Below, piece after piece: positions 1-64,000 of a stretch of DNA of 64,000 nt (within the stretch, counting starts at the first letter, position 1; each line of letters starts with the position of its first letter). The notes below the pieces were generated by a model. The model was not told the origin of the DNA. It saw only the letters and a list, made by a program, of their open reading frames with translations, and searched no databases. Both the position numbers and the translations under genes were made by a program. The stretch is from Candidatus Limnocylindrales bacterium (lineage in GTDB: Bacteria > Desulfobacterota > Binatia > UBA1149 > CAITLU01): the NCBI GenBank assembly GCA_035571835.1, contig DATNBU010000008.1, positions 62,001 through 126,000 on the forward strand, in the 5' to 3' direction.

Positions 1-3000
1 GGATCGGCCAGCACGACGCCCAGTGCCGGGGAAGCGCCGTTCGAAACCGTGATCGTGTAGGCCACGTTGTTGCCCGGCGTCACCGCGCCCGGGCCCGCCT
101 TGTCGACGACGAGGTTGGTCACCGGCGTGAAGCCGAAGTCGACCGTCGCGTCCGTCGCGCCTTGCGTAGGCGTGAAGCCCGCTCCCGCAGGATTGTTCGA
201 ATCGAGGGCGACGTTGCCGCCCTGTGCGATCGGGCTCGGCGTGAAGTTGGCGGGCGTCGCAACAGTGATCGAGTACGTCGGCTGGGTCGCACCCGTCACG
301 TCGTAGCTCTCGTCGAGCCTCAAGTTCGTAAACGAGTACGCGCCCGTGCCGCTGGTCACCGTCGATTCGGTCACGACGTTTCCGTTCGGATACGTGATCG
401 TCAGCGTGACGACTGCGTTCGCGATGCCGACCTCGCCGGCGTCCTGGATGCCGTCGTTGTCGGTGTCGTTGAAGACGAAGTCGCCGACGACCGACACCGG
501 CGTGTAGTAGCCGAAGTCCGCGGTCGTGTTGGTCTGGCCGCCGGTCACCGTGACGCTGTAGCCCCGGACCTGGCTGTTGTTGTCGGCGCCGGGGTTCGGG
601 CCCTCGGACTTGGTCTTGCCGCCGAGCACGTTCGCGGTCTCGGAGACGTCGACCGTGTACGTGCCGTTCGGAATGCCGGCGAACGAGTAGTTGCCCGATG
701 CGTCGGTCGTCGTGGTGGCCACGATGTTGCCGTTCGCATCGCGCAGGATCACCGTCACGCCTGCGTAGCCGGTCGTCTCGCCGGCGCCTTTGGTGCCGTT
801 GCCGTTGGCGTCGTTGAACACCGTGCCGCTGATCGTGTTCGGCGTGTTCGGGCGGTAGCCGAAGTCCTGCGTGAACGTCGTTGCGCCCGCGAACAGCGTC
901 AGGTCGACGATCGACTGGCTCGCGATCCCGCCGTCCGGATCGACGGTGTTGGTCATGCCGGCGCCGCCGCCGGGCAGTGTCGTGGTATCGACGCGCACGA
1001 CGTACGTCTTCGTCGCGTCGAGGCCGCCGAACAGATAGCGACCGTTGATGTCGGTGTAGACCGTTGCGACGAGTGTCGTGCCGTTGGCGGCGTACAGGTT
1101 GACGGTCACGCCCTCGAGGCCTTCACCGGCGTCGAAGACGGCGTCGTTGTCGCGGTCGAGATAGATCGTGTCGCCGATCAGGCCGTCGCCCGGCTCGTGT
1201 CCGCCCGGTGCGAAGCCGAAGTCCTGGACTAGGTTGTCGGCGCCCGCGAGCACCACCGTGCTGATGCGATCGAAGCCGCCGTCCGGATCGCCGGTGTTGG
1301 TCGGCGTGTTCGCGAGGACGTTGAACACGTCGGTCACGACCACCGAGTACGTGCCGTTCGCCAGGCCCGGGAAGAGGAAGTTGCCGTTCGCGTCGGTAAT
1401 CGTCGACGCGACGATCTGGCCGCCGTTGTCCAGCAGGGAAACCGTCACGCCCGGCATGCCGACTTCGCCGCCGTCGCGCACGCCGTCGGCGTCCGCATCG
1501 ACGTAGATCGTATCGCCGATCGTGTGCCCGGTCGGGAGCGGATAGCCGAAGTCGGCGTTCACGAACACGTCGCCCGGCGCCACGAGAATCGGGTTCGTCG
1601 TGTTGTTGAAGTCGCCGTCCGGATCGCCGGTCGGCGTGGTCGTGAAGCCGGCAGGCAGAGTCGCCGTGTTCACGTTGATCACGTACGCGCCCGGCGCGAT
1701 GCCGTCGAAAATGTAGTGACCGGACGCATCGGTGGTCGTCGTGACCGCCGCGGCATCGCCCGCACCGCCGAACGTGCCGTCGCCGTTGGTATCGACGAGC
1801 AGCCGCACCTGGACGCCCGCGATTCCCGCTTCGCCGAAATCCTGCACGCCGTCGGAGTCCGCGTCGTTCCAGATGCGGTCGCCGATGGTGCCGGTCGCGT
1901 TCAGCGCCGGGTTCGAGGTGGTCGCCGGCGCAACCCAGTTGAAGCCGAAGTCGATGCGGTCTTCGTTCACGCCTGCTGCGACGGTGATCGTCGTCGAGGC
2001 GTTCGGCGTCGTCGTGCCGCTGTCGTAGTCGTAGGTCGGGTTCGCATACAGCCCGGCCGGCAGCGAGGTGCTGAGGATGCGCACGACGTAGGTGCCGGCC
2101 GCGCGGCCCGTGAAGATGTAGCGGCCGTCGGTGTCGGTCGTCGTCGACGCCAGCAGGATCGTTCCGGTGGAGTCGTACAGCTGCACCGTTGCGCCGGCGA
2201 TTCCGTCTTCGCCCGCGTCCTGCACACCGTCGCCGTCTTCGTCGAGCCAGACACGGTCGCCGATGCTCGAAGCCGCAGCGGCCGGCGCATCCTGATCGTC
2301 GTCGGTGTTGTTGCCCGGCGTCGGGTCGGTCGTGCCCGATGGCACCGAGACGGTCGCGCTGTTGATGAGCGGATTGACGCTCGTGCCCGCGATGATGTCC
2401 ACGCTCACGAGGAACGTCACGGTCGCACCGACCGGGAGGTTCACGGACGACGTGCTGATATCGCCGGTTCCCGAAGCGGGGCAGGTGCCGCCGCCGGTGC
2501 CCGAGCAGGTCCATGAAATGCTGTCGAGCGCGGCCGGGAACGTGTCGGTCACGGTCGCGCCCGTCACGTTGCTCGGGCCGAAGTTGGACGCGGTGATCGT
2601 GTACGTGAGGTTTCCGCCCGGCGCGTACGTTGCCGTGCCGTCGTCCTTCGACATGCGCAGGTCCGCCTGCGGCGCGACCGGAGCCGAGTGACCGTCGCTG
2701 TTGTTGGCGAGGTTGGTGTCGTTCGACGTCGTCGACACCGTCGCGGTGTTCACGACCGGCGTCGGCGTCGTGTACGTGGCCGGTACCGAATACGTCGACG
2801 TGATCGTGCGCGTGGCGCCGCTCGCGAGCGTGCCGAGCGAGCACGGGTACGCGGTCGTGCAGTCGCCGCTGTTCGACACGAACGTGAGACCGCTCGGAGT
2901 CGGGTCGGCCACGCTCACACTGGTCGCATTGCCCGGACCGTTGTTCGTGACGGTCACGGTGTAGACGACGTTGTTGCCGGGCACGACGGACGCAGGGCCC

Positions 3001-6000
3001 GTCTTGTCGACGGCCACGTCCGCGTTCGGCGTCACGTCGGTTGGCTCGCTGTCGCTGTTGTTCGCCGGAGTCGGGTCCGACTCGGCGGCGGTCACCGACA
3101 CGCTGTTGCAGATGTCCTCGCTGCCGTTGCAGTTGCCCGACGACAGCGTGCCGTTCATCGGCGCGCTGGCCGAAACGGTCGTCGTCACCGTGAACGAGGT
3201 CGATGCGCCGCTCGCGAGCGAGCCGAGGTTGCACGTGAGCACGCCGGCCGAGTGCGAGCATCCGCCGGTATTGCTCACGTACGTCGTGCTCGCCGACAGG
3301 TTGTCGGTCACCACGACGCTGGTCGCCGTGTTCGGTCCGTTGTTCGTGACCGTGACGCCGTACGTCAGCGTGCCGCCGCGCAGCACCGGATCGAAGCCTG
3401 CATCCGACTTGACGACCGACAGGTCGGCGACGTTCGGCAGCACGTTGGTCGGCACCTGGGCGCTGTTGTTTGCCGGAGTCGGATCCGACGTGCTCGAGGA
3501 GACGCTGATGTTGTTGCAGATGTCTTCGCTGCCCGCGCACGCGCCGGTCATCTGCGTGCTGGTGGTCGGAGCGTTCGAGTTCACCGTCACGGTGACCGTG
3601 AAGTCGTAGCTCTGGCCGACGAGCAGCGCGCCGATATCGCACGTGAGCGTATGGGCCGGACCCTGCACGCAACCGAACGTGTCGCTGACGTACGTGGTGT
3701 CGGAGTCGAGCACGTCGGTGATCGTCACGTCCTGCGCGTCCTGCGGGCCCGGGTTCGCGACGTGGACGTTGTACGTCACGGTGCCGCTGAGCGCCGCGGG
3801 ATCCGAACCGGTGTCGTTTTTCGTGATCTGCACGTCGGCCGACGCCGGCAGGATGTTGGTCGGCTCGACCGCAGTATTGTTGGCCGAGCTCGGGTCCGGT
3901 GTGGACGACGAAACGACGGCTGTGTTGCAGATGTCGGTGGTCGGGCTTCCCGTGCACGGATCGTTCTGGGTCGTACCGGCCGTGGGTGCGCCGGTCGGCA
4001 CGAACACGGTGACGGTAAAGCTCGTCGATCCGAGGTTCGCAATGTCGGCGAGCGAGCACGTCAGGGTGCCGGCGGGTGATTCGACGCAGCCGCCGGACGC
4101 GGTGCTCTCGAGGTAGTATTCGCCGGCGCCGAGCGTGTCGACGACGGTCACGTTGCGAGCCGTGCCGGTGCCGAGATTGCTCACGGTCATCGTGTAAACG
4201 AGCACGCCGCCTTCGAGCAGCGGGTCGCCGCTGTCGGTCTTCGTCAGCGACAGGTCCGCCACGGTGGCGGTCACGTTCGTCGGTTGCGTGGCGGTGTTGT
4301 TGGCCGGAGTCGGATCGGTCGCGTAGCTGCTGACCGTCGCCGAGTTGCACAAGTCCGCGCTGGCGGGCGTGCACGCACCGGTCACGGCGCCGGTGCCCGG
4401 TGTGAGAATGGTGCTGGCGGTCGAATTGACGCGAGTCGTGATCGTGAAGCTCGTCGAGCCGCCGTTCGCAAGATCGGCGACCCGGCACGTAAGCGCGCTG
4501 CCGACGAGCGTGCATCCGCCCGACGCCGTGCTGCTGACGTAAGTGACGTTGGAAGGCAGCGTATCGACGACGTCCACGTTGGTGGCCGCAGCCGGACCCG
4601 CATTGGTGACGTTCAGCGTGTAGGTCAGCGTGTCGCCCTGCGCGATCGAATCGGGGCTGTCGGTTTTCGTCAGGCCGAGGTTGGCCGACGGCCGTGCCAC
4701 GTCGGCCGCGACACTCGTCGTATTGTTGGCCTGGTTCGTGTCCCTGCAGCCGGTGCTGCCCATCGAGACGATCTGGTTGCAGAGGTCTTCGCTGCCGGTG
4801 CAGGCCCCCGTCGTCTGGGAGTTGGCGCTCGGCGCGTTGGCATTGACCGAGACCGTGATCGTTCCGGTGCGGTTGCCGCCGCTCGGAACGTTGCCGTTGA
4901 AGCTGCAGATGATGGTGTTGCTCGCGTCGGGCACCCCGCAACTGCCGCCGCCGGTGAAGCTGCTGCTGACGTACGTCACGCCGGTCGGGAGCTTGTCGAC
5001 GAAGCTCGTCGTCGAGCTGCCCGTCGCCTGCGGTCCCGCGTTCGCCAGCGAGAGGTTGTACGTGATCGTCGCACCCGGCGCGTAAGTCCCTCCGGCATGC
5101 GTCTTCGTCATGCTGAGATCGCAGACGCTGGCCACCGCGACGACGTTGGTCGGTTCGTCGGCGGTGTTGTTCGCCGTGTTGGGATCGGACTGATCGGCGG
5201 TCACGGAGACGTTGTTGCAGATGTCTTCGGTCCCGTTGCACGGCAGGGTGTTGGTATCCCGCGTGCCGGCGGTGGGCGCCGATGGGCTTACGACGACGTT
5301 GATGGTGAAGGTCGTCGACGCGCCGACCGCCATCGTGCCGAGCGAGCACGTGACGGTGCCCGAAACGTTCGTACAGGCCGTTCCAAGCGAGGACGACGTG
5401 AAGGTCTTGTTGGCGCCGAGCGTATCGGTGAACACCACGTTCGTGGCGACGTTCGGGCCGGCGTTCTGGACGGACATCGTGTACGTCAGGATGCCGCCCT
5501 GCGGTACGCCGCCGACCGGATCCGAATCGGTCTTCGTGACGGAAATGTCGGCCTGGGCCTGCGCACCGCCGATTGCGAACTGCGACTCTTCGACATCCGC
5601 GAACAGGCCGGCGCTCGAGATGGTGCCGGCGCCGGTCTGGCCCTGAAGCGCGGCGTAGTTGGTCAGGATCGTTCCCGTCGGCAGCGACGAGCCGGTCGTC
5701 ACGGTCATCGTGATGCTGCCGGACGCACCCGACGCGAGGTTGCCTACGTTCCACGTGTAGACCGGTGCGGCCGATGTCGTCGGCGCCGGCGACGACGAGA
5801 AGAACGTCAAGCCCGACGGCAGCGTGTCGGTCAGCACCGTGTTGTACGAAGTTGCCGGACCGAGGTTCTGGTAGTTGATCGTGTAGACGATCGTGCCGCC
5901 GGACGCGACGTCAGGATCGGGCGCGCCGGTCTTCGTCACGCGCAGCAGCGCGGTGTTGGCGACCTGCACCGCGATCGGAAGGGTGTCCTCAGCGACTGCG

Positions 6001-7268
6001 AACATGCCGGCCGGGTCGCCTTGCGAATCGTTGGCGCGCGCGACGGTGTCGGTCATCTCGACGTGATTGACGAGGTTATCGCCATCGACGACGCCGGTGT
6101 TCGCGACAGTGAGCGACACCGTGATGACGCCGTGCGCGCCGGGCGCGAGGTTCCCGATCGACCAGACATTGTTGCTCGTCGTCGGTGCGGGCGCCGCCGA
6201 CACGTAGATCATGCGCGGATCGTACGTCTCCCGGATCTCGACGCCGGTGTACGTGGTCGTCGTGCTCGTGTTGGCGTACTCGATCGTGCACGTGATCGCG
6301 GAGCCGGGAGTCGCCGGCGCCGGCTGGCAGTGCTTGTTGAGCTTGACGGTCGCCAGCTGGTCCTGGGTCGTGATGTTGACGCTGTTGAGCCCGATGTCGG
6401 CATTGTAGTGGTAGCTCGACCCGGAGAAGTCGTAGATCGTCTCGATCAGGGACGACGAGCCGGCCGACATGAAGCGGACGCTGTAGGTCGTGACGACCTC
6501 GTTGCCCTGTTTCCCGGTCGAGAGGCACGAGCGGTAGGTGCCGGTCGGAGGCGTCGGGCCGATGACCGGATCCCACGTGCAGGCATCCGAATAGACCCGG
6601 TCGTTGGTGCCGCCGGTCGAATAGGTCGCGGACACCGACATCACGCGGAACAGAAGGTTCGGGAAATCGAGGAACGACGAGAGCTGCTCGTATCCCTGCG
6701 TCGCGGTGTTCGAGTGAACCACGTAGTTGACGGTCTGGCCCACGTACACGCTGCTCGGGCCGTCCACGCTGATCACGTCGTTGCGGTTCTGCGAGATCAG
6801 GTGCTCGACGTAGAGCTCGCGATTGAGCGGGGTGCTGACGCTCGCCGTGTTGCTGGCGCTGGCAGTGATGTGGAATTTGCGGGTCGTGTTGTACGCGAGC
6901 GGGGTGCGCGTCACGCGGATCAGGAAGTAGTAGTCGTTGCAGTCGCCGGCCAGCAGCAATGGGTCGGTCTCGACGCTGGTGCCGCGCGGCGAGATGTTGA
7001 TGTACTGGTTCGCCGTGTCGAACGTGTAATTGACAGAGATGTCGTTTGCCGCGCTCGTGCCCGTGTTGCAGACACGGGCACCGGACAGGAATTCGTACGG
7101 CCCCTGATTCAGCGGGTTGTTGCTGTCGAGGCCGACGATGTTCCACGTCAGCATGTTGATCGTCAGTTGCGGTGCGGCACTTGCGACACCCGGCGTGACA
7201 AAAGTCACGGCAGCAAAGACGAACGCAGCGATCCTGGCGGCAGTGCCACCGAACGACACGAATTTCAT
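1..7268 (-). CDS. Giant secreted DUF11 / SdrD_B-repeat surface protein (C-terminus beyond window)
   Basis: At least 2,422 residues, reading off the left edge without a stop. The ATG at 7268 is preceded by AAGGGGAC at good spacing. Residues 1-31 are a Sec signal peptide ending ASA|AP. A non-repetitive N-terminal part is followed by about ten DUF11 (Ig-like) modules, each opening with a D-x-x-x-x-K-T-D/G strand and closing with a DPxxANN-type linker (about 6.4-2.4 kb). Six SdrD_B/Cna-B-like modules with IGDxxxxDxDxDG starts follow near 2260, 1880, 1520, 1170, 840 and 500, then another DUF11 module at the edge. Such stacks form long stalks on cell-surface or secreted proteins, and the D-rich starts probably bind calcium. 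The anchor (sorting signal, PEP-CTERM or T9SS-like domain) lies outside the window. The strong codon bias makes misleading long open frames on both strands. Confidence 0.93.
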   Translation of the reverse strand, partial: MKFVSFGGTAARIAAFVFAAVTFVTPGVASAAPQLTINMLTWNIVGLDSNNPLNQGPYEFLSGARVCNTGTSAANDISVNYTFDTANQYINISPRGTSVETDPLLLAGDCNDYYFLIRVTRTPLAYNTTRKFHITASASNTASVSTPLNRELYVEHLISQNRNDVISVDGPSSVYVGQTVNYVVHSNTATQGYEQLSSFLDFPNLLFRVMSVSATYSTGGTNDRVYSDACTWDPVIGPTPPTGTYRSCLSTGKQGNEVVTTYSVRFMSAGSSSLIETIYDFSGSSYHYNADIGLNSVNITTQDQLATVKLNKHCQPAPATPGSAITCTIEYANTSTTTTYTGVEIRETYDPRMIYVSAAPAPTTSNNVWSIGNLAPGAHGVITVSLTVANTGVVDGDNLVNHVEMTDTVARANDSQGDPAGMFAVAEDTLPIAVQVANTALLRVTKTGAPDPDVASGGTIVYTINYQNLGPATSYNTVLTDTLPSGLTFFSSSPAPTTSAAPVYTWNVGNLASGASGSITMTVTTGSSLPTGTILTNYAALQGQTGAGTISSAGLFADVEESQFAIGGAQAQADISVTKTDSDPVGGVPQGGILTYTMSVQNAGPNVATNVVFTDTLGANKTFTSSSLGTACTNVSGTVTCSLGTMAVGASTTFTINVVVSPSAPTAGTRDTNTLPCNGTEDICNNVSVTADQSDPNTANNTADEPTNVVAVASVCDLSMTKTHAGGTYAPGATITYNLSLANAGPQATGSSTTSFVDKLPTGVTYVSSSFTGGGSCGVPDASNTIICSFNGNVPSGGNRTGTITVSVNANAPSANSQTTGACTGSEDLCNQIVSMGSTGCRDTNQANNTTSVAADVARPSANLGLTKTDSPDSIAQGDTLTYTLNVTNAGPAAATNVDVVDTLPSNVTYVSSTASGGCTLVGSALTCRVADLANGGSTSFTITTRVNSTASTILTPGTGAVTGACTPASADLCNSATVSSYATDPTPANNTATQPTNVTATVADLSLTKTDSGDPLLEGGVLVYTMTVSNLGTGTARNVTVVDTLGAGEYYLESTASGGCVESPAGTLTCSLADIANLGSTSFTVTVFVPTGAPTAGTTQNDPCTGSPTTDICNTAVVSSSTPDPSSANNTAVEPTNILPASADVQITKNDTGSDPAALSGTVTYNVHVANPGPQDAQDVTITDVLDSDTTYVSDTFGCVQGPAHTLTCDIGALLVGQSYDFTVTVTVNSNAPTTSTQMTGACAGSEDICNNISVSSSTSDPTPANNSAQVPTNVLPNVADLSVVKSDAGFDPVLRGGTLTYGVTVTNNGPNTATSVVVTDNLSASTTYVSNTGGCSHSAGVLTCNLGSLASGASTSFTVTTTVSASAPMNGTLSSGNCNGSEDICNSVSVTAAESDPTPANNSDSEPTDVTPNADVAVDKTGPASVVPGNNVVYTVTVTNNGPGNATSVSVADPTPSGLTFVSNSGDCTTAYPCSLGTLASGATRTITSTYSVPATYTTPTPVVNTATVSTTSNDTNLANNSDGHSAPVAPQADLRMSKDDGTATYAPGGNLTYTITASNFGPSNVTGATVTDTFPAALDSISWTCSGTGGGTCPASGTGDISTSSVNLPVGATVTFLVSVDIIAGTSVNPLINSATVSVPSGTTDPTPGNNTDDDQDAPAAAASSIGDRVWLDEDGDGVQDAGEDGIAGATVQLYDSTGTILLASTTTDTDGRYIFTGRAAGTYVVRILSTSLPAGLYANPTYDYDSGTTTPNASTTITVAAGVNEDRIDFGFNWVAPATTSNPALNATGTIGDRIWNDADSDGVQDFGEAGIAGVQVRLLVDTNGDGTFGGAGDAAAVTTTTDASGHYIFDGIAPGAYVINVNTATLPAGFTTTPTGDPDGDFNNTTNPILVAPGDVFVNADFGYPLPTGHTIGDTIYVDADADGVRDGGEVGMPGVTVSLLDNGGQIVASTITDANGNFLFPGLANGTYSVVVTDVFNVLANTPTNTGDPDGGFDRISTVVLAGADNLVQDFGFAPGGHEPGDGLIGDTIYLDRDNDAVFDAGEGLEGVTVNLYAANGTTLVATVYTDINGRYLFGGLDATKTYVVRVDTTTLPGGGAGMTNTVDPDGGIASQSIVDLTLFAGATTFTQDFGYRPNTPNTISGTVFNDANGNGTKGAGETTGYAGVTVILRDANGNIVATTTTDASGNYSFAGIPNGTYTVDVSETANVLGGKTKSEGPNPGADNNSQVRGYSVTVTGGQTNTTADFGYYTPVSVVGDFVFNDTDNDGIQDAGEVGIANAVVTLTITYPNGNVVTESTVTSGTGAYSFTNLRLDESYDVTGATQPTYSITVATPANFTPSPIAQGGNVALDSNNPAGAGFTPTQGATDATVDFGFTPVTNLVVDKAGPGAVTPGNNVAYTITVSNGASPALGVVLAD

Positions 7269-7693
7269 CGACTGTCCCCTTACTTTGCGACGTCTGCCGC
7301 AAAGCCGTTCCCGCCTTCCCTTGCAGAAGGCGACCTGACTCCCCGCGCACAAAGTCCCCGGAAATACCCTCGGATGCAAAGGAAAATTACGGTTTTTGTG
7401 CGTCTTAAGGCTGACTCAGCGATCAAGATGCCGCGTGTGCCGCTGCGTCAAAGAATTGATTTCGGCCACGACGGGAGACGGCCGAGCAGGACGGCGGGAG
7501 GCTCGGGGTCGAGCCGGACGTGGCAGCAAGGTCGTTGTTACCAATTGGACAGGAGTACCGGGCAGCCGGGCGTCTCCCCGACACTATGGATGGCGCCACC
7601 AGTACCGCGCCGCGCCCGGCAGCCAAGGTCGCAGGAAACCATGAGAATCCGGCGTAACGACTGCCGATCCGGACGGCGCCGGTGATGTGAAAA
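7269..7693. promoter_or_regulatory. 425-bp intergenic region upstream of the giant surface protein
   Basis: It lies between the stop of the SDR at 7694 and the start of the giant gene at 7268, both on the minus strand, so it should hold the promoter of the giant gene. On the minus strand a CTTTGCG...CGCAAAG hairpin (about 7285-7306) sits directly before the ribosome binding site. I saw no gene, no tRNA and no recognisable riboswitch. The A/T-rich patch at about 7375-7400 is the best place for a promoter. Confidence 0.4.
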
Positions 7694-8452
7694 TCAGAAC
7701 ACCGCGTAGCCGCCGTCGATCCGGATCGTATCGCCGGTATGGAAATCCGACGCCCTGGACGCGAGATAGACCGCAATCCCTTCGAAATCGGCCGGCGTGC
7801 CCCAGCGCCGCGCCGGCGTCCGGTGAACGACCGTTTCCCGAAGCTTGTCCCAGGACCGCGCGCCTTCGGTCATGTCGGTTTCGATCCAGCCCGGCAGGAT
7901 CGTGTTCGCCTGGATCCCGTGGCGGGCGAGCTCGACGGCCAGCGACCGGACCATCGCCGTCAGGCCGGCCTTGCTGGCCGAGTACTGGGCCTGGCGCGGC
8001 ATTCCGTGGATCGAGCCGATCGAAGCGATGCCGACGAGCTTGCCGCCGCCGCCGCGCTCGATCATGTGGCGCGACGCCTCGCGGAACGTCAGGAACGCGC
8101 CGACCAGGTTGATGTCGACGACCGCATTCCAGTCCGCGAGCGTCATCTCCGGAAAGGCCGCGGCCTTTCCGACCCCGGCGTTCGCGAAGCACGAGTCGAC
8201 CCGCCCCAGGTCGCCGACGGCGCGCTTCATCGCCTCCGCGACCTGCTCCTCGCTCGTCACGTCGACGACATACGCGCGGGCCTTGGCGCCGAGCCGCTCG
8301 AGCGCGGCCTTCGCCTCGTCGTTTTTGACGGAATTGCGGCCCCAGATCGCGATTGCCGCGCCGGCCTTCGCGAGGCCGCTGGCCATGCCGAGGCCGATTC
8401 CACCGTTTCCGCCCGTCACCAGCGCGACGTGTCCTCGAAGATCCAGGCTCAT
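7694..8452 (-). CDS. SDR-family NAD(P)-dependent oxidoreductase
   Basis: 252 residues, a classical short-chain dehydrogenase. The Rossmann motif TGGNGGIG is near residue 14, followed by the NAG motif, an active-site Ser in the IASIGSIHG strand, YSASK (Tyr/Lys catalytic pair) and a C-terminal GxTIRIDGGYAVF end typical of the family. The ATG at 8452 is preceded by AAGAGGA at normal spacing; the frame is open further upstream but nothing conserved is there. The substrate cannot be read from sequence. It stands alone and divergent from the CbiX-like gene. Confidence 0.9.
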   Translation of the reverse strand: MSLDLRGHVALVTGGNGGIGLGMASGLAKAGAAIAIWGRNSVKNDEAKAALERLGAKARAYVVDVTSEEQVAEAMKRAVGDLGRVDSCFANAGVGKAAAFPEMTLADWNAVVDINLVGAFLTFREASRHMIERGGGGKLVGIASIGSIHGMPRQAQYSASKAGLTAMVRSLAVELARHGIQANTILPGWIETDMTEGARSWDKLRETVVHRTPARRWGTPADFEGIAVYLASRASDFHTGDTIRIDGGYAVF

Positions 8453-8549
8453 GCCGGTCCTCTTAACGTGCCGATTGCGCGCAGCCAAAGACCACGCGGG
8501 CGCAGCTCGTGGTGGTTCGGGCGCGCCGCTGCTGGCAGTCTCGCGCACG

Positions 8550-8987
8550 GTGACCGCGGAGCGCGACAGCAAACCGCCGGAGACCCGGGCCGGGAACCGG
8601 TCGCGGATCGCTCTGATCGTCGTCGACCACGGCAGCCGCAACGAGGCTTCCAATGCAAGCCTCGACGCCGCGGTCCGCGAGATCGCGGCCCTCGCCGGCG
8701 ATCGCTACATTGCCGTGCTTCCCGCGCACATGGACCTCGCGAGCCCGACGATCGCCGAAGCCTTCGATCGCGCGGCGGCAGCGGGCGCTTCGCTCGTCGT
8801 CGTCGCGCTCTACTTCCTCGCGCCCGGGCGGCATTCGGAAATCGATGTTCCGAGGCTCGCTGCCGAGGCCGCCGGCCGTCACTCCGGGATCGGATTCGTC
8901 GTGACGGCGTGCCTCGGTCCGGACACGGCAATTTCAGGGCTCGTCGTGGCCCGTGCAGAGGCTGCGCTTTCGTTGCGCGAATCCTGA
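8550..8987 (+). CDS. CbiX/SirB-like sirohydrochlorin chelatase-family protein
   Basis: About 145 residues, the length of single-domain CbiX(S)-type chelatases that insert Co or Fe into sirohydrochlorin. It shows the DHGSR strand with the first metal-binding His, an HMDLASPTIAEA helix start and YFLAPGRHSEIDVP, which holds the second His. The GTG at 8550 is my choice because the conserved domain starts about 24 residues later; no clear Shine-Dalgarno sequence is visible, so the start is uncertain. No other siroheme or cobalamin gene is nearby, so the metal and pathway remain open. Confidence 0.8.
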   Translation: MTAERDSKPPETRAGNRSRIALIVVDHGSRNEASNASLDAAVREIAALAGDRYIAVLPAHMDLASPTIAEAFDRAAAAGASLVVVALYFLAPGRHSEIDVPRLAAEAAGRHSGIGFVVTACLGPDTAISGLVVARAEAALSLRES

Positions 8988-9050
8988 CGCCGCGCTTCGC
9001 TCAGCTTGCCGTTTTTGACAGAAAAGACCGTGGGTTGGCCGCCCCGCCGA

Positions 9051-9102
9051 GAAATCGGGGACAGACACCGATTTCCGAAAATCGGGGTCTGTCCCCGATT
9101 TC
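9051..9102. repeat. REP-like inverted repeat (GGGGACAGACACC family)
   Basis: Two arms, GGGGACAGACACCGATTTC and its near-complement ending GGTCTGTCCCC, are separated by a few bases and flanked by GAAATC/GATTTC. They can form a long hairpin. It lies between the CbiX-like gene and the LLM gene. Related units lie at 44888-44978. Elements of this type are usually linked to REP-associated tyrosine transposases; none is in this window. Confidence 0.8.
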
Positions 9103-9139
9103 CCGGTCCCGGCTCCCGCAATCCCGGAGGACTCCCGAC

Positions 9140-10012
9140 GTGAAATTCGCGACCGCACTGGCCTTCAACGATCCGCTCCATTTTGCCGAGATGGCCCGCA
9201 CCGCGGACGAATGCGGCTGGGACTGGTTCGCCGTCTCCGACCACCTGGTATTCCCGGAGAAGCTCGACAGCGCCTACCCGTACGCCAAGGACGGCAAGCC
9301 GTACTGGTCGACGTCGACTCCGTGGCCCGATCCGTGGACGGCGATCGCGGCGATGGCCGCCGTCACGAAGCGGCTGCGCTTCATGACCAACATCTACATC
9401 CTGCCGGTGCGCAATCCGGTGCTGATCGCGAAGCAGATCGCGACCGTCGCGTACATGTCGGGCGGACGCGTCGCGCTCGGCATCGGCACCGGATGGATGA
9501 AGGAAGAATTCGAGCTGCTCGAAGTGAATTTCCACACACGTGGAAAACGCATGGACGAGGAGATCGATATACTTCGCACATTGTGGCGGGGAGGGATGGT
9601 CGAGTATCACGGCAAGCACTACAACTTCGATCGTCTCGAGATGAGCCCCGTACCGAAAGAGCCGGTTCCGATCCTGGTCGGAGGCGTCAGCGACGCAGCG
9701 CTGCGGCGCGCGGCGCGCACCGGCGACGGCTGGATCGCGGTCCAGCACTCGACCGAAGAGCTTCGCGAGCTGCTCGGAAAGCTCGGCGCGCTGCGCAAGG
9801 AATTCGGAACCGACGCAAAACCGTTCGAGGCCGTGGTGGCGTGCACGGATGTCTTCGATGTCGACGGCTATCGCCGTATCGAGGACCTGGGCGCAACCAC
9901 CTTGACGACCGCTCCGTGGGTCCTTTACGGTGCAGATCCGAACTCGCTCGAAGAGAAGAAAGATTCGCTCAAGCGTTTTGCCGACGACGTGATCTCGAAG
10001 TTCAGGAGCTGA
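9140..10012 (+). CDS. LLM-class F420-dependent oxidoreductase
   Basis: 290 residues of the luciferase-like (beta/alpha)8 family. The N-terminus has the FAEMARTADECGWDWFAVSDH pattern, then YILPVRNPVLIAKQIATVA and GGRVALGIGTGW, the hallmark of the F420-using branch. PVPKEPVPILVGG marks the later substrate/cofactor region. The GTG at 9140 is chosen because GGAGG lies nine bases upstream. The TetR gene starts two bases after its stop, with a Shine-Dalgarno sequence inside this gene's end, so the two are probably cotranscribed. Substrate unknown; F420 rather than FMN use is inferred from the subfamily pattern. Confidence 0.9.
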   Translation: MKFATALAFNDPLHFAEMARTADECGWDWFAVSDHLVFPEKLDSAYPYAKDGKPYWSTSTPWPDPWTAIAAMAAVTKRLRFMTNIYILPVRNPVLIAKQIATVAYMSGGRVALGIGTGWMKEEFELLEVNFHTRGKRMDEEIDILRTLWRGGMVEYHGKHYNFDRLEMSPVPKEPVPILVGGVSDAALRRAARTGDGWIAVQHSTEELRELLGKLGALRKEFGTDAKPFEAVVACTDVFDVDGYRRIEDLGATTLTTAPWVLYGADPNSLEEKKDSLKRFADDVISKFRS

Positions 10013-10014
10013 GG

Positions 10015-10683
10015 GTGCCAAACAAAAAGCCGAAGCGCGTCCGGCGCACCGCCGAAGAAGCCAAGGTGATGATCCTCGACGCGGCCGAACGCCGGCTGCG
10101 CGAGCTCGGGCCGGCCGGAATCAAGCTGCAGGAGCTGGCGGCCGACGTCGGCGTTTCCCATCCGGCGATCCTGCATCACTTCGGCAGCCGCGACGGCCTC
10201 GTCGAAGCCGTGGTGCGGCGTGCGCTCGATACGCTTCGCGACTCGACGCTCGACCAGGTTCGCCAGCACATGCGTCGCGAAGTGGATATTCCGTCCATTC
10301 TCGACGCCGTCTTCGGGATCCTCGCGGAACGCGGTCACGCCCGCCTGGTCGCCTGGCTGATCCTCGAAGGAAAGAACTCGCGCGACGAGTCGCGCCTGAT
10401 GCGTGCGCTCGCCGAAGCCGCGCACGTGCGCATGATTTCCGGAGGCTGGACCGAGGGACGGCATTTCGAGTTCGAGGACATGCTGTTCACGATCATGCTC
10501 GTCGGCACGGCGGCGCTCGGCTCGGGTGTTGCCGGCGAAGCGATGCGCTTCAGCTGCGGGATCGAAGACGACACCGGCGTCGAGGAGCGTTTCCGCCGCT
10601 GGCTGAGCGCGCTGATCTCGCACTACCTGTCCGGTACGGGAACGTTCGCGCCGCCCGCGGCGAAGGCTGCGGAGCCGAAATAG
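10015..10683 (+). CDS. TetR/AcrR-family transcriptional regulator
   Basis: 222 residues. The N-terminal helix-turn-helix runs from about residue 14 to 60: ILDAAERRLRELGPAGIKL, then ELAADVGVSHPAILHHFGSR. The C-terminal ligand domain is unlike any specific regulator I know. The GTG at 10015 follows the LLM stop directly, with AGGAG inside the preceding gene. It faces the cyclase gene end to end, six bases apart. It is a plausible regulator of the LLM gene and perhaps of the 10.7-16.5 kb cluster, which is inference from position. Confidence 0.9.
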   Translation: MPNKKPKRVRRTAEEAKVMILDAAERRLRELGPAGIKLQELAADVGVSHPAILHHFGSRDGLVEAVVRRALDTLRDSTLDQVRQHMRREVDIPSILDAVFGILAERGHARLVAWLILEGKNSRDESRLMRALAEAAHVRMISGGWTEGRHFEFEDMLFTIMLVGTAALGSGVAGEAMRFSCGIEDDTGVEERFRRWLSALISHYLSGTGTFAPPAAKAAEPK

Positions 10684-10689
10684 ATCGCA

Positions 10690-11619
10690 CTACTTGACGG
10701 CGAGCGGGTTGACCGGCGAGCCGATGCCGCCGGTCACCTTGAGCGGCGGCGCCGTCAGCAGGAACTCCCAGCAGCCGTCGGCCGCGCAGTCTTCGGCGAA
10801 CGCGTCGAGCTGGAACATCTCGCCGAACGGCATGCCCATGTCGCGGATCGCGAGCAGGTGCAGCGGGTAGAGAAGCGACGGGTCTTCGCACGGCATCACT
10901 TCGACGGCCGTTGTATCCGAACAGACCGCTGCGAGGTCGTGCGCGTGAATCCATTCCGCCGCGTCGATGCCGAGGCCCGGGCCCTGCCACAGATACGTCT
11001 CGCGGTCGCCGTCCTTCGTGAACACCGAAAGATGGCCCGTGCGCAGCACGAGGATGTCGCCCGGCAGCAGCTTCGATCCCTGCTTTGCGAGCGCGTCGTC
11101 GAGCTCGGACGGACGAATCGCGCTTCCCGGGGCCAGTCGTTCGACGCCGCGGTGCCGCGCGAGGTCGACGAGCACGCCGCGCGACAGAATCCCGCCTTCG
11201 GCCAGCTTGTCGATGCCGTTCCTGGTCGCGCCCCCGACGCCGAGATGGTCGGAGACCGGATAGCCGTTGTAGAGCTTCCCGTCGTAGTGAACGTGCGCGA
11301 GGCTGTCCCACTGCGTCGAGCACTGCAGCGGAAGCGTCAGCACGTCGTCCGAGTAGCAGAAGCCGCGCGGATCCTCGCCGATCAGCGTGCCGATTGCCGT
11401 CATGTAGTGCTGCGGATTGAAGCGGCCGATCACCGTTCCGCTCTGCGGACCGTCGGCACCGAGCGAAAGGCCAAGACTGAAGATGTCGCCGCGCCGCACG
11501 CACGCCGTCGCGCGCCGCACGACCTCCGGCGTGATCAGGTTGAGCGTCCCGCGCTCATCCTCCGCCCCCCACCGCCCCCAGTTCGAAACCTTCGCCGCGA
11601 TCTCGCGTACCCGCTCCAT
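10690..11619 (-). CDS. Cyclase-family protein (kynurenine-formamidase-like metal hydrolase)
   Basis: 309 residues. The fold pattern is that of the cyclase/KynB family: RGTLNLITPE near the start, CSTQWDSLAHVHYDG in the place of the HxGTHxDxPxH metal site, LPGDILVLRTGH and the late AAEWIHAHDLAAVCSDTTAVE strand. These enzymes open or close rings by hydrolysing amides or lactones at a metal centre. The metal motif here is the divergent Q-W-D-x-x-x-H form of the larger cyclase subfamily. The ATG at 11619 has GAGG upstream; an in-frame TTG at 11640 is a weaker alternative. A REP-like element separates it from the LLM monooxygenase. Confidence 0.85.
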   Translation of the reverse strand: MERVREIAAKVSNWGRWGAEDERGTLNLITPEVVRRATACVRRGDIFSLGLSLGADGPQSGTVIGRFNPQHYMTAIGTLIGEDPRGFCYSDDVLTLPLQCSTQWDSLAHVHYDGKLYNGYPVSDHLGVGGATRNGIDKLAEGGILSRGVLVDLARHRGVERLAPGSAIRPSELDDALAKQGSKLLPGDILVLRTGHLSVFTKDGDRETYLWQGPGLGIDAAEWIHAHDLAAVCSDTTAVEVMPCEDPSLLYPLHLLAIRDMGMPFGEMFQLDAFAEDCAADGCWEFLLTAPPLKVTGGIGSPVNPLAVK

Positions 11620-11639
11620 GCGTTCTGCCTCAGGAAACA

Positions 11640-11713
11640 AAAAGGGGACAGGTACATTTAATTTTCCGCAGAGAAATCAGCCTGCGCAGAAAAAATGTAC
11701 CTGTCCCCATTTA
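11640..11713. repeat. REP-like inverted repeat (GGGGACAGGTACATTT family)
   Basis: Perfect 16-bp arms GGGGACAGGTACATTT (11644-11659) and AAATGTACCTGTCCCC (11693-11708) enclose a 33-bp loop. The element lies between the luciferase-like gene and the cyclase gene, both on the minus strand. The sequence differs from the REP family at 9051 and 44888. It could act as a transcript-stabilising or attenuating hairpin between the two genes. Confidence 0.85.
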
Positions 11714-11716
11714 AAA

Positions 11717-12955
11717 TCAGTAGTGAAATTCGGGGAGGACTTTTGTGACGAACAGCTCGAGCTGGTCGGCCTGCACCTGCCACGGCACCGTGCCCTGGTA
11801 GAAGAAGTTCCACGAGATCCATTCGAGATCGCCGTCGCCGTGGCACTTGACGAGCGCAGCCAGCTGCCGCTTTACGTCGTCGATCGTGCCGCACAGCTGG
11901 TAGCCCTTGTCGATCATCCGCTGCGTCGCCACATGCTCGTCCTTGAACTTGAGCGGGCGCATCGAAGTATCGTCCTCCGGGGAACGGAACACCTCACCGA
12001 AACCGAACAGGTTGAAGTAGTGGTGGTACTCGTAACCGGTCGTCTTCGCGGCCAGCTCGAACGCTTCCTCGCGCGTCTTGCCGATCGTGATCGCCCGCAC
12101 CGCGCCGAGACGCTGGCCGAGCTTCAGCTTGTGGCCGCCCTTTGCGGCTTCGTTCTGATAAAGATTGGCCCACTTCAGGAAGCCTTCCGGCGACGATTCG
12201 AACACCCACGGCATGATCCCGCGATGCGCGCAGTCGATCAGCGACTTTTCCGACAGCGTGAACGGCGCCCAGATCGGCGGATGCGGCTGCTGGTACGGCC
12301 TCGGCACGACGCCGATTTTGCGAATGACTCCGGCGTCGTCGATCTCGCCGCGAGCGCCGTAGTTTCGCGTCCACTCCGGCGCCGCCCAGCCGTCGATGCC
12401 TTCGTACGGGAACGGCACCTTGTAGTGATGGCCGTTGTACGAGAAGCAGTCTTCGGTCCATGCCTTTTGTACGATCTCGAGCTTCTCGTCGTAGATGTCG
12501 CGGTTGGCCGAATCGCCCTTGTCGCCCTGGCCGGTCGCCGATTCGGCGCCCTGGCCGAGCACCTTCATCCATTTCTTCTGGTAGCCGCGCGCGAACGCGA
12601 CGGCGACGCGGCCTTTGGTGAGCTGGTCGAGAATCGCGATGTCTTCGGCGACGCGAATCGGGTCGGCGGTCGGAAGCACGATCGACATCGGCGCGAACGT
12701 GATGCGCTTGGTGCGCGCCGCAAAGTCCGCATAGAGCAGCACCGGGTTGACCGAGACCTCGCCGCCTTCGGTATGAAAGTGGTGCTCGGTCGTCGAGAAC
12801 GCATCGACGCCGAGCTCATCGGCGAGAATGACGAGCTGCCTCAGCTCGTCGAGCATCATCTGGTAGCGCTCGGTGCTGCGACCGATCGGACGAAGCTGCG
12901 CCCGTTCTTCGTTCGTGGAGGGGATGGTGGGCATCGCGAAGAGGTCGAGCTTCAA
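11717..12955 (-). CDS. Luciferase-like flavin-dependent monooxygenase (LLM class)
   Basis: 412 residues, longer than the F420 branch. It carries the luciferase signature DAFSTTEHHFHTEG and ARTKRITFAPMSIVLPTADP, then AILDQLTKGRVAVAFARGY. This points to a bacterial-luciferase/FMN-type monooxygenase. The start is TTG at 12955: AAAGGAGA lies six bases upstream and the protein aligns from MKLDLFAMP. The KstR-like site at 13050-13063 is about 95 bases upstream. Likely role: oxygenation of a hydrophobic substrate in the catabolic cluster; the substrate is not visible. Confidence 0.9.
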   Translation of the reverse strand: MKLDLFAMPTIPSTNEERAQLRPIGRSTERYQMMLDELRQLVILADELGVDAFSTTEHHFHTEGGEVSVNPVLLYADFAARTKRITFAPMSIVLPTADPIRVAEDIAILDQLTKGRVAVAFARGYQKKWMKVLGQGAESATGQGDKGDSANRDIYDEKLEIVQKAWTEDCFSYNGHHYKVPFPYEGIDGWAAPEWTRNYGARGEIDDAGVIRKIGVVPRPYQQPHPPIWAPFTLSEKSLIDCAHRGIMPWVFESSPEGFLKWANLYQNEAAKGGHKLKLGQRLGAVRAITIGKTREEAFELAAKTTGYEYHHYFNLFGFGEVFRSPEDDTSMRPLKFKDEHVATQRMIDKGYQLCGTIDDVKRQLAALVKCHGDGDLEWISWNFFYQGTVPWQVQADQLELFVTKVLPEFHY

Positions 12956-13049
12956 GTTGGTCTCCTTTCTGCGGGCGGCGCGGCCAGGCCAGTGGCTGCG
13001 GGCCGCTCCGGCGCAAATCCGGCGCCGGCAAGCGACTTTCGTAGCGGAC

Positions 13050-13063
13050 TGAAACGTGTTCTA
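13050..13063. promoter_or_regulatory. Candidate TetR/KstR-type operator TGAAACGTGTTCTA
   Basis: Full match to TnnAACnnGTTnnA, the consensus published for the actinobacterial steroid regulator KstR. It lies 95-108 bases before the TTG start of the luciferase-like gene and after the stop of the glyoxalase-like gene. Similar sites occur at 16625 and 43939. The binding protein is not identified. Confidence 0.55.
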
Positions 13064-13110
13064 CAAGCCCGCCGCGGGCAATTCCAGCGGCGCCGGCATC
13101 GGCGCGGGGA

Positions 13111-13590
13111 TCAGGCGCCGGAGTACGGCTTGCCGAACGGCGCGTACGGGTCGCCCGGAATCTCCACGAGCTCGATCATCGTTCCGTCGGGATCGGTCAG
13201 GAAGACCAGCCGCGAGTTGTATTCGGGATAATCGGTGCGCGTATCGTCGAGCACGGTGACGCGGGCTTCGCGCATCTTCGCGAGGGTCGCATCGAGGTTG
13301 TCCACGCGCAGCATGATCGCGGCCATGCCGGGAACGTTCAACGCCCTGGGCCGCCACGCGCCCTCGCGTTTCGGCGAGCGGAACTCGAACAGCGCCAGGC
13401 GCACGCCGTCACGCTCGAGGAACACCGTGGTCTGGTCGACGCCCGAAAGGCCGAGCAGGCGGTCGGCATCCGCTCCGCGAACCTCGACTTCGGTGAGCGC
13501 GCGAAAGCCGAGAAGGTCACGGTAGAACGGAACGGATTTCGCAAGACTCGACACGCAGATGCCGAGGTGGCCGAAGCGGATGACGGACAT
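13111..13590 (-). CDS. VOC-family (glyoxalase/bleomycin-resistance fold) protein
   Basis: 159 residues with the two beta-alpha-beta-beta-beta halves of the VOC fold: FGHLGICVSSLAKSVPFYRDLLGF at the N-terminus and RLVFLTDPDGTMIELVE at the C-terminus, which ends in the metal-ligand Glu. The first-half His is in FGHLG. Candidate roles are lyase, isomerase or dioxygenase chemistry on a cluster intermediate. At this length it is not a two-module extradiol dioxygenase. The ATG at 13590 follows AAGGG; its start is 10 bases from the stop of the alpha/beta hydrolase gene, so they are one transcript. Confidence 0.88.
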   Translation of the reverse strand: MSVIRFGHLGICVSSLAKSVPFYRDLLGFRALTEVEVRGADADRLLGLSGVDQTTVFLERDGVRLALFEFRSPKREGAWRPRALNVPGMAAIMLRVDNLDATLAKMREARVTVLDDTRTDYPEYNSRLVFLTDPDGTMIELVEIPGDPYAPFGKPYSGA

Positions 13591-13600
13591 CGCCGGCCCT

Positions 13601-14872
13601 TTACGCCGCCGCGAAGCGTTCGCGCAGCCACGACGTGACGATCTTCATCGCGCCGTCACGCCCCGGAGCGTTCGGATTGCACTTCGGCGGAAGGCCGAGG
13701 TGATCGCCGTCGACGTAGTGAATCTGCTTGTCGGAGGCTCCCGACGCCTGATGGATCGCCTCGAGGTCCGGGATCCAGACGACGTTGTCGCCGGTATAGC
13801 TGATGACCAGCGTCGGCTGCCGGATCTTCGGGATGCATTCGAGCGTGGAGGCGCGCGAGCTCAGCCCAGACCACGTCGAAAGCCACGCGCGCGGCGTATG
13901 CAGCTTTCCGAACCCGGCCTCGATCGAATTGAAGATGTCGGGCCGCGGAGAAAAGAACGATCCGTAATCGCGTTTCGACGGATAGATCGAAAGGTCGCAG
14001 TACGCCGGGTTGGCCTCGGTGCGATGGATCTCCATGTAGCGGCCGAGAAACGCCCGCCGCCAGACGAACTGCTTCTGCTTGAACGTCAGGTCTTCGAACG
14101 CCTCGTCCGCCATCTCCCGCTGGTGATGGCGCTGCACGACGATGCAGTTCCTGGCGATGGCATCGAGCCGGGCGACCCGTCCGCGCTGCGCCGCGCGATA
14201 CATCTGCAGGAACTCGGCGCTGTAGCTGCTCGATGCAGGAGGCTCGGCAAAGCCGTTCTCCGGATTGAACATGTCGAGCGACGGATCGATCGACAGCGCG
14301 TCGTCTTCGCGCACGACCGACGGATCGATGCAGCCGAGCATCAGCACGCCCTGGCCGAGATGCGTCGCGAGCTGAACGATCCCGTCCGCCTCCGGCATCT
14401 CGAATGCGTTGAGGTCGTACGGATCGCCGGCCGCGGTGGTCGTCAGTCGCCCCGGCGGCTTCGTCGTGGCCTGCGACTGGTAGAACGTGTAGAGCGCGCC
14501 GCCTCCGCTGTTGCCGAGCAGCACGACGTTCTCGAAGCGCTTCCTCAGCTCCTTCATCGACGCGGCCACGTCGACGATCAGCATTTCGTGGATGAGGCCG
14601 ACGTCGTTGTTGAGCCAGCGCCCGGCCTGGCCGAACGCCGCGTAACCGGCCTCGAGCAGTGCCGGAATCGCGTAGTGGCGGCTCATGTCGCCGCGCGGAT
14701 GCATCATGCAGACGACAGTGCGCTCGCCGCCGCGCGTGTAGAGCACGCCGTGTGACTCGCCGCGGTCTTCGGCGACGAGCGGCATGTTCTCGGTGCGGAC
14801 TCCGGCCGGAAGCGTATCGAACGACCACAGGCTGGGGCCGAGCTGCGGATAGCGAAGAAGCTGGATTGCCAT
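13601..14872 (-). CDS. Alpha/beta-hydrolase-fold protein of the catabolic cluster
   Basis: 423 residues. The nucleophile elbow is GNSGG (LLGNSGGGALYTFY), the acid is probably the Asp of YTGDNVVW and the His that of YVDGDHLG near the C-terminus, so the triad is intact. A long insertion with FKQKQFVWRRAFLGRYMEIHR forms a cap. It could hydrolyse a ring-cleavage product, thioester or ester. It begins 14 bases after the stop of the dioxygenase-like gene and ends 10 bases before the VOC gene, in one operon. No close named relative was recognised. Confidence 0.85.
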   Translation of the reverse strand: MAIQLLRYPQLGPSLWSFDTLPAGVRTENMPLVAEDRGESHGVLYTRGGERTVVCMMHPRGDMSRHYAIPALLEAGYAAFGQAGRWLNNDVGLIHEMLIVDVAASMKELRKRFENVVLLGNSGGGALYTFYQSQATTKPPGRLTTTAAGDPYDLNAFEMPEADGIVQLATHLGQGVLMLGCIDPSVVREDDALSIDPSLDMFNPENGFAEPPASSSYSAEFLQMYRAAQRGRVARLDAIARNCIVVQRHHQREMADEAFEDLTFKQKQFVWRRAFLGRYMEIHRTEANPAYCDLSIYPSKRDYGSFFSPRPDIFNSIEAGFGKLHTPRAWLSTWSGLSSRASTLECIPKIRQPTLVISYTGDNVVWIPDLEAIHQASGASDKQIHYVDGDHLGLPPKCNPNAPGRDGAMKIVTSWLRERFAAA

Positions 14873-14883
14873 CGGTTATCCGC

Positions 14884-15007
14884 CCATCAGGCCGGGCTAT
14901 TGTCCGGCCGGTCCGGCATCAGGCCGGACTCGTCCGGCCGGTCCGGCATCAGGCCGGACTCGTCCGGCCGGTTCGGCATCAGGCCGGACTCGTCCGGCCG
15001 GTTCGGA
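14884..15007. repeat. 30-bp tandem repeat inside the 3' end of the dioxygenase-like gene
   Basis: Three nearly identical 30-bp units (14911-14940, 14941-14970, 14971-15000) plus a degenerate fourth at 14884-14910. Because 30 is a multiple of three, the array is read in frame as a ten-residue repeat, DESGLMPDRP. The stop codon lies in the degenerate unit, where a small length change moves the frame. Confidence 0.92.
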
Positions 15008-16125
15008 TTGATCAGCTGAACCGCGCTGCGCGCCGTGGCGCGGGCCTCGGCAGTGATGGTGAGGGGACGAAGCGCGTCGATGTTGACCGCCTCGAGGTCG
15101 TAATACGAGATCGCGTCCCAGTGCTGCTCGGCCATCGCGCGCGCATCCTCGCCGGGACCGTGGACTGCGCCGCGGGGATGCACCATGAACGTCGCCTTGT
15201 GCATCGGCGCGCCCATCATCGTGCCTCCGTGCAGGAACCCGATCTCGTCGTAGTCCATGTTGCGGTGGTAGTACGGGAGCCGCGCAGTGCCGCGCTCCAT
15301 CTCGGCCGGCCGCGGCACGAAGTTGCAGATGATCCAGCCCGGACCCTGGAACAGCGCGAACGCCGTCGGCGGGACGTGGTTGCGGTCGCTGACGACAGCC
15401 CGGAAGTCGAGATTGTGGAAACGGAACGGAAACAGGTCGCCTTTCCAGCCGACCACGTCGAGCGGATGCGTCGCATAGAAAAACGACGTGAACGATCCGG
15501 CGCGCTTGACGCGCACCTCGTACTCCGGGCGTCCGTCGTTCTCGTATGCCGCGGGCTCCGGAATCATCAGAAGGGTAGGGTCGTACGGGTTGTGCCGACC
15601 GAGCAGCGTGTGCTCGGCGAGCGAGATCTCGCCGGTGCTCTCGATGTGCAGGAAGTAGTTGTCGCGGGTCGACGGAACCACGCGGAACGTGACGCCTTTC
15701 GGCAGCACCACGTAGTCGCCGGCCTTGAAGTCGAGCGGGCCGAACTCGGTCTCGATGACGCCGGCGCCGCGATGCGTGAACCAGATCTCGTCGGCGTCGG
15801 CGTTGCGGTACCAGTACGGCATCGGCTCGCTGCGCCGGCTGACCGAGATGACGAGATCGTCGTTGTAGAAGCAGCGGGTCGGAAGCCCGCGCACGTTCGT
15901 CTCGTCCGACGCACCGATCTGCTGGCCGTCGAGATCGAGCGGCGCGAAGTCGCCTTCGACGCGCAGCCATCCGGTCGGCTCGTTGCGACGGTACATCTCG
16001 GCAACGCGTCCCTGGAAGCCGCCGCGGCCGATCTCTTCTTCCTTGAGCCCGCCCGGGACGCTGACATGCGCCTGCCGGGAAACCTGGCCTTTGCTCAGAT
16101 GGAACCAGGAGTTCATCGACTTCAT
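14887..16125 (-). CDS. Homogentisate 1,2-dioxygenase-family protein with repetitive tail
   Basis: 412 residues. The cupin-type dioxygenase pattern includes MPYWYRNADADEIWFTHRG early and PYYHRNMDYDEIGFLHGG late. The His and Glu of the latter and the His of AVHGPG correspond to the Fe(II) ligands of homogentisate dioxygenase. Family members cleave hydroquinone-type aromatic rings. The true substrate may be another hydroquinone, because no fumarylacetoacetase gene is present. The last roughly 43 residues are a DESGLMPDRP repeat coded by a minisatellite and absent from the normal fold. The ATG at 16125 overlaps the stop of the SnoaL-like gene by four bases, so translation is coupled. Confidence 0.85.
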   Translation of the reverse strand: MKSMNSWFHLSKGQVSRQAHVSVPGGLKEEEIGRGGFQGRVAEMYRRNEPTGWLRVEGDFAPLDLDGQQIGASDETNVRGLPTRCFYNDDLVISVSRRSEPMPYWYRNADADEIWFTHRGAGVIETEFGPLDFKAGDYVVLPKGVTFRVVPSTRDNYFLHIESTGEISLAEHTLLGRHNPYDPTLLMIPEPAAYENDGRPEYEVRVKRAGSFTSFFYATHPLDVVGWKGDLFPFRFHNLDFRAVVSDRNHVPPTAFALFQGPGWIICNFVPRPAEMERGTARLPYYHRNMDYDEIGFLHGGTMMGAPMHKATFMVHPRGAVHGPGEDARAMAEQHWDAISYYDLEAVNIDALRPLTITAEARATARSAVQLINPNRPDESGLMPNRPDESGLMPDRPDESGLMPDRPDNSPA

Positions 16126-16526
16126 GCGAACAGGGTCCTCTGGGCGTAAAGCGTGTCCACGTATTCCTTGACGCCGGCGATCTTGCCGCCGGCGATCTCG
16201 AACAGGAAATGGTAGTAGTTCGAGTACTCGGCGCCTTTGGCGGTAGTCGCGGTGATGTGGATCTCTGCGGCAACCTTGCTGTCGTCGGCAACCATGCCGA
16301 GGATCTCGATCTTCATCGGCTCGGGCGCGTACAGCGAGACGCCCTTGGCGAACATGCCGAGCACCGCTTCCTTGCCCCGGTACGTGCCGGCCATCGGCGA
16401 CGACGGCGGAACCCACCACACCACGTCGTCGGCAAACGCGGCCACGACCTTGTCGGACGCGCCGCTCCGTACGGCATCGAAGTAGTCGCGAATGAGTTTC
16501 TTGTTGGCTTCGGGCGAGGCTCCCAT
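16122..16526 (-). CDS. SnoaL-like / NTF2-fold protein
   Basis: 134 residues, typical of the ketosteroid-isomerase-related NTF2 fold: LIRDYFDAVRSGASDKVVAAFADDVVWWVPP, then YRGKEAVLGMF and a final YVDTLYAQR. Family members are isomerases, cyclases, hydrolases or binding proteins; the active residues are not conserved enough to choose. The ATG at 16526 has AAGGAGA about 12 bases upstream, slightly long. It is the first gene of the minus-strand operon and overlaps the dioxygenase-like gene by ATGA. The KstR-like site at 16625-16638 is in its promoter region. Confidence 0.87.
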   Translation of the reverse strand: MGASPEANKKLIRDYFDAVRSGASDKVVAAFADDVVWWVPPSSPMAGTYRGKEAVLGMFAKGVSLYAPEPMKIEILGMVADDSKVAAEIHITATTAKGAEYSNYYHFLFEIAGGKIAGVKEYVDTLYAQRTLFA

Positions 16527-16624
16527 CGTCTGCGGATTCTCCTTGAAGTGCTGCGCGTGGTGAGGACCGGGGACCGGCTGGTTTGGACGAACGCCGATGC
16601 TACCCTCGACACGCAACTTTAAGC

Positions 16625-16638
16625 AAGAACACGTTCTA
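16625..16638. promoter_or_regulatory. Candidate TetR/KstR-type operator AAGAACACGTTCTA
   Basis: The perfect inverted core AGAAC-AC-GTTCT matches TnnAACnnGTTnnA at all but the first position. It lies in the divergent promoter between the SnoaL-like gene (ATG at 16526) and the O-methyltransferase gene (ATG at 16693), so it could control both directions. Confidence 0.55.
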
Positions 16639-16692
16639 GGCCTCGCCGGGGCCGCAAAAACCCCTCGAACCGGCGATCGGGAGCAGCACACC

Positions 16693-17358
16693 ATGTCGGA
16701 CATGCCGAAGGCCTTTCACCTGACGCCCGAAATCCAGCGTTACGTGGTCGAGCACAGCGCCCCGATCGACGCCGTGCAGCAGGCCCTCATCGCCGAGACG
16801 GAGCAGCTCGGCTTCATCTCCATCATGCAGATCTCGCCCGAGCAGGGAGCGTTCATGGAGCAGCTGGCGCGCCTGCTTGGCGCGAAGCGCATCATCGAGG
16901 TCGGCACGTTCACCGGTTATTCGGCGCTGTGCTTTGCGCGCGCGCTGCCGAAGGACGGCAAGCTGCTGTGCTGCGACATCAGCGAGGAATGGACGTCGAT
17001 CGGACGGCGCCACTGGGAGAAGGCGGGAGTCGCCGACCGCATCGACCTGCGCATTGCACCGGCGGTCGAGACGCTCTCGGCCCTGCCCGCCGATCCGGTC
17101 TGGGACATGGCATTCATCGACGCCGACAAGGGCGGGTACCTTGCGTACTACGAGGAGATCCTCAAGAGGCTTCGTCCGAACGGCGTGATCCTCGTCGACA
17201 ACGTGCTGTGGATGGGGACCGTGGCCGATCCGGCGGCAACGGGCGAGGACGTGGTGTCGATCCGCAAGTTCAACGATTTCGTCGCGAACGACCCGCGCGT
17301 CGAAGCCGTCATGCTGACGATCGGCGACGGGCTCTCCCTGCTGCGCAAGAAGGGCTGA
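16693..17358 (+). CDS. Class I SAM-dependent O-methyltransferase (caffeoyl-CoA OMT-like)
   Basis: 221 residues. The SAM motif I is IIEVGTFTGYSALCFA, preceded by the ISPEQGAFMEQLARL helix. WDMAFIDADKGGYLAYYE contains the metal/substrate-binding Asp residues and VILVDNVLWMGTV completes the cation-dependent OMT pattern. Expected reaction: methyl transfer to a catechol-type hydroxyl. It starts at ATG 16693, in divergent orientation to the catabolic operon, and is followed by DUF899 and GNAT genes on the same strand. Methylation of catechol or hydroquinone intermediates is a reasonable but untested link. Confidence 0.92.
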   Translation: MSDMPKAFHLTPEIQRYVVEHSAPIDAVQQALIAETEQLGFISIMQISPEQGAFMEQLARLLGAKRIIEVGTFTGYSALCFARALPKDGKLLCCDISEEWTSIGRRHWEKAGVADRIDLRIAPAVETLSALPADPVWDMAFIDADKGGYLAYYEEILKRLRPNGVILVDNVLWMGTVADPAATGEDVVSIRKFNDFVANDPRVEAVMLTIGDGLSLLRKKG

Positions 17359-17379
17359 ACGCACGGAGGTTTCCCTGCG

Positions 17380-18042
17380 ATGTCGACCGCAAGCCGTCTC
17401 CCGAATGAAACCAGCGAGTACCGCGCGGCGCGCGAGCGTCTGCTCGAGGCCGAGGTCGCGCTGCGCCGCCAGATGGAAAGCGTCGCCGAGCTTCGCCGCA
17501 AGCTTCCGCTCGGTGGCAAGGTGCCGGAAGATTATGTCTTCGAGGGAGCCGGCGGCCCGGTTCGCCTTTCGGAGCTTTTCACGCGCGGCGACACGCTCGT
17601 TGCCTACAGCTTCATGTACGGCCCGAACATGGAGCACGCGTGCCCGCTGTGCACGTCGATGCTCGACGGCCTCGACGGGGAAGCGCCGCACATTCGCGAG
17701 CACGTAAGCCTCGTGGTCATCGCGAAGTCGCCGATCGCACGCATCATGGAGCACGCCGGCCGGCGCGGATGGTCGGACCTGACGCTGCTCTCGTCGCACG
17801 ACAACGACTACAACCGCGATTACCTCGGCGAGGCGCCCGACGGCTCGCAGCTTCCGATGCTCAACGTGTTCGTCAAAGACGACGGAGCGATCCGGCATTT
17901 CTACGCAACCGAGCTGCTGTTCGCGAAGAACGATGCCGGCAAGGATGCGCGCCACATCGACCTGCTGTGGCCGCTGTGGCAGGTGCTCGATCTTACGCCG
18001 GGCGGTCGCGGCACCGGCTGGTATCCGAAGCTCCAGTATTGA
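17380..18042 (+). CDS. DUF899 thioredoxin-like protein
   Basis: 220 residues. DUF899 pattern: an N-terminal RLLEAEVALRRQMESVAELRRKLPLGG helix, DYVFEG, then SFMYGPNMEHACPLCTSMLDGLDG with the C-P-L-C thioredoxin-like motif, and a GWYPKLQY tail. Function is unknown in the family; a redox role is suggested by the CxxC. GGAGG lies at normal spacing from ATG 17380. Its stop overlaps the start of the next gene by one base (TGATG), so these genes are coupled. Confidence 0.9.
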   Translation: MSTASRLPNETSEYRAARERLLEAEVALRRQMESVAELRRKLPLGGKVPEDYVFEGAGGPVRLSELFTRGDTLVAYSFMYGPNMEHACPLCTSMLDGLDGEAPHIREHVSLVVIAKSPIARIMEHAGRRGWSDLTLLSSHDNDYNRDYLGEAPDGSQLPMLNVFVKDDGAIRHFYATELLFAKNDAGKDARHIDLLWPLWQVLDLTPGGRGTGWYPKLQY

Positions 18043-18734
18043 TGCCCGCCGCCGCGTCCCTCGATCTGCTCGACAACATCGTCTGGCACAGCCTTTCCGG
18101 ACCGCAGCGCCGATTCGCTGCAGGAAGCGAAACCGCGCGGCGCTACGCGCGCGGGCTCAGCCCGCTCACCGGGTTTGCCGATCCCGCGCGCCCGGATTTT
18201 GACGCGCTCGCCGCGCATGCCGATATCGGCGAGCACCTGTTCTGCGGAGCATGGACCGGCGCTCCGCCGGCCGGATGGCGCGTCGATGCCGAAGTGCCGG
18301 CCGTACAGATGGTCTGGAACGGCGGAGTTCCGGAAGACGATGCGGCGCCGCATGCGATCGCGCTAACGGACGCGCATGTCGATGCGATGCTCGAGCTCGT
18401 TGCGCTCACGCAGCCAGGTCCGTTCGGGCCGCGCACGATCGAGCTCGGCGACTACTTCGGGGTCTTCGAGGACGGAAAGCTGGTCGCGATGGCCGGCGAA
18501 CGCATGGAGGCCGGATGCCTGCGCGAGATCAGCGGCGTCTGCACGCGTCCGGAAGCGCAGGGGCGCGGCCTTGCGCGCGGCCTGATGCACAGGCTCATCC
18601 GGCTGCAGATCGGGCGCGGCCTCGTGCCGTTCCTTCACGTGATGAGCTTCAACACGCGCGCGCTCGAGCTTTACGAGCGCATGGGATTCGGCCGCCATCG
18701 CGAATTGCTGATGCGCATCGTCTGCCGGGAGTGA
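18042..18734 (+). CDS. GNAT-family N-acetyltransferase
   Basis: 230 residues. The C-terminal half has the acetyl-CoA loop GVCTRPEAQGRGLARGLMHRL and a FLHVMSFNTRALELYERMGF end, the standard GNAT signature. The N-terminal half matches the FR47-like acetyltransferase arrangement. The acceptor is unknown. The start ATG at 18042 overlaps the previous stop. It converges with the histidine kinase gene, with 31 bases between the stops. Confidence 0.9.
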   Translation: MPAAASLDLLDNIVWHSLSGPQRRFAAGSETARRYARGLSPLTGFADPARPDFDALAAHADIGEHLFCGAWTGAPPAGWRVDAEVPAVQMVWNGGVPEDDAAPHAIALTDAHVDAMLELVALTQPGPFGPRTIELGDYFGVFEDGKLVAMAGERMEAGCLREISGVCTRPEAQGRGLARGLMHRLIRLQIGRGLVPFLHVMSFNTRALELYERMGFGRHRELLMRIVCRE

Positions 18735-18765
18735 CGGCCGCGAGGCGGGCTTTGCGGCGAAGCGC

Positions 18766-21489
18766 CTATGTGTCGGGCAGCGTCGTCAGAAGCTCTTCGA
18801 TGGCTTCCGGCGAAACCGGCTTCAGCATGTGAAGGTCGAAGCCTGCGTCTTTTGCACGCTGGCGATCGGCTTCCTGGCCCCAGCCGGTGAGCGCCACCAG
18901 ATAGATCCTGCTGCCCCACGACTCCTCGCGGATGCGCTGGGCGACTTCGTAGCCGTTGGCCTTGGGCATGCCGATGTCGATCAGCGCGACGTCCGGCAGC
19001 AGCCGCTCGGCCGACCGCAGCGCCGCTTCGCCGTCGAACGCCGTGTGCACGTCGTGTCCTTCGAACTGGAGCAGCATTGCGAGGCTCTCGGCCGCGTCCT
19101 GGTTGTCGTCGGCGATCAGCACGCGGCGCGGAATCACACGCATCGAGCCGTTGCCCTCGTGCGAAGCGACCGACGCCGGTACGGCTGCCACGATCGGGAG
19201 TCGCACGATGAACTCGCTGCCGCGACCGACGCCGCGGCTGCGCGCTTCGATCGTTCCGCCGTGCAGCTCGACGATCTGGCGGGCGAGCGTAAGGCCAATG
19301 CCGAGCCCACCCTGGCGTTCGAGCGACTGGTCGACCCGTACGAACAGCTCGAAGATCTGCGACAGTTTCTCGGGCGGGATTCCGATGCCGTCGTCCTTGA
19401 CCGACATCTCGAACATGCCGCGTGACGTGCCGACGGTCAGCCGGAGGTTTCCGCCGGGCGGAGTGTACTTTGCGGCATTGCCGAGAAGATTCGACAGCAC
19501 CTGGACGAGCCGCTCGCGGTCGGCTTCGAACGTGAGCGACGGGCTCGGAACGTCGATCTGCAGCTTGTGCTTCTTGGCCTGGAGCTCCTCGCGGCAGGCC
19601 TCGACCGCGGCGTCGACGATCTCTCCGCAGGCGACCCGCTCCTTGCGAAGCTCGAGCACGCCGCGCGAGATGCGCGAGACGTCGAGCAGGTCGTCGATCA
19701 GTCGCGACATCTGCGCAACCTGCCTTTCGATCATTTCGACCGGTCGCTGGATCTCGGGATTCGGAATGCTCTTGAGGAAGTAAGCTGCGTTGCGGACGGG
19801 AGCGAGCGGGTTGCGCAGCTCGTGCGCGAGGATCGCGATGAATTCGTCCTTGCGGCGGCTGGCTTCCTCGCGCTCGGCTTCGGCCTGCTTGCGGTCCGAG
19901 ATGTTGCGCGAGCTCGACGAAGCAGCGACCGGGTTGCCGGCCACGTCACGAATCGGCGAGACCGTAAGCGAGATGTCGATGCGTTTTCCGGTTTTCGTAA
20001 GCCGCACGGTCTCGTAGTGCTCGATGCCTTCGCCGCGGCGGAGCCGCGCCAGAATGGCGCGTTCCGCGGCGATCCCCTCCGGCGGAATCAGCATCTCGAC
20101 CGACCGGCCGACTGCCTCCGCTTCCGAATATCCGAACATGCGCTCCGCGCCGCGGTTCCAGCTGGTGATGATGCCATCGAGGGTCTTACTGACGATGGCG
20201 TCGTCGGAGGCTCGGACGATCGACGCGAGCAGCGCGCGGGCCTCCTCATTTCGCCGCTGGTCGGTGACATCGCGCGTAAAGCATTGCGTGTGAAGGAAAC
20301 GCCCCTCGTCGCGCAGCACGCTCGAGTCGATCAGGACGTGCTTGATCGAGCCGTCCCTGCAGATCATCTGCGCCGGCTGCGCGAGGAGGCGTTCTCCGGC
20401 CCGCAGGCGGTTCATCATGCCTTCGATGGCGGCGCGGTCCGCGTGGAAATCGACGATGTTATGGCCGAAATACTCTTCACGCGTGTAACCGAGCATTTTC
20501 AGCTCGGCATCGTTCGCCCAAAGGATCGTTCCGTCTTCGGCGACGCGATGCAGCGCGATCGCCGCGGTTTCGAGGAATCCTCCGAGCTGACCGGCCTGTC
20601 GGCGCACCTCGTTCTCGCTCTCGTGCAGCGCCGTCTCATGGACGCGGATCATCGAGAGCGCGCGCCACAACAGCCCGGTGAGGAGGACGATTTCGACGAG
20701 CGTACGAAGAGCAGTCCCGAACGCGGTATCGACGATGCCATGGTGCTGCAGCCGGACCCGAATCCATCCGAGCGACAGCGCCAGCACGACCACCACCGGC
20801 AGCGACCGTCTTGCGAGAATGCCTGCTGCGCTGTCCTCGAGAATCGTCCGCATCGGCTCGCGTTCGGGGATGCTCGCCACCACGCCGAGGCCGAGCGCGA
20901 AGATCACCGACGCCGTCTGCATCGCGATACCCGTCAGGTGCGGCAGCATGAACATCTGCGTCGCGCCGTAGAGGTGGCCGATCAGAGAGAGCATGGCGAT
21001 CGATGCCGCGGCAATGCCGAGCACGACGGCCGCGCTGCGTGACTTCGATCGCAACGGCAGCAACAGCATGGCCAGGCCGAGCAGCGCGAACGAAAACGAT
21101 GCCGGCGGTCCCATGCGCATCGGAGCAGCGGCCGCGGACTGTCCCCATGGCCGGTCGAACAGCAGCGTGTCGATGCCGAAATTCAGGTCGGTGAGGTGCT
21201 CGACCAGCGTGAGCAGGCCGACGGTGACGACGAGCGCGGACAGCACGCGAGACACGAGGACGCCCGGTTCCCGCCGCCAGTGTATCGCGAGCAGCGCGAG
21301 CCCGATGGCTACGCCGCAGAACGCGGTATTCGGGAACATGGAGATCCCGTCGTTCTTCCAGGCCGTCAGCCGCTGAATTTCGGCGGCCCAACCGATGAGC
21401 GTGAGGAGTCCGGCGCAAACTGCGTAAAGGGCGGCCGTCGCCGCGATGCGGCGAGGCCAGGTCTGACTTCCGGCCGGCATTGCGAGCAT
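18766..21489 (-). CDS. Hybrid sensor histidine kinase/response regulator with PAS domains
   Basis: About 907 residues. The N-terminus (about 15-280) is a membrane sensor of several hydrophobic segments. Two PAS domains follow (TILWANDAELKMLGYTREEY; IITSWNRGAERMFGYSEAEA), then HisKA with H-box LAHELRNPL (His about 556), an HATPase with N box NLLGNAAKY and G boxes DDGIGIP and GLGIGL, and a C-terminal REC domain (phospho-acceptor Asp about 838 in LIDIGMP). It receives a signal at the membrane or through PAS and passes phosphate to its own receiver. No DNA-binding partner is next to it. The start is uncertain: ATG at 21489 or 21480, both without a good ribosome site. Confidence 0.92.
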   Translation of the reverse strand: MLAMPAGSQTWPRRIAATAALYAVCAGLLTLIGWAAEIQRLTAWKNDGISMFPNTAFCGVAIGLALLAIHWRREPGVLVSRVLSALVVTVGLLTLVEHLTDLNFGIDTLLFDRPWGQSAAAAPMRMGPPASFSFALLGLAMLLLPLRSKSRSAAVVLGIAAASIAMLSLIGHLYGATQMFMLPHLTGIAMQTASVIFALGLGVVASIPEREPMRTILEDSAAGILARRSLPVVVVLALSLGWIRVRLQHHGIVDTAFGTALRTLVEIVLLTGLLWRALSMIRVHETALHESENEVRRQAGQLGGFLETAAIALHRVAEDGTILWANDAELKMLGYTREEYFGHNIVDFHADRAAIEGMMNRLRAGERLLAQPAQMICRDGSIKHVLIDSSVLRDEGRFLHTQCFTRDVTDQRRNEEARALLASIVRASDDAIVSKTLDGIITSWNRGAERMFGYSEAEAVGRSVEMLIPPEGIAAERAILARLRRGEGIEHYETVRLTKTGKRIDISLTVSPIRDVAGNPVAASSSSRNISDRKQAEAEREEASRRKDEFIAILAHELRNPLAPVRNAAYFLKSIPNPEIQRPVEMIERQVAQMSRLIDDLLDVSRISRGVLELRKERVACGEIVDAAVEACREELQAKKHKLQIDVPSPSLTFEADRERLVQVLSNLLGNAAKYTPPGGNLRLTVGTSRGMFEMSVKDDGIGIPPEKLSQIFELFVRVDQSLERQGGLGIGLTLARQIVELHGGTIEARSRGVGRGSEFIVRLPIVAAVPASVASHEGNGSMRVIPRRVLIADDNQDAAESLAMLLQFEGHDVHTAFDGEAALRSAERLLPDVALIDIGMPKANGYEVAQRIREESWGSRIYLVALTGWGQEADRQRAKDAGFDLHMLKPVSPEAIEELLTTLPDT

Positions 21490-21676
21490 TTTCGTCCGGC
21501 CGGCCGCGTGAACAAGGACATTCCGTCCGAAAATTACGTGCCGGGCGGAAACGGCGATCGTTCCGGGCGCGCGCTTGCCTCCGTTGAGCCGCGACGCCAT
21601 GAGAGCCCGCCGGTGGAAGCCGAAGTGACGGTGCCTCGGTGAACCAGCGGGAAACAGCCCGCACGGAGAACAGCGC

Positions 21677-22681
21677 ATGCAACTCGGATTGATGGTCGGA
21701 TACTGGCAGGGCGGCGGGCCGTGGGATTTCGTCTCGCTTGCGCAACAGGCGGAAAGCCTGGGCTTCGAGTCGGTGTGGACCGCCGAGGCGTACGGCTCGG
21801 ATGCGTTTTCTCCGCTGTGCTGGATCGGCGCACAGACCTCACGCATCAAGCTCGGAACCGGAGTTACGCAGATCTCGGCGCGCACGCCGGCGTGCGTGGC
21901 GATGACGGCCGCGACCATCGATCACATGTCGAACGGACGGCTGATCCTCGGGATCGGCGTCTCCGGCCCGCAGGTGGTCGAAGGCTGGTACGGCGTGCCG
22001 TTTGCCAAGCCGTTCACGCGTACGCGCGAGTTCATCGAGATCCTCAGACAGATCTGGAAGCGCGAAGGGCCGGTCCGCTACGACGGCAAGTACTACCAGC
22101 TCCCGTACAACGGCCCCGGATCGGTCGGTCTCGGCAAGCCGCTGAAACTGATCACGCATCCGCTGCGCGAACACATTCCGATCTATCTCGGCGCCGAAGG
22201 TCCGAAGAACGTCAAGCTTGCGACGGAGATCGGCGACGGCTGGCTGCCGCTGTTCTTCTCGCCGTATCGCACGGACGTCTATGCCGAGTCGCTCGCGCTG
22301 ATCCGGCCGGGGTTCGAAGTCGCGTGCACCGTGCAGGTCGTCGTGGGCGACGACGTCGAATCGTGCCTGATCCCGGTCAAGTGGATGCTGGCGTTCTACA
22401 TCGGCGGAATGGGCGCGAAGGACAAGAACTTCCACGTGAACATCATGGGTCGCATGGGCTTCGAGCGGGAAGTGGCCGAGGTCCAGCGCCTGTTCCTCGA
22501 AGGCAAGCGCGCGGAAGCCGCCGACGCGGTGCCGAACCAGCTGGCGGACGAGATCTCGCTCGTGGGTCCGCCGGGGCGGATTCGTGAACGGCTCGACGCG
22601 TGGAAGAAAAGTCCGGTGACCAAGCTGCTCGCGGGAACGCAGGATCCGAATGCTCTGCGTGCGCTCGCGGACGCTATGTAA
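21677..22681 (+). CDS. LLM-class F420-dependent oxidoreductase
   Basis: 334 residues. MVGYWQGGGPWDFVSLAQQA, then SVWTAEAYGSDAF, IKLGTGVTQISARTPA and GRLILGIGVSGPQVVEGWYG are typical of the F420-dependent Mycobacterium/Binatota-type LLM subfamily. HIPIYLGAEGPKNVKLATEIGDGWLP is the conserved second half. The ATG at 21677 follows GGAG. It is divergent from the kinase and is followed by the 121-bp tandem repeats. Its substrate is not evident. Confidence 0.92.
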   Translation: MQLGLMVGYWQGGGPWDFVSLAQQAESLGFESVWTAEAYGSDAFSPLCWIGAQTSRIKLGTGVTQISARTPACVAMTAATIDHMSNGRLILGIGVSGPQVVEGWYGVPFAKPFTRTREFIEILRQIWKREGPVRYDGKYYQLPYNGPGSVGLGKPLKLITHPLREHIPIYLGAEGPKNVKLATEIGDGWLPLFFSPYRTDVYAESLALIRPGFEVACTVQVVVGDDVESCLIPVKWMLAFYIGGMGAKDKNFHVNIMGRMGFEREVAEVQRLFLEGKRAEAADAVPNQLADEISLVGPPGRIRERLDAWKKSPVTKLLAGTQDPNALRALADAM

Positions 22682-22694
22682 CGACTTCCGGTAG

Positions 22695-23058
22695 AGCGCG
22701 CGTCCGACATAGGCATGCCCGCGCGCTCGCTTTAGTCCTCGCTTCGCTGCGGAACGACTCGCACGCGGGCACGCCCACGCCGGACGCGGGTTGGCGGAAG
22801 GTCGGGTAATGCTCGAGCGCGCGTCCGGCATGGGCATGCCGGCGTGCTCGCTTTAGTCCTCGCTTCGCTGCGGAACGACTCGCCCGCGGGCACGCCCACG
22901 CCGGACGCGGGTTGGCGGAAGGTCGGGTAATGCTCGAGCGCGCGTCCGGCATGGGCATGCCGGCGCGCTCGCTTTAGTCCTCGCTTCGCTGCGGAACGAC
23001 TCGCCCGCCGGCATGCCCACACCGCCCGCGGGTTGGCGGATGACGACTCGCACGCGGG
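22695..23058. repeat. Three tandem copies of a 121-bp repeat
   Basis: Units begin at about 22695, 22816 and 22937, all exactly 121 bases apart. Each contains a GCGTCCGGCATGGGCATGCC palindromic head (the first copy slightly diverged), then CTCGCTTTAGTCCTCGCTTC and a GGCGGAAGGTCGGGTAATGC tail. Copies one and two differ by a few substitutions; the third diverges in its last 30 bases. It fills the 390-bp gap between the LLM gene and the SDR gene, which converge, and holds no supported gene. Confidence 0.93.
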
Positions 23059-23071
23059 CACGCAGGCGGGT

Positions 23072-23908
23072 TCACATCTCGGAGGTGCCGATGTCCATGC
23101 CGCTCGGGAAGGCGGCTTCGAACTCGCCTTTGTAGGCGTGCGGGCCGGCTGCCATCAGGCCGCCGTCGACGACCAGCTCGATGCCGGTGACGAAGCGGGC
23201 GTCGTCGCTCGCGAGGTAGACGGCGGCTGCGGCGATGTCGGTGCCGCGCCCGGCGGTCTTCATTGGCTGCGCGTTGGCCATCACGCCGTCCATCGATTCT
23301 TCGTTGCCGCGGTGCACGAGCGGGGTGTTGATTCCGCCCGGACAGACGGTGTTCGCGCGGATGTTGTGCCTGGCCATCTGCACGGCGACCGCGCGCGTCA
23401 TGTTGACGACGGCGGCCTTGCACGCGGTGTAGGCGATCGGTCCGCATCCGCCGCTCAGACCGGCGACCGAGCCGGTGTTGATGAAGCAGCCGCCGTCGCC
23501 CTGCTCGAGCAGTACGCGCGCGCCGTGCTTCATGCCGAGGAATACGCCGCGCACCAGTACCTGGAACGTCTTGTCCCATGCGTCCGTGTCGATCTTGTCG
23601 ACCTTGCCGAGCGCACCGGGGTAGCCGGCGTTGTTGAAGACGACGTCGAGACGGCCGAACTCGCTTCTTGCGCGATCGATCATCGCGGCGACCTGCGCTT
23701 CGTCGGATACGTCGGTTCTCTGGAAGACGACGTTGGCGCCGAGGCCCTGCGCTGCGGCAAGATCGAGCGTCTCCCTGCCGGTGCGCTCGTTGATGTCGCT
23801 CGCGACGACCTTCGCGCCTTCGGCGAGAAAGCGAAGCACGCTGTCGCGGCCGATGCCGCTTCCGCCGCCGGTGATCACGGCGACCTTTCCGTCGAGACGT
23901 CCTGCCAT
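23072..23908 (-). CDS. SDR-family oxidoreductase
   Basis: 278 residues. TGGGSGIG cofactor motif, VFNNAGYPG, the catalytic Ser in NTGSVAGLSGG, YTACK as the Tyr-Lys pair and a GIELVVDGGLMA end. The ATG at 23908 has a strong AGGAGGAG ribosome site. The Asp of VVASDI after strand two suggests NAD rather than NADP. A KstR-like operator is not present. Neighbours give no clear substrate. Confidence 0.92.
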   Translation of the reverse strand: MAGRLDGKVAVITGGGSGIGRDSVLRFLAEGAKVVASDINERTGRETLDLAAAQGLGANVVFQRTDVSDEAQVAAMIDRARSEFGRLDVVFNNAGYPGALGKVDKIDTDAWDKTFQVLVRGVFLGMKHGARVLLEQGDGGCFINTGSVAGLSGGCGPIAYTACKAAVVNMTRAVAVQMARHNIRANTVCPGGINTPLVHRGNEESMDGVMANAQPMKTAGRGTDIAAAAVYLASDDARFVTGIELVVDGGLMAAGPHAYKGEFEAAFPSGMDIGTSEM

Positions 23909-23961
23909 CGAAACTCCTCCTGCTATCGTGCTCACCGCGTGTGGCGATGCTCCGAACGATG

Positions 23962-23997
23962 CGCCCGCCGAAGCGAGAAGGCTTCGGCGAGCGGGCG
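23962..23997. terminator. Strong hairpin downstream of the prx-grx gene
   Basis: Arms GCCGAAGC and GCTTCGGC with additional CGCCCGC/GCGGGCG pairing and a small bulge. It lies between the peroxiredoxin-glutaredoxin stop (24038) and the SDR start (23908), both on the minus strand. No U-tract follows in that direction, so it may be an RNA-stabilising hairpin rather than an intrinsic terminator. Confidence 0.4.
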
Positions 23998-24037
23998 TTG
24001 TAGAGGCGAAGCGGGACGGAGTCCAGAGTCGGCGTGC

Positions 24038-24820
24038 TTACGCGGCGTGGTCCGGCGGCTCGATCTCGCGGGAACCGGCCGCCTGGGACCTGGCCTTCGC
24101 GACGTGCCGCTCGAGATCATCGGCGCTTCCGACGTGCACGCCGTCGATGAAGACCTGCGGCACGGTGACCGCGCCGCTCACGGCGCGAAGCGCACCGAGA
24201 CCGCCGGCCGTTGAAATCTCGATCTCATGGAACGGCATGCCCTCGGCATCGAGCAGGCTCTTCGCGCGTGCGCAGTGCGGGCAACCCGTCTTTGAAAACA
24301 CGACGACGTTTGCGGTCGACCGTGCGGGCGCCACATAGCGGAGCATCGTGTCGGCGTCGGAGACCTCGTACGGATCGCCGGCCACTTCCGGCTCGATGAA
24401 CATCTTTTCGATGACTCCGTCGCGAACCAGCATCGAATAGCGCCACGAGCGCTCGCCGAAGCCGAGGTCACGCTTGTCGACCAGCATGCCCATCTGGCGG
24501 CTGAAGTCGCCGTTTCCGTCTGCGATCAGCCGGACATGCTCGATGTTCTGGTCGCGTCGCCACGCCTCCATGATGAAGCCGTCGTTGACGGAGATGCAGA
24601 CCACCTCGTCGACGCCGGCGCTGCGGAACGCGGGCACGAGCTCCTCGTAGCGGGGCAGATGGCTGGCCGAGCACGTCGGCGTGAATGCGCCCGGCAGCGC
24701 GAAAACGACGACGGTGCGGCCGCCGAACAGCTCGCGGGTGGTCACGTCCTTCCATTCGCCGCCCTCGCGGGTGCGGAACGTGACGTCGGGTACTCTCTGG
24801 TTTTCTCGATTGGACAGCAT
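24038..24820 (-). CDS. Peroxiredoxin 5-glutaredoxin fusion (Prx/Grx hybrid)
   Basis: 260 residues. Prx5 domain 1-165 with peroxidatic Cys50 in PGAFTPTCSASHLP; glutaredoxin domain about 170-245 with SKTGCPHCARAK and VTVPQVFIDG. Such hybrids reduce H2O2 and alkyl peroxides with electrons from glutathione passed inside the protein. The ATG at 24820 follows AAGGAG. It is divergent from oxyR across 87 bases, the classical arrangement, so induction by oxidised OxyR is expected. A 15-residue tail after the Grx domain is specific to this protein. Confidence 0.95.
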   Translation of the reverse strand: MLSNRENQRVPDVTFRTREGGEWKDVTTRELFGGRTVVVFALPGAFTPTCSASHLPRYEELVPAFRSAGVDEVVCISVNDGFIMEAWRRDQNIEHVRLIADGNGDFSRQMGMLVDKRDLGFGERSWRYSMLVRDGVIEKMFIEPEVAGDPYEVSDADTMLRYVAPARSTANVVVFSKTGCPHCARAKSLLDAEGMPFHEIEISTAGGLGALRAVSGAVTVPQVFIDGVHVGSADDLERHVAKARSQAAGSREIEPPDHAA

Positions 24821-24907
24821 CGGTGTTGTTCTCCTTGGGAAGGATACTGGACCGGTCGTCAGCATTGAACAAATTGATCCTTCTGTTATCTTGCATAGCC
24901 TGTGATT
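24821..24907. promoter_or_regulatory. Divergent prx-grx/oxyR promoter region
   Basis: This 87-bp A/T-richer gap separates the two divergent genes and must hold both promoters and the OxyR site. GATAAC and ATAG-like half sites occur in about 24880-24900 but do not form a convincing four-part OxyR consensus. The call rests mainly on position. Confidence 0.45.
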
Positions 24908-25822
24908 ATGAAACTTCCGTCCGGGACCTCGCTTCCGACGCTGAGGCAGCTCGAGTACGTGGTGGCCGTCGCCGATGAGCGCAGCTTCGGCGGCGCGGCG
25001 GCGCGCTGTCACGTGTCGCAGCCGGGCCTGAGTCTCCAGGTTGCCGAAGTCGAGCGGCTGCTCGGCGTCCGCATCTTCGAACGCGACCGGCGCGGCGTGC
25101 TCGTGACGGAGGCCGGCGACGAGATCGTCCGCCGCTCGCGCACGCTGCTCGAATCGGCGCGCGACCTCGTCGAGGCCGCGCGCCACCGTGCACGCCCGCT
25201 GGTCGGGCGTCTCCGCATGGGAGTGATCCCGACGATCGCGCCGTACCTGCTGCCGTCGTCGCTTGCGATGGTGCGGCGCGATTACCCGGAGCTCCGGCTC
25301 ACGCTGCGCGAGGAGAAAACCGACGTGCTCGTGTCGATGCTCGAGAAGGGCACGCTCGACGTTGCGCTGCTCGCGCTCGACACCGCCACCGACCGGCTCG
25401 ACTGCGAGCCTCTGTTCGAGGACGAGTTCGTGCTCGCGATGGCCCGCAGCCATCCGCTGGCGAAGAAGAAGCAGGTGAGCGAGAGCGACCTCGAAGGCGA
25501 ACGCGTGCTGCTGCTCGAAGACGGACACTGCCTGCGCGACCAGGCGCTCGCCGTGTGCAACCGCGCCGGCGCCGACGAGAACGCGGATCTTCGGGCGACG
25601 AGCCTCGCCACGCTGGTTCCGATGGTTTCCGGCGGCGACGGCGTCACGCTCCTGCCCGGGATTGCCGTGCGATCGATGGCCGGCAAGGGAAGCGGCGTTG
25701 AAGTGCGGCCGTTCCGGAAGCCGGCGCCGCGGCGAAGGATCGGTCTGGTCTGGCGCCGCGGATCGTCTCGCGCCGACGAGATGCGGCTGCTCGCGCGCAG
25801 CATCGTCAAGAGCCGGCACTGA
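24908..25822 (+). CDS. oxyR: OxyR-type LysR regulator of peroxide stress
   Basis: 304 residues. The N-terminal LysR helix-turn-helix includes LEYVVAVADERSFGGAA and HVSQPGLSLQVAEVERLLG. The OxyR-specific segment is LLLEDGHCLRDQALAVC, with Cys208 and Cys217 nine residues apart as in E. coli Cys199/Cys208; H2O2 would form a disulphide between them. An alternative GTG start lies two codons upstream at 24902. It is divergent from the peroxiredoxin-glutaredoxin gene, which is probably its target. Confidence 0.94.
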   Translation: MKLPSGTSLPTLRQLEYVVAVADERSFGGAAARCHVSQPGLSLQVAEVERLLGVRIFERDRRGVLVTEAGDEIVRRSRTLLESARDLVEAARHRARPLVGRLRMGVIPTIAPYLLPSSLAMVRRDYPELRLTLREEKTDVLVSMLEKGTLDVALLALDTATDRLDCEPLFEDEFVLAMARSHPLAKKKQVSESDLEGERVLLLEDGHCLRDQALAVCNRAGADENADLRATSLATLVPMVSGGDGVTLLPGIAVRSMAGKGSGVEVRPFRKPAPRRRIGLVWRRGSSRADEMRLLARSIVKSRH

Positions 25823-25918
25823 GCTTTCGTGTCTGCGGCGGATGCTGTGTTAAGGTGCGCCGGCTTCGGCCGGTCCATGCTCGTCCGGCATGTTCCGTTC
25901 GCCGACAGGGGGCTCCGA

Positions 25919-27142
25919 ATGAATCGTTTTGCCAGCTGGCTCCGTCATCGCTTCTCCGCGCGCCCTGCATGGATGAACGCGCTGATGGTCTTCGCCGCGT
26001 TCCAGGTCTTCGTCTACTCGCCGTGGGACATCCTCGTGAAGCCGGTCGCGACCGACCAGGATATCTGGTTCGGCATCACCCTGACCGGCTGGGCGGCGAA
26101 GATCGGTGACGTCCTTCATCTCGTCGTCTATGCGATCGGGCTCTACGGGTTCTGGCGGATGCGTCGCTGGATGCGGCCGTGGGCGGCGCTTTATGTCGCG
26201 CAGATGGCATTCTCGATGTTCGTGTGGCCGATCGCGCATTTCGGCGGATTTCGCGGCTGGCTGATGGGCCTGGTCTCCGGCGGCTTCTTTGGTGCGCTCG
26301 CGCTCGCGATCTGGCGGGCGAGGGATGCCTTTCGCGAAGCACCGCCCGAATACACGAAGCGCTACGGAGAGTGGGCGATCATCACCGGTGCGACAGCGGG
26401 GATCGGCCTCGAGTTCGCGCGTGCGCTCGCGGCGCGCGGCGTCTCGTGCGTGCTGGCCGCGCGCCGCAGTGACCGGCTCGCGGCCGTCGCCGAAGAGCTC
26501 GAGTCCCAGCACGGAGTCCGCACCCGCACCGTCACCGTCGATCTTGCGGCCGACGACGGGCCGGAAACGCTTGCCGACGCGGTCGACGATCTCGAAATCG
26601 GAATGCTCGTCAGCAATGCGGGCGTCGGCTACGCGGGGCGCTTCGACAAGCAGGATCTCGCGCGCCTCAAGCAGATGGTCGCGCTCAACTGCACGGCCAA
26701 CGTCACGCTCGTCTCACGCATGCTTCCGGGCATGCTTGCGCGCCGGCGCGGCGCGATCCTGATCATCGGATCGGTCGCCGGCCGGCAGCCGATTCCGATG
26801 CACGGTCTGTACTCGGCGACCAAGGGCTTCGAGCTTCTGTTCGGCGAGGCGCTGTGGGCCGAAGTGCGCGATCGCGGCGTCGATGTGCTGGTCGTTCAGC
26901 CCGGTCCGGTCGCGACCGAGTTCGAGGCGATTGCCGGCGAGACGCGTCCGGATCCTTCCGCCGACGAGAGCCCGCAGTCGGTCGTCGAGACCGCGCTCGA
27001 CGCACTCGGCAAGCAGCCGTCGGTCGTCACCGGATGGTTCAACCTGCTTCGTGCGAACGTCAACCGCTTCCTGCCGCGAACCGTGACGGTGTGCGTGGCT
27101 GCGGACGTCATGGAGCGCCAGACGCCGGCATCGATGCGTTGA
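25919..27142 (+). CDS. SDR oxidoreductase with N-terminal membrane domain
   Basis: 407 residues. Residues 1-140 contain about four hydrophobic segments (ALMVFAAFQVFVY; VLHLVVYAIGLYGFW; GLVSGGFFGALALAIW). Residues 145-400 are an SDR: TGATAGIGLEFARAL, LVSNAGVGYAG, IIGSVAGRQ and YSATKG. The SDR part resembles the membrane-associated DltE/steroid 17-beta-dehydrogenase-12-like branch, which acts on lipidic ketones. The fusion of a four-helix domain in front is unusual. The ATG at 25919 is preceded by GGGGGCTCCGA, a weak ribosome site. Confidence 0.9.
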   Translation: MNRFASWLRHRFSARPAWMNALMVFAAFQVFVYSPWDILVKPVATDQDIWFGITLTGWAAKIGDVLHLVVYAIGLYGFWRMRRWMRPWAALYVAQMAFSMFVWPIAHFGGFRGWLMGLVSGGFFGALALAIWRARDAFREAPPEYTKRYGEWAIITGATAGIGLEFARALAARGVSCVLAARRSDRLAAVAEELESQHGVRTRTVTVDLAADDGPETLADAVDDLEIGMLVSNAGVGYAGRFDKQDLARLKQMVALNCTANVTLVSRMLPGMLARRRGAILIIGSVAGRQPIPMHGLYSATKGFELLFGEALWAEVRDRGVDVLVVQPGPVATEFEAIAGETRPDPSADESPQSVVETALDALGKQPSVVTGWFNLLRANVNRFLPRTVTVCVAADVMERQTPASMR

Positions 27143-27217
27143 GACGTCGCCGCGCTCGGGAGAGAGCTGCCTAAAATCGAACGGGTCGCCAGCGCTCGGT
27201 GGAAGACGTCGCTTTGT

Positions 27218-27889
27218 TCAGTGCAGGCGCCGCAGGAAGATCTCTCCGCCGATCGCCGACATCTGCCGCAGGATCCATTGCTGGCGGCGCCGCATGTAGG
27301 GCGATGGCGTATCCACGCGAAGGTCGTGCGGATCGGGAAGCGCGGCGGCCAGCAGCGCGGATTCCGAAGCCGAAAGCGACGCGGCCGGCTTGCCGAAGAA
27401 GCGTCGCGCGGCGGCCTCGGCGCCGAAGATGCCGTCGCCGAATTCGGCAATGTTGACGTAGACGTCGAGAATCCGCCTTTTCGTCCACAGTTTTTCGATC
27501 GTCACTGTGAGGGCGGCTTCGATGCCCTTGCGCAGCCAGCTTCGCCCTGGCCACAGGAACAGGTTTTTCGCGACCTGCTGCGAGATCGTGCTCGCGCCGC
27601 GGATGCTTCCGCCGTGCCGGTTGTGCTTCGCAGCTTCCTCGATCGCATCGAAGTCGAAGCCCGCGTGCTCGGCAAATCTCTGGTCCTCGGCTGCGACGAC
27701 GGCGACGAGAAGGTCGGGAGAGACCTCCGCGCTCCAGTCGTACTCGACGAGGCCGCCGCGGGCGATCGAGGCTTCGATCATGAACGCGCTCGTCGGCGGC
27801 GGCACGAACGAAAGCAGAGCGACCGCGATCACTGCGGCGCCGGCCAGCCCGAGCGACAACTTCACGAGCAGAAGGAAAAGCCGCAGCAT
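27218..27889 (-). CDS. mtgA: Monofunctional biosynthetic peptidoglycan transglycosylase
   Basis: 223 residues. One N-terminal membrane anchor ([20 protein letters not shown]), then the GT51 motifs: [12 protein letters not shown] (catalytic Glu), [32 protein letters not shown] and [17 protein letters not shown]. It polymerises lipid II into glycan strands on the outer face of the inner membrane. Length and motif order are those of MtgA. It is a single gene, in reverse direction relative to its neighbours. Confidence 0.95.
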
Positions 27890-27980
27890 CGCCCGAGGCG
27901 TCCTCTCACCGCCGAGGGACGCAGGCAACCACGCCCGTGCGGCTGGAATCGGCACGCGCGGGACCGTAGAAGTCGCGCCC

Positions 27981-28508
27981 ATGACGACCTTTCCGATCGA
28001 CGAAGTGGAATCCGCGTTTCGCACGTACTGGCAGACCGGCGCGGTCGGCGAGAACTGGGACGCGTGGGCGGACCTGTTCACCGAAGACGCGCTCTACGTC
28101 GAGCACGTCCTCGGCAACCTCCACGGACGCGAAGAGATCCGCGCGTGGATCAAGCCGATCATGGCCCAGTACGGCGAGCTGTACACGGTCTACGAGTGGC
28201 ACATGGTCGAGCCGTCGGGTCGCGCGATCGTCTACATGCAGAATCGCCGCGATCGTCCGGGCGGCGAGGGGACGCTCGATTTCCCGGGCATCACGATTCT
28301 TCAGTACGCCGGCGGCGGAAAGTGGTCGAAGGAAGAAGACTTCTGGGCCGTGCCGGCCGCGACGCAGACGACCGAGCAGTACGAGACGCTGCGCAAGCAG
28401 CTCGATCCCGAGCATCGCAAAAAGTGCACGCGCAACAACTGGGGAAACGGCCCCGCATGGACGCGCGGCGCCGCGACCTACTGGGAAAAGCATCCGAAGA
28501 AAGACTGA
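27981..28508 (+). CDS. SnoaL-like / NTF2-fold protein
   Basis: 175 residues. NTF2-fold pattern: [43 protein letters not shown], then [20 protein letters not shown]. It is a SnoaL-type polyketide-cyclase or KSI-like protein. The C-terminal tail ([15 protein letters not shown]) is longer than usual. It converges with the SDR at 28526. Function unassigned. Confidence 0.88.
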
Positions 28509-28525
28509 GGCGCAACGCTTCCGCG

Positions 28526-29305
28526 TCAGACGCAGGTCGACATCCCGCCGTCGACCGGAATCACGGCGCCGGTGATGTACGCTCCGGCGCGCGACGCCAG
28601 GAAGATCGCGATGCCGGCCATGTCTTCGGGCTCGCCGATGCGGCCGCGCGGGACCTGCGCGACGATCATGTCGCCGAAACGCTCGAGCGTCTCCTTCATC
28701 ATCTTGCTCTGGAACGGACCGGGCGCGACGGCGTTGACGGTGACGTGGTCGGACGCGAGCTGCTTGGCGAGCGCGCGCGTCAGGTGATGCACGGCCGCCT
28801 TGCTCGCCGAGTACGCGTACGTCTCGAGCACCGGCACGTGCAGCCCGTCGATCGAGCCGATATTGATGACGCGCGCCGGGTCGTCCTTGCTCGCGGCGGC
28901 GCGCAGCATCGGCAGAAGCTCGCGCGTCAGGTTGAAGACCGACTTGACGTTGGTGGCGAGGACCTTCTGGAACGCATCGTCGGTGTAGTCGGCGAGCGGC
29001 GCGCCCCAGTTCGTCCCGGCGTTGTTGACGAGGATGTCGAGCTTGCCTTCCTTCGCCGCGAGGTCGGACGCGAGCGCCTTGACGCCGTCTTCGGTGCTGA
29101 TGTCGCCCGGCAGGGAAACGCAGCTACCTTCGCCGCCGATCCTGCAAAGCTCTTCCGCGGTCTCGTCGCAGGCCTGCTGTTTACGCGACGCGACGTACAC
29201 GCGTGCACCGCCTTCGACGTAGCCGCGCGCGATCATCAGGCCGATGCCGCGCGAGCCGCCGGTCACGAGCGCGGTCTTTCCTTCTACCGAAAACAGGTTC
29301 TTCAC
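28526..29305 (-). CDS. SDR oxidoreductase (FabG-like)
   Basis: 259 residues: [28 protein letters not shown], the Ser of [13 protein letters not shown] and a [10 protein letters not shown] end. It is close in pattern to gluconate 5-dehydrogenase/FabG-like SDRs; the substrate is unknown. It starts with GTG at 29305 (AAGGA nine bases upstream) and overlaps the stop of the DsbA-fold isomerase gene by four bases, so the two genes are coupled. Confidence 0.91.
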
Positions 29306-29928
29306 GTTGTCTGGTCCTTGCTGCCGCTGCGGCGGGTCAGTGCGTGCTCGACGAGCACGAGCCGGTCGTTGCCGAAATACATGTCGTCCTTGTCGATGAA
29401 CATCGTCGGCGAGCCGAAGCCGCCGCGCGCGATCAGCTCTTCGGTGTTCGCGCGAAGCCGGTCCTTGACCGCAGGCTCCGCGATCGCTTTGAGCAGCTCG
29501 TCCGCATCGACCCCAACGTCGACGGCGATCGATCGCAGCACGTCGTCCTGCGAAATGTCGCGAAGCTCGCCCCAGTAGGCTTCGAACACCCGCCGCGACC
29601 AGGTGGGCAGCAGGCCGTCGGGCTCGACGACCAGCGCGGCGCGCATGGCCTTGACGCTGTTGACCGGAAACACGGGCGGCTGTCCGATGCGGATACCGTA
29701 GAACGCTGCCCAGTCCTGCAGGTCTTTCACGTACCAGCGAAGCTTCGGCATCACCGGATTCGCGCGCTGCTCGTAGACGCTGCCGTTGACGGTGTTGAAG
29801 ACGCCGCCGACGAGAAACGGCCGCCAGACCAGCGTCGCGTTGCAGCGGCGCGCCAGGTCCTCGATGCGGTGGAATGCAAGGTAGGTCCACGGGCTCGAGC
29901 AGTCGTAGAAGAATTCGAGAACGGCCAT
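29302..29928 (-). CDS. 2-Hydroxychromene-2-carboxylate isomerase / DsbA-family protein
   Basis: 208 residues. [15 protein letters not shown] is the GST-kappa/NahD-type start, with Ser in place of the DsbA Cxx[15 protein letters not shown] and [20 protein letters not shown] follow. NahD isomerises a ring-cleavage product in naphthalene breakdown using glutathione. The single Cys-Ser motif favours this over a disulphide oxidase. Translation is coupled to the SDR downstream. The pair may work on one aromatic or alicyclic intermediate; the compound is not known. Confidence 0.88.
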
Positions 29929-30054
29929 CGCGATGTGAACCCTGCCGCGAGCGCATGCCGGTCGCGCAGTGGCGGCGGATGTTGCCACGAGCCGCGAGGT
30001 TTCCAAACCGGCGCGCGTGTGGCCATCGTCGCGCTCGGCGGCTATGGTCGCCCG

Positions 30055-30822
30055 ATGGCTCGCGAGAAACTGGCATTTGCTGCGTCGGAGGCACCGGAGG
30101 CGAAGGAAGCTCTCGAGCGGCTCCGCGCGCGCTACCCGTCGGTTCCCGCCGGCGAAGCCGATGTGATCGTCGCGCTCGGCGGCGACGGTTTCATGCTCGA
30201 GACGCTGCATACGCACATCACGCGGCCGGTGCCGATCTACGGGATGAACAAGGGAACCGTCGGGTTCCTGATGAACGACTACGCCGAGGACGGCCTCCTC
30301 GAACGGATCCGCGGCGCGATCCCGGCTTCGATCCATCCGCTGGCGATGCACGCGGTCTGCACCAACGGCGTCAGCGTCGAAGCGGTCGCGATCAACGAAG
30401 TCGCGCTGCTGCGCCAGAGCCGGCAGGCGGCGAAGATCCGCGTCTCGATCGACGGACGCGTGCGCCTCGACGAGCTGGTCTGCGACGGCGTGCTGCTCGC
30501 GACGGCGGCCGGAAGCACGGCCTACAACCTTTCGGCGCACGGCCCGATCCTGCCGGTCAGCTCGAATGTCGTCGCGCTGACGCCGATCAGCGCGTTCCGG
30601 CCGCGCCGCTGGCGCGGCGCGATCCTTCCGCGCGAAGCCGAAGTGAAGTTCGAGGTTCTCGAGCCGACCCGCCGGCCGGTGAGCGCGACGGCCGACACCA
30701 CCGAAGCCCGCTCGATCGCCGAGGTGACCGTGCGCGAGAACAAGAGCATTGCGCTCCAGATGCTGTTCGATCCGGAGCACGGGCTCGAGGAGCGGATCCT
30801 GAAGGAACAGTTCGTGCCCTAG
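30055..30822 (+). CDS. nadK: NAD kinase (ATP-NAD kinase)
   Basis: 255 residues, the short alpha-proteobacterial-type form. [13 protein letters not shown] is the GGDG catalytic motif, [12 protein letters not shown] follows, and [15 protein letters not shown] is the second hallmark loop. The enzyme phosphorylates NAD to NADP. The ATG at 30055 is the likely start; an in-frame GTG 36 bases earlier would add a strand. It is divergent from the isomerase gene at 29928. Confidence 0.92.
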
Positions 30823-30868
30823 GGCCGTCGCGAGAATGCGGTACGCATTCGCGTCGAGCCGCCAGACC

Positions 30869-31519
30869 CTACATCCACTCCACGCTGGCCCAGACGGCCG
30901 GGTGATCGCTCAGCACGCTCAGCGCAGCGTCCTCGCCGAACGCGAGCGTGGTCAGCCCGCGCGTGTACAGGTGATCTTTTCCCTTGTTCGTGACGATCGG
31001 GATGCGCGCCATCCCGATCTCCGCAAATTTCGAGTCCATCCACGCGCGCTCGACCTTGTTCTCGGTATTGAAGTCGCCGCCCAGCACGAGCGGCCCTGCG
31101 GCAGGGAGCGAGTTGCGGATGTCCTGCGCCTGCTCCTGCCGATACGACCAGTCGGCATCGCTGGCATCGAGATGCGTGTGCGCGAAGAACACGCCCTGCG
31201 AAGTGGCCATCTGCCACCCCTTGCGCGCCAGCACGTCGCCCGAGGTAAAGCCCGCATGGCGGTGGCGGGTGCACGAATCGTTCGCGAGCGGATGCGCAGC
31301 CGGTGCGCCGAGCGTGAGACCGCTCGGCAGCCAGTACCAGTGTCCGCACGCGTGACCGTCGATGCGCTGGAACCAGTCCTCCTGGATGAGTCGATAGTCG
31401 TAAGCAACGAGCCCGGCGCGTATTTTTTCGATGCGATCCGGAATCGCCGCGAGCTCGGGTTTCTTAAATGGCCACGGAAGGTCGCCGATGTTGAAGCTGA
31501 CGATTGTGGCGCTCGGCAT
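30869..31519 (-). CDS. Endonuclease/exonuclease/phosphatase-family protein
   Basis: 216 residues. EEP fold: VSFNIGD at the start, YRLIQEDW (metal Glu), HTHLDASDADW, LVLGGDFNTE and the final SDHPAV (catalytic Asp-His). Family members cleave phosphodiesters in DNA, RNA or lipids. There is no signal peptide, so it is probably cytoplasmic. The ATG at 31519 has AAGGAG. It is divergent from the secreted SGNH gene at 31789. Confidence 0.88.
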   Translation of the reverse strand: MPSATIVSFNIGDLPWPFKKPELAAIPDRIEKIRAGLVAYDYRLIQEDWFQRIDGHACGHWYWLPSGLTLGAPAAHPLANDSCTRHRHAGFTSGDVLARKGWQMATSQGVFFAHTHLDASDADWSYRQEQAQDIRNSLPAAGPLVLGGDFNTENKVERAWMDSKFAEIGMARIPIVTNKGKDHLYTRGLTTLAFGEDAALSVLSDHPAVWASVEWM

Positions 31520-31788
31520 TCGCGGCTCCTTGATTTCACTTCCGACATAGCGCGGCGTCCGGCTCGGAACGGGCTCTCGTTGAGCGCAATGCCCACGCAT
31601 ATGCGCCGGGTTAAACTCCCTTGTCATTCACGACGCGCTCCGTCGTAGCAGAAATCGGAAGATAAATGTGCGGATTTGCCCCACGTGGGTTACGTCGGTT
31701 TCGCCCGCACGATGCTAAGTTGCCGCCGCCGCGAAAAACGATTCGTCGGCTGCTCACTGCAACTCAAAACCTGGCGGAGGGAAAGGAA

Positions 31789-32877
31789 ATGACCAATCAG
31801 TTCGCTCTGAAAAGGCGCGTCGCGCTCTTTTCGATCGTCGGCGTCCTCGTCGCATCGCAGGCCATGGCCAGCACTCTGACGCAGAACGTCTCGTGGACCA
31901 TCGATCGCTCGGGTACGACCACCAAGTACCGCATCACGGCGTACGGCGACTCGATCTATGCCGGATACAACGGCTCGATCACCAGCGCCGCGAAGAACGC
32001 CGCGACCACCGTCGATGCCGAGTACCTGTCTGCCCTGTGGAACGCGGACATCGAAAACGTCCGTCGCTGCAAATCCGGCGCGATCGCCTCGGACATCTAC
32101 AACAACAAGATCGTCTCCGAGCGTTCCTACATGCAGTCGACGAACACTCGCGTCGTCACGTTCGAAATGTGCGGCAACGACGGCCTCCAGGCGCGCAGCA
32201 GCTTCAAGGGCCAGACCGGAACCTGCAACTACGGCGTCATGGATACGGCGCTGAACAACTGCACGACATACCAGAACGCAGCGATGTCCTACATCAATGC
32301 GAATGCGTACGCGGGAACCACGCTGAAGGTCGTCGCGAATCTGTACTATCCCGGCTACAACGCCGACAACGTGCTCAGCTCGTGCACCGACGCCACGACG
32401 GGCGCAAAAGTGAACCTCAGGGACAAGTTCCTGCCGTACATCGCGAAGATGAACTGGCGGGCCTGCAACACGGCGGCCAGCTACGGTTTCGCCTGCGTGG
32501 ACGACTTCGCCGAGTACATGGGTGCCGACTACGACAGCAACGGCGACGGCCAGATCGATTCGGCCGCGCTCCAGTACGTGCCCGGCGAGAGCGAGTCCTC
32601 GTACGTCACGCGCATCACGTCCACGCTGAAGTCGACGCTGCGCGACGCCAACACGCACTTCGCGACCTCCTCGACCAGCTATGACTACATCCAGTCCGAC
32701 GATACGCATCCCACCTACAACGGCGGGACGGTGACGGCCGGTCTGTTCGGCGGCACGACGGGAACCGGCGCTGCGCGCTACACGTCGTTTACCGGCGGCA
32801 AGAACCCGATCTGGAACCAGTACGGCCACGAGCGCATGGGATGGGCGCTGTCGACGAAGAACCCGGCAACTCCGTAA
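31789..32877 (+). CDS. Secreted SGNH/GDSL-type esterase
   Basis: 362 residues. An N-terminal signal peptide (VALFSIVGVLVASQAMA) is followed by block I YGDSIYAGYNG (Ser55), GND in FEMCGNDG and DDTHPTYNG, which supplies the catalytic Asp/His. Members hydrolyse esters of lipids or sugars outside the cytoplasm. Many Cys pairs (CKSGA; CNYG; CTD; CNTA) fit an exported protein. The ribosome site GGAGGGAAAGG precedes ATG 31789. A strong terminator follows. Confidence 0.87.
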   Translation: MTNQFALKRRVALFSIVGVLVASQAMASTLTQNVSWTIDRSGTTTKYRITAYGDSIYAGYNGSITSAAKNAATTVDAEYLSALWNADIENVRRCKSGAIASDIYNNKIVSERSYMQSTNTRVVTFEMCGNDGLQARSSFKGQTGTCNYGVMDTALNNCTTYQNAAMSYINANAYAGTTLKVVANLYYPGYNADNVLSSCTDATTGAKVNLRDKFLPYIAKMNWRACNTAASYGFACVDDFAEYMGADYDSNGDGQIDSAALQYVPGESESSYVTRITSTLKSTLRDANTHFATSSTSYDYIQSDDTHPTYNGGTVTAGLFGGTTGTGAARYTSFTGGKNPIWNQYGHERMGWALSTKNPATP

Positions 32878-32912
32878 GGCAGACCTTTCGGATCAGTGCT
32901 GGTGGGTTCGTC

Positions 32913-32949
32913 AAAAGCCCCGGCCGGATCATCTCCGGCCGGGGTTTTC
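32913..32949 (+). terminator. Rho-independent terminator
   Basis: Perfect 10-bp stem, CCCCGGCCGG and CCGGCCGGGG, with a loop of about six bases, flanked by AAAA on one side and TTTT on the other. It ends the SGNH esterase transcript and, because both A and T runs are present, can also end the radical SAM gene transcribed towards it. Confidence 0.92.
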
Positions 32950-32975
32950 TTCGTGGAGGGCGGGCTGCACGCGCA

Positions 32976-34118
32976 TCATGGCCTGTAGACGCAAAGCGGA
33001 TCTTCGCCGAGCGGATCGCCCGTCGCTGCAAACGCACGCCCGCGCGACCCGCCGCAGACTTCGCGATACTCGCACGCACCACAGCGTCCACCGAAAGACT
33101 CCGGCCGGCGAAGGTCGCGCATCAGCGGCGACTCGCGATAGAGCGAGAGCGCGTCGGTTTCGCGCACGTTGCCGATCACGATCGGCAGGAAACCCGACGG
33201 CATCGCATCGCCGCGCGCGGACAGGAACAGGATGCCGTTGCCGTCGCGCATTCCGGCGCCGGGAACCGGCGCGTCCGGACCAAGGCCGCGCATCTGCAGC
33301 AGCACGCGCCGATACATCGGGGCTTCGGTCGCTGCGACGACGAAGCCTTTGCTTCGGCCAAGCCGCACGGCCCATCGCAGGAGCGTTTCGGCCTGTTTCG
33401 CAGTGATCTGCGGCAGCGTGCTCCCGCGGCCCGTCGTGACCAGAAAGAACAGGCTCCAGCGCCGCGCGTGCATCGTACCGACGCAATCGCAGATGGCCGG
33501 CATGTCCGACAACGTGTCGGCGGTGACCAGCGTATTCACCTGCAGGGCGATGCCGGCTTCGGAGACATGCCGGGCTGCTTCCATCGTACGATCGAAGCAG
33601 CCAGCGATGCCGCGCATGCCGTCATGCCGGCGAGCGTTGGAGCCGTCGAGGCTGAGCGACATCGCTCCGACGCCTCGCGCAGCGAGCCGAAGGATCACTT
33701 CGCGGCTGAGCTTCGGTGTCGCACTGGGCGCGACGTCGACGTGAAGACCGAGCGCGCGCGCGTGATCGAGGATTTCCCAGAAGTCGGGTCGCTCGAGAGG
33801 ATCTCCTCCGGTCAGCACGACAACCGGCGCAGGGCGAGCCGCCGCGAGCGAGCGCAGCACCGCAAACGCTTCGTCGGTGGTCAGCTCGTCCGGCGAGCGA
33901 TGATGCACGGCCTCGGCGCGACAATGCCTGCACGCCAGGGCGCATGCGCGCGTGAGCTCCCAGTACACGCGCCGCGGCGAGTCGTCGTAGCGCGTGCGCG
34001 CTTCGGCCTGGTCCGACGGATGGCCGCCAACATGTCCAGAAGGATGTCCACAAGGATGGCCGCCGCCATGCGGATGGCCTCCAGGGCTGGCTGGGGTCTC
34101 GAGATTCGTCACATGCAT
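32976..34118 (-). CDS. Radical SAM protein with His/Pro-rich N-terminus
   Basis: 380 residues. The [4Fe-4S] motif CxxxCxxC is C59, C63, C66 in RACALACRHC, followed by VVLTGGDPLERPDFW. A SPASM/twitch-like C-terminal cluster contains CGACEYREVCGG and a final C. The overall layout is that of the NirJ/AhbC-related TIGR04053-type radical SAM proteins of haem modification. Residues 13-36 are a glycine/proline linker with six His and one Cys, perhaps a metal-binding extension. The ATG at 34118 follows AAAAGG. It is divergent from the TPP enzyme. The product is unknown. Confidence 0.88.
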   Translation of the reverse strand: MHVTNLETPASPGGHPHGGGHPCGHPSGHVGGHPSDQAEARTRYDDSPRRVYWELTRACALACRHCRAEAVHHRSPDELTTDEAFAVLRSLAAARPAPVVVLTGGDPLERPDFWEILDHARALGLHVDVAPSATPKLSREVILRLAARGVGAMSLSLDGSNARRHDGMRGIAGCFDRTMEAARHVSEAGIALQVNTLVTADTLSDMPAICDCVGTMHARRWSLFFLVTTGRGSTLPQITAKQAETLLRWAVRLGRSKGFVVAATEAPMYRRVLLQMRGLGPDAPVPGAGMRDGNGILFLSARGDAMPSGFLPIVIGNVRETDALSLYRESPLMRDLRRPESFGGRCGACEYREVCGGSRGRAFAATGDPLGEDPLCVYRP

Positions 34119-34434
34119 GTCGTTCGCCTTTTCGGAGTCTGCGAATGCAAGATGCTTGCCTGTTGCGATCGCTCGTATTCCGGCTCGGACATGCGGAGAA
34201 TCCCGCGTGTTTACGGCACGCCGCGTGTTCGCGGTTCCCGAATCGGGAGCCGGACGACCCGTTTTTCGCAGCGACGGGAAAGCTCGCGCCAGCCGACGTC
34301 GAGAAGCGCCATGCTTCCGCACTTGTCCGCGCCGAGTTGCCATGGCCTGAACATTGCTCGGCATCAGCGCTGGTCGGCACCATGACATCAACGCGTGATT
34401 CCGTTCGAAGCCCGGCTCGAATCGAGGAAAACCA
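34119..34434. promoter_or_regulatory. 316-bp divergent region between the radical SAM and TPP-enzyme genes
   Basis: It contains no supported gene. It should hold two promoters; a CTCGAATCGAGG inverted repeat (about 34418-34429) lies just before the TPP enzyme start. I saw no FNR-type box and no recognisable riboswitch. Confidence 0.4.
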
Positions 34435-36141
34435 ATGAGTCAGATTACTGGTGGAGAGCTTCTCGTCCGGTGCCTCGCCAATGAAGGCATTCGTTTCGTT
34501 TTCGGCCTGCCATGTCCGGAGGTGGATCCGATCCTGGCGGCGCTCGAAGCCCACGGCATCCGGCTCGTTCCGGTTCGCCATGAGGCGGCCGGCGTGCACA
34601 TGGCCGAGGGGCTGTACAAGACAACGGGGCAGGTTGCCGTCGTGCTCGGCAATCCCGGCCCGGGTTCAGCCAACCTGCTGCCGGGCGTGATCACTGCGCG
34701 TCACGAAGGCGTTCCGGTGCTGGTTCTGACGGCCCAGCACCGCCTCGGCATCGTCTATCCGTCGACGCCCGCGACGTTCCAGGGGCAGGACCAGCTCGAC
34801 GTCTTCAAGCCCGCGGTGAAGTGGGGCGGTCCGATCTTCGAGTGGGGCCGCATTCCCGAGCTGACTGCGCTCGCGTTCCGCGAGATGTGGTGCGGGCGGC
34901 CGGGGCCGGTTCAGCTCGAGATCCCGGCGCCGGTCATGTACGCGACGGGCGAGGAATCGTCCGCACGAATTCTTCCGCCGTCTGCCACACGCGCTGCGGG
35001 TCCGGAGGCTCCCGAGTCGCGGCTTCGCCACGCGGCCCGGCTTCTTCACGAAGCGCGCCGTCCGGTTCTCGTTGCCGGCAGTGGCGTCGATCGCGCCGGT
35101 GCCAATGCGGCGGTGCTTGCGATCGCCGAGCTTCTCGGTTGTCCGGTGCTTACGACGATGGCCGGACGCGCGTCGTTCCCCGTCGATCATGCGAACTGGC
35201 TGCACGGCTACGGACCGGCGGGCGATCTCGCGCGCAAAGAAGCCGACGTGATTGCCGTGCTCGGCTCGCGCGTCGGCAACCTCGATCTTCCGTACGACAA
35301 ATACTGGGGCGATCCCGCCACGCAAAAGCTCATCCACATCGACATCGACCAGCGCAGCGTCGGTGTGTCGCGCCCGGTCGAGCTCTCGATCGTCGGCGAT
35401 CTCGCCGGCGCGGCTCCGGCGCTGCTCGACGAGCTGCGTGCGCTGCGCAGCAAGCCGAACGGATCGGCCGACATGCACCGCTACCACAGCGTGCAGGACG
35501 AGTGGCGGCAGCAGCAGATGGTTTCCATCGCAGGCTGGCAGGGGCCGGGCATCCATCCCGCGCACGCGATGCTCGCGATCGGCGAGGCGTTCGGCCGGGA
35601 CGCGGTCTACGTGACCGACGGGGGCAACACTTCGCTGTGGGCTCACTCGATCCTGCCTGCGACCGGACCGCGCTCGTACCACAGCATCCTCGAGCTCGGC
35701 ATGCTTGGGACGGGCATTCCCTCGGCGATCGGAGCGAAGCTCGCAGCGCCGGCGCGGGATGTGGTGTGCGTGACCGGCGACGGAGCCGCAGGCTTCCATT
35801 TCATGGAAATGCAGTCGGCTGCGCGCGAGAATCTGAAGATCACGACGATCGTGTTCGCCGAAGGCTCGTGGACGATGGAGGAGCCGAACGAGCGCATGCT
35901 CTACGGGCGGACGTTCGGCACGGCGATGGGAACCGTCCGCTGGGACAAAGTCGCCGAAGGCCTCGGCTGCGCAGCATCGTACGTGGAGAAGATCGAAGAC
36001 CTCGCGCCGGCTCTCACGGCGTCTCGTGGCGCGGACGGGCCCAGCGTCGTCTGCATCCGCAGTGACCGCGACGCGAATCTTTCGATCCCGCAGGAGATGT
36101 TCGGGCGCTTCTTCGAGGTGTATCAGGGGCCGGCGGCCTGA
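34435..36141 (+). CDS. Thiamine-pyrophosphate-dependent enzyme (acetolactate-synthase family)
   Basis: 568 residues in the usual PYR, central and PP arrangement. Catalytic Glu in RHEAAGVHMAEG; central domain PVLVAGSGVDRAGANAAVLAIA; PP domain with VTGDGAAGFHFMEMQSAARENLKITTI as the TPP-Mg motif. It may be a carboligase or decarboxylase (glyoxylate carboligase, benzoylformate decarboxylase or acetolactate synthase-like). No regulatory subunit gene is near, which argues against classical IlvB. Start at ATG 34435. The hemerythrin gene follows 30 bases after its stop. Confidence 0.88.
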   Translation: MSQITGGELLVRCLANEGIRFVFGLPCPEVDPILAALEAHGIRLVPVRHEAAGVHMAEGLYKTTGQVAVVLGNPGPGSANLLPGVITARHEGVPVLVLTAQHRLGIVYPSTPATFQGQDQLDVFKPAVKWGGPIFEWGRIPELTALAFREMWCGRPGPVQLEIPAPVMYATGEESSARILPPSATRAAGPEAPESRLRHAARLLHEARRPVLVAGSGVDRAGANAAVLAIAELLGCPVLTTMAGRASFPVDHANWLHGYGPAGDLARKEADVIAVLGSRVGNLDLPYDKYWGDPATQKLIHIDIDQRSVGVSRPVELSIVGDLAGAAPALLDELRALRSKPNGSADMHRYHSVQDEWRQQQMVSIAGWQGPGIHPAHAMLAIGEAFGRDAVYVTDGGNTSLWAHSILPATGPRSYHSILELGMLGTGIPSAIGAKLAAPARDVVCVTGDGAAGFHFMEMQSAARENLKITTIVFAEGSWTMEEPNERMLYGRTFGTAMGTVRWDKVAEGLGCAASYVEKIEDLAPALTASRGADGPSVVCIRSDRDANLSIPQEMFGRFFEVYQGPAA

Positions 36142-36171
36142 CTACCGGTTGCCGCGGCCCGTTTCGTTCCA

Positions 36172-36612
36172 ATGCAGCGTATCTCCCAGCTCCAGTCGCT
36201 TTCGCACGACCATCATCATGCTCTCGTGCTCGCGCGGCGTTGCAGGGTGTCCGCTTCCGCCGCAAACGAACAGCGTACGCACGAGGTCTGGGAGCAGGTT
36301 CGCGTAGTGTTCGCGAGAGATCTCGAGCCGCATTTTCAGATCGAGGAAGCCTGCCTGCTTCCCGCGCTCGAGCAGGCCGGCCAGCAGCCGCTGGTCGACA
36401 GGATCCGCGTCGAGCATGCGGCACTGCGGGATCTTGCCGGCATCGCGTTTGCGAGCGCCGGCGAGGTGGAGCGATTCGGCATCCTGCTCGACGCGCACGT
36501 ACGGTACGAAGAGCGCGAGGTCTTCGAAACTGCGCAGACGTGTCTTTCGGCCGATGCGCTCGAACGAATTGCCGAAGCCTGCCGGAACATGCCGCGAGGC
36601 GTGGCCGGCTGA
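36172..36612 (+). CDS. Hemerythrin HHE-domain protein
   Basis: 146 residues. Four-helix hemerythrin pattern: SHDHHHALVLARR, LEPHFQIEEACLLPAL, VEHAALRDLAG and HVRYEEREVFETAQ, which together provide His and Glu iron ligands. HHE proteins sense or handle O2, NO or iron. It is cotranscribed with the TPP enzyme and near the radical SAM gene, a set that would fit anaerobic or NO-related metabolism, but that is inference. Confidence 0.9.
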   Translation: MQRISQLQSLSHDHHHALVLARRCRVSASAANEQRTHEVWEQVRVVFARDLEPHFQIEEACLLPALEQAGQQPLVDRIRVEHAALRDLAGIAFASAGEVERFGILLDAHVRYEEREVFETAQTCLSADALERIAEACRNMPRGVAG

Positions 36613-36643
36613 TGCTGTCCGGGCGCGAGCGCTCGCCGGTCTG

Positions 36644-37888
36644 TTACGGCGTCTTCGCGCTGTACTTCGTCACCGAGTTGACCGTGGGGGTCGGGAACGA
36701 CGCCGACCAGCAGGCCGGCGACGCGGTGCTGCGAAGCTCCATGACGATCGGACCTGCCGCGTTGAAGAATGCCGTGCCGCTCGCGGGCGCGGGCATCGGA
36801 AGGCTCAGGCCCTTTGCAATGACCTGGATCTTGGAAGAGCCGGCCGCGCCGGTCTTGATGCCGATCTTGGTCACGCCGTCGGACAGTCCTTCGGAGTCCT
36901 TGTAGCCAAGGCCCTTGGGATCCTTGTTCGACCAGTTCTCGCTTGCGGGAATCGTAAGCTGCGTCGCCAGGAACTGACCTCCGCCAGAAGTGTCGTACAC
37001 GCAGAGATAGTACGTGGTGTTCGAGAACTCGGGATCACCAAGGTCGATCTGCGTCGTTTCCGGTCCGCCGCCGAGCTTCCATTTGATCGAGTCGTTGAAG
37101 TCGTCGGCGCTGTCGGCGACGATCACCGACGATTTCGTGCCGGTGCCGCAGCTCGGATCGGCGGTCGGCTGGCACGGACCCGCGCAATCGACGACGGCCT
37201 GCAGGGAGACGCCCGTCGTGAACGGCGCGTGCGGTACCGGCGGTCCGACGCAGGCAGGACAGGAGTTTGTGCCGCTGAGACCGATGGCGCGGCGAAGGGC
37301 GCTGAGTGCGTCAGTGGACGTGATGAGTCCGTTGTTGTCGGTGTCGCATTCACACGGCTGGCAGATTACCGACGGGTCGAGGGCTTTGCGCATGATGACC
37401 CAGGCGTCCCGCGAGTACGGCGGAGACGTGCCCGTCGTCGGCGCGCCGCACAGGTTCGCATTAAGACCAGCACCGGTTCCGAAAGTTGTGGAATCCGTTT
37501 CGGTCACGACGAAGTCACTCGCCACCGGAACGTCAGGACCACTGTAGCTGCAGTGACCGATGCTCGTCGGGCCGTCGATCCCGATCGCACTATTGAAGAT
37601 GCCCCAGTGCAGGACCTTGGGACCGCCCTCGTCGTTCTGCTCGGAAACGGACTGGTCGACGTCCGTCGTGCAGTCGACGTTTCCGCCCAACCCGACGAAA
37701 TGTCCCGACGTCGCCGAATAGTCGGCGTCGAACTGAAGGGATCCGAGCGTCGTGTTGGTCTGGAGAACGAAACTGACCTCGCACGAGACGGCGGCATTTG
37801 CGCGCCCCGGCACGCCCGCGAAGGCACAAAGAAGCGAGAAGCAGGCCGCGGCGAGGGCGGTCGAGCTGGTTGGTCTGGAAAGTTTCAT
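36644..37888 (-). CDS. Secreted protein with dockerin-like calcium-binding motif
   Basis: 414 residues. Signal peptide (LAAACFSLLCAFAGVPGRANA), a Cys-containing beta-rich N-terminal domain, then CDTDNNGLITSTDALSALRR, an EF-hand/dockerin type-I repeat, flanked by CxxCxC and CPAC. A second beta-rich domain ends in a Lys/Ser-rich segment. Cohesin partners are not in the window. The start ATG at 37888 has an AAAAGGGGA ribosome site. Such single-dockerin-repeat secreted proteins are common in soil Deltaproteobacteria and Binatota. Function unknown. Confidence 0.82.
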   Translation of the reverse strand: MKLSRPTSSTALAAACFSLLCAFAGVPGRANAAVSCEVSFVLQTNTTLGSLQFDADYSATSGHFVGLGGNVDCTTDVDQSVSEQNDEGGPKVLHWGIFNSAIGIDGPTSIGHCSYSGPDVPVASDFVVTETDSTTFGTGAGLNANLCGAPTTGTSPPYSRDAWVIMRKALDPSVICQPCECDTDNNGLITSTDALSALRRAIGLSGTNSCPACVGPPVPHAPFTTGVSLQAVVDCAGPCQPTADPSCGTGTKSSVIVADSADDFNDSIKWKLGGGPETTQIDLGDPEFSNTTYYLCVYDTSGGGQFLATQLTIPASENWSNKDPKGLGYKDSEGLSDGVTKIGIKTGAAGSSKIQVIAKGLSLPMPAPASGTAFFNAAGPIVMELRSTASPACWSASFPTPTVNSVTKYSAKTP

Positions 37889-38255
37889 TGGGTCCCCTTT
37901 TCGACAGCCGGAACCGCGTCCCGGCGGCCCCCATCTGCGTCAATGCGAGCTGCCTTTTGATGCACCGTGCAGGCACTGTCAACGCGACTGTCACTGACAG
38001 CGATTCATATTTTTTTATGGATGAATTCAGCGCATTACGTTCACCAGTTCGCGGGCTTCGTGCGTCGCGGATTCCAAGGCCGGCGGCGGTCGACCTGCAC
38101 GCGAGATGCGTCGAGTTTCCCGGCTGTTGCGGCCCGGCGCGCGGCGTTCCTTCAGCGCACGAAAGACCGTAAGGTCGCTGCGGCGGCGCCGGCTGGGCCG
38201 GCGCCGGATCAACATGAACGTTCGATCACAGTCATCGCGCGGTGCGGCATAATCG
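37889..38255. promoter_or_regulatory. 367-bp divergent region with a CTGTCA-C-TGACAG palindrome
   Basis: It lies between the dockerin-like gene and the CHAD-CYTH gene. At 37988-38000 a perfect CTGTCACTGACAG palindrome (6-bp arms) occurs, with another CTGTCA at 37976. An A/T-rich stretch at 38005-38035 with ATTCAT/ATGAAT arms follows. It is the most A/T-rich spot in this part of the window and a likely promoter. No gene is supported. Confidence 0.5.
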
Positions 38256-39710
38256 ATGAGCGCCGGGCCCCCGCTCCTCGAGCTTCCCGCATCGACCGTC
38301 GTTGCCGGCCTCGCGTGCGATCTGCTGGACGACGCCGCTCGCGCGATCGCCCGCCTCGCCGATCGGCGCGACACCGAGGCGATGCACGATTTCCGCGTCG
38401 CCATTCGCCGCCTTCGCAGCAGCCTGCGCGCATACCGGCCGTGGCTGCGCAGCGCGGCCAGCCGAAAGATCCGCCACGGCCTTCGCGACATCGGCGACGC
38501 GACCAACACCGCGCGCGACGCGGAGATTCAGATCGCGTGGCTCGAAGTCGCCCGCGGATCTCTGTCGCGAGGAGAGCGCTCCGGGCTCAACTGGATCGTC
38601 CGGCGTCTGCGCGAAACCCGCCGCAATGCGTACGCGTCGGCGCGCCAGGACGTTCGCGAGAGTTTCGAACGCACGGCGGAAACTCTGCGTGCGCGTCTCG
38701 CAGAGATGTCCGGCGACTCGCCCCCGCTGCGGGCGCCGCTTGCCGCGCTTCTCCGCGAGCATGCCCACGATCTCGCGAAGCGACTCGGGTCCATCCGTTC
38801 GCCGGGCGACAAGAAGTCCGTTCACGAAGCGAGAATCTGTGCGAAGCGCCTGCGCTATCTCCTCGAACCGCTCCGCCGCGAAACTGCGGACGCGAAGGCT
38901 CTGGTTCGCAGCTTCAAGGCGATCCAGGACCTTCTCGGCGAGCTGCACGACGTGCACGTCCTCGAGGCAACGCTCGAGACGGCGCTCGACGAAGCGTCGC
39001 GAGAGAAGGCGGCGCACCTTCGCCAGCTCGCGTTCGCCGGCGACAAGTCGGTCCTGCAGCGCGAACGGCGCCGCGATGAGCGGCTCGGGCTCGTGTCGCT
39101 TGCAGCCAGGGCGCGCACGCAGCGCGACGAGCTCTTCGGCGTGCTCGAGAAGCAGTGGCTGGCGAGGCGCGCAAAGGACGTGCTTCACGAGGTCAATCGC
39201 TTTGCCGATGCGCTCGCTTCTGCTGACTCGGGGGACGAGAAGCTGCCGGTCGAGCGCGAACGAAAGTACCTGCTTTCGACGTTGCCGCCGCTCGCGTCCG
39301 AGTCGCCGTCCGCAGAGATCGAGCAGGGCTGGCTCCCGGGAAAACAGCTCCGCGAACGCATCCGGCGAATGCGCGACGACGGCGGCGAACGCTATTTCCG
39401 CACCGTCAAGCTGGGCTCCGGCATCGAACGCATCGAGATCGAAGACGAGACGACTGCGGAGGTGTTCGCAGCCATGTGGCCGCTGACCCGAGGCTGCCGG
39501 ATCGCGAAGCGTCGCTACCGCGTTTGCGAAGGCGATCTTGTCTGGGAGATCGATCGATTCGCCGATCGCGACCTCGTGCTCGCGGAAGTCGAGCTGTCCT
39601 CGGCGGATCAGGAAGTCGGCATTCCCGACTGGCTCACGCCGTTCGTCGTGCGCGAAGTGACCGACGAAGCGGAATTCCAGAATCTGTCGCTCGCATCGCA
39701 GGCGGCGTGA
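38256..39710 (+). CDS. CHAD-CYTH domain protein in reversed order
   Basis: 484 residues. Residues 25-315 are a CHAD domain (ARAIARLADRRDTEAMHDFRVAIRRLRSSLRAYRPW; VHEARICAKRLRYLLEPL) with the His/Arg-rich helices that bind polyphosphate. Residues 330-475 are a CYTH domain with the ERERKYLL (ExExK) phosphate/metal motif and later Arg/Glu strands. Usually CYTH precedes CHAD, so the order here is inverted. It probably binds or hydrolyses polyphosphate or triphosphates. Cytoplasmic. Start ATG at 38256. Confidence 0.9.
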   Translation: MSAGPPLLELPASTVVAGLACDLLDDAARAIARLADRRDTEAMHDFRVAIRRLRSSLRAYRPWLRSAASRKIRHGLRDIGDATNTARDAEIQIAWLEVARGSLSRGERSGLNWIVRRLRETRRNAYASARQDVRESFERTAETLRARLAEMSGDSPPLRAPLAALLREHAHDLAKRLGSIRSPGDKKSVHEARICAKRLRYLLEPLRRETADAKALVRSFKAIQDLLGELHDVHVLEATLETALDEASREKAAHLRQLAFAGDKSVLQRERRRDERLGLVSLAARARTQRDELFGVLEKQWLARRAKDVLHEVNRFADALASADSGDEKLPVERERKYLLSTLPPLASESPSAEIEQGWLPGKQLRERIRRMRDDGGERYFRTVKLGSGIERIEIEDETTAEVFAAMWPLTRGCRIAKRRYRVCEGDLVWEIDRFADRDLVLAEVELSSADQEVGIPDWLTPFVVREVTDEAEFQNLSLASQAA

Positions 39711-39756
39711 GCGGGAAGCGCTGCGCGCCAGTGCGCTGTTCGCGATCGATCCGCGC

Positions 39757-40380
39757 TCAGTGCGCAGGCATCGTCTGCGCGAGCGGCGCCGGCGAGCGCG
39801 AGTAGATCCGGTCGCCCTGGTTCGAGCCGTCGGCGTTGGCGGTGTTGCCGGCTGCGAAGAAACCGATTGCGCCAGCCGAAGCCGCCGGAGCTTTCCAGTC
39901 GAAGCTCCACGACGTGCCGCCGGCCTGTCCGATCGCAGTGCCGCCGTAGCTGTGCTCGATGTACGAACGCGTGCCGGTCATCGCCGAAATCACCTGCGTC
40001 TTCTGCGGATCCGTGACGACGAACTCCCCGGCGCCGGCGCCGTCCTTCATTGAGACGGCGGTCATCTGAAATCCCCAGCGAAGCACCGTCTTGTCCGTCG
40101 ACGCGAGCTTGACGGTCAGCGTGTACGAATGACCCGGCTCGTACTCGGCCGGTACGCCTTCGACCGCCAGAGCTCCGGTCGCGTCGGGATCGAGCGCAAA
40201 CGAGTTGTGACACTGGATGCAAAGGCCTTCGGCCGGCTCGCTTCCGAACGCAGGCACGCCGGTGGTTGCAGGCTGCGGGCCCGCGGACGCTGCGAACGAT
40301 TGCACAGCCGAGAACGTGATGATGGCGGCCACGGCAACGGCGAGCGCATGCGGCGCGAGCAGGCGCGCACGCATCGGCAT
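39757..40380 (-). CDS. Secreted CxxCH-containing choice-of-anchor-V-like protein
   Basis: 207 residues. Signal peptide (VAVAAIITFSAVQSFA), a haem-type CIQCH motif at C54/C57/H58, then the reelin-like beta segment with EYEPGHSYTLTVKL and RWGFQMTAV. Only one CxxCH is present; this motif in such proteins may bind a haem. The ATG at 40380 is chosen; another ATG at 40410 would overlap the end of the upstream gene. It is the last gene in the Rieske operon direction, 16 bases after the previous stop. Confidence 0.78.
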   Translation of the reverse strand: MPMRARLLAPHALAVAVAAIITFSAVQSFAASAGPQPATTGVPAFGSEPAEGLCIQCHNSFALDPDATGALAVEGVPAEYEPGHSYTLTVKLASTDKTVLRWGFQMTAVSMKDGAGAGEFVVTDPQKTQVISAMTGTRSYIEHSYGGTAIGQAGGTSWSFDWKAPAASAGAIGFFAAGNTANADGSNQGDRIYSRSPAPLAQTMPAH

Positions 40381-40396
40381 CGACTCGTTCCGCGGC

Positions 40397-41041
40397 TCAG
40401 TCACGCGCATCTTCGTCCGCCGGCAGCGACTCGAGCCAGCGCTCGAGCCCTGCATGCCGATCGCGCACATCGACGACGGCGCCGCGTCGTTCGAGCTCGA
40501 GTCCGATCCTCGACGTATCGCCGGAGTCCTCGATCACGATGTGGATTCCATCCATGCGCGCGAACGGCGGCGTCCAGCCGTCGATCGTCGGAGACGACAG
40601 GCGCACCGTGTGAGCCCCGACCAGACCGTCGGGCGTGAACAGCGAAAGCACGATCGCCAGCACGGCGCCCTGTTCGTCGCCGGCAAGGACGAACGGCCGT
40701 CCGATCCCGCGCACGAACGCCTCGACCTGTGCGAGCGCGTCGCCGAAGCTCGCGGCCTCGGGCCGCGCCGGATCGTCGCCGAGATACCACGAGAAGCCCG
40801 CGTAGGCCGCGACCGAGCGCAGGTTGCTCTGCATCGGATTGCACGGGCGTGCGGCGCCGAGCGCGACGATGTCGGGCCCCGCGCCGAAGCGGAGCCGCAC
40901 GCGTTCGGTCTCGGAAGCGGCGTCACCGCCGCGGGCGTGAAGCGCAACCACGAGCGGCAGCCGCGCACCGCAAGCTCCGTCTACCCGTGCGGTCACGAGC
41001 GAACAGGAGTCGCCTGTGTCATCGATCGCGGATTCGGCCAT
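40397..41041 (-). CDS. Esterase-like alpha/beta-hydrolase-fold protein lacking the nucleophile
   Basis: 214 residues. The pattern LPLVVALHARGGD, then ATSFGDALAQVEAFVRGIG-like helix and VLAGDEQGAVLAIVLSL matches the predicted-esterase/phospholipase fold, but the nucleophile elbow reads G-D-E-Q-G instead of GxSxG; Ser is absent. The protein may bind rather than hydrolyse, or use another mechanism. It begins 11 bases after the flavoprotein stop and is in the same operon. No known function. Confidence 0.7.
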   Translation of the reverse strand: MAESAIDDTGDSCSLVTARVDGACGARLPLVVALHARGGDAASETERVRLRFGAGPDIVALGAARPCNPMQSNLRSVAAYAGFSWYLGDDPARPEAASFGDALAQVEAFVRGIGRPFVLAGDEQGAVLAIVLSLFTPDGLVGAHTVRLSSPTIDGWTPPFARMDGIHIVIEDSGDTSRIGLELERRGAVVDVRDRHAGLERWLESLPADEDARD

Positions 41042-41052
41042 CCGGGAAGTGT

Positions 41053-42846
41053 TCAGTCGAGTTCCTTGACCGGCGCCGCGGCTGCGCTCTTTGCGGCGAG
41101 ATATGCATACGTCATCGCCGGGCCGAGCGTGCCGCCGCCGCCGTAGTAGTAATGACCGGTCGGCGACGAGATGCAGTTGCCCGCGCCGTAAAGGCCCGGA
41201 ATCGGCTTGCCGTCGGTCGAAAGCACTTCGCCGAGCGCACTGATCATCGGACCGCCGTTGGTGTCGAGCGTTCCCGACGCGAGGATGATCGCGTACAGGC
41301 GGCTTGCCGGATCGAGCGGATGCATGGTCGGATTGGGCGTCTTGCCGAGCGCGTGGGTGGTGCCGGGATTCGGGTACGACCACACGTGCGAATGCCACAG
41401 CCGGTCGTAGAGCTTTTCGCCGCGATGAAAGTCCACGTCGGCGCCGCGCGCGGCGAATTCGTTGAATCGCTTGACCGTCGTCGACAGCGAGCCGGCGAAG
41501 TTCTCTTCGAGCTGCACGTGACCGATTTTCGGCGCCAGTTTCGCAAGACGCTGGTTGATCGCGACCTCGAGCTCGTTCGCGTTGGCGCCGGTGACGACGT
41601 ACGGCGCCTGCGTTCCCGGAGCCGGGATCGGGAAGCGCCCGCCGTAGAGCTCGGCGCCGCGCTGGTCGTAAATCATGAACAGCAGCATGTTGATCCATTC
41701 GTGGCGGGACGGATCCCACGCGAAGTGGATGCGCGTGCGTTCGTTGTAGTTTGCGGTTTCGTTGACGACGCGGCGGCCGAGGCGATTGACGAGGATCGTC
41801 GAGTCGCCGGGCGGCATGAAGACGTCGTCCGGCGTGCTCGAGAACTGCAGGGCCTGCTCGAGCACGATCTGCGCGCGCCACGCCGAGCTCATGTTGCCGA
41901 GGCGCGCACCCGCGGCCGCAGCGATGTAGACGAAGTCGCCTTCGTTGGTCGGCACCGCGCAGCCGCCGAAGACCGGTCCCGGCTGGAACTGCTCGACGAG
42001 GTCCGGATTCTGCGTGAAGCCGCCGCTTCCGAAGATCACGCCGCGGCTCGCGCGGATGCGGATCGTCGACTTGTCGATCTTTTCGGCTTCGACGCCGACG
42101 ACTTCGCCGTGCGAGTTGCGAAGCACGGCCACCACGCGATGGCCCATCAGCACGGGGATCTGGCGCTTGTCGATGGCTTCCTTCAGCTGGCGGACCATCT
42201 CGGCGCCGAGGCCGAACGAGCCGTCGGGCTTCTTCGACCACATGCGGCGGTCGATCGGCTCCTTGTCGTCGACCGATTCGTCGAAGTAGTCGGGCATTGC
42301 GCCGAACGGCTTGTCGGCCGGCATCGAGACGAGCGCGCCGAGGCGCTCGAGCTCGTCGACCATCGTCGGGCCGTTGTCGTAGAGCGCGGCGAGCAGATCG
42401 TACTCGTGCTGGGCGAGGCCGAACGGTGCATCGCCTTCGCGAAAGCGCGTCGGGTACGAAAAGCGCGCCATCTTGGCGATCGTCTGTTCGCGTGGACCTT
42501 CGACGCCGCGCTCGCGCAGGAAACGGTTGTTCGGAATCCAGTAGACGCCGCCCGACTTGGACGTGGTGCCGCCGAACAGGAGCGCTTTTTCGACGAGCGC
42601 AACCTTGGCTCCGGCTTCGTGCGCGAAGATCGCGGCCACCGAACCGGCGGCGCCGCTGCCGACGACGACGACGTCGACTTCCATGTCGAACTTCGGCGCG
42701 TCCTCGGCGCGCGCATCGCGAACGCCGGGAAGTGTGGTCGCTCCCGCTGCGGCTGCGGCTACGCCGGCAAGGCGCAGGAACTCGCGGCGCGAAACCCGGC
42801 GTCCGGCGCGGCCGGTGCCACTGTCGTCACGATTGTCGGTGCTCAC
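41053..42846 (-). CDS. KstD-like FAD-dependent 3-ketosteroid dehydrogenase-family flavoprotein, Tat-exported
   Basis: 597 residues. Residues 1-46 are a Tat signal (twin Arg in SRREFLRLAG, then an Ala-rich h-region). FAD motif VVVGSGAAGSVAA, then VEKALLFGGTTSKSGGVYWIPNN, resembling the 3-ketosteroid delta-1-dehydrogenase/urocanate-reductase family. The C-terminal GHYYYGGGGTLGPAMTYAYLA aligns with the KstD active-site region, which keeps a Tyr and Gly. ASGTLDTNGGP is the second FAD segment. The start is GTG at 42846, with no clear ribosome site. It follows the Rieske gene by seven bases. A fumarate-reductase-like reductase is the alternative. Confidence 0.82.
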   Translation of the reverse strand: MSTDNRDDSGTGRAGRRVSRREFLRLAGVAAAAAGATTLPGVRDARAEDAPKFDMEVDVVVVGSGAAGSVAAIFAHEAGAKVALVEKALLFGGTTSKSGGVYWIPNNRFLRERGVEGPREQTIAKMARFSYPTRFREGDAPFGLAQHEYDLLAALYDNGPTMVDELERLGALVSMPADKPFGAMPDYFDESVDDKEPIDRRMWSKKPDGSFGLGAEMVRQLKEAIDKRQIPVLMGHRVVAVLRNSHGEVVGVEAEKIDKSTIRIRASRGVIFGSGGFTQNPDLVEQFQPGPVFGGCAVPTNEGDFVYIAAAAGARLGNMSSAWRAQIVLEQALQFSSTPDDVFMPPGDSTILVNRLGRRVVNETANYNERTRIHFAWDPSRHEWINMLLFMIYDQRGAELYGGRFPIPAPGTQAPYVVTGANANELEVAINQRLAKLAPKIGHVQLEENFAGSLSTTVKRFNEFAARGADVDFHRGEKLYDRLWHSHVWSYPNPGTTHALGKTPNPTMHPLDPASRLYAIILASGTLDTNGGPMISALGEVLSTDGKPIPGLYGAGNCISSPTGHYYYGGGGTLGPAMTYAYLAAKSAAAAPVKELD

Positions 42847-42853
42847 GATGCTG

Positions 42854-43822
42854 TCAGGCTGCGGCGGCCGCCCAGTCCTTCGAATAGAACTGCTTGGTCC
42901 ACTTGCGGTACTCGCCGATCGGGCCGTCCGACTCGCAGAGCGCGGGACGGATCTGGAATCCCTTGTGCTCCCAGATGCCGAAATCCTGCTGGATCGCCAG
43001 CGACTGGTCGTCCATGTAAGCCTTGAGCAGCGCGCGGGTTTCTTCCTCGGTTCGGCCGTCCTTCTTGCCGATCACGCCGAAATGGATGCGCGTCGTCGTG
43101 TCGTCGATCGGGGTGAGTCCGGCCACGATCACGGTCGTGAACATCCCGGTGTAGAGCAGCCAGTCGAATCCGAGGCCCCAGTTTTCGGCCTGGATGCTGA
43201 ACTCGTCGCTGACGCCGCCCATCGTCTGCACGTCCTTGCGGGTCCAGATCGCCCACTTGAACATGCGGTCGTGGAACTCGTGGCTGCGGTTCTTCGGTGC
43301 GTCCATCAGATGCACGAAGTTGAAGTGCGGCCAGTCGATCGCGTTCTCCATGATGTCCTGCGGATGCGTGCGGACATCCCACGAGTACTTGTCGTAGCTC
43401 GACGTCCAGTCGTCGGCGCCGAACTGCGGGATCACCGGGATCTCGAAATCGGGCGCGAGTCCCTGCTCGTGATACCAGACGAAGATGAGACCGTTGCGCT
43501 CGAGCACCGGATACGCGCCGGCCTTGGCCTTGGCCGGGATCTTGTCGGTGTACGGGATGTGCTTGCAGGTGCCGGTGCTGTCGAACTGCCAGCTGTGGAA
43601 CGGACACGCGATGTTGTTGCCTTCGACCTTGCCGCCGTAGCCGAAGTGCGCGCCGATGTGCGGGCAGAACGGTTCGAGCGCGCCGACGTTGCCGTCATGG
43701 CCCCGGAACAGCACGATGTCGCGGCCGAGATAGTGCACGGTCTTGACCTCGCCCTTGGCGAGCTCGTCCGAATAGCAGACCTCGTACCAGCTGTTGGGGA
43801 TTCCGAACGGAAATCTGGGCAT
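42854..43822 (-). CDS. Rieske [2Fe-2S] oxygenase subunit, KshA-like (3-ketosteroid 9-alpha-hydroxylase type)
   Basis: 322 residues. Rieske ligands C53/H55 (FCPHIGAHFG) and C73/H76 (ACPFHSWQF), then TGTCKHIPYTDKIPAKAKA as in KshA; mononuclear iron ligands H166 and H171 in IDWPHFNFVHL. The C-terminal IQQDFGIWEHKGF and CESDGPIGEYRKWTKQFY pattern also fits KshA. KshA with the KshB reductase adds the 9-alpha hydroxyl that opens steroid ring B; no reductase gene is adjacent here. The ATG at 43822 has the KstR-like site 117-130 bases upstream. Confidence 0.88.
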   Translation of the reverse strand: MPRFPFGIPNSWYEVCYSDELAKGEVKTVHYLGRDIVLFRGHDGNVGALEPFCPHIGAHFGYGGKVEGNNIACPFHSWQFDSTGTCKHIPYTDKIPAKAKAGAYPVLERNGLIFVWYHEQGLAPDFEIPVIPQFGADDWTSSYDKYSWDVRTHPQDIMENAIDWPHFNFVHLMDAPKNRSHEFHDRMFKWAIWTRKDVQTMGGVSDEFSIQAENWGLGFDWLLYTGMFTTVIVAGLTPIDDTTTRIHFGVIGKKDGRTEEETRALLKAYMDDQSLAIQQDFGIWEHKGFQIRPALCESDGPIGEYRKWTKQFYSKDWAAAAA

Positions 43823-43938
43823 GGCGGACCTCCTGACGCAGGGCGAAGTCGACGCGCTTTTCCTTTCCAGTGGCGAAGCTGTCGCCCCGGGCGGCAGGCG
43901 ACGATCTCGCCCGCCAGGAAGCGCGGTTCGGCCCCATA

Positions 43939-43952
43939 TAGAACGTGTTCCA
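43939..43952. promoter_or_regulatory. Candidate TetR/KstR-type operator TAGAACGTGTTCCA
   Basis: Full match to TnnAACnnGTTnnA. It lies in the 275-bp divergent region between the KshA-like gene (ATG 43822, minus strand) and the SDR gene (ATG 44098, plus strand), next to an ATAT patch. With the sites at 13050 and 16625 it suggests one regulator controls several transcripts. Confidence 0.6.
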
Positions 43953-44097
43953 TTGTCCGTGCAAGGGCACGTCCGTGCGGCTAGGATGCCGCGATCGGGT
44001 CTGTCGCGGACGAAGCGGCACAGTCCGCGCTTTTCGCGGGACTTCACGTTGAACCCCGGGGCTGTTCCCGGTTCCGGATCCTTAAGGGAGGCAAACG

Positions 44098-44877
44098 ATG
44101 GAAGGGCGGCTGACAGGAAAGGTGGCGGTTGTAACGGGCGCGGCGTCGGGGATCGGAAAAGCGACCGCGCTCCGATTCGCCCGCGAAGGAGCAGCCGTGG
44201 TCGTCGCCGACATCGACGAGACGCACGTCGCCAACGTTGCCAGACTGATCCGCGACGGCGGCAGTCATGCCGTCGCAAAGACGGTCGACGTATCGGTCGC
44301 GTCCGAAGTCGACGCACTGGTCCGCGCTGCGGTGCGCGAGTTCGGGCGTCTCGACATCATGATGAACAACGCCGCGGCTCCGCACGGCGCAGCGGTCGCC
44401 GATACTACCGACGCCGACTGGCGGCGCGTGATGTCGGTGACGCTCGACGGCGTGTTCTACGGAGTGCGCGCGGCGCTCAGGTGCATGATCGCGCAGGGAT
44501 CGGGCAGCATCCTCAACATCTCTTCGGGTGCCGGTCTCGGCGGCGAAGTCATGCTCGGTGCGTACGGCGCGGCCAAGGCGGCTGTCATCAACCTAACCAA
44601 GACGGCGGCGGTCGAGAACGCGGCGAGCGGCGTGCGCGTCAACTGCATCTGTCCGGGACCGATCGCGACGCCTCCGCTGGCGGCGTGGCTCGGCGCGATT
44701 CCCGGCGGCGCCGAGCTGTTCGCGAAACAGATTCCCGCCCGCCGCATCGGCGAGCCGGAAGAGATCGCCTCCGTCGCGACGTTCCTGGCTTCCGACGAGG
44801 CTTCGTACGTGACCGGTGCAGTGGTCGTCGCCGACGGCGGCGTCAACGCCCGCACCGGCACTCCGCGCTTCGACTGA
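44098..44877 (+). CDS. SDR-family oxidoreductase
   Basis: 259 residues: TGAASGIGKATALRFAREG, MMNNAAAPHGA, ILNISSGAGLGG (Ser), YGAAK (Tyr-Lys) and a VVVADGGVNAR end. The Asp of VVADID suggests NAD. The ATG at 44098 has a strong GGGAGG site. It is divergent from the KshA/KstD-like operon across the KstR-like site, so a hydroxysteroid or other alicyclic alcohol substrate is possible. Confidence 0.91.
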   Translation: MEGRLTGKVAVVTGAASGIGKATALRFAREGAAVVVADIDETHVANVARLIRDGGSHAVAKTVDVSVASEVDALVRAAVREFGRLDIMMNNAAAPHGAAVADTTDADWRRVMSVTLDGVFYGVRAALRCMIAQGSGSILNISSGAGLGGEVMLGAYGAAKAAVINLTKTAAVENAASGVRVNCICPGPIATPPLAAWLGAIPGGAELFAKQIPARRIGEPEEIASVATFLASDEASYVTGAVVVADGGVNARTGTPRFD

Positions 44878-44887
44878 GGAGATCAAG

Positions 44888-44978
44888 GTCAGACCCCGAT
44901 TTCCCGAACCCGGTGTCTGTCGCCCGAAATCGGTGTCTGTCCCCGATTTCCCGTAATCAGTGTCTGTCCCCGATTTTG
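44888..44978. repeat. Cluster of REP-like units (GTGTCTGTCCCCGATTT family)
   Basis: Four partial or full units of the same family as the element at 9051, in both orientations (AGACCCCGATTTCCCG; GTGTCTGTCGCCCGAAATC; GTGTCTGTCCCCGATTTCC; GTGTCTGTCCCCGATTTT). It lies between the SDR gene and the crotonase gene. Confidence 0.8.
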
Positions 44979-45011
44979 TCCTGCGGGAGCGTTCGTGCGA
45001 GAGGACGCGGC

Positions 45012-45803
45012 ATGAGCTACGAAGACATCCTGGTCGAGCATGCCGAAGGCACGGCGTGGATCACGATCAACCGCGAAGACAAAGGCAACGCGTTTCGCGT
45101 GCGCACGCTGCACGAGATGATCGATGCGCTCGAGGTCGCGCGCCGCGACGCCGATGTCCGCACCGTCGTTCTTACCGGTGCCGGTGCGCGCTTCTTCTCG
45201 ATCGGCGGCGATCACGACCATTCCGGCGAGCCGCACGACGACCGCATCCACTACGGCAACATCTTCCCCGTCGTCGACCTGTACGACCTGATCGACAAGA
45301 CTCCGAAGCCGGTCATCGCAATGGTGAACGGATTTGCCGTCGGCGGAGGCAACGTGCTCGCGCTGATGTGCGATCTTACGATCGCGTCGTCGACCGCGAC
45401 GTTCCGCCAGGTCGGCCCGATGATGGGCAGCTTCGATGCGGGCTTCGGCACCTGGTACCTCGAGGAAGCCGTCGGCCGCAAGAAGGCCAAGGAGATCTGG
45501 ATGCTCAATCGCAAGTATCCGGCTGCCGACGCGCTCGCGATGGGCCTGATCAACGAAGTCGTCGCGCCGGACAAACTTCGCGAGCACGTCATCTCGGTCT
45601 GCGACGAGCTTGCCGACCGCGGGCCGCAGGCGCTGGCCGCCGTCAAGTCCTCGTTTCACGCACGACACAGCGGCGTAGCCGGACTGTCGCGCGTATCGCT
45701 CGACCTGCTGACGCCCAACTACTACCGCAGCGAAGAAAGCAAGGAGCTTGGCCGCGCGTTCGGCGCGAGGGAGAAGCCCGACCGCGGAAAGTTCTACCGA
45801 TGA
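45012..45803 (+). CDS. Enoyl-CoA hydratase/isomerase-family protein of the MenB/BadI branch
   Basis: 263 residues. Crotonase fold with an oxyanion-hole region at FFSIGGDHD and FAVGGGNVLALMCDLTIASS, then QVGPMMGSFDAGFGTWYLEE and KKAKEIWMLNRKYPAADALAMGLINEVV. These long matches are typical of naphthoate synthase (MenB) and 2-ketocyclohexanecarboxyl-CoA hydrolase (BadI), which open or close rings by Claisen-type chemistry. With no other menaquinone gene nearby, ring cleavage of an alicyclic acyl-CoA is the better guess. Start ATG 45012. It overlaps the MFS gene by ATGA, so the two are coupled. Confidence 0.87.
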   Translation: MSYEDILVEHAEGTAWITINREDKGNAFRVRTLHEMIDALEVARRDADVRTVVLTGAGARFFSIGGDHDHSGEPHDDRIHYGNIFPVVDLYDLIDKTPKPVIAMVNGFAVGGGNVLALMCDLTIASSTATFRQVGPMMGSFDAGFGTWYLEEAVGRKKAKEIWMLNRKYPAADALAMGLINEVVAPDKLREHVISVCDELADRGPQALAAVKSSFHARHSGVAGLSRVSLDLLTPNYYRSEESKELGRAFGAREKPDRGKFYR

Positions 45804-47038
45804 CCGCATCCTGGCGCGGCGGGCCGGTGTTCCTGCTCGTCACGCTGACGCTCGTCAACACCATCAACTGGGCCGACCGCCAGGTGGTTCCGATCCTGGT
45901 GCCCCAGATCAAGAACGAGCTCGGTCTTTCCGATACCGAGATCGGCATCATCAGCGGAATCGCGTTCTCGCTGATCTACGCGGTCTCCGCGTTCGTGTTC
46001 GGCTTTCTCGCCGACAGGAGCTCGCGTCGCAACGTCGTGCTGTTCGGCCTCGTCTGCTGGAGCGTCGCCACGCTCGCCAGCGGCTTCGCCAACGATTTTG
46101 CCGGGCTGTTCACCGCGCGTTTTTTCACCGGCCTCGGCGAGGCGTCTCTTTATCCGTGTGCGATGTCGCTACTGACCGATGCGTTCACGGCCGAACGTCG
46201 CGGGCGCGCGATCGGCCTGTTCGGTGCGTCGACGGCGCTCGGCGGCGGACTTGGAATCGGGCTCGGCGGAGCGCTCGTCAGCTGGCTCGGCTGGCGCAAC
46301 GTGTTTTTCCTCTACGGCTCGGCGGGGCTGCTGGTGCTGCCGCTCCTGCTGCTGCTGCGCGAGCCTGAGCGCGACACGCCGAAGGCCGACATCGTGCACG
46401 AGCCGGCCTTGCGTATCGTTGCGGGAGCGCTCGGCGACGTGCGGCTGCTCGCGATCTGGACGACCGGCGCGCTGCTGATCGCCGCAGCAACCGGTTGGAT
46501 CACGTGGGCGCCGAGCTACTTCGAGCGCGACCTGCACTTCGACGTGCGTGAGATCGGCGTCGTCTTCGGCATCGCGCAGCTCTTCGGAGGAGTCGCCGGA
46601 AGCCTGCTCGGCGGATATCTCGGCGACGTGTTCCGACGGCGCCGCTTCGCCGGGCAGATGACGGTGGCCGCCGTGACGGCGCTCGTTACGGCGCCGCTGG
46701 TCGGCGTTGCGCTGGTCGACGACGTTCCCAATGCCATCCTGCTCGGCGCAGCGGTGCTCGGGCCGTTCGCAATCTTCGCGTCGTTCCCGAATCTTCAGAC
46801 GATGGTCGCCGAGATCGTTCCCGTGCGCCGGCTCGGATTGACGTGCGCCGTGCACGTGCTGTTTCTGTCGGGGATCGGCGCTGCGCTCGGCCCGTTCCTC
46901 GTGGGCTGGCTTTCCGATCGCACCGGCAGCCTCCGCATCGCGCTCATGATTCCGCTGGTCTTTGCGGTCGCCGCGGCCATCGGTGCGTGGGTTGCCGAGC
47001 GCATCATCCGCGCACGAACTCCTGCTGCGCTGCAATGA
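45800..47038 (+). CDS. Major facilitator superfamily transporter
   Basis: 412 residues with 12 predicted membrane segments. The signature loop GFLADRSSRRNVVL (D-R-x-x-R-R) follows helix 2, and GLGEASLYPCAMSLLTDAF marks helices 4-5. The pattern resembles the spinster/aromatic-acid-type (AAHS-like) transporters. It probably imports or exports a small organic compound, perhaps the substrate of the neighbouring crotonase. It overlaps the genes before and after by ATGA, so the three are a coupled operon. Confidence 0.92.
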   Translation: MTASWRGGPVFLLVTLTLVNTINWADRQVVPILVPQIKNELGLSDTEIGIISGIAFSLIYAVSAFVFGFLADRSSRRNVVLFGLVCWSVATLASGFANDFAGLFTARFFTGLGEASLYPCAMSLLTDAFTAERRGRAIGLFGASTALGGGLGIGLGGALVSWLGWRNVFFLYGSAGLLVLPLLLLLREPERDTPKADIVHEPALRIVAGALGDVRLLAIWTTGALLIAAATGWITWAPSYFERDLHFDVREIGVVFGIAQLFGGVAGSLLGGYLGDVFRRRRFAGQMTVAAVTALVTAPLVGVALVDDVPNAILLGAAVLGPFAIFASFPNLQTMVAEIVPVRRLGLTCAVHVLFLSGIGAALGPFLVGWLSDRTGSLRIALMIPLVFAVAAAIGAWVAERIIRARTPAALQ

Positions 47039-48822
47039 CGATGCGGATCGAGGATCCCGAGTCCGGCTCTGCGCAAGGACGGCAGCAGCAACTGCAGCAG
47101 GAACCCGCACAGGAAGCGCAGCACGCGCCGTGGTCGCGCACGGCGATTCCGCGCTGGGCCGAAGACATCCCCGTGCCGGAGTTTCTTGCGCTGCGCGAGG
47201 GGAACGTTGCGGTCATCGTGGTTGCACCGCACGGCGGCCGCCGCATGCGTCCGATCCGCCCCGGCGACAGCGTCAACGACCTTCATACCGCCGCGATCGC
47301 GTGGGAGCTTGCCGAACGCCTCGACGCGCACGCGATCGTCAATCACGCGCTGGATCGCAACGACATCGACCTCAACCGCATCGAGCATCTCACCACGCGC
47401 GCGCCGGAGTTTCTTTCGCTCCTGCTGTCGTCGATCGGACACGCATCACGCAGCGGCCTGGTACCGATCGTCGTCTTCGTGCACGGCTGGAACATGGTCA
47501 CGTCGTGCTGCGACATCGGCATCGGGCTTCGCCGGCCTGCAGGAAGGCTCACCGGCCGCTTTCCGACGCTCAGCCGGACGCGCCTCGAGACGACGATCGC
47601 CGGCATCGAGCGCGAGCTTTCGGCGCGCGGACTTTCTGCCGATATCGGGCGGCGCTACGCAGCGAGCGGGCGCGACAACGCTGCGCAGCTCTTCAGCGGA
47701 CGGCACTCGGCGAGCGAGAACCCGGTCGTCGCCGAGCTCGGCATGCTGTCGGCGGCAGGCCGCGTCGATGCCGCTCAGCTCGAGCTCGGAATCTCGCTGC
47801 GCTGGCCGGGGCCGCTGCGGGATGCGCTGATCGACGGGCTTGTCGCAGCTCTCGGCGCGGCGTCGCCGGCATTGCCGCGGGAGCCCGATGCGACTCCACC
47901 CCCGGAACCCGGCGCGAGCTTGCCGAGCGAAGCGAAAGCAGACGATGCAATGGCGCGCGACGCAAAAACGCGCGTTGAAAAAGCAGCGGTACGCTCAGGC
48001 TGGGATCTGCCGGCGACCGCCGGCGACGAACATCCCGACGGCCTCGAGCCGGGTTATTCCCTGCAGGCTGTCCTGGATCCGGACGGAAATGTCGCAACGT
48101 TCTGCGGCGTCGAAGCGACCGGCCCTCATTCGATGGTGGTGCGCTTCTCGCTCGTGTCGACCGACGGCTCGATGATGCTGCTCGTGGCCGAAGGAAGCTG
48201 GACCGGTGCGCGAGGGCGCTACGAGCTCGACGGATTCTCGTGGCACGCCGGCGACGGCGGCACGCGCATGACGATCCGCGTTCGTGCGCCGGTCATTCGT
48301 TACCGGACGCACGAGGCATATCTGGATCTCGAGCGCGGCCTGTCCGGATCCGAGCTCGCCTACGGCGACATCGACCTCGTCTTCGAGGCAACGTCGGGCG
48401 AGCACGGCACTCTTCGCGGCACGGTTCGCGCCGGCGACATCGATCTGGTGGTGGAGACAGTCGCGTTCTTCGATCGTGGAAGCCGGCGCAGCGAGCCGCC
48501 CCGCGAACGGCTTCGCATCCTGGTTGCGACGTCCGCGCAGGAAGTCACGATTGCGCGCAGCGACGAACGGACGGACATGCTGGAGCTCGACCGCGATCAC
48601 GCGGCATTCGGCACGATCCGGGCGCGAGTGCCGGAGTTGCCGTTTCGCGAAGCCGAAATCGTCGCGCGCGTGCCGGTGTGGCGGCCGCTCGGCCAGGGGC
48701 AGGCGTCGCGCTGGACGTTCGGCATCGTGCGCTGCCGCTTCCAGGACGACAACGGCGAGACGCGCGAGCACGCGGGCCTTTTCGATTCGCTCGAGATCTT
48801 TTCGCGGCGGCTTCCGAGCTAG
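47035..48822 (+). CDS. Hypothetical protein with N-formylglutamate-amidohydrolase-like N-terminus
   Basis: 595 residues. Residues 45-270 show VVAPHGGRRMRPIRPGDSVN, NHALDRNDIDLNRIEH and VVFVHGWN, reminiscent of HutG-type N-formylglutamate amidohydrolase (metal His and DLNR motif). A proline/alanine linker follows (about 280-330), and the remaining 270 residues are a beta-rich domain that I do not recognise. It overlaps the MFS stop by ATGA, so it is the third gene of the crotonase-MFS operon. No function is assigned. Confidence 0.65.
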   Translation: MTMRIEDPESGSAQGRQQQLQQEPAQEAQHAPWSRTAIPRWAEDIPVPEFLALREGNVAVIVVAPHGGRRMRPIRPGDSVNDLHTAAIAWELAERLDAHAIVNHALDRNDIDLNRIEHLTTRAPEFLSLLLSSIGHASRSGLVPIVVFVHGWNMVTSCCDIGIGLRRPAGRLTGRFPTLSRTRLETTIAGIERELSARGLSADIGRRYAASGRDNAAQLFSGRHSASENPVVAELGMLSAAGRVDAAQLELGISLRWPGPLRDALIDGLVAALGAASPALPREPDATPPPEPGASLPSEAKADDAMARDAKTRVEKAAVRSGWDLPATAGDEHPDGLEPGYSLQAVLDPDGNVATFCGVEATGPHSMVVRFSLVSTDGSMMLLVAEGSWTGARGRYELDGFSWHAGDGGTRMTIRVRAPVIRYRTHEAYLDLERGLSGSELAYGDIDLVFEATSGEHGTLRGTVRAGDIDLVVETVAFFDRGSRRSEPPRERLRILVATSAQEVTIARSDERTDMLELDRDHAAFGTIRARVPELPFREAEIVARVPVWRPLGQGQASRWTFGIVRCRFQDDNGETREHAGLFDSLEIFSRRLPS

Positions 48823-48898
48823 CCGCGACGTCCCGCATCCTGGTCGGAGCCGCTCGCGCGCCGGTCGAAACGGTTAGCGCGCCGGCAGCCGCGTTCGC

Positions 48899-50431
48899 CT
48901 ACTTCAGCACCGCGTACGACCACGTCTCGCTCAGCACCGACTTGTCGTTCTTGAGGAACGCGCGCAGCTCGATCGGCGGTGCGATGGTCGGCTTGATCTG
49001 AAAGGCGAGGCGCCATCCTCCGGTGTCCGGATTGCGCACCACGTGGTAGTCGAGAAGCTCGGCCGACTGCGGTGGTGACGTCGTGATGACCGGAACCGGC
49101 GGCGCCGAGTCGGGCAGGGCGTTGAGCTCCTTTCCGGAAAAATCGAGCACGAAACGGCGGCTTGTTCCTTTCGGACCGCTGTCCTGCCGCGTTGCCACGA
49201 CGCGCGCGCCGGGCGGCGTCTGCGGATCGTCGGTGTAGAACGAAACCGAATACGAGAAGTCGAGCTTCTGGCCGGGCTGCACGGCCGTCGCGGGCACCCA
49301 GTACGCGACGATGTTGTCGACGAGCTCGCTGTCGGACGGAATCTGGTCGAGCTCGACGCGACCGTCGCCCCAGTCGCCGTGCGGCTCGACCCACGTGCTC
49401 GGGCGCAGCTCCGAATGCGTCTCGAGGTCCTGGTAATTCGCGAACGCACGATCGCGCTGAAGCAGGCCGAAGCCGCGCGGATTGTGCATCTGCATCCCGC
49501 TCGCGCTGATCGTCGCCGGGTTGTCGAGCGGACGCCACAGCCACTCGCCGGCGTCGAAACGCAGCAGCAGCCCGTCCGAGTCGTGCACCTCCGGACGAAA
49601 ATCGTCGAAATGCCGGCGCGAGTTCTCGCCGAAGAAGAACATGCTCGTCAGCGGCGCGATGCCGAGCTTGCCGATCGGGCGCCGCGCGAAAAGATGCGAT
49701 TCGACGTCGACCACGGTGCGCGCCCCCGGCCGGATGTCGAACCTGTACGATCCGGTGATGCTCGGCCCTTCCATCAATGCGAGGACCGTCAGGTGGTCCG
49801 CGTTCGGCGCCGGCTTCTCCAGCCAGAACTCGGCGAAGTGCGGGAACTCCTCGCCCGCCGGCTCGACGGTGTTGATCGCGATGCCGCGCGCCGAAAGACC
49901 GTAGACGTTGTCGCGCCCGAGCGCACGGAAGTACGTGGCACCGAGAAAGACGATCAGCTCGTCGTAGTACTGCTTGCTGCGCATCGGCGCATGGACGCGA
50001 ATTCCGGCGTAACCGATGTCGGCCGGAATGCGCGACGCGAAATCGTTCTTGCCGTAATCAAACGATTTGATGTCGAACGGCACCGGCCGCGCGCCCGATT
50101 TGTCGAATGTGCTGATGCCGACGGTCCGGTCGTAGTAGAGGCCCGGATGAAAGAACTGGACTTCGAACGGGAGATTCTCGCCGCGCCACAACGACTTCGC
50201 CGGGTCGAAGCGGATGTCGCGCCACTGGTCGTACGTGGTCGCGCCGCCGCGATCCGGCGCCAGCATCCATTTGGGAACCTCGTGGCGATGGTCGCGGTAT
50301 TCCTCGACCGACAGGGCCTTGGCCCGTACGGTGACGTCGTCGAGGGAGAACGCGCGGGCTGCCAGCGGAAAACAGACGGTCGCGGCCAGCGCCGCAAAGA
50401 TTCGCAGGGGGATCGTCGAATGGGAGCGCAT
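48899..50431 (-). CDS. opgG: Periplasmic glucan biosynthesis protein MdoG/OpgG
   Basis: 510 residues. Signal peptide (IFAALAATVCFPLAARA), then the MdoG pattern: YDQWRDIRFDPAKSLWR, LPFEVQFFHPGLYY, SMFFFGENSRRHFDDFRPEVHDSDGL and GLLQRDRAFANYQDLE. The protein acts in the periplasm in branching or trimming of osmoregulated glucans made by OpgH. The opgH gene is not next to it. OpgD, which is Tat-exported, is less likely because no twin-Arg is visible. Confidence 0.93.
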   Translation of the reverse strand: MRSHSTIPLRIFAALAATVCFPLAARAFSLDDVTVRAKALSVEEYRDHRHEVPKWMLAPDRGGATTYDQWRDIRFDPAKSLWRGENLPFEVQFFHPGLYYDRTVGISTFDKSGARPVPFDIKSFDYGKNDFASRIPADIGYAGIRVHAPMRSKQYYDELIVFLGATYFRALGRDNVYGLSARGIAINTVEPAGEEFPHFAEFWLEKPAPNADHLTVLALMEGPSITGSYRFDIRPGARTVVDVESHLFARRPIGKLGIAPLTSMFFFGENSRRHFDDFRPEVHDSDGLLLRFDAGEWLWRPLDNPATISASGMQMHNPRGFGLLQRDRAFANYQDLETHSELRPSTWVEPHGDWGDGRVELDQIPSDSELVDNIVAYWVPATAVQPGQKLDFSYSVSFYTDDPQTPPGARVVATRQDSGPKGTSRRFVLDFSGKELNALPDSAPPVPVITTSPPQSAELLDYHVVRNPDTGGWRLAFQIKPTIAPPIELRAFLKNDKSVLSETWSYAVLK

Positions 50432-50549
50432 GATGTGCGCTCATGGTGCCGGAGCGACCATGGAAGTCCACACACGTCGCTTCGCGGCTCGGGAGGCAGT
50501 TTCGCGCGCCGGGCTTTTCCGGACGCCATCCGCAGGTTAGAACCGCAGG

Positions 50550-51329
50550 ATGAAACCGCTTCGCGCCTTCGCCGTCCTCTTCGGACTGCTCGCTGCCTCG
50601 AACTTCCTCAAGCCGATCACCGCCGACGAGCACACGGGATTCGTATTTCTCGGCAGGCGGCTTGCCGAGACGCCGAACCTGATCGCCGGCGTCGCGTTCG
50701 GCGTATTCCTTTCATGGTACGCATTGTCGCTGTGGCGCGAGCGGGCCTCCGCTCTTCCGCTCGGGATCGCCTACGCGTGCTACGTGAGCGCCAATCTCTT
50801 TCTGTTCACGCTCCGCCAGCCTGCGCCGACCGGAAACGCGCGGCTCTTCGGCGCCCTTTACATGATCTTCGCGCTCGGCGGCGCGTGGGGAGCGGTCGCC
50901 GTGATGGTCCGAAGCGGTCTCGGCAATCTCGAGCGCGCTCCCGGCCGCATCCTGCTGCGCTCGTTCGCGCTGCTGTTCGCGCTCATGGCGCTGTCGGATC
51001 TGCTCAAGCCCTTTGCGTATACGCCGGAGGTCGGATTCGTTTTCTTCGGACAGCGGCTGGCCGGCAGCGCGAACACGATCGTTGCGCTCGTGTTCTCCGG
51101 GCTTCTTGCCGCGTATGCGGTCAGCATCTGGAACGAGAAGCGCCTCGCGCTGATGCTGGGGATCGGTTATGCGATCTACGTCATCGCGAATCTGGTGCTG
51201 TGGAACTTCCGCAAGCCCGAGGGCGCTGATGCGCCCCTCATCTTTGCGCTTCCGTACATCCTGAGCGCCGTCGGAGTCTCGAGCGGCGCGGCATACCTTT
51301 TGTGGCAGCATCGCGAACGGCTCGATTGA
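50550..51329 (+). CDS. Integral membrane protein with internal duplication
   Basis: 259 residues, about eight hydrophobic segments. Residues 4-90 and 136-222 are homologous: LRAFAVLFGLLAASNFLKP against LRSFALLFALMALSDLLKP, GFVFLGRRLA against GFVFFGQRLA, and LGIAYACYVSANLFL against LGIGYAIYVIANLVL. So it is a tandem duplication of a four-helix unit. I do not recognise the family. It is downstream of, and divergent from, opgG; the next gene overlaps its end by 28 bases. Confidence 0.8.
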   Translation: MKPLRAFAVLFGLLAASNFLKPITADEHTGFVFLGRRLAETPNLIAGVAFGVFLSWYALSLWRERASALPLGIAYACYVSANLFLFTLRQPAPTGNARLFGALYMIFALGGAWGAVAVMVRSGLGNLERAPGRILLRSFALLFALMALSDLLKPFAYTPEVGFVFFGQRLAGSANTIVALVFSGLLAAYAVSIWNEKRLALMLGIGYAIYVIANLVLWNFRKPEGADAPLIFALPYILSAVGVSSGAAYLLWQHRERLD

Positions 51330-53002
51330 CGGACGGCCCCGGCGATCCGTCGGCCGCGCTCTGGAGCGTGCTCGACGATGCCGAGGACGTTCCCGATCGT
51401 TTCCCGAGCCCGTTCGATGAGCCTGGGCCGCATCCGCTGGCGCGCCGCGCCGCCGAAATGCTGCAGCGCGAGCTCGATGCCGTCGGCGCGAAGCTCGACC
51501 TTCCGGGCGGCGGCAAGATGTTCGGCGTGCTGGTCGCGCGCTCGCCCGACGGAACGATCGTTTTTCTGCGCGCGTTCTCGGGAACGCTCGGCGGGCATTT
51601 TGACGTTCCGGGCTTTGTCCCGCCGATCTTCGATCGCGACGCCAGGCTGGCCATCGAGACGCCCGGAGAGCGCGTCGTAAAACGGCTGACGTTGCGTGCC
51701 GCCGCGTACGCCGCATCGTCCGAGGTCGCACGGATCCGCGCCGAGGCGGCTGCGGTTGCCGAACGCCATCGACGCGAGCTCGAAGCTCTCCGCCGCGAGC
51801 ACGCAACTCGCCGGAAGATGCGTCGTGCCCGGCGGCTGCAGTCCGAGATGAACGCCGACGCTCGCGAACGGATGCTCGAAGAGCTTGCCGCCGAGAGCCG
51901 TCGCGACAAGCGCGAGCGCCGCGATCTCGAAGCCGCTCATCGCGACGAACGACGCGGCCCGGAGGCTGCACTTGCGCGCACGACCGCGAAGCTCGCCGCC
52001 CATGCGCGCCTCTGTGCGATGGTTTCGCGCAGCCTCATGCGGCAGATTCACGACACCTATAGCGTCGTCAATGCTCGCGGCGAGCTGCGTGCGCTGCGCT
52101 CGCTGTTTCCGGACGCCGAGCCGCCATCGGGAGCCGGCGACTGCGCAGCGCCGAAGCTGCTCGCCTTTGCTTACGCGAACGCGCTTACACCGCTCGCGCT
52201 CGCCGAATTCTGGTGGGGCGCACCGCCGCCCGGCGGCGGGCGCGTCCACGGCAATTTCTATCCGGCGTGCCGCGACAAGTGCGATCCGCTGCTGGGCTTC
52301 ATGCTGGCCGGCCTCGACGTGCGCGAGCCGCACCTGTTCACGCGGCCGGATGCCGCGGCGCTCGAGCTTCGAGTGCTGTACGAGGACCGGTGGATGGTCG
52401 TCGTCGACAAACCCTCCGGGCTGCTGTCGGTACCTGCACGAGACACCGGCGGCACGCGATCACCCGGCAATTCCGATTCGGTCGAGGCGCGGCTCCGTGC
52501 GCGCTACGGGGAGCCGGGCCTCACGCTCGTGCATCGTCTCGACCTCGATACATCGGGCATCGTCGTCGCCGCGCGTGACCCGGTGACGTACAAAGCCCTT
52601 CAGGAGCAGTTCCGCAGCCGCAGCGTAAAGAAGCGATACATCGCCGTCGTCGACGGTGTCGTTCACGAACGGTCGGGCCGGATCGATCTTGCGATCCGCG
52701 TCGACCTCACCGACCGGCCGCGCCAGATCCACGACCCGGTGCACGGCCGCAGCGCCGTTACCGAATGGCAGCTGCTCGCGCACGAGCCTGGCGGCTCGCG
52801 GCTCGCGATGTTCCCGAGAACCGGCAGGACGCATCAGCTTCGCGTGCACGCGTCGCATCCTCTCGGCATCGGCCATCCGATTGCCGGCGATCGCCTGTAC
52901 GGCCGCGAGGGCGAGCGCCTCAAGCTTCACGCCGAATCGCTCGAGCTCGTGCATCCGGCAACGGGTGAGACGATCCGCTTCGAGAGCGCAACGCCGTTCT
53001 GA
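51302..53002 (+). CDS. RluA-family RNA pseudouridine synthase with long N-terminal extension
   Basis: 566 residues. Residues 345-560 contain the RluA catalytic motif LVHRLDLDTSGIVV (Asp nucleophile), VVDKPSGLLSVP and RTGRTHQLRVHASHPLG. Residues 1-330 include a charged coiled-coil region (AAAVAERHRRELEALRREH) and a Cys/Gly-rich segment as in the large RluA-like synthases. It makes pseudouridine in rRNA or tRNA. The GTG at 51302 is the suggested start, overlapping the preceding membrane gene; a later start is possible. Confidence 0.88.
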   Translation: MAASRTARLTDGPGDPSAALWSVLDDAEDVPDRFPSPFDEPGPHPLARRAAEMLQRELDAVGAKLDLPGGGKMFGVLVARSPDGTIVFLRAFSGTLGGHFDVPGFVPPIFDRDARLAIETPGERVVKRLTLRAAAYAASSEVARIRAEAAAVAERHRRELEALRREHATRRKMRRARRLQSEMNADARERMLEELAAESRRDKRERRDLEAAHRDERRGPEAALARTTAKLAAHARLCAMVSRSLMRQIHDTYSVVNARGELRALRSLFPDAEPPSGAGDCAAPKLLAFAYANALTPLALAEFWWGAPPPGGGRVHGNFYPACRDKCDPLLGFMLAGLDVREPHLFTRPDAAALELRVLYEDRWMVVVDKPSGLLSVPARDTGGTRSPGNSDSVEARLRARYGEPGLTLVHRLDLDTSGIVVAARDPVTYKALQEQFRSRSVKKRYIAVVDGVVHERSGRIDLAIRVDLTDRPRQIHDPVHGRSAVTEWQLLAHEPGGSRLAMFPRTGRTHQLRVHASHPLGIGHPIAGDRLYGREGERLKLHAESLELVHPATGETIRFESATPF

Positions 53003-53044
53003 CGGGCGTTTGGCGCCGCACCGGAATGCAGTAGAAGCGCCGCG

Positions 53045-54202
53045 GTGACGGAGATCCGCATCGAAGGCCGCTGCGACGCGCGTTTCGAGCCGGTACGAAA
53101 CGCTTTCGCCGCCAACTTCGCCAAGCACGACGAGCTCGGCGCGGCGGTTGCCGTGACGGTCGACGGCCGCGAGGTCGTCAACCTGTGGGGCGGATACGCC
53201 GACGAAGCGCGCCGCCGGCCGTGGCAGCACGACACGCTCGTCAATGCGTTCAGCGTGGGCAAGGGAATCACGGCGCTGTGTCTGCTCGTGCTCGTCGACC
53301 GCGGCCTCGTCGACCTCGATCTGCCGGTTTCGTACTACTGGCCCGAATTTTCCGAAGGCGACAAGGACTTCATCACCGTTCGCCAGGTGCTCAGCCACCA
53401 GGCCGGCCTTCCGGCCGTACGCGAAGCGCTCGCCGCCGACGCAATGTTCGACTGGGACTTCATGACCGGCGCGCTCGCTCGTACACGGCCGTGGTGGAAG
53501 CCCGGCACGCGCCACGGATACCACATCAACACGTTCGGGTTTCTCGTCGGCGAGATCGTTCGCCGCGTGAGCGGTGCGAGCATCGGCACGTTCCTTCGCG
53601 AAGAGCTTGCCGGACCGCTCGCGGCGGACTTTCACATCGGGGTCGCGCCGGAAGACGACGCGCGCGTGGCGGAGTTCGTCTGGCTGCCCGAGCTTGCCGA
53701 GGTTCCGAGGATCGATCCCGCCAGGCTCACCGAAGACGAGCTGATGGTGTTCCAGTCGTACTTCAATCCTGCGGGCGCGTCCGGACACGGTACCGTCAAC
53801 CGCGTCGAGTGGCGGCGCGCCGAGTATCCGTCGACCAACGGTCATGGGACGGCGCTCGGAGTTGCGCGTCTGTACGACATCGTTGCGGCGGGCGGCACGC
53901 TCAAAGGCAGGAACCTGATCGGCCACGACGTCGTCGCCGAAGCGTGCCGCGAGCATTCGTCGGGAATCGATGCCGTGCTCGGGCGTCCGTCGCGCTTCGG
54001 TCTCGGTTTTCAGCTCACGCTGCCGGAAAAGCCTGTCATACCCAGTCCGTCGGCCGTGCTGCACTTCGGCGCCGGTGGCGCGCTCGGCTTTGCCGATCCG
54101 GATGCGGGCATCGGTTTCGGCTACGTGATGAACCGGATGGGGCCGCGCTACAACAATCCGACCAACCGGAACCTGATCCGGGCGGTATACGCGTCGCTTT
54201 GA
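53045..54202 (+). CDS. Beta-lactamase-fold serine hydrolase (EstB-like esterase)
   Basis: 385 residues. SxxK nucleophile motif SVGKG (NAFSVGKGITAL), the Tyr motif near GYHINTFGF, and the HFGAGGALGFAD motif in place of the KTG/HxG box. This is the class C beta-lactamase/esterase family that hydrolyses esters or amides. The GTG at 53045 is used as the start. No signal peptide, so it is cytoplasmic. Isolated from a pathway. Confidence 0.9.
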   Translation: MTEIRIEGRCDARFEPVRNAFAANFAKHDELGAAVAVTVDGREVVNLWGGYADEARRRPWQHDTLVNAFSVGKGITALCLLVLVDRGLVDLDLPVSYYWPEFSEGDKDFITVRQVLSHQAGLPAVREALAADAMFDWDFMTGALARTRPWWKPGTRHGYHINTFGFLVGEIVRRVSGASIGTFLREELAGPLAADFHIGVAPEDDARVAEFVWLPELAEVPRIDPARLTEDELMVFQSYFNPAGASGHGTVNRVEWRRAEYPSTNGHGTALGVARLYDIVAAGGTLKGRNLIGHDVVAEACREHSSGIDAVLGRPSRFGLGFQLTLPEKPVIPSPSAVLHFGAGGALGFADPDAGIGFGYVMNRMGPRYNNPTNRNLIRAVYASL

Positions 54203-54252
54203 GCCTGGTGGGCATTGCCCGCGTCAGCCGAACGGGCGTACAGTTGTCCGCG

Positions 54253-54648
54253 ATGACGCGCTCAAAGATCCCCGCTGCAATGCTGGCCGCGATGCTGATC
54301 GCATCCGTGGCGTACGCCGGCACCACGGCCAGCGGCATTTCCGGCGTGGTGCTGAATGCCACCTGTCCGGGCCCGTGCAGCATCCCGCCGAAACCCTTTC
54401 CCGTATACGAAGGCGACAACCTCGTCGTGATCATCAAGAAGCTTCCTGAGCGCACGCTCGTCGCGAGACTGTTCCCGAAAGACGGACACTTCGGCATCGA
54501 GGTCGCGCCAGGCCTCTACCGCGTAAAGGCCCGCATCCGCGAGCAAGGCGACTTCTCCTGCTGGGAGGGTTCGAGGCGGAAAGTCGAAGTCCTGGAAGGG
54601 ATGGTCACGAACGTCCGCCTTCGCGTCACGAACATCTGCGTGCTTTAA
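54253..54648 (+). CDS. Small secreted hypothetical protein
   Basis: 131 residues. Signal peptide (AAMLAAMLIASVAYA), then a carboxypeptidase-regulatory-like beta segment (GISGVVLNATCPGPC; YEGDNLVVIIKKL; EVAPGLYRVKARI) with Cys pairs CPGPC and FSC...C, probably disulphides in the periplasm. I do not recognise a specific function. It precedes the FecR-like lipoprotein on the same strand. Confidence 0.75.
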   Translation: MTRSKIPAAMLAAMLIASVAYAGTTASGISGVVLNATCPGPCSIPPKPFPVYEGDNLVVIIKKLPERTLVARLFPKDGHFGIEVAPGLYRVKARIREQGDFSCWEGSRRKVEVLEGMVTNVRLRVTNICVL

Positions 54649-54684
54649 CGGTGGCGGCGGTCTTCGCCGAGGGGAATCCGTATC

Positions 54685-55374
54685 GTGCGTTCGCGTCGAT
54701 GTTCGAGGCTCGGTCTGTCTGCGGCTGTATTCGCGCTGGTGGTCACCGGCTGCTTTCCGCCGCCAGATCGCGGTAAGGCGAAAACAGGCGGCAACGATGC
54801 CAATCCAGCAGCCGTCCGCATTGGCAGGATCGATGCGCTCGACGGCAAAGCCGTGCTGATTCATGGCGACCAGCGCATCGCAGCGACGGCCGGCTATCCG
54901 GTCATGGCCGGTGACAGGCTCGAGACCGGCGAGGGTGGAAAGGTCCAGGTCACGCTCGTCGATCACTCGGTCGTCGCGATCGGCGGCGGCACGACGATCG
55001 AGGTTTCGTCGCTGCTGCTCGACGCCGACGGAAGCCGCACCGGCCGCTTGTCGGTCGCGATCGGAAAATTCTGGCTGCACGTCACGCAGTGGAAGAAAGG
55101 GCCGAGCAGCTACGAGATCACGACGCCGAACGCCGTAGCCGGTGTGCGCGGCACGACGCTGTGGGGCGACACCAAAGTCGATGCGATCTGTTCGCTCGAC
55201 GGAACCGTCGAAGTCCGCACGCTGAAAGACGACGCAGGGCTTGCGCCTGTGGCGCTGACGGCGGGCAATTGCGCGAGCAAGCTGAGCGAAGGGATGCTCG
55301 AGCCGCTCGCGCCGAGCAAGGAGACGATCGACGGGTATTTGAAGGAAGTGCTGATTCCGAGTGCGCCGCGGTAA
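54685..55374 (+). CDS. FecR-domain lipoprotein
   Basis: 229 residues. GTG start at 54685; lipobox LVVTGC after an N-terminal hydrophobic stretch. The FecR domain is marked by RIGRIDALDGKAVLIHG, AGDRLETGEGGKVQVTLVDHS and ITTPNAVAGVRGTTLWG. FecR-domain proteins sense or scaffold envelope components. No sigma factor or TonB gene is adjacent, so it is not the classical iron-citrate sensor. Confidence 0.88.
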   Translation: MRSRRCSRLGLSAAVFALVVTGCFPPPDRGKAKTGGNDANPAAVRIGRIDALDGKAVLIHGDQRIAATAGYPVMAGDRLETGEGGKVQVTLVDHSVVAIGGGTTIEVSSLLLDADGSRTGRLSVAIGKFWLHVTQWKKGPSSYEITTPNAVAGVRGTTLWGDTKVDAICSLDGTVEVRTLKDDAGLAPVALTAGNCASKLSEGMLEPLAPSKETIDGYLKEVLIPSAPR

Positions 55375-55389
55375 TTCCGCACGTAGTGG

Positions 55390-57333
55390 TCAGCCGCTGT
55401 CACCTCGACTCGCAAGCTCAGGCAGCGTGTGGCGGTACGAACGGAAGCCCGCATACATCAGCGCCGTAAGCGCCAGCGCGACGCTCGCCCATTCGCCTGC
55501 ATATCCGTCGTAGCGGAGTTTCAACTGCTTTGCGCCGGCCGGGATCGTGACGGTCATCATTCGATCGGCGGTCGAAGAAATTGCTACCGGCGTACCGTCG
55601 ACCTCTGCCGTCCACGGAGCGGAGTTGGCAACAGGCAGCCGGACTCGTGCCGGGCTCGGCCGCTTCTGAAACCTCCAGCTCAGTTCCGTCCAGGTCTCGT
55701 TTTTCACGAATGAGATCGCTCCGCCGGCAATCGTTCCCCAGCGATAGCCGGTCGCGAACACCCACCAGTCGCCGTACTGCGCGGCGGGAGGATTTCCGAG
55801 GCACTCCTCGACGTGCCGGGCGTCTTCGCCGTCGACGCCGACCATGTATCCGACCGCATAGTCCCTGGTCTGTCGACGCAGATTCTCGCACGGGAGGTCA
55901 ACGACATTTTCCACGAGGCGACCGTTGTGCACGCTGGCCAGCTCCGCCCCATGACCGCCGATCAGCGGAAGTCGAAGCAACTCGATGGCGGCAACGAGCG
56001 CACGCGCGTGTGGCCGCGGCGCCGAAATGGCAAGGGTCGTAACCTGATCGTCGACGTCCGACGCAACCCAGTCCAGAGCGGAGCGATAGTCCTCGACGGA
56101 CAGGTCTTTTGCAGACCAGTCTTCTTCCCACGTCGATCGAATTCTCTCCGCGGGCGCTTTCTGCATCGGCCACGCACCGACGATTCCGGCGACCGTGAAA
56201 GCAACTACGACACCCCTCGCCAGCGATGGAAGGCGATTCCACATCGCAACGCCGAGGAGAGCCGTCCACACGAACGCAAAAGGCAAGGTTCGCAGGTAGA
56301 TCATGGACACCATCACACGGTCGATTGCCGGCACGTCGATGGTCCACTTGTGTACCGAGACGGCGACGAGCAGCGATCCGACTCCGCACCAGACTGCGAA
56401 GCGCTTCCGTTCCGTGCCCGGAGTCCTGAACACAGCGATCCCGATGCACAGAATGATGGCCAGCAGCGTGGGCCACGGCGCCACGAGCGTGCCCGACACC
56501 AGCCGCCAGATCGGATCGTCAAGTGCTCCGAAGGACGTGGAGCTTCCTACCTGTCCCCAACCTTGTACGGCGGTAAGAAGCGTGGGCGATGCGATCAGCA
56601 GCGCGATTACGCTGCTCATGAACCAGCCTGCGAGTTCCTTGCGCCTCCCGTTCCCGTCGACGAGCGCCAGAAGACCGGCGCCGAGCCACGCAACGGCGGC
56701 TATCAGTGCGGTGTGCACGTGGATCAGCGGAATGAGACCGAGCCAGATCGCCGCGCGATCGATGCGGCGCGCGATGATCAGGTCATGCGCGAGCGCAGCG
56801 AAGACCAGCGTCCCGACCTGCTGCGAGAGCAGACCGATCACGAACACTCCCTTCAAGCCCGCGCCGAACGTCGACAGCACCGAAAGCCACGCCGCGACGA
56901 CAAGCGCAGCAGACCAGCCGATGGATCGCCGGACGGCGACAGCGACGAGAATCGGCAGCGCGAAGTAGGTGACAACGGCATAGGCATTGAACAGGCGCGC
57001 GAGGTCGACAGGGACGGCCATGCTGCACAGCGCGAGCAGCACATAAGTAAGGTGAGGGTAGAGGAGGAACGGGACGTAGCCCTGAAACCAGTACGGGTCC
57101 CAGCCGAGCCGGTGTCCCGAAGGAAGATAAAGGTCGCGAGCGTCCCGGACGCGCAGGTAGTGCGTGGCCGTGTCGGTGGCAGCGGACGACAGCTCGGGAA
57201 GGCGGAGGAAGTGGATCAGGTCTTTCAGGATGGGCGCATGGGCAATCAGAACAACGGTGAGGAGACCGATGGCGAACGCCGCCGCGCGAAGGAGCGACTT
57301 CCTTGTCCAACCTGTCTGGGAATTGCGGTCCAC
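55390..57333 (-). CDS. Large polytopic membrane protein (YfhO/glycosyltransferase-C-like)
   Basis: 647 residues. About 12 hydrophobic helices in the first 400 residues (AAAFAIGLLTVVLIAHAPI; LFNAYAVVTYFALPILVAVAV), with an early LGWDPYWFQGYVPFLLYPH, similar to the periplasmic loop of YfhO or 6-pyruvoyl-tetrahydropterin-synthase-related membrane proteins. The last 240 residues are periplasmic-like with beta segments. Such proteins transfer sugars from lipid carriers, but the acceptor is unknown. GTG start at 57333. Confidence 0.75.
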   Translation of the reverse strand: MDRNSQTGWTRKSLLRAAAFAIGLLTVVLIAHAPILKDLIHFLRLPELSSAATDTATHYLRVRDARDLYLPSGHRLGWDPYWFQGYVPFLLYPHLTYVLLALCSMAVPVDLARLFNAYAVVTYFALPILVAVAVRRSIGWSAALVVAAWLSVLSTFGAGLKGVFVIGLLSQQVGTLVFAALAHDLIIARRIDRAAIWLGLIPLIHVHTALIAAVAWLGAGLLALVDGNGRRKELAGWFMSSVIALLIASPTLLTAVQGWGQVGSSTSFGALDDPIWRLVSGTLVAPWPTLLAIILCIGIAVFRTPGTERKRFAVWCGVGSLLVAVSVHKWTIDVPAIDRVMVSMIYLRTLPFAFVWTALLGVAMWNRLPSLARGVVVAFTVAGIVGAWPMQKAPAERIRSTWEEDWSAKDLSVEDYRSALDWVASDVDDQVTTLAISAPRPHARALVAAIELLRLPLIGGHGAELASVHNGRLVENVVDLPCENLRRQTRDYAVGYMVGVDGEDARHVEECLGNPPAAQYGDWWVFATGYRWGTIAGGAISFVKNETWTELSWRFQKRPSPARVRLPVANSAPWTAEVDGTPVAISSTADRMMTVTIPAGAKQLKLRYDGYAGEWASVALALTALMYAGFRSYRHTLPELASRGDSG

Positions 57334-57354
57334 GGTTCGCCGAATGACTGATTG

Positions 57355-57882
57355 CTACGATCCGATCCCGGTCGTCCGCCGCATCACCACTGCGGATACG
57401 ATCACGCCGCTGGCCACGAGGATCAGGGCGAGGTTGAACAGCGGATGCGGACCGTAGACCGCCGAGAAGGCAAGAACCACCGGGTCGTCAACGGCCGCAT
57501 TGATTTCCCGGATCAATGCGAGGTGCGAATCCTCACTGCCGCCGGATACCGAGATCAGCGCCACATAGCCGCGATCGCAGTCGACCCAGGTATTGTAGCT
57601 GACCGTGTTGTTCCTGCCGCCATGAGTCACGCCGAGCGATGCCTTCTTCAATCCGGGGAAATCGTTCTGCCCCAGAGGGATGAGACCGAGGAAGCTGTTG
57701 TCCACCGTCGCATTCATCGGCTGGCCAGCGGCGGTCCGCGTGCCGTGGATTACCGATTTGTGGCCGAGGAAGAAGAGGATCATCCCGCAAAGCCCGAGCA
57801 CGGTCATCGTGATGATGATGCGCTGCCCAGCCGTCATGGGTTGCTTGTCCGCAGGCTTTGTCGCGGCGGGCTGATCTGTCAT
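57355..57882 (-). CDS. Small membrane-anchored hypothetical protein
   Basis: 175 residues. A membrane helix at about 24-42 (IIITMTVLGLCGMILFFLG) and another at the C-terminus (LFNLALILVASGVIVSAVVM) flank a soluble middle with SFLGLIPLGQNDFPGLKKAS and TWVDCDRGYVALISVSGG. Family not recognised. It starts at ATG 57882 and precedes the large membrane protein gene on the same strand. Confidence 0.75.
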   Translation of the reverse strand: MTDQPAATKPADKQPMTAGQRIIITMTVLGLCGMILFFLGHKSVIHGTRTAAGQPMNATVDNSFLGLIPLGQNDFPGLKKASLGVTHGGRNNTVSYNTWVDCDRGYVALISVSGGSEDSHLALIREINAAVDDPVVLAFSAVYGPHPLFNLALILVASGVIVSAVVMRRTTGIGS

Positions 57883-57965
57883 GCGGTCATCAGCCAGTGA
57901 TCCGGTGGCCTTTGCAATCGCTCCGCGCGAACCGGCGTCGCGAGTGACGCCGCACCTTCGCGCGT

Positions 57966-58766
57966 TCAAGCCGGCATGAGCGCCGCGGACGCTGAGGCCG
58001 ATCCTGATGCCTGGCGCGTGCCAAGCGTCTGCGCGATGGCCGTCCGCACCGTCTCCGGATCCGACCGCTGCATGTAATCCGTCGACTGATCGATCCAGCG
58101 CACGATGCCGCTCGCATCGACGAGAATCGTCGTCGGAATCGGCAGTGGAATGACCACGCCCGGCTTCGGCGCGAAGTTCTTCGGATTGCGCAGGTTGTAG
58201 CGGTCGGTGATCGCAAGGTCCGGGTCGGGCAGCATGTTCGCTTTCAGGCGGTGCTTCGTGCGGCCCTTGCGGATCTGCTCGGCGCTGTCCGAGCAAACCG
58301 TGACGATCCGGATCCCGTGCGCGTCGAGCTCGGGCTCGAGCTCGTTCCACCGCCTGAGCTCGGCGACGCAGTACGGGCACCAGTGGCCGCGAAAGAACTT
58401 GAGCAGGAACGGCCGGCCGCGAAGGCTCGCGAGGTCGAACGGGCGGCCTTCATCGTCGAGCGCCGTGAAGTCGACAATCGGGCGACCGACGGTGACGGCG
58501 GGCACATTCGGTGCCTGGCGGCTCGCCGCGCACAGCAGCGCGAACACCGATCCGGATACGACGGCAAGGCCTGCTGAGATGCCGGCCGCAAGGGAAGGGT
58601 GCGCGCTCAGCGCGAAGACCCCGACAAGCGCGCCGGCAACGCTCGGCGCGATATAGGCCGTGCGGTCTTTCGGAATCCGCACGCGCTGCATCAACCAGAG
58701 CCAGCGGACGCCAGGGCCAAGGACGAGCGCGATCGCCAGAAAACCTGCGGAAGTTCCGTTCATCAT
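57966..58766 (-). CDS. Membrane-bound redoxin (AhpC/TSA family)
   Basis: 266 residues. Two or three N-terminal helices (FLAIALVLGPGVRWLWLM; AGALVGVFALS), then a thioredoxin-like redoxin domain with FFRGHWCPYCVAELRRW (catalytic CPYC), IVTVCSDSAEQIRKG and IPTTILVDASGIVRWIDQ. It is probably a periplasm-facing or membrane-bound thiol peroxidase or disulphide-exchange protein. It shares a promoter region with the TetR gene at 58891 and may be its target. Confidence 0.88.
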   Translation of the reverse strand: MMNGTSAGFLAIALVLGPGVRWLWLMQRVRIPKDRTAYIAPSVAGALVGVFALSAHPSLAAGISAGLAVVSGSVFALLCAASRQAPNVPAVTVGRPIVDFTALDDEGRPFDLASLRGRPFLLKFFRGHWCPYCVAELRRWNELEPELDAHGIRIVTVCSDSAEQIRKGRTKHRLKANMLPDPDLAITDRYNLRNPKNFAPKPGVVIPLPIPTTILVDASGIVRWIDQSTDYMQRSDPETVRTAIAQTLGTRQASGSASASAALMPA

Positions 58767-58837
58767 TCGACTCCGTCGTCTCGCATGCCCCGACTGCCGG
58801 GGGTTTTTTCATGGCAACGCTGGCATCGCGCCGAGCG

Positions 58838-58858
58838 TTTAGGTACGGTGTACTTAAA
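58838..58858. promoter_or_regulatory. Candidate TetR operator: 21-bp inverted repeat
   Basis: TTTAGGTAC-GGT-GTACTTAAA, nearly perfect nine-base arms (one mismatch pair). It lies between the divergent redoxin (ATG 58766) and TetR (ATG 58891) genes, so autoregulation and control of the redoxin are expected. It is the strongest palindrome in that gap. Confidence 0.65.
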
Positions 58859-58890
58859 TAGTCCGATGCAAGCAAAGGTCAAGAGGTTTC

Positions 58891-59553
58891 ATGGGAAGGC
58901 CGGCAAAGTTTTCGCGTGAGCAGCTCCAGGCGGCGGCCCTCGCGCTTGTCGACAGGGACGGGCTCGAGAGCCTTTCGATGCGTTCGCTCGCGGCCGAGCT
59001 CGGCACCGGCGCGATGACGCTCTACAACCACGTCGAGCATCGCGAGGATCTCGAGATGCTGGTGGTCGAGGCCGTCATCGCCGGCACGCGTTGGAAGGGC
59101 GTAGAGCACGACGACTGGCGCGACGACGTTCGGCAGATCGCAATCGCGATGTGGCGCGCAGTGCGCGCGCATCCGGCAACGATTCCGCTGATCCTCACAC
59201 GCCGGAGCAGCTCACCGGCGGTGCTCGATTTGTCCGAGGCGCTGCTTGCTGCGCTCGCGCGAAGCGGCCGCTCGGGTCGCCAGCTGCTGATCGCGTTTCG
59301 CGCGCTGACCGCGATCGTCACCGGCTTCGCGCAGGTCGAGCTGGCGGCGCCGCTCATTACCGGCAGGAAAGAGAAGGCCAAAGAGGTGATCGCACGCGTG
59401 CGCGCGCTGCCCGAGGATCGCTATGCGCGTCTTCGCGAAATCGCCAAGGCGGCGACCACGAGCAAACCCGAATCGGAGTTTCGCAGCGGCCTCGACCTGT
59501 TCCTGGCAGGCCTTGGCGACGAGGCGCCCTTGCGGAAGCGTCGCATAAAATGA
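58891..59553 (+). CDS. TetR-family transcriptional regulator
   Basis: 220 residues. HTH: FSREQLQAAALALVDRDG, LSMRSLAAELGTGAMTLYNHV. The C-terminal TetR_C domain has RAVRAHPATIPLILTRRS. The start ATG 58891 lies 33 bases after the candidate operator. Divergent from the redoxin gene. Ligand unknown. Confidence 0.93.
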   Translation: MGRPAKFSREQLQAAALALVDRDGLESLSMRSLAAELGTGAMTLYNHVEHREDLEMLVVEAVIAGTRWKGVEHDDWRDDVRQIAIAMWRAVRAHPATIPLILTRRSSSPAVLDLSEALLAALARSGRSGRQLLIAFRALTAIVTGFAQVELAAPLITGRKEKAKEVIARVRALPEDRYARLREIAKAATTSKPESEFRSGLDLFLAGLGDEAPLRKRRIK

Positions 59554-59719
59554 CGAATCCACGACGGCCGGGGATCGAAGAGCGGATCGCGCTGCTAAAG
59601 AAAGGCTCTCTTCTCGGGTTTGTGTGGGTGCTTCGGGGTTCTGAGCCGCGCGCACCCGCCTGATTCCGGCCCAGACGAGGACCATCCGCATCGACAAGAG
59701 TCGAGCTCCGACGACGCCT

Positions 59720-60951
59720 TCACGGCGCGGCCGCCATCCCCCGACATTCCCCGGGGAATGTTCGCGCATTGGCGAGATTGCCGCGCCTCGCATCCATGAA
59801 GGCGCGGCCAAAGTCGAGGTCCGCCTGATACTGGTTGTGTGCCGCGCAGCGCAGCTCGATGTTTTCGGGCGTAGGAGGTCCGCCCATCGCGAACGGAGCT
59901 TTGTGGTGGAACTCGATGTTGCCCGTTTCGCGGCAGCGACGTCCTCGTGCGTCTACGTAGCAGCAGCGTCCCGAGTCGCGCCGCCATACCTCGCGTCGCA
60001 CGGCCGCCGGGATGGTGCGGGATCGCTGTCCTCGCTGCGATTCCGTCGTATCGGCGGTGGGCGTTGCGGCGGGTCGATCGGTGCATTCCGCGTTCGTCGA
60101 CGTGGTCGGCTTCGGCCGATCGGTGCATTTTTCTTTCGTCGGCGTCGTCGACCTCGGTCGATCGGTGCAGCCTGCCTTGCGCGCGAGTGTCCGGACGAGC
60201 AGCACGTCGATCGCACGACTGATGATCGCGGCCGCGTCGCGACCCGTCGCCGAGCGGCCCAGCAGATCCTGCAGCGACCGAAGCTTGTCGTGCGTTTCTT
60301 CGTCTACGGTGATCTCAATCTTGTAGCGGCGCGGGCTGAGCGGAACGATCGGCTTGGTCACCGTTACCGGCGGCGCTGACCGTGGAGCGATCGCGAGGCC
60401 GACGACATCGGAGGCCGGCGAGGCCGTGGAGGCCGGCCGATTACTCGAGCAAGAAGTCGCGTCAGCCGGCACCGCCGGTCCATTGTTTGCCGCGTTCGCA
60501 CCGCGAGCTCCGGGCATCGCACGAACACGCGACGCCACATCCGCTCGCGGCGCGAGCTCGGCAACCAGACGCTCGACCTCGCGCGAGCTCCTGTGCCTGG
60601 CGCGCTCGAGCACTCGCAGGTGGTTCTCGGTGGTCAGATGCCTCGCAGATGGATCGCGCTGAGATGCAGCTCGCCGCGTGCGACCAGGTCCAGCACGACC
60701 GGAAAGCGGCGCGCCGTGCGCGCAGCCCAAAGCCGCTTGGCCGTTACCTGCTCCGACATGTGGAAGCGCTCCATGCAGAAGCTGAACATGGAGGAGCAGG
60801 CATGCCTGGCCCAGAGCTTGCGCTCGTCGATCTCGGCGATCGCGACGAGAAGCGCCGCGGTCGTACGACGGTCGTGGGCGACGAGGCACTCGAAGTGATC
60901 GAGCAGTTCCTTTTCGGAGAGTCTTGCAATGCTATCGAAGGATGTCGTCAT
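59720..60951 (-). pseudogene. HNH endonuclease-family protein interrupted by a frameshift
   Basis: The start (ATG 60951, MTTSFDSIARLSEKELLDHF) is a typical DUF222/HNH N-terminus and runs to a premature stop at 60634 after AARGELHLSAIHLRGI. In another frame the homologous continuation is HLTTENHLRVLERARHRSSREVERLVAELAPR, going on to the HNH motif (CRETGNIEFHHKAPF...ENIELRCAAHN) and ending at 59720. The likely cause is a 4-nt deletion near 60640, restoring IHL-x-R-HLTTENH; a sequencing error is an alternative. A threefold repeat of about 14 residues with CTDRP starts lies before the HNH domain. The gene is flanked by palindromic repeats at 59745 and 61257. Confidence 0.75.
59745..59760. repeat. 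Perfect palindrome CATTCCCCGGGGAATG at the end of the HNH gene
   Basis: A single copy of the 16-base core found in the 61257-61413 array, here forming the last codons of the HNH endonuclease (TFPGECRGM). Confidence 0.8.
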
Positions 60952-61244
60952 GACGACCCTTGTAACACGGGTTTTTCAGGCGTGGTTCGCCGCAAGGACG
61001 CGACCGCTCAGAGACATGCGCCTGTCGCGACAAGCCGCGAGATCCGAGCGGCGTAACGCGCGAAGTCGCGAAAAAAGCGGCACGCTCCGTTTCGCTTCGC
61101 CATACGCGACGTCAAACGGCGAAATATCGCGTCAAGCGAAATCGACATCGCGACGGCGCTTCCATAACAAAAGTAGCATAGCTGGCCGCGGTCCGCGCCC
61201 GACGCGCCGCGCGCGTGTTATCCGACGAAACTTTTCGGACCCGT

Positions 61245-61425
61245 CACCATCGTCGGCATTCCCCGCGGAATGTTCGTGCAGCATGACACTCGCCATCGCC
61301 GACATTCGCCGGGGAATGTTCCTGCAGCATGACCCGTCGCCATCACCGAAATGCTCTCCGGGGATTTTCGTGCAGAATGAACAGTCCCCATCACCGACAT
61401 TCCCCGCGGAATGTTGGTATACTTG
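61245..61425. repeat. Array of four 46-48-bp direct repeats with a palindromic CATTCCCCGCGGAATG core
   Basis: Cores start at 61257, 61303, 61350 (degenerate) and 61398. Between cores the sequence TTCNTGCAGNATGACNCTCG/CATCACCGA is also conserved, so the whole 46-48-bp unit is repeated. A further core is at 59745. Not CRISPR: the interspaces resemble each other. Confidence 0.85.
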
Positions 61426-61533
61426 ACGAGGAGAGAGGCTGAAGTTGCTGACGATGATGCCGTCGCCAATCTGACGGACCCCGTTTGATCGAAACCCCCG
61501 AAACAGGGACCCACACGAATCACGCAGATCCAA

Positions 61534-61568
61534 AGAAAAAGCCTCGCTGCACGAATGCGCAGCGAGGC
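61534..61568 (-). terminator. Rho-independent terminator of tpx
   Basis: Perfect 10-bp stem GCCTCGCTGC/GCAGCGAGGC; on the minus strand it is followed by TTTTTCTTT. It ends 27 bases after the tpx stop codon. Confidence 0.93.
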
Positions 61569-61594
61569 CATTTCGATCGCGAAAGGTTTCCGCG

Positions 61595-62101
61595 TCAGCT
61601 TTTGAGCGCCGCAAGCGCCGCATCGTAGTTCGGCTCCTGCGCAATGTCGGGCACCATCTCGGCGTAGGTGATCTTGTCGTTCTCGTCGACCACGAAGACC
61701 GCGCGCGCGGTCACGCCCTGCAGCGGACCGTCGGCGATCGCGACGCCCCAGCGCTTGCCGAAGTCGCGGTCGCGAAGGTCGCTTCCGGTCTTTACGCGGT
61801 CGAGGCCTTCGGCGGCGCAGAAGCGCTTGCCGGCAAACGGAAGGTCGGAGCTCGCGATCACGACGACGACGTTGTCGCCGAGCGACGTGGCCTTCTGGTT
61901 GAATGTCCTCGTCTCGGTCTGGCACACCGGCGTATCGACGCTCGGAAGCGTGACGATCACCTTCTTCTTGCCGGCCAGCGACTGCTTGGTGATCGGCGCC
62001 ATGTCGGCACCGGTAAGGTTGAAGTCGGGCGCGCTGTCGCCGACTTTCGGCATGGTGCCGGAAAGAGTGACGGGGTTTCCGCGAAGGGTGGTTGTGGCCA
62101 T
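61595..62101 (-). CDS. tpx: Thiol peroxidase Tpx
   Basis: 168 residues, the usual length. DTPVCQTETRTFN contains the peroxidatic Cys60 and AGKRFCAAEGLDRV the resolving Cys94; SAPDFNLTGADM and SLAGKKKVIVTLPS are the typical preceding segments. It reduces peroxides, probably with thioredoxin, in cytoplasm or periplasm; no signal peptide is seen. A strong terminator follows. Confidence 0.96.
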   Translation of the reverse strand: MATTTLRGNPVTLSGTMPKVGDSAPDFNLTGADMAPITKQSLAGKKKVIVTLPSVDTPVCQTETRTFNQKATSLGDNVVVVIASSDLPFAGKRFCAAEGLDRVKTGSDLRDRDFGKRWGVAIADGPLQGVTARAVFVVDENDKITYAEMVPDIAQEPNYDAALAALKS

Positions 62102-62402
62102 GGGCTGTCTCCTTTGAGCGAGGACGGGACGTTGCGAATGGCGGCTAGTTAGCGGGGGAGGCGGGCGAGCGCAACGGCTTCGTCATGTGTCACCTCCGCA
62201 GCGCCTGGCGGCGCAGCACCCGTAGGACTGTCCGATGACGAGTCTCAATCGCGTGGATGTCATTTCGAGGCTGTGCGGACATACCAGTATTGCAACGGCA
62301 TCGGACGCGGCGACCTCGCTTTATTCCACTGCTGTCGTCGCGATGCCGAGTGGCGCAGCGGTAACTTGTCTCGGTCATGCCGGACGCTAGAATCGGAGGA
62401 CG
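62102..62402. promoter_or_regulatory. 301-bp divergent region between tpx and the Uma2 gene
   Basis: No gene is supported. A small GCGCCTGGCGGCGC hairpin at about 62199-62212 is visible; no clear operator was found. Confidence 0.35.
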
Positions 62403-62999
62403 ATGGCGATGGAGACGGCATTCCGTTCCGAACAGAAGTTCACGCAGGCCGAGTTCTTCAAATGGCTCGCGGCGCGGCCGTCGTCCGATATCCACCACTA
62501 CGAGCTGCTTGACCGGCACATCGTCATGACGCCGCCGGCGGGATACCCGCATTCGATGATCGGCGTGCGTATCTCGGCGGCGCTTCTTCAGCACGTGCGT
62601 ACGCTACGCCTCGGTCTCGTGAGCGATGCGACCGCAGGGTACGAATTGCCGAGTGGCGATACGGTCGAGCCGGATGTTTCCTTTGTCACTGCCGATACGC
62701 TCAAGGCCGGTCGCAAGCCGGAACCTGGCAGCTTCTTCCGGATCGTTCCGGATCTGGTGGTAGAGATCGTCTCGAAGACAGGCGCACGCCGCGACACCGT
62801 CGAGAAGAGACGCATTTACGAAAAGAACGGAGTCGCCGAATACTGGCTCATCTACCCGAAGACGCGGCACGTGAGCGTGCTGCGCCTGGTCGACGGACGC
62901 TTTACGAGCCCGCTCGACATCGTCAGCGGCTCGGTCCGCTCGTCCGTTCTTTCCGACTTCGAGATTCCGCTCGCGGAGATTTTCGCAGACTGCGGCTGA
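62403..62999 (+). CDS. Uma2-family (DUF820) endonuclease-fold protein
   Basis: 198 residues. The PD-(D/E)XK-like pattern is HYELLDRHIVMTPPAG, then VEPDVSFVTAD (Asp), LVVEIVSKTG (E-x-V) and KRRIYEKNGVAEYWLIYP. Uma2/DUF820 proteins are common in cyanobacteria and soil bacteria, with no established role. GGAGG precedes ATG 62403. A stand-alone gene. Confidence 0.9.
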   Translation: MAMETAFRSEQKFTQAEFFKWLAARPSSDIHHYELLDRHIVMTPPAGYPHSMIGVRISAALLQHVRTLRLGLVSDATAGYELPSGDTVEPDVSFVTADTLKAGRKPEPGSFFRIVPDLVVEIVSKTGARRDTVEKRRIYEKNGVAEYWLIYPKTRHVSVLRLVDGRFTSPLDIVSGSVRSSVLSDFEIPLAEIFADCG

Positions 63000-63008
63000 A
63001 GCGCGCGG

Positions 63009-63359
63009 CTACTTGCGCGCAGCCATCTCGGACGAGATCTTCCGGAAGTGCGGCGCCGCGGTTTTCTCGGCCGCAGCCTGCAGCGCGCGGTAGCGGGCAA
63101 GCACCCTGGTCCCGAGCAATGTGAGCGTTGCTCCGCCGCGCCCCGATCCGCCGCGCACGACGTCGACGAGCGGCGTGCGGAACAGATCGTTCATCGTCAG
63201 CACATGCAGCCACGCGCGCCGGTAGCTCATGCCCATCTCCCGTGCGCCGCCGGCAATCGAGCCCGTGGCTGCAATCGCCGTCAGCAGATCGGCTTTGCCC
63301 GGGCCGATTGCGATCTCGTCGCCATCGTAGATCTGGGTCTTGATTCGAAGCGTGACCAT
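63009..63359 (-). CDS. ModE-like winged-helix regulator (N-terminal domain only)
   Basis: 116 residues. DGDEIAIGPGKADLLTAIAATGSIAGGAREMGMSYRRAWLHVLTMN is the ModE/LysR-type DNA-binding domain, and GRGGATLTLLGTRVLARYR follows. The two molybdate-binding (TOBE) domains of full ModE are absent, as in several short ModE proteins. It is divergent from modA and has the 63429-63454 palindrome in the promoter region. Confidence 0.88.
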   Translation of the reverse strand: MVTLRIKTQIYDGDEIAIGPGKADLLTAIAATGSIAGGAREMGMSYRRAWLHVLTMNDLFRTPLVDVVRGGSGRGGATLTLLGTRVLARYRALQAAAEKTAAPHFRKISSEMAARK

Positions 63360-63375
63360 CCGGGCGCAAGTATTT

Positions 63376-63414
63376 CCACAACTAGTGACACCTGACCAGT
63401 CACTATTTTTGTGG
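63376..63414. promoter_or_regulatory. Nested inverted repeat upstream of the ModE-like gene
   Basis: CCACAA...TTGTGG outer arms and AGTGAC...GTCACT inner arms (63384-63389 and 63399-63404), with nine bases between the inner arms. It lies 17 bases from the ModE-like start and could be an operator for autoregulation. Confidence 0.5.
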
Positions 63415-63428
63415 ACAGAGTCTCATTT

Positions 63429-63454
63429 CCGATATATCCGGTGGGCCATATCGG
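63429..63454. promoter_or_regulatory. Candidate ModE operator: CCGATAT-N12-ATATCGG
   Basis: Perfect seven-base arms separated by 12 bases, similar in shape to the E. coli ModE box, in which ATAT-centred arms are separated by several bases. It lies 29 bases before the modA start. Confidence 0.6.
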
Positions 63455-63482
63455 CGCCGTGACAGCGGTCGGAGGAGGGCAG

Positions 63483-64000
63483 TTGTCGCTTATTCCACGG
63501 ATCATCGTATCCGCGCTCGTCGTCGTTCTGGCGTGTGCGCCTGAGACTGCACGCGGGCAGAACGACGGAGCATCACCGGAGCTTGCCGCGGAAGCTCCCG
63601 CGATCATCTTTGCGGCGGCGAGCCTTCAGGCTTCGCTGACGGCGGCCGCGGACGCGTATGCAGCCCATGCCAGGCAGCGTCCGAGCCTTACGTTCGGCGC
63701 GTCATCTCTCCTGGCAAAGCAGATCGACGGCGGCGCGCCGGCCGATCTGTTCATCTCCGCCGACGAGCAGTCGATGGATACCCTCGTCGCGCACGGCCGC
63801 GTCGGGTTCGGCAGCCGCGTCGACTTTCTCGCAAATCAGCTCGCGCTCGTGGCGGTGGCGGCGCGGCCTTTTGAGATGGAGATGAAGCCGGGGCTGCCGC
63901 TGGCCGAGCTTCTGGACGACAGCAAGCTCGCGATGGGCGATCCCGACTCGGTGCCGGTCGGCCGCTACGGAAAGGAAGCTCTGACAAGCCTCGGCGTCTG
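63483..64000 (+). CDS. modA: Molybdate ABC transporter substrate-binding protein (partial)
   Basis: The window ends after about 172 residues. Signal peptide (IIVSALVVVLACAPETARG), then IIFAAASLQASLTAAADAYA, FGASSLLAKQIDGGAPADLFISAD and GDPDSVPVGRYGKEAL, the ModA periplasmic-binding pattern. It binds molybdate or tungstate for the ModBC importer. The TTG at 63483 is chosen because GGAGGAGGG lies directly upstream; an in-frame GTG at 63459 is the alternative. Its C-terminus and the rest of the operon lie to the right. Confidence 0.93.
   Translation, partial: MSLIPRIIVSALVVVLACAPETARGQNDGASPELAAEAPAIIFAAASLQASLTAAADAYAAHARQRPSLTFGASSLLAKQIDGGAPADLFISADEQSMDTLVAHGRVGFGSRVDFLANQLALVAVAARPFEMEMKPGLPLAELLDDSKLAMGDPDSVPVGRYGKEALTSLGV

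Follow-up and report, generated by a model that had tools for sequence, protein, structure and literature searches.

Gene organization of the locus

The window (the whole 64,000-nucleotide stretch of DNA analysed here) belongs to the draft genome of a little-studied, soil-type bacterium placed in Binatia and contains a set of six genes, all on the minus strand, which extends from position 16526 to 10690 (Table 1). The original prediction had described six open reading frames in one direction, the first four overlapping or 10-14 nt apart, and both statements agree with the sequence: the SnoaL-like gene overlaps that of the homogentisate-dioxygenase-family protein (HGDL) by 4 nt, the alpha/beta hydrolase gene (ABH) follows after 14 nt, and VOC after a further 10 nt. 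The next gaps are 155 nt (between VOC and the luciferase-like monooxygenase, LLM) and 97 nt (between LLM and the cyclase), and LLM and the cyclase may be units apart from the first four genes. The cyclase probably starts at 11619 and not at 11640. The predicted family labels were also borne out, five of the six by scores above Pfam cut-offs (SnoaL_2, HgmA_N, Glyoxalase, Bac_luciferase, and Cyclase) and that of ABH by conserved residues and predicted fold.

Chance open reading frames are ruled out by orthologues in other genomes, and a biosynthetic role was rejected, as no polyketide synthase occurs among the genes scanned near the cluster. Among the flanking genes, the O-methyltransferase (OMT) and TetR genes stay beside the locus in three relatives (G001, G005, and G006), LLM2 ends 2 nt before TetR, and TetR is a candidate regulator of the cluster.

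Table 1. Features of the six-gene locus and its flanks (positions in the window)
Feature	Position	Strand	Basis
SNO, SnoaL-like protein, 134 aa	16122..16526	-	SnoaL_2, 68.1 bits (cut-off 27)
HGDL, short homogentisate-dioxygenase-family protein, 412 aa	14887..16125	-	HgmA_N, 45.7 bits (cut-off 20.2)
Four 30-bp tandem repeats, HGDL 3' end	14885-15006	-	
ABH, alpha/beta hydrolase, 423 aa	13601..14872	-	GxSGG, Asp, and His conserved; predicted fold
VOC, single-domain protein, 159 aa	13111..13590	-	Glyoxalase, 64.8 bits (cut-off 20.6)
LLM, luciferase-like monooxygenase, 412 aa	11717..12955	-	Bac_luciferase, 116 bits (cut-off 27.9)
REP-like palindrome between LLM and cyclase	11644..11708	.	its 16-mer 52 times in genome
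Cyclase-family (PF04199) protein, 309 aa	10690..11619	-	Cyclase, 70.1 bits (cut-off 23.1)
OMT, divergent O-methyltransferase	16693..17358	+	Methyltransf_3, 199.9 bits (query began 96 nt upstream)
TetR regulator, convergent	10015..10683	+	TetR_N, 41 bits
LLM2, second LLM, F420 type by family	9140..10012	+	TIGR03619, 238.9 bits (cut-off 166.9)

Conservation of the gene set in relatives

G001, from the same genus, and G005, from a different one, share the order and strand of the six genes, and the set is therefore more than a chance arrangement. The five proteins aligned share 73-87% identity with their orthologues in these genomes (SNO, 87% with G001 and 82% with G005; VOC, 78% and 73%; cyclase, 87% and 79%; LLM, 84% with G005). 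The notion of a complete route was not supported, since SnoaL, VOC, LLM, and the cyclase were seen to accompany HGDL-ABH in only three genomes of one family and some members are also present where HGDL is missing: SnoaL-like genes adjoin ABH in five f7 genomes, an LLM does so in two, and the distance between ABH and a weaker cyclase match (37%, 6e-56) is 2.4 kb in G015.

Among 145 relatives, ABH is present in 80, the cyclase in 71, and HGDL in 51, and ABH was observed beside or near HGDL only in G000, G001, G005, and G007, as well as, on the opposite strand, in G011. None of the cyclase matches at E <= 1e-60 outside the family of the three genomes adjoins HGDL or ABH. The positions of HGDL, ABH, cyclase, and SnoaL matches were compared by eye.

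The putative ring-cleavage enzyme and its clade

The HGDL model is nearest to the solved homogentisate 1,2-dioxygenase (HGD) structures 3zds, 4aq2, 4aq6, and 1ey2 (Z 28.2-29.5; the next row of the structure comparison has Z 14.2), with the bicupin HGD fold, a 2-His-1-Glu iron site, and the catalytic His. H250, H287, E294, and H322 are invariant across 28 rows (alignment A1); in the wider family, the aligned iron ligands H287, E294, and H322 occur in 110 of 110 rows and H250 in 107. Against the hmgA equivalog TIGR01015 (cut-off 510.75), HGDL scores 64.9 bits, which excludes it from the long-HGD equivalog; this failure does not decide its function, since two short HGDs with a neighbouring HPPD, L143 and L074, likewise fall below the cut-off (78.3 and 65.4 bits). 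HgmA_C has no match in the window genome. The tandem repeats at the 3' end encode about the last 38 residues of HGDL; this tail is absent from the 27 relatives aligned, and a 27-base stretch of the repeat unit has no match in the rest of the genome when up to 2 mismatches are allowed.

In a tree of 50 hand-picked rows (44 from 121, plus 6 plasmid proteins), HGDL falls in an 18-row clade with 100/100 support, and the HPPD- and FAH-linked rows (FAH, fumarylacetoacetase) lie outside it. Of 57 clade rows, 51 have an ABH-family gene on the same strand no more than three called genes away, and none has HPPD or FAH at that distance; none of the 33 tyrosine-type rows has such an ABH neighbour, and eight have HPPD. 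Duplicates of other loci at the same place (twelve locus numbers) were dropped from these counts, and two plasmid duplicates were subtracted by hand, leaving 57 of 59 clade rows; the 57 rows, 42 of them from Mycobacteriaceae, still hold one pair of identical sequences. In annotated plasmid records, the two window-clade proteins identified carry the label homogentisate 1,2-dioxygenase.

HGDL with an adjoining ABH-family hydrolase recurs in Actinomycetota (Mycobacterium, Nocardia, and Pseudonocardia), Myxococcota, Binatia, and an alphaproteobacterial MAG; in a Caulobacteraceae MAG, a related pair is 1 nt apart (62% and 61% identity). This recurrence across phyla and the retained iron site favour the predicted ring cleavage followed by hydrolysis. 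The hydroxylation ascribed to LLM is less firmly backed, although its adjacency to HGDL at many Binatia loci is consistent with it.

The clade also differs in a basic residue at column 306, in the loop that we take to correspond to the Tyr346 loop of P. putida HGD. The residue is lost in 54 of 57 window-clade rows and kept in only three, versus 29/29 tyrosine-type rows, 5/5 FAH-LLM rows, and 7/7 rows of the Rhodococcus/Priestia type (this count is without the four remote rows L060-L063, so that tyrosine-type rows number 29 here and 33 in the neighbour count). The relation of R306 to the partner gene is not strict: 5 of 54 ABH-linked rows keep it, and the LLM group that has no ABH lacks it in 11 of 12 rows, although another alignment gave R in 4/6 of that group.

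The hydrolase and the accessory proteins

No Pfam family matches ABH above cut-off. S122, D362, and H391 are invariant in 30 sequences (alignment A2), and the AF2 model (mean pLDDT 94.4) has mostly esterases and lipases, including feruloyl esterases, as its nearest solved folds (Z 19.8-23.4; a fold absent from the VIA structure lists carries no weight), so that nucleophile, acid, His, and fold are those of an alpha/beta-fold Ser hydrolase. That it acts on a ring-cleavage product, like meta-cleavage C-C hydrolases of the MhpC/HsaD type, is suggested by its neighbourhood only. HGDL-linked ABHs are spread over different subfamilies of the ABH tree, in which, as in one further tree, near-identical rows were collapsed; the six changes of HGDL adjacency counted on it are an overestimate, L111 being scored 'no' only as a cut duplicate of L032.

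Alkanal monooxygenases and 3,6-diketocamphane monooxygenase are among the related proteins of known structure for LLM. The LLM score for the F420-dependent family TIGR03619, 59.7 bits, is below the cut-off (Table 1), and none of the cluster genes was recognised as a flavin reductase. VOC was rejected as an extradiol ring-cleaver, being a single 159-aa domain that, by eye, lacks a His where the third ligand usually lies. The cyclase matches 5ibz_A over nearly its full length (227 bits).

Homogentisate-pathway genes

The original observation that the cluster has no FAH or maleylacetoacetate isomerase gene was supported and extended to the genome, where neither reaches its cut-off. FAH has no match in the window genome (three of the eight genomes in that search exceed the cut-off), HPPD reaches at best 26.1 bits (cut-off 277), the isomerase (maiA) at best 94.9 bits (cut-off 171.05), and no long HGD was detected; the combination of HPPD, isomerase, and FAH that defines the tyrosine central pathway is thus not found in this genome, which is 98% complete. 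Lack of FAH alone would not rule out homogentisate as the substrate: direct hydrolysis of maleylacetoacetate is reported in some Bacillus (PMC4457819). Among the papers listed by literature searches, none was recognised as giving a substrate for such a gene set.

Proposed function and alternatives

The comparison of sequences, which provides the gene order, families, iron site, clade, hydrolase neighbours, loss of the basic residue in most of the clade, and the lack of detected FAH and HPPD, points to a catabolic set on an HGDL-ABH core, in which HGDL would cleave a hydroquinone that is not homogentisate and the product would be hydrolysed by ABH (probability about 0.5). Weighing against this reading, besides G007 (below), are the frequency of ABH in relatives that lack HGDL, the G006 locus with ABH but no HGDL, the spread of HGDL-linked ABHs over subfamilies, the loose relation of R306 to the partner gene, the preponderance of Mycobacteriaceae among the clade rows, and the lack of a recognised flavin reductase. 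The reactions and their order that we infer are as follows. LLM, drawing reduced flavin from another source, would probably produce the hydroquinone through either hydroxylation or a Baeyer-Villiger oxidation; HGDL, as an Fe(II) cupin dioxygenase, would open its para-dihydroxylated ring; and ABH, as a Ser-His-Asp hydrolase, would split the maleyl-ketone-type product directly, replacing maleylacetoacetate isomerase and FAH. SnoaL, VOC, and the cyclase might, as a guess, act on isomeric or lactone forms of the substrate or of the product.

The strongest alternative, although rather unlikely in our view, is that HGDL acts as a homogentisate 1,2-dioxygenase of the short type, with ABH hydrolysing maleylacetoacetate. 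Homogentisate is a serious rival substrate because G007 carries, on a contig other than that of HGDL, an aminotransferase gene, an FAA-hydrolase-family gene, and HPPD (410 bits, cut-off 277), and its only HGD-like gene found (genome 87% complete, contig ending at 7183 bp) is the window-clade HGDL of an HGDL-ABH pair, which may serve homogentisate there. Short HGDs with 34-44% identity to HGDL adjoin HPPD, several of them also FAH, and deletion of hmgA, whose product may be of the short type there, led to pyomelanin in a Bacillus cereus-group species (PMC4457819). In the window genome, where HPPD was not detected, homogentisate would derive from another hydroxylated phenylacetate, and a P450 route to it from 2-hydroxyphenylacetate is reported (PMC8449657). 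Against this alternative stand the separate, fully supported HGDL clade, the missing basic residue, the lack of detected HPPD and FAH in the window genome, and G017, which has HPPD without an HGDL match, so that the two genes are not tied.

It is improbable that the locus is a loose neighbourhood, with ABH as the resident gene and the others inserted around it without a common pathway. The locus of G006, where OMT, ABH, TetR, and LLM2 are kept and the other five genes are absent, ABH standing alone between OMT and TetR, would suit such a history, as would the cyclase and SnoaL relatives scattered elsewhere and the gaps of 155 and 97 nt ahead of LLM and the cyclase; however, the order is identical in G000, G001, and G005, VOC and LLM are 9 nt apart in G005, and in the ABH tree the HGDL-ABH locus L115 diverges outside G006, a position that makes gene loss in G006 the favoured history. 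It is likewise improbable that LLM is a type II Baeyer-Villiger monooxygenase converting an aryl ketone to an ester, from which ABH as an esterase would free the hydroquinone for HGDL as the last enzyme: 3,6-diketocamphane monooxygenase and the feruloyl and other esterases among the nearest structures agree with it, but no LLM was recognised among the listed neighbours in mycobacterial loci, Myxococcota, or the Caulobacteraceae MAG.

Returning to the hydroquinone-opening HGDL-ABH core, we tentatively suggest, as a possibility short of an even chance, that the HGD family holds a second, hydrolase-coupled branch opening an unrecognised hydroquinone, the six-gene set of Binatia being one elaboration with its own LLM. 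Alicyclic rings of a terpenoid or steroid-like kind may yield this hydroquinone on aromatisation, and the Pseudonocardia neighbours (FAD_binding_2, acyl-CoA dehydrogenase, and AMP-ligase) would fit such an origin. Should the clade use another hydroquinone, an aromatic pathway would be mis-annotated in many mycobacteria and in Binatia, and its ring-cleaving enzyme and hydrolase would offer a pair that is easily expressed and assayed; should homogentisate be its substrate, the clade would represent a form of the pathway with direct hydrolysis, for which a hydrolase gene can now be named.

Comparison with known systems

HGDL shares with hmgA-encoded HGD the fold, aligned iron ligands, and catalytic His, but it is only 20-21% identical in structural alignment, leaves the first ~89 residues of HGD unmatched, and lacks the basic loop residue, and its genome has no detected FAH or HPPD. 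The short-type HGDs of HPPD operons (Priestia L073, Variovorax L074, Ignavibacteriae L143/L149, and Acidobacteria L158/L170) resemble HGDL at the identity given above over most of its length, but belong to other clades, keep R/K306, and have no ABH within three genes. In the Binatia HGDL-LLM-FAH operons (L048 and L051), HGDL adjoins LLM as in the window, whereas R306 is kept and FAH (543.6 bits in L051, cut-off 375.3) takes the place of ABH.

The Rhodococcus plasmid sets (S2-17 L071, JS3073 L066, and R. opacus PD630 L196) also have HGDL followed by an ABH-family hydrolase with LLM nearby, but their HGDL is a distant branch keeping R306 and their ABH and LLM are of other subfamilies, and no substrate assignment for them was seen in the sources consulted; JS3073 is listed among literature references as a 4-nitroanisole degrader, and passages of PMC13101518, on R. 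opacus 1CP, do not mention homogentisate or hmgA. In the mycobacterial cluster (HGDL, ABH, CoA transferase III, HMG-CoA lyase, TetR, and acyl-CoA dehydrogenase), SnoaL, VOC, LLM, and the cyclase were not recognised among the neighbours listed, and ABH is of the c58 subfamily, about 30% identical to that of the window, whereas HGDL belongs to the window clade and, as in the window, its ABH-family partner lies directly downstream.

Organization of the six-gene cluster

All six ORFs proposed in the original prediction are present. They lie on the minus strand, beginning with SnoaL and continuing with homogentisate-dioxygenase-like protein (HGDL), alpha/beta hydrolase (ABH), VOC, luciferase-like monooxygenase (LLM) and cyclase, and the front of the cluster is as closely packed as described: the first two genes share 4 nt, and gaps of 14, 10, 155 and 97 nt follow. 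Family scans confirmed five of the six family labels; ABH matched no Pfam family over cut-off, but its predicted model (mean pLDDT 94.4) has an alpha/beta hydrolase fold, and its closest solved relatives in structure comparison are mostly esterases and lipases (Z ≤ 23.4). The window comprises positions 62001-126000 of contig C8 in a 5.46-Mb draft genome placed in Binatia and rated 98.36% complete.

The tandem-repeat tail of HGDL is absent from the aligned relatives, and a 27-base stretch of its repeat unit has no further copy in the genome. A 16-mer of the palindrome occurs in 24 + 28 genome copies, several of them as inverted pairs, and in none of the backwards-read control. A simple scan for promoters and terminators gave nothing above chance.

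Coordinates of the cluster and of other features observed in the window and in one mycobacterial locus
Sequence	Positions	Strand	Feature
Window	10690-16526	minus	Six-gene cluster
Window	14885-15006	minus	Four 30-bp tandem repeats forming the 3' end of HGDL, just ahead of ABH
Window	11644-11708		REP-like palindrome separating LLM from cyclase
Window	3-7154	minus	Very long ORF (2384 aa called); at the corresponding place in the Binatia genome G006 lies a long ORF whose start is similar
Window	41053-43822		FAD_binding_2 flavoprotein adjoining a Rieske oxygenase with KshA_C domain; the pair recalls steroid ring attack
Mycobacterium celatum locus (L121)	8095-14211		HGDL-ABH-CoA transferase III-HMG-CoA lyase-TetR-acyl-CoA dehydrogenase-APH cluster, also in many mycobacterial loci

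HGDL and its association with the hydrolase

HGDL belongs to the homogentisate-dioxygenase family but to another branch of it. Structure comparison of its model gave Z of 28.2-29.5 against homogentisate dioxygenases over approximately 300 residues (next row, 14.2), and a profile alignment places the Fe ligands and the catalytic His of the human enzyme at H287, E294, H322 and H250, respectively. All 110 family rows have the three Fe ligands, and 107 have H250. In a 50-row tree, the window protein falls in an 18-row clade (support 100/100) comprising sequences from Mycobacterium/Mycolicibacterium/Mycolicibacter, Nocardia, Pseudonocardia, Myxococcota, Binatia and a Caulobacteraceae MAG (L115), together with two plasmid proteins, from M. 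avium and, on a long branch, S. clavuligerus. Rows labelled as neighboured by HPPD or fumarylacetoacetase (FAH) lie outside it.

A larger row set was placed into clades by best match, with neighbours defined as same-strand genes no more than three called genes away. An ABH-family gene was found near HGDL in 51 of the 57 rows of the window clade, and HPPD or FAH in none; the 57 rows are not independent events, since 42 are from Mycobacteriaceae. In three further rows (L033-L035) the next called gene encodes a different alpha/beta hydrolase (subfamily c29; approximately 0.8 kb away in L033), and the remaining three have neither hydrolase on the same strand. Among HGD-family rows of tyrosine operons (tyrosine-type), ABH was found in 0/33 and HPPD in 8/33, six of these also with FAH.

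In M. celatum, the HGDL-ABH pair is followed by genes for CoA transferase III, a protein of the HMG-CoA lyase type (281.8 bits, cut-off 246), TetR and acyl-CoA dehydrogenase, and most mycobacterial loci that extend far enough continue with genes of similar sizes; no description of this mycobacterial cluster was found in the open-access literature searched. In Pseudonocardia (L172), the pair lies amid FAD_binding_2, enoyl-CoA hydratase, acyl-CoA dehydrogenase and AMP-ligase genes.

Candidate substrates

The best-supported reading is a putative two-step process in which HGDL would open a hydroquinone ring and ABH would hydrolyse the ring-opening product directly, with LLM as a possible supplier of the hydroquinone. 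The predicted lack of fumarylacetoacetase and maleylacetoacetate isomerase (maiA) in the cluster extends to the whole genome, where neither was detected over cut-off: fumarylacetoacetase gave no match in a search that evidently works, as three genomes in it pass the cut-off, and the best maiA score was 94.9 (cut-off 171.05). The best HPPD score was 26.1 bits (cut-off 277), and HPPD was also below cut-off in the relatives G001 and G005. The window genome has no HgmA_C domain and no second HGD-like gene (E ≤ 1e-5).

The main rival is that HGDL acts on homogentisate itself, with direct hydrolysis of maleylacetoacetate, a reaction reported for some Bacillus in work cited by PMC4457819. It is supported by G007, a genome of the same order as the window genome, which has HPPD (410 bits, cut-off 277) and a window-clade HGDL-ABH pair. 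Its 7183-bp HPPD contig carries aminotransferase, HPPD, thioesterase and FAA-hydrolase-family genes and no HGD gene. Since G007 has no second HGD-like gene (E ≤ 1e-5), HGDL may act on homogentisate there, unless a gene is missing from the assembly (87% complete). Another genome, G017, has HPPD and no HGDL match.

The residue at alignment column 306, five residues past the Gly closing the cupin motif, may also bear on the substrate. It aligns within one residue of human K353/P. putida K349, near the Tyr346 loop. Arg or Lys occupies this column in all 29 tyrosine-type, 5 FAH-LLM and 7 Rhodococcus/Priestia-type rows, and in 14/14 rows with HPPD or FAH neighbours, and in only 3/57 window-clade rows, where column 305 is always Gly. 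The correspondence with the partner gene is not strict, as Arg is retained in 5/54 ABH-linked rows. In an LLM group without ABH the basic residue is missing in 11/12 rows, although a second alignment places Arg there in 4/6, making the loop alignment of this group unsure. Judged from sequence, the window-clade substrate may do without this charge. In the portions of the open-access literature seen, no substrate assignment for such a gene set was recognised.

Conservation of the six-gene set

Among 35 loci compared (the window and 34 others), an HGDL gene assigned to the main cluster occurs in 30. The full set, in the same order, is found in three of them, namely the window, its congener G001 and G005, which is from another genus. 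Compared with the window proteins, SnoaL, HGDL, ABH, VOC and cyclase show 87, 87, 84, 78 and 87% identity in G001 and 82, 80, 80, 73 and 79% in G005, whose LLM is 84% identical. Flanking O-methyltransferase (OMT), TetR and second LLM genes are also kept with the full set. In G005, only 9 nt separate VOC from LLM, which favours one unit there.

In G006, ABH stands alone inside matching flanks, between TetR and OMT (TetR and ABH ends overlap by 4 nt), and the genome has no match for HGDL (E ≤ 1e-5), cyclase (1e-60) or SnoaL (1e-15). On the ABH tree, the four Binatia sequences, among them that of G006, group to the exclusion of L115 (SH-aLRT 98 and 99), a MAG in which mis-binning is possible and whose HGDL and ABH are separated by 1 nt; gene loss in G006 would therefore be simpler than gain in the others.

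A complete, six-step route was not supported. Relatives of ABH, cyclase, SnoaL and HGDL occur in 80, 71, 46 and 51 of 145 genomes, respectively, mostly apart (positions compared by eye), and partial sets without HGDL exist: SnoaL-like genes directly beside ABH in five genomes of Binatia family f7 (L087, L088/L095, L090/L094, L091, L104), LLM adjoining ABH in two genomes (L089, L101), and in one (L093) cyclase lying 2.4 kb away from ABH. Such sets suggest that ABH, SnoaL and LLM may form a more widespread association.

Comparison with related systems

The subfamily of the cluster LLM was detected (E ≤ 1e-80) in 5/395 phylum genomes. LLM is a recurrent HGDL neighbour in Binatia; however, a first look gave 9 to 83 LLM candidates in each of the class genomes listed, which makes this association weaker than the one between HGDL and ABH. 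Rhodococcus plasmids share the HGDL-ABH pair with LLM nearby, but their HGDL belongs to a distant branch. Some Binatia (L048, L051; family f12) differ in having HGDL-LLM-FAH rows with fumarylacetoacetase over cut-off, possibly an LLM-fed variant of the homogentisate pathway.
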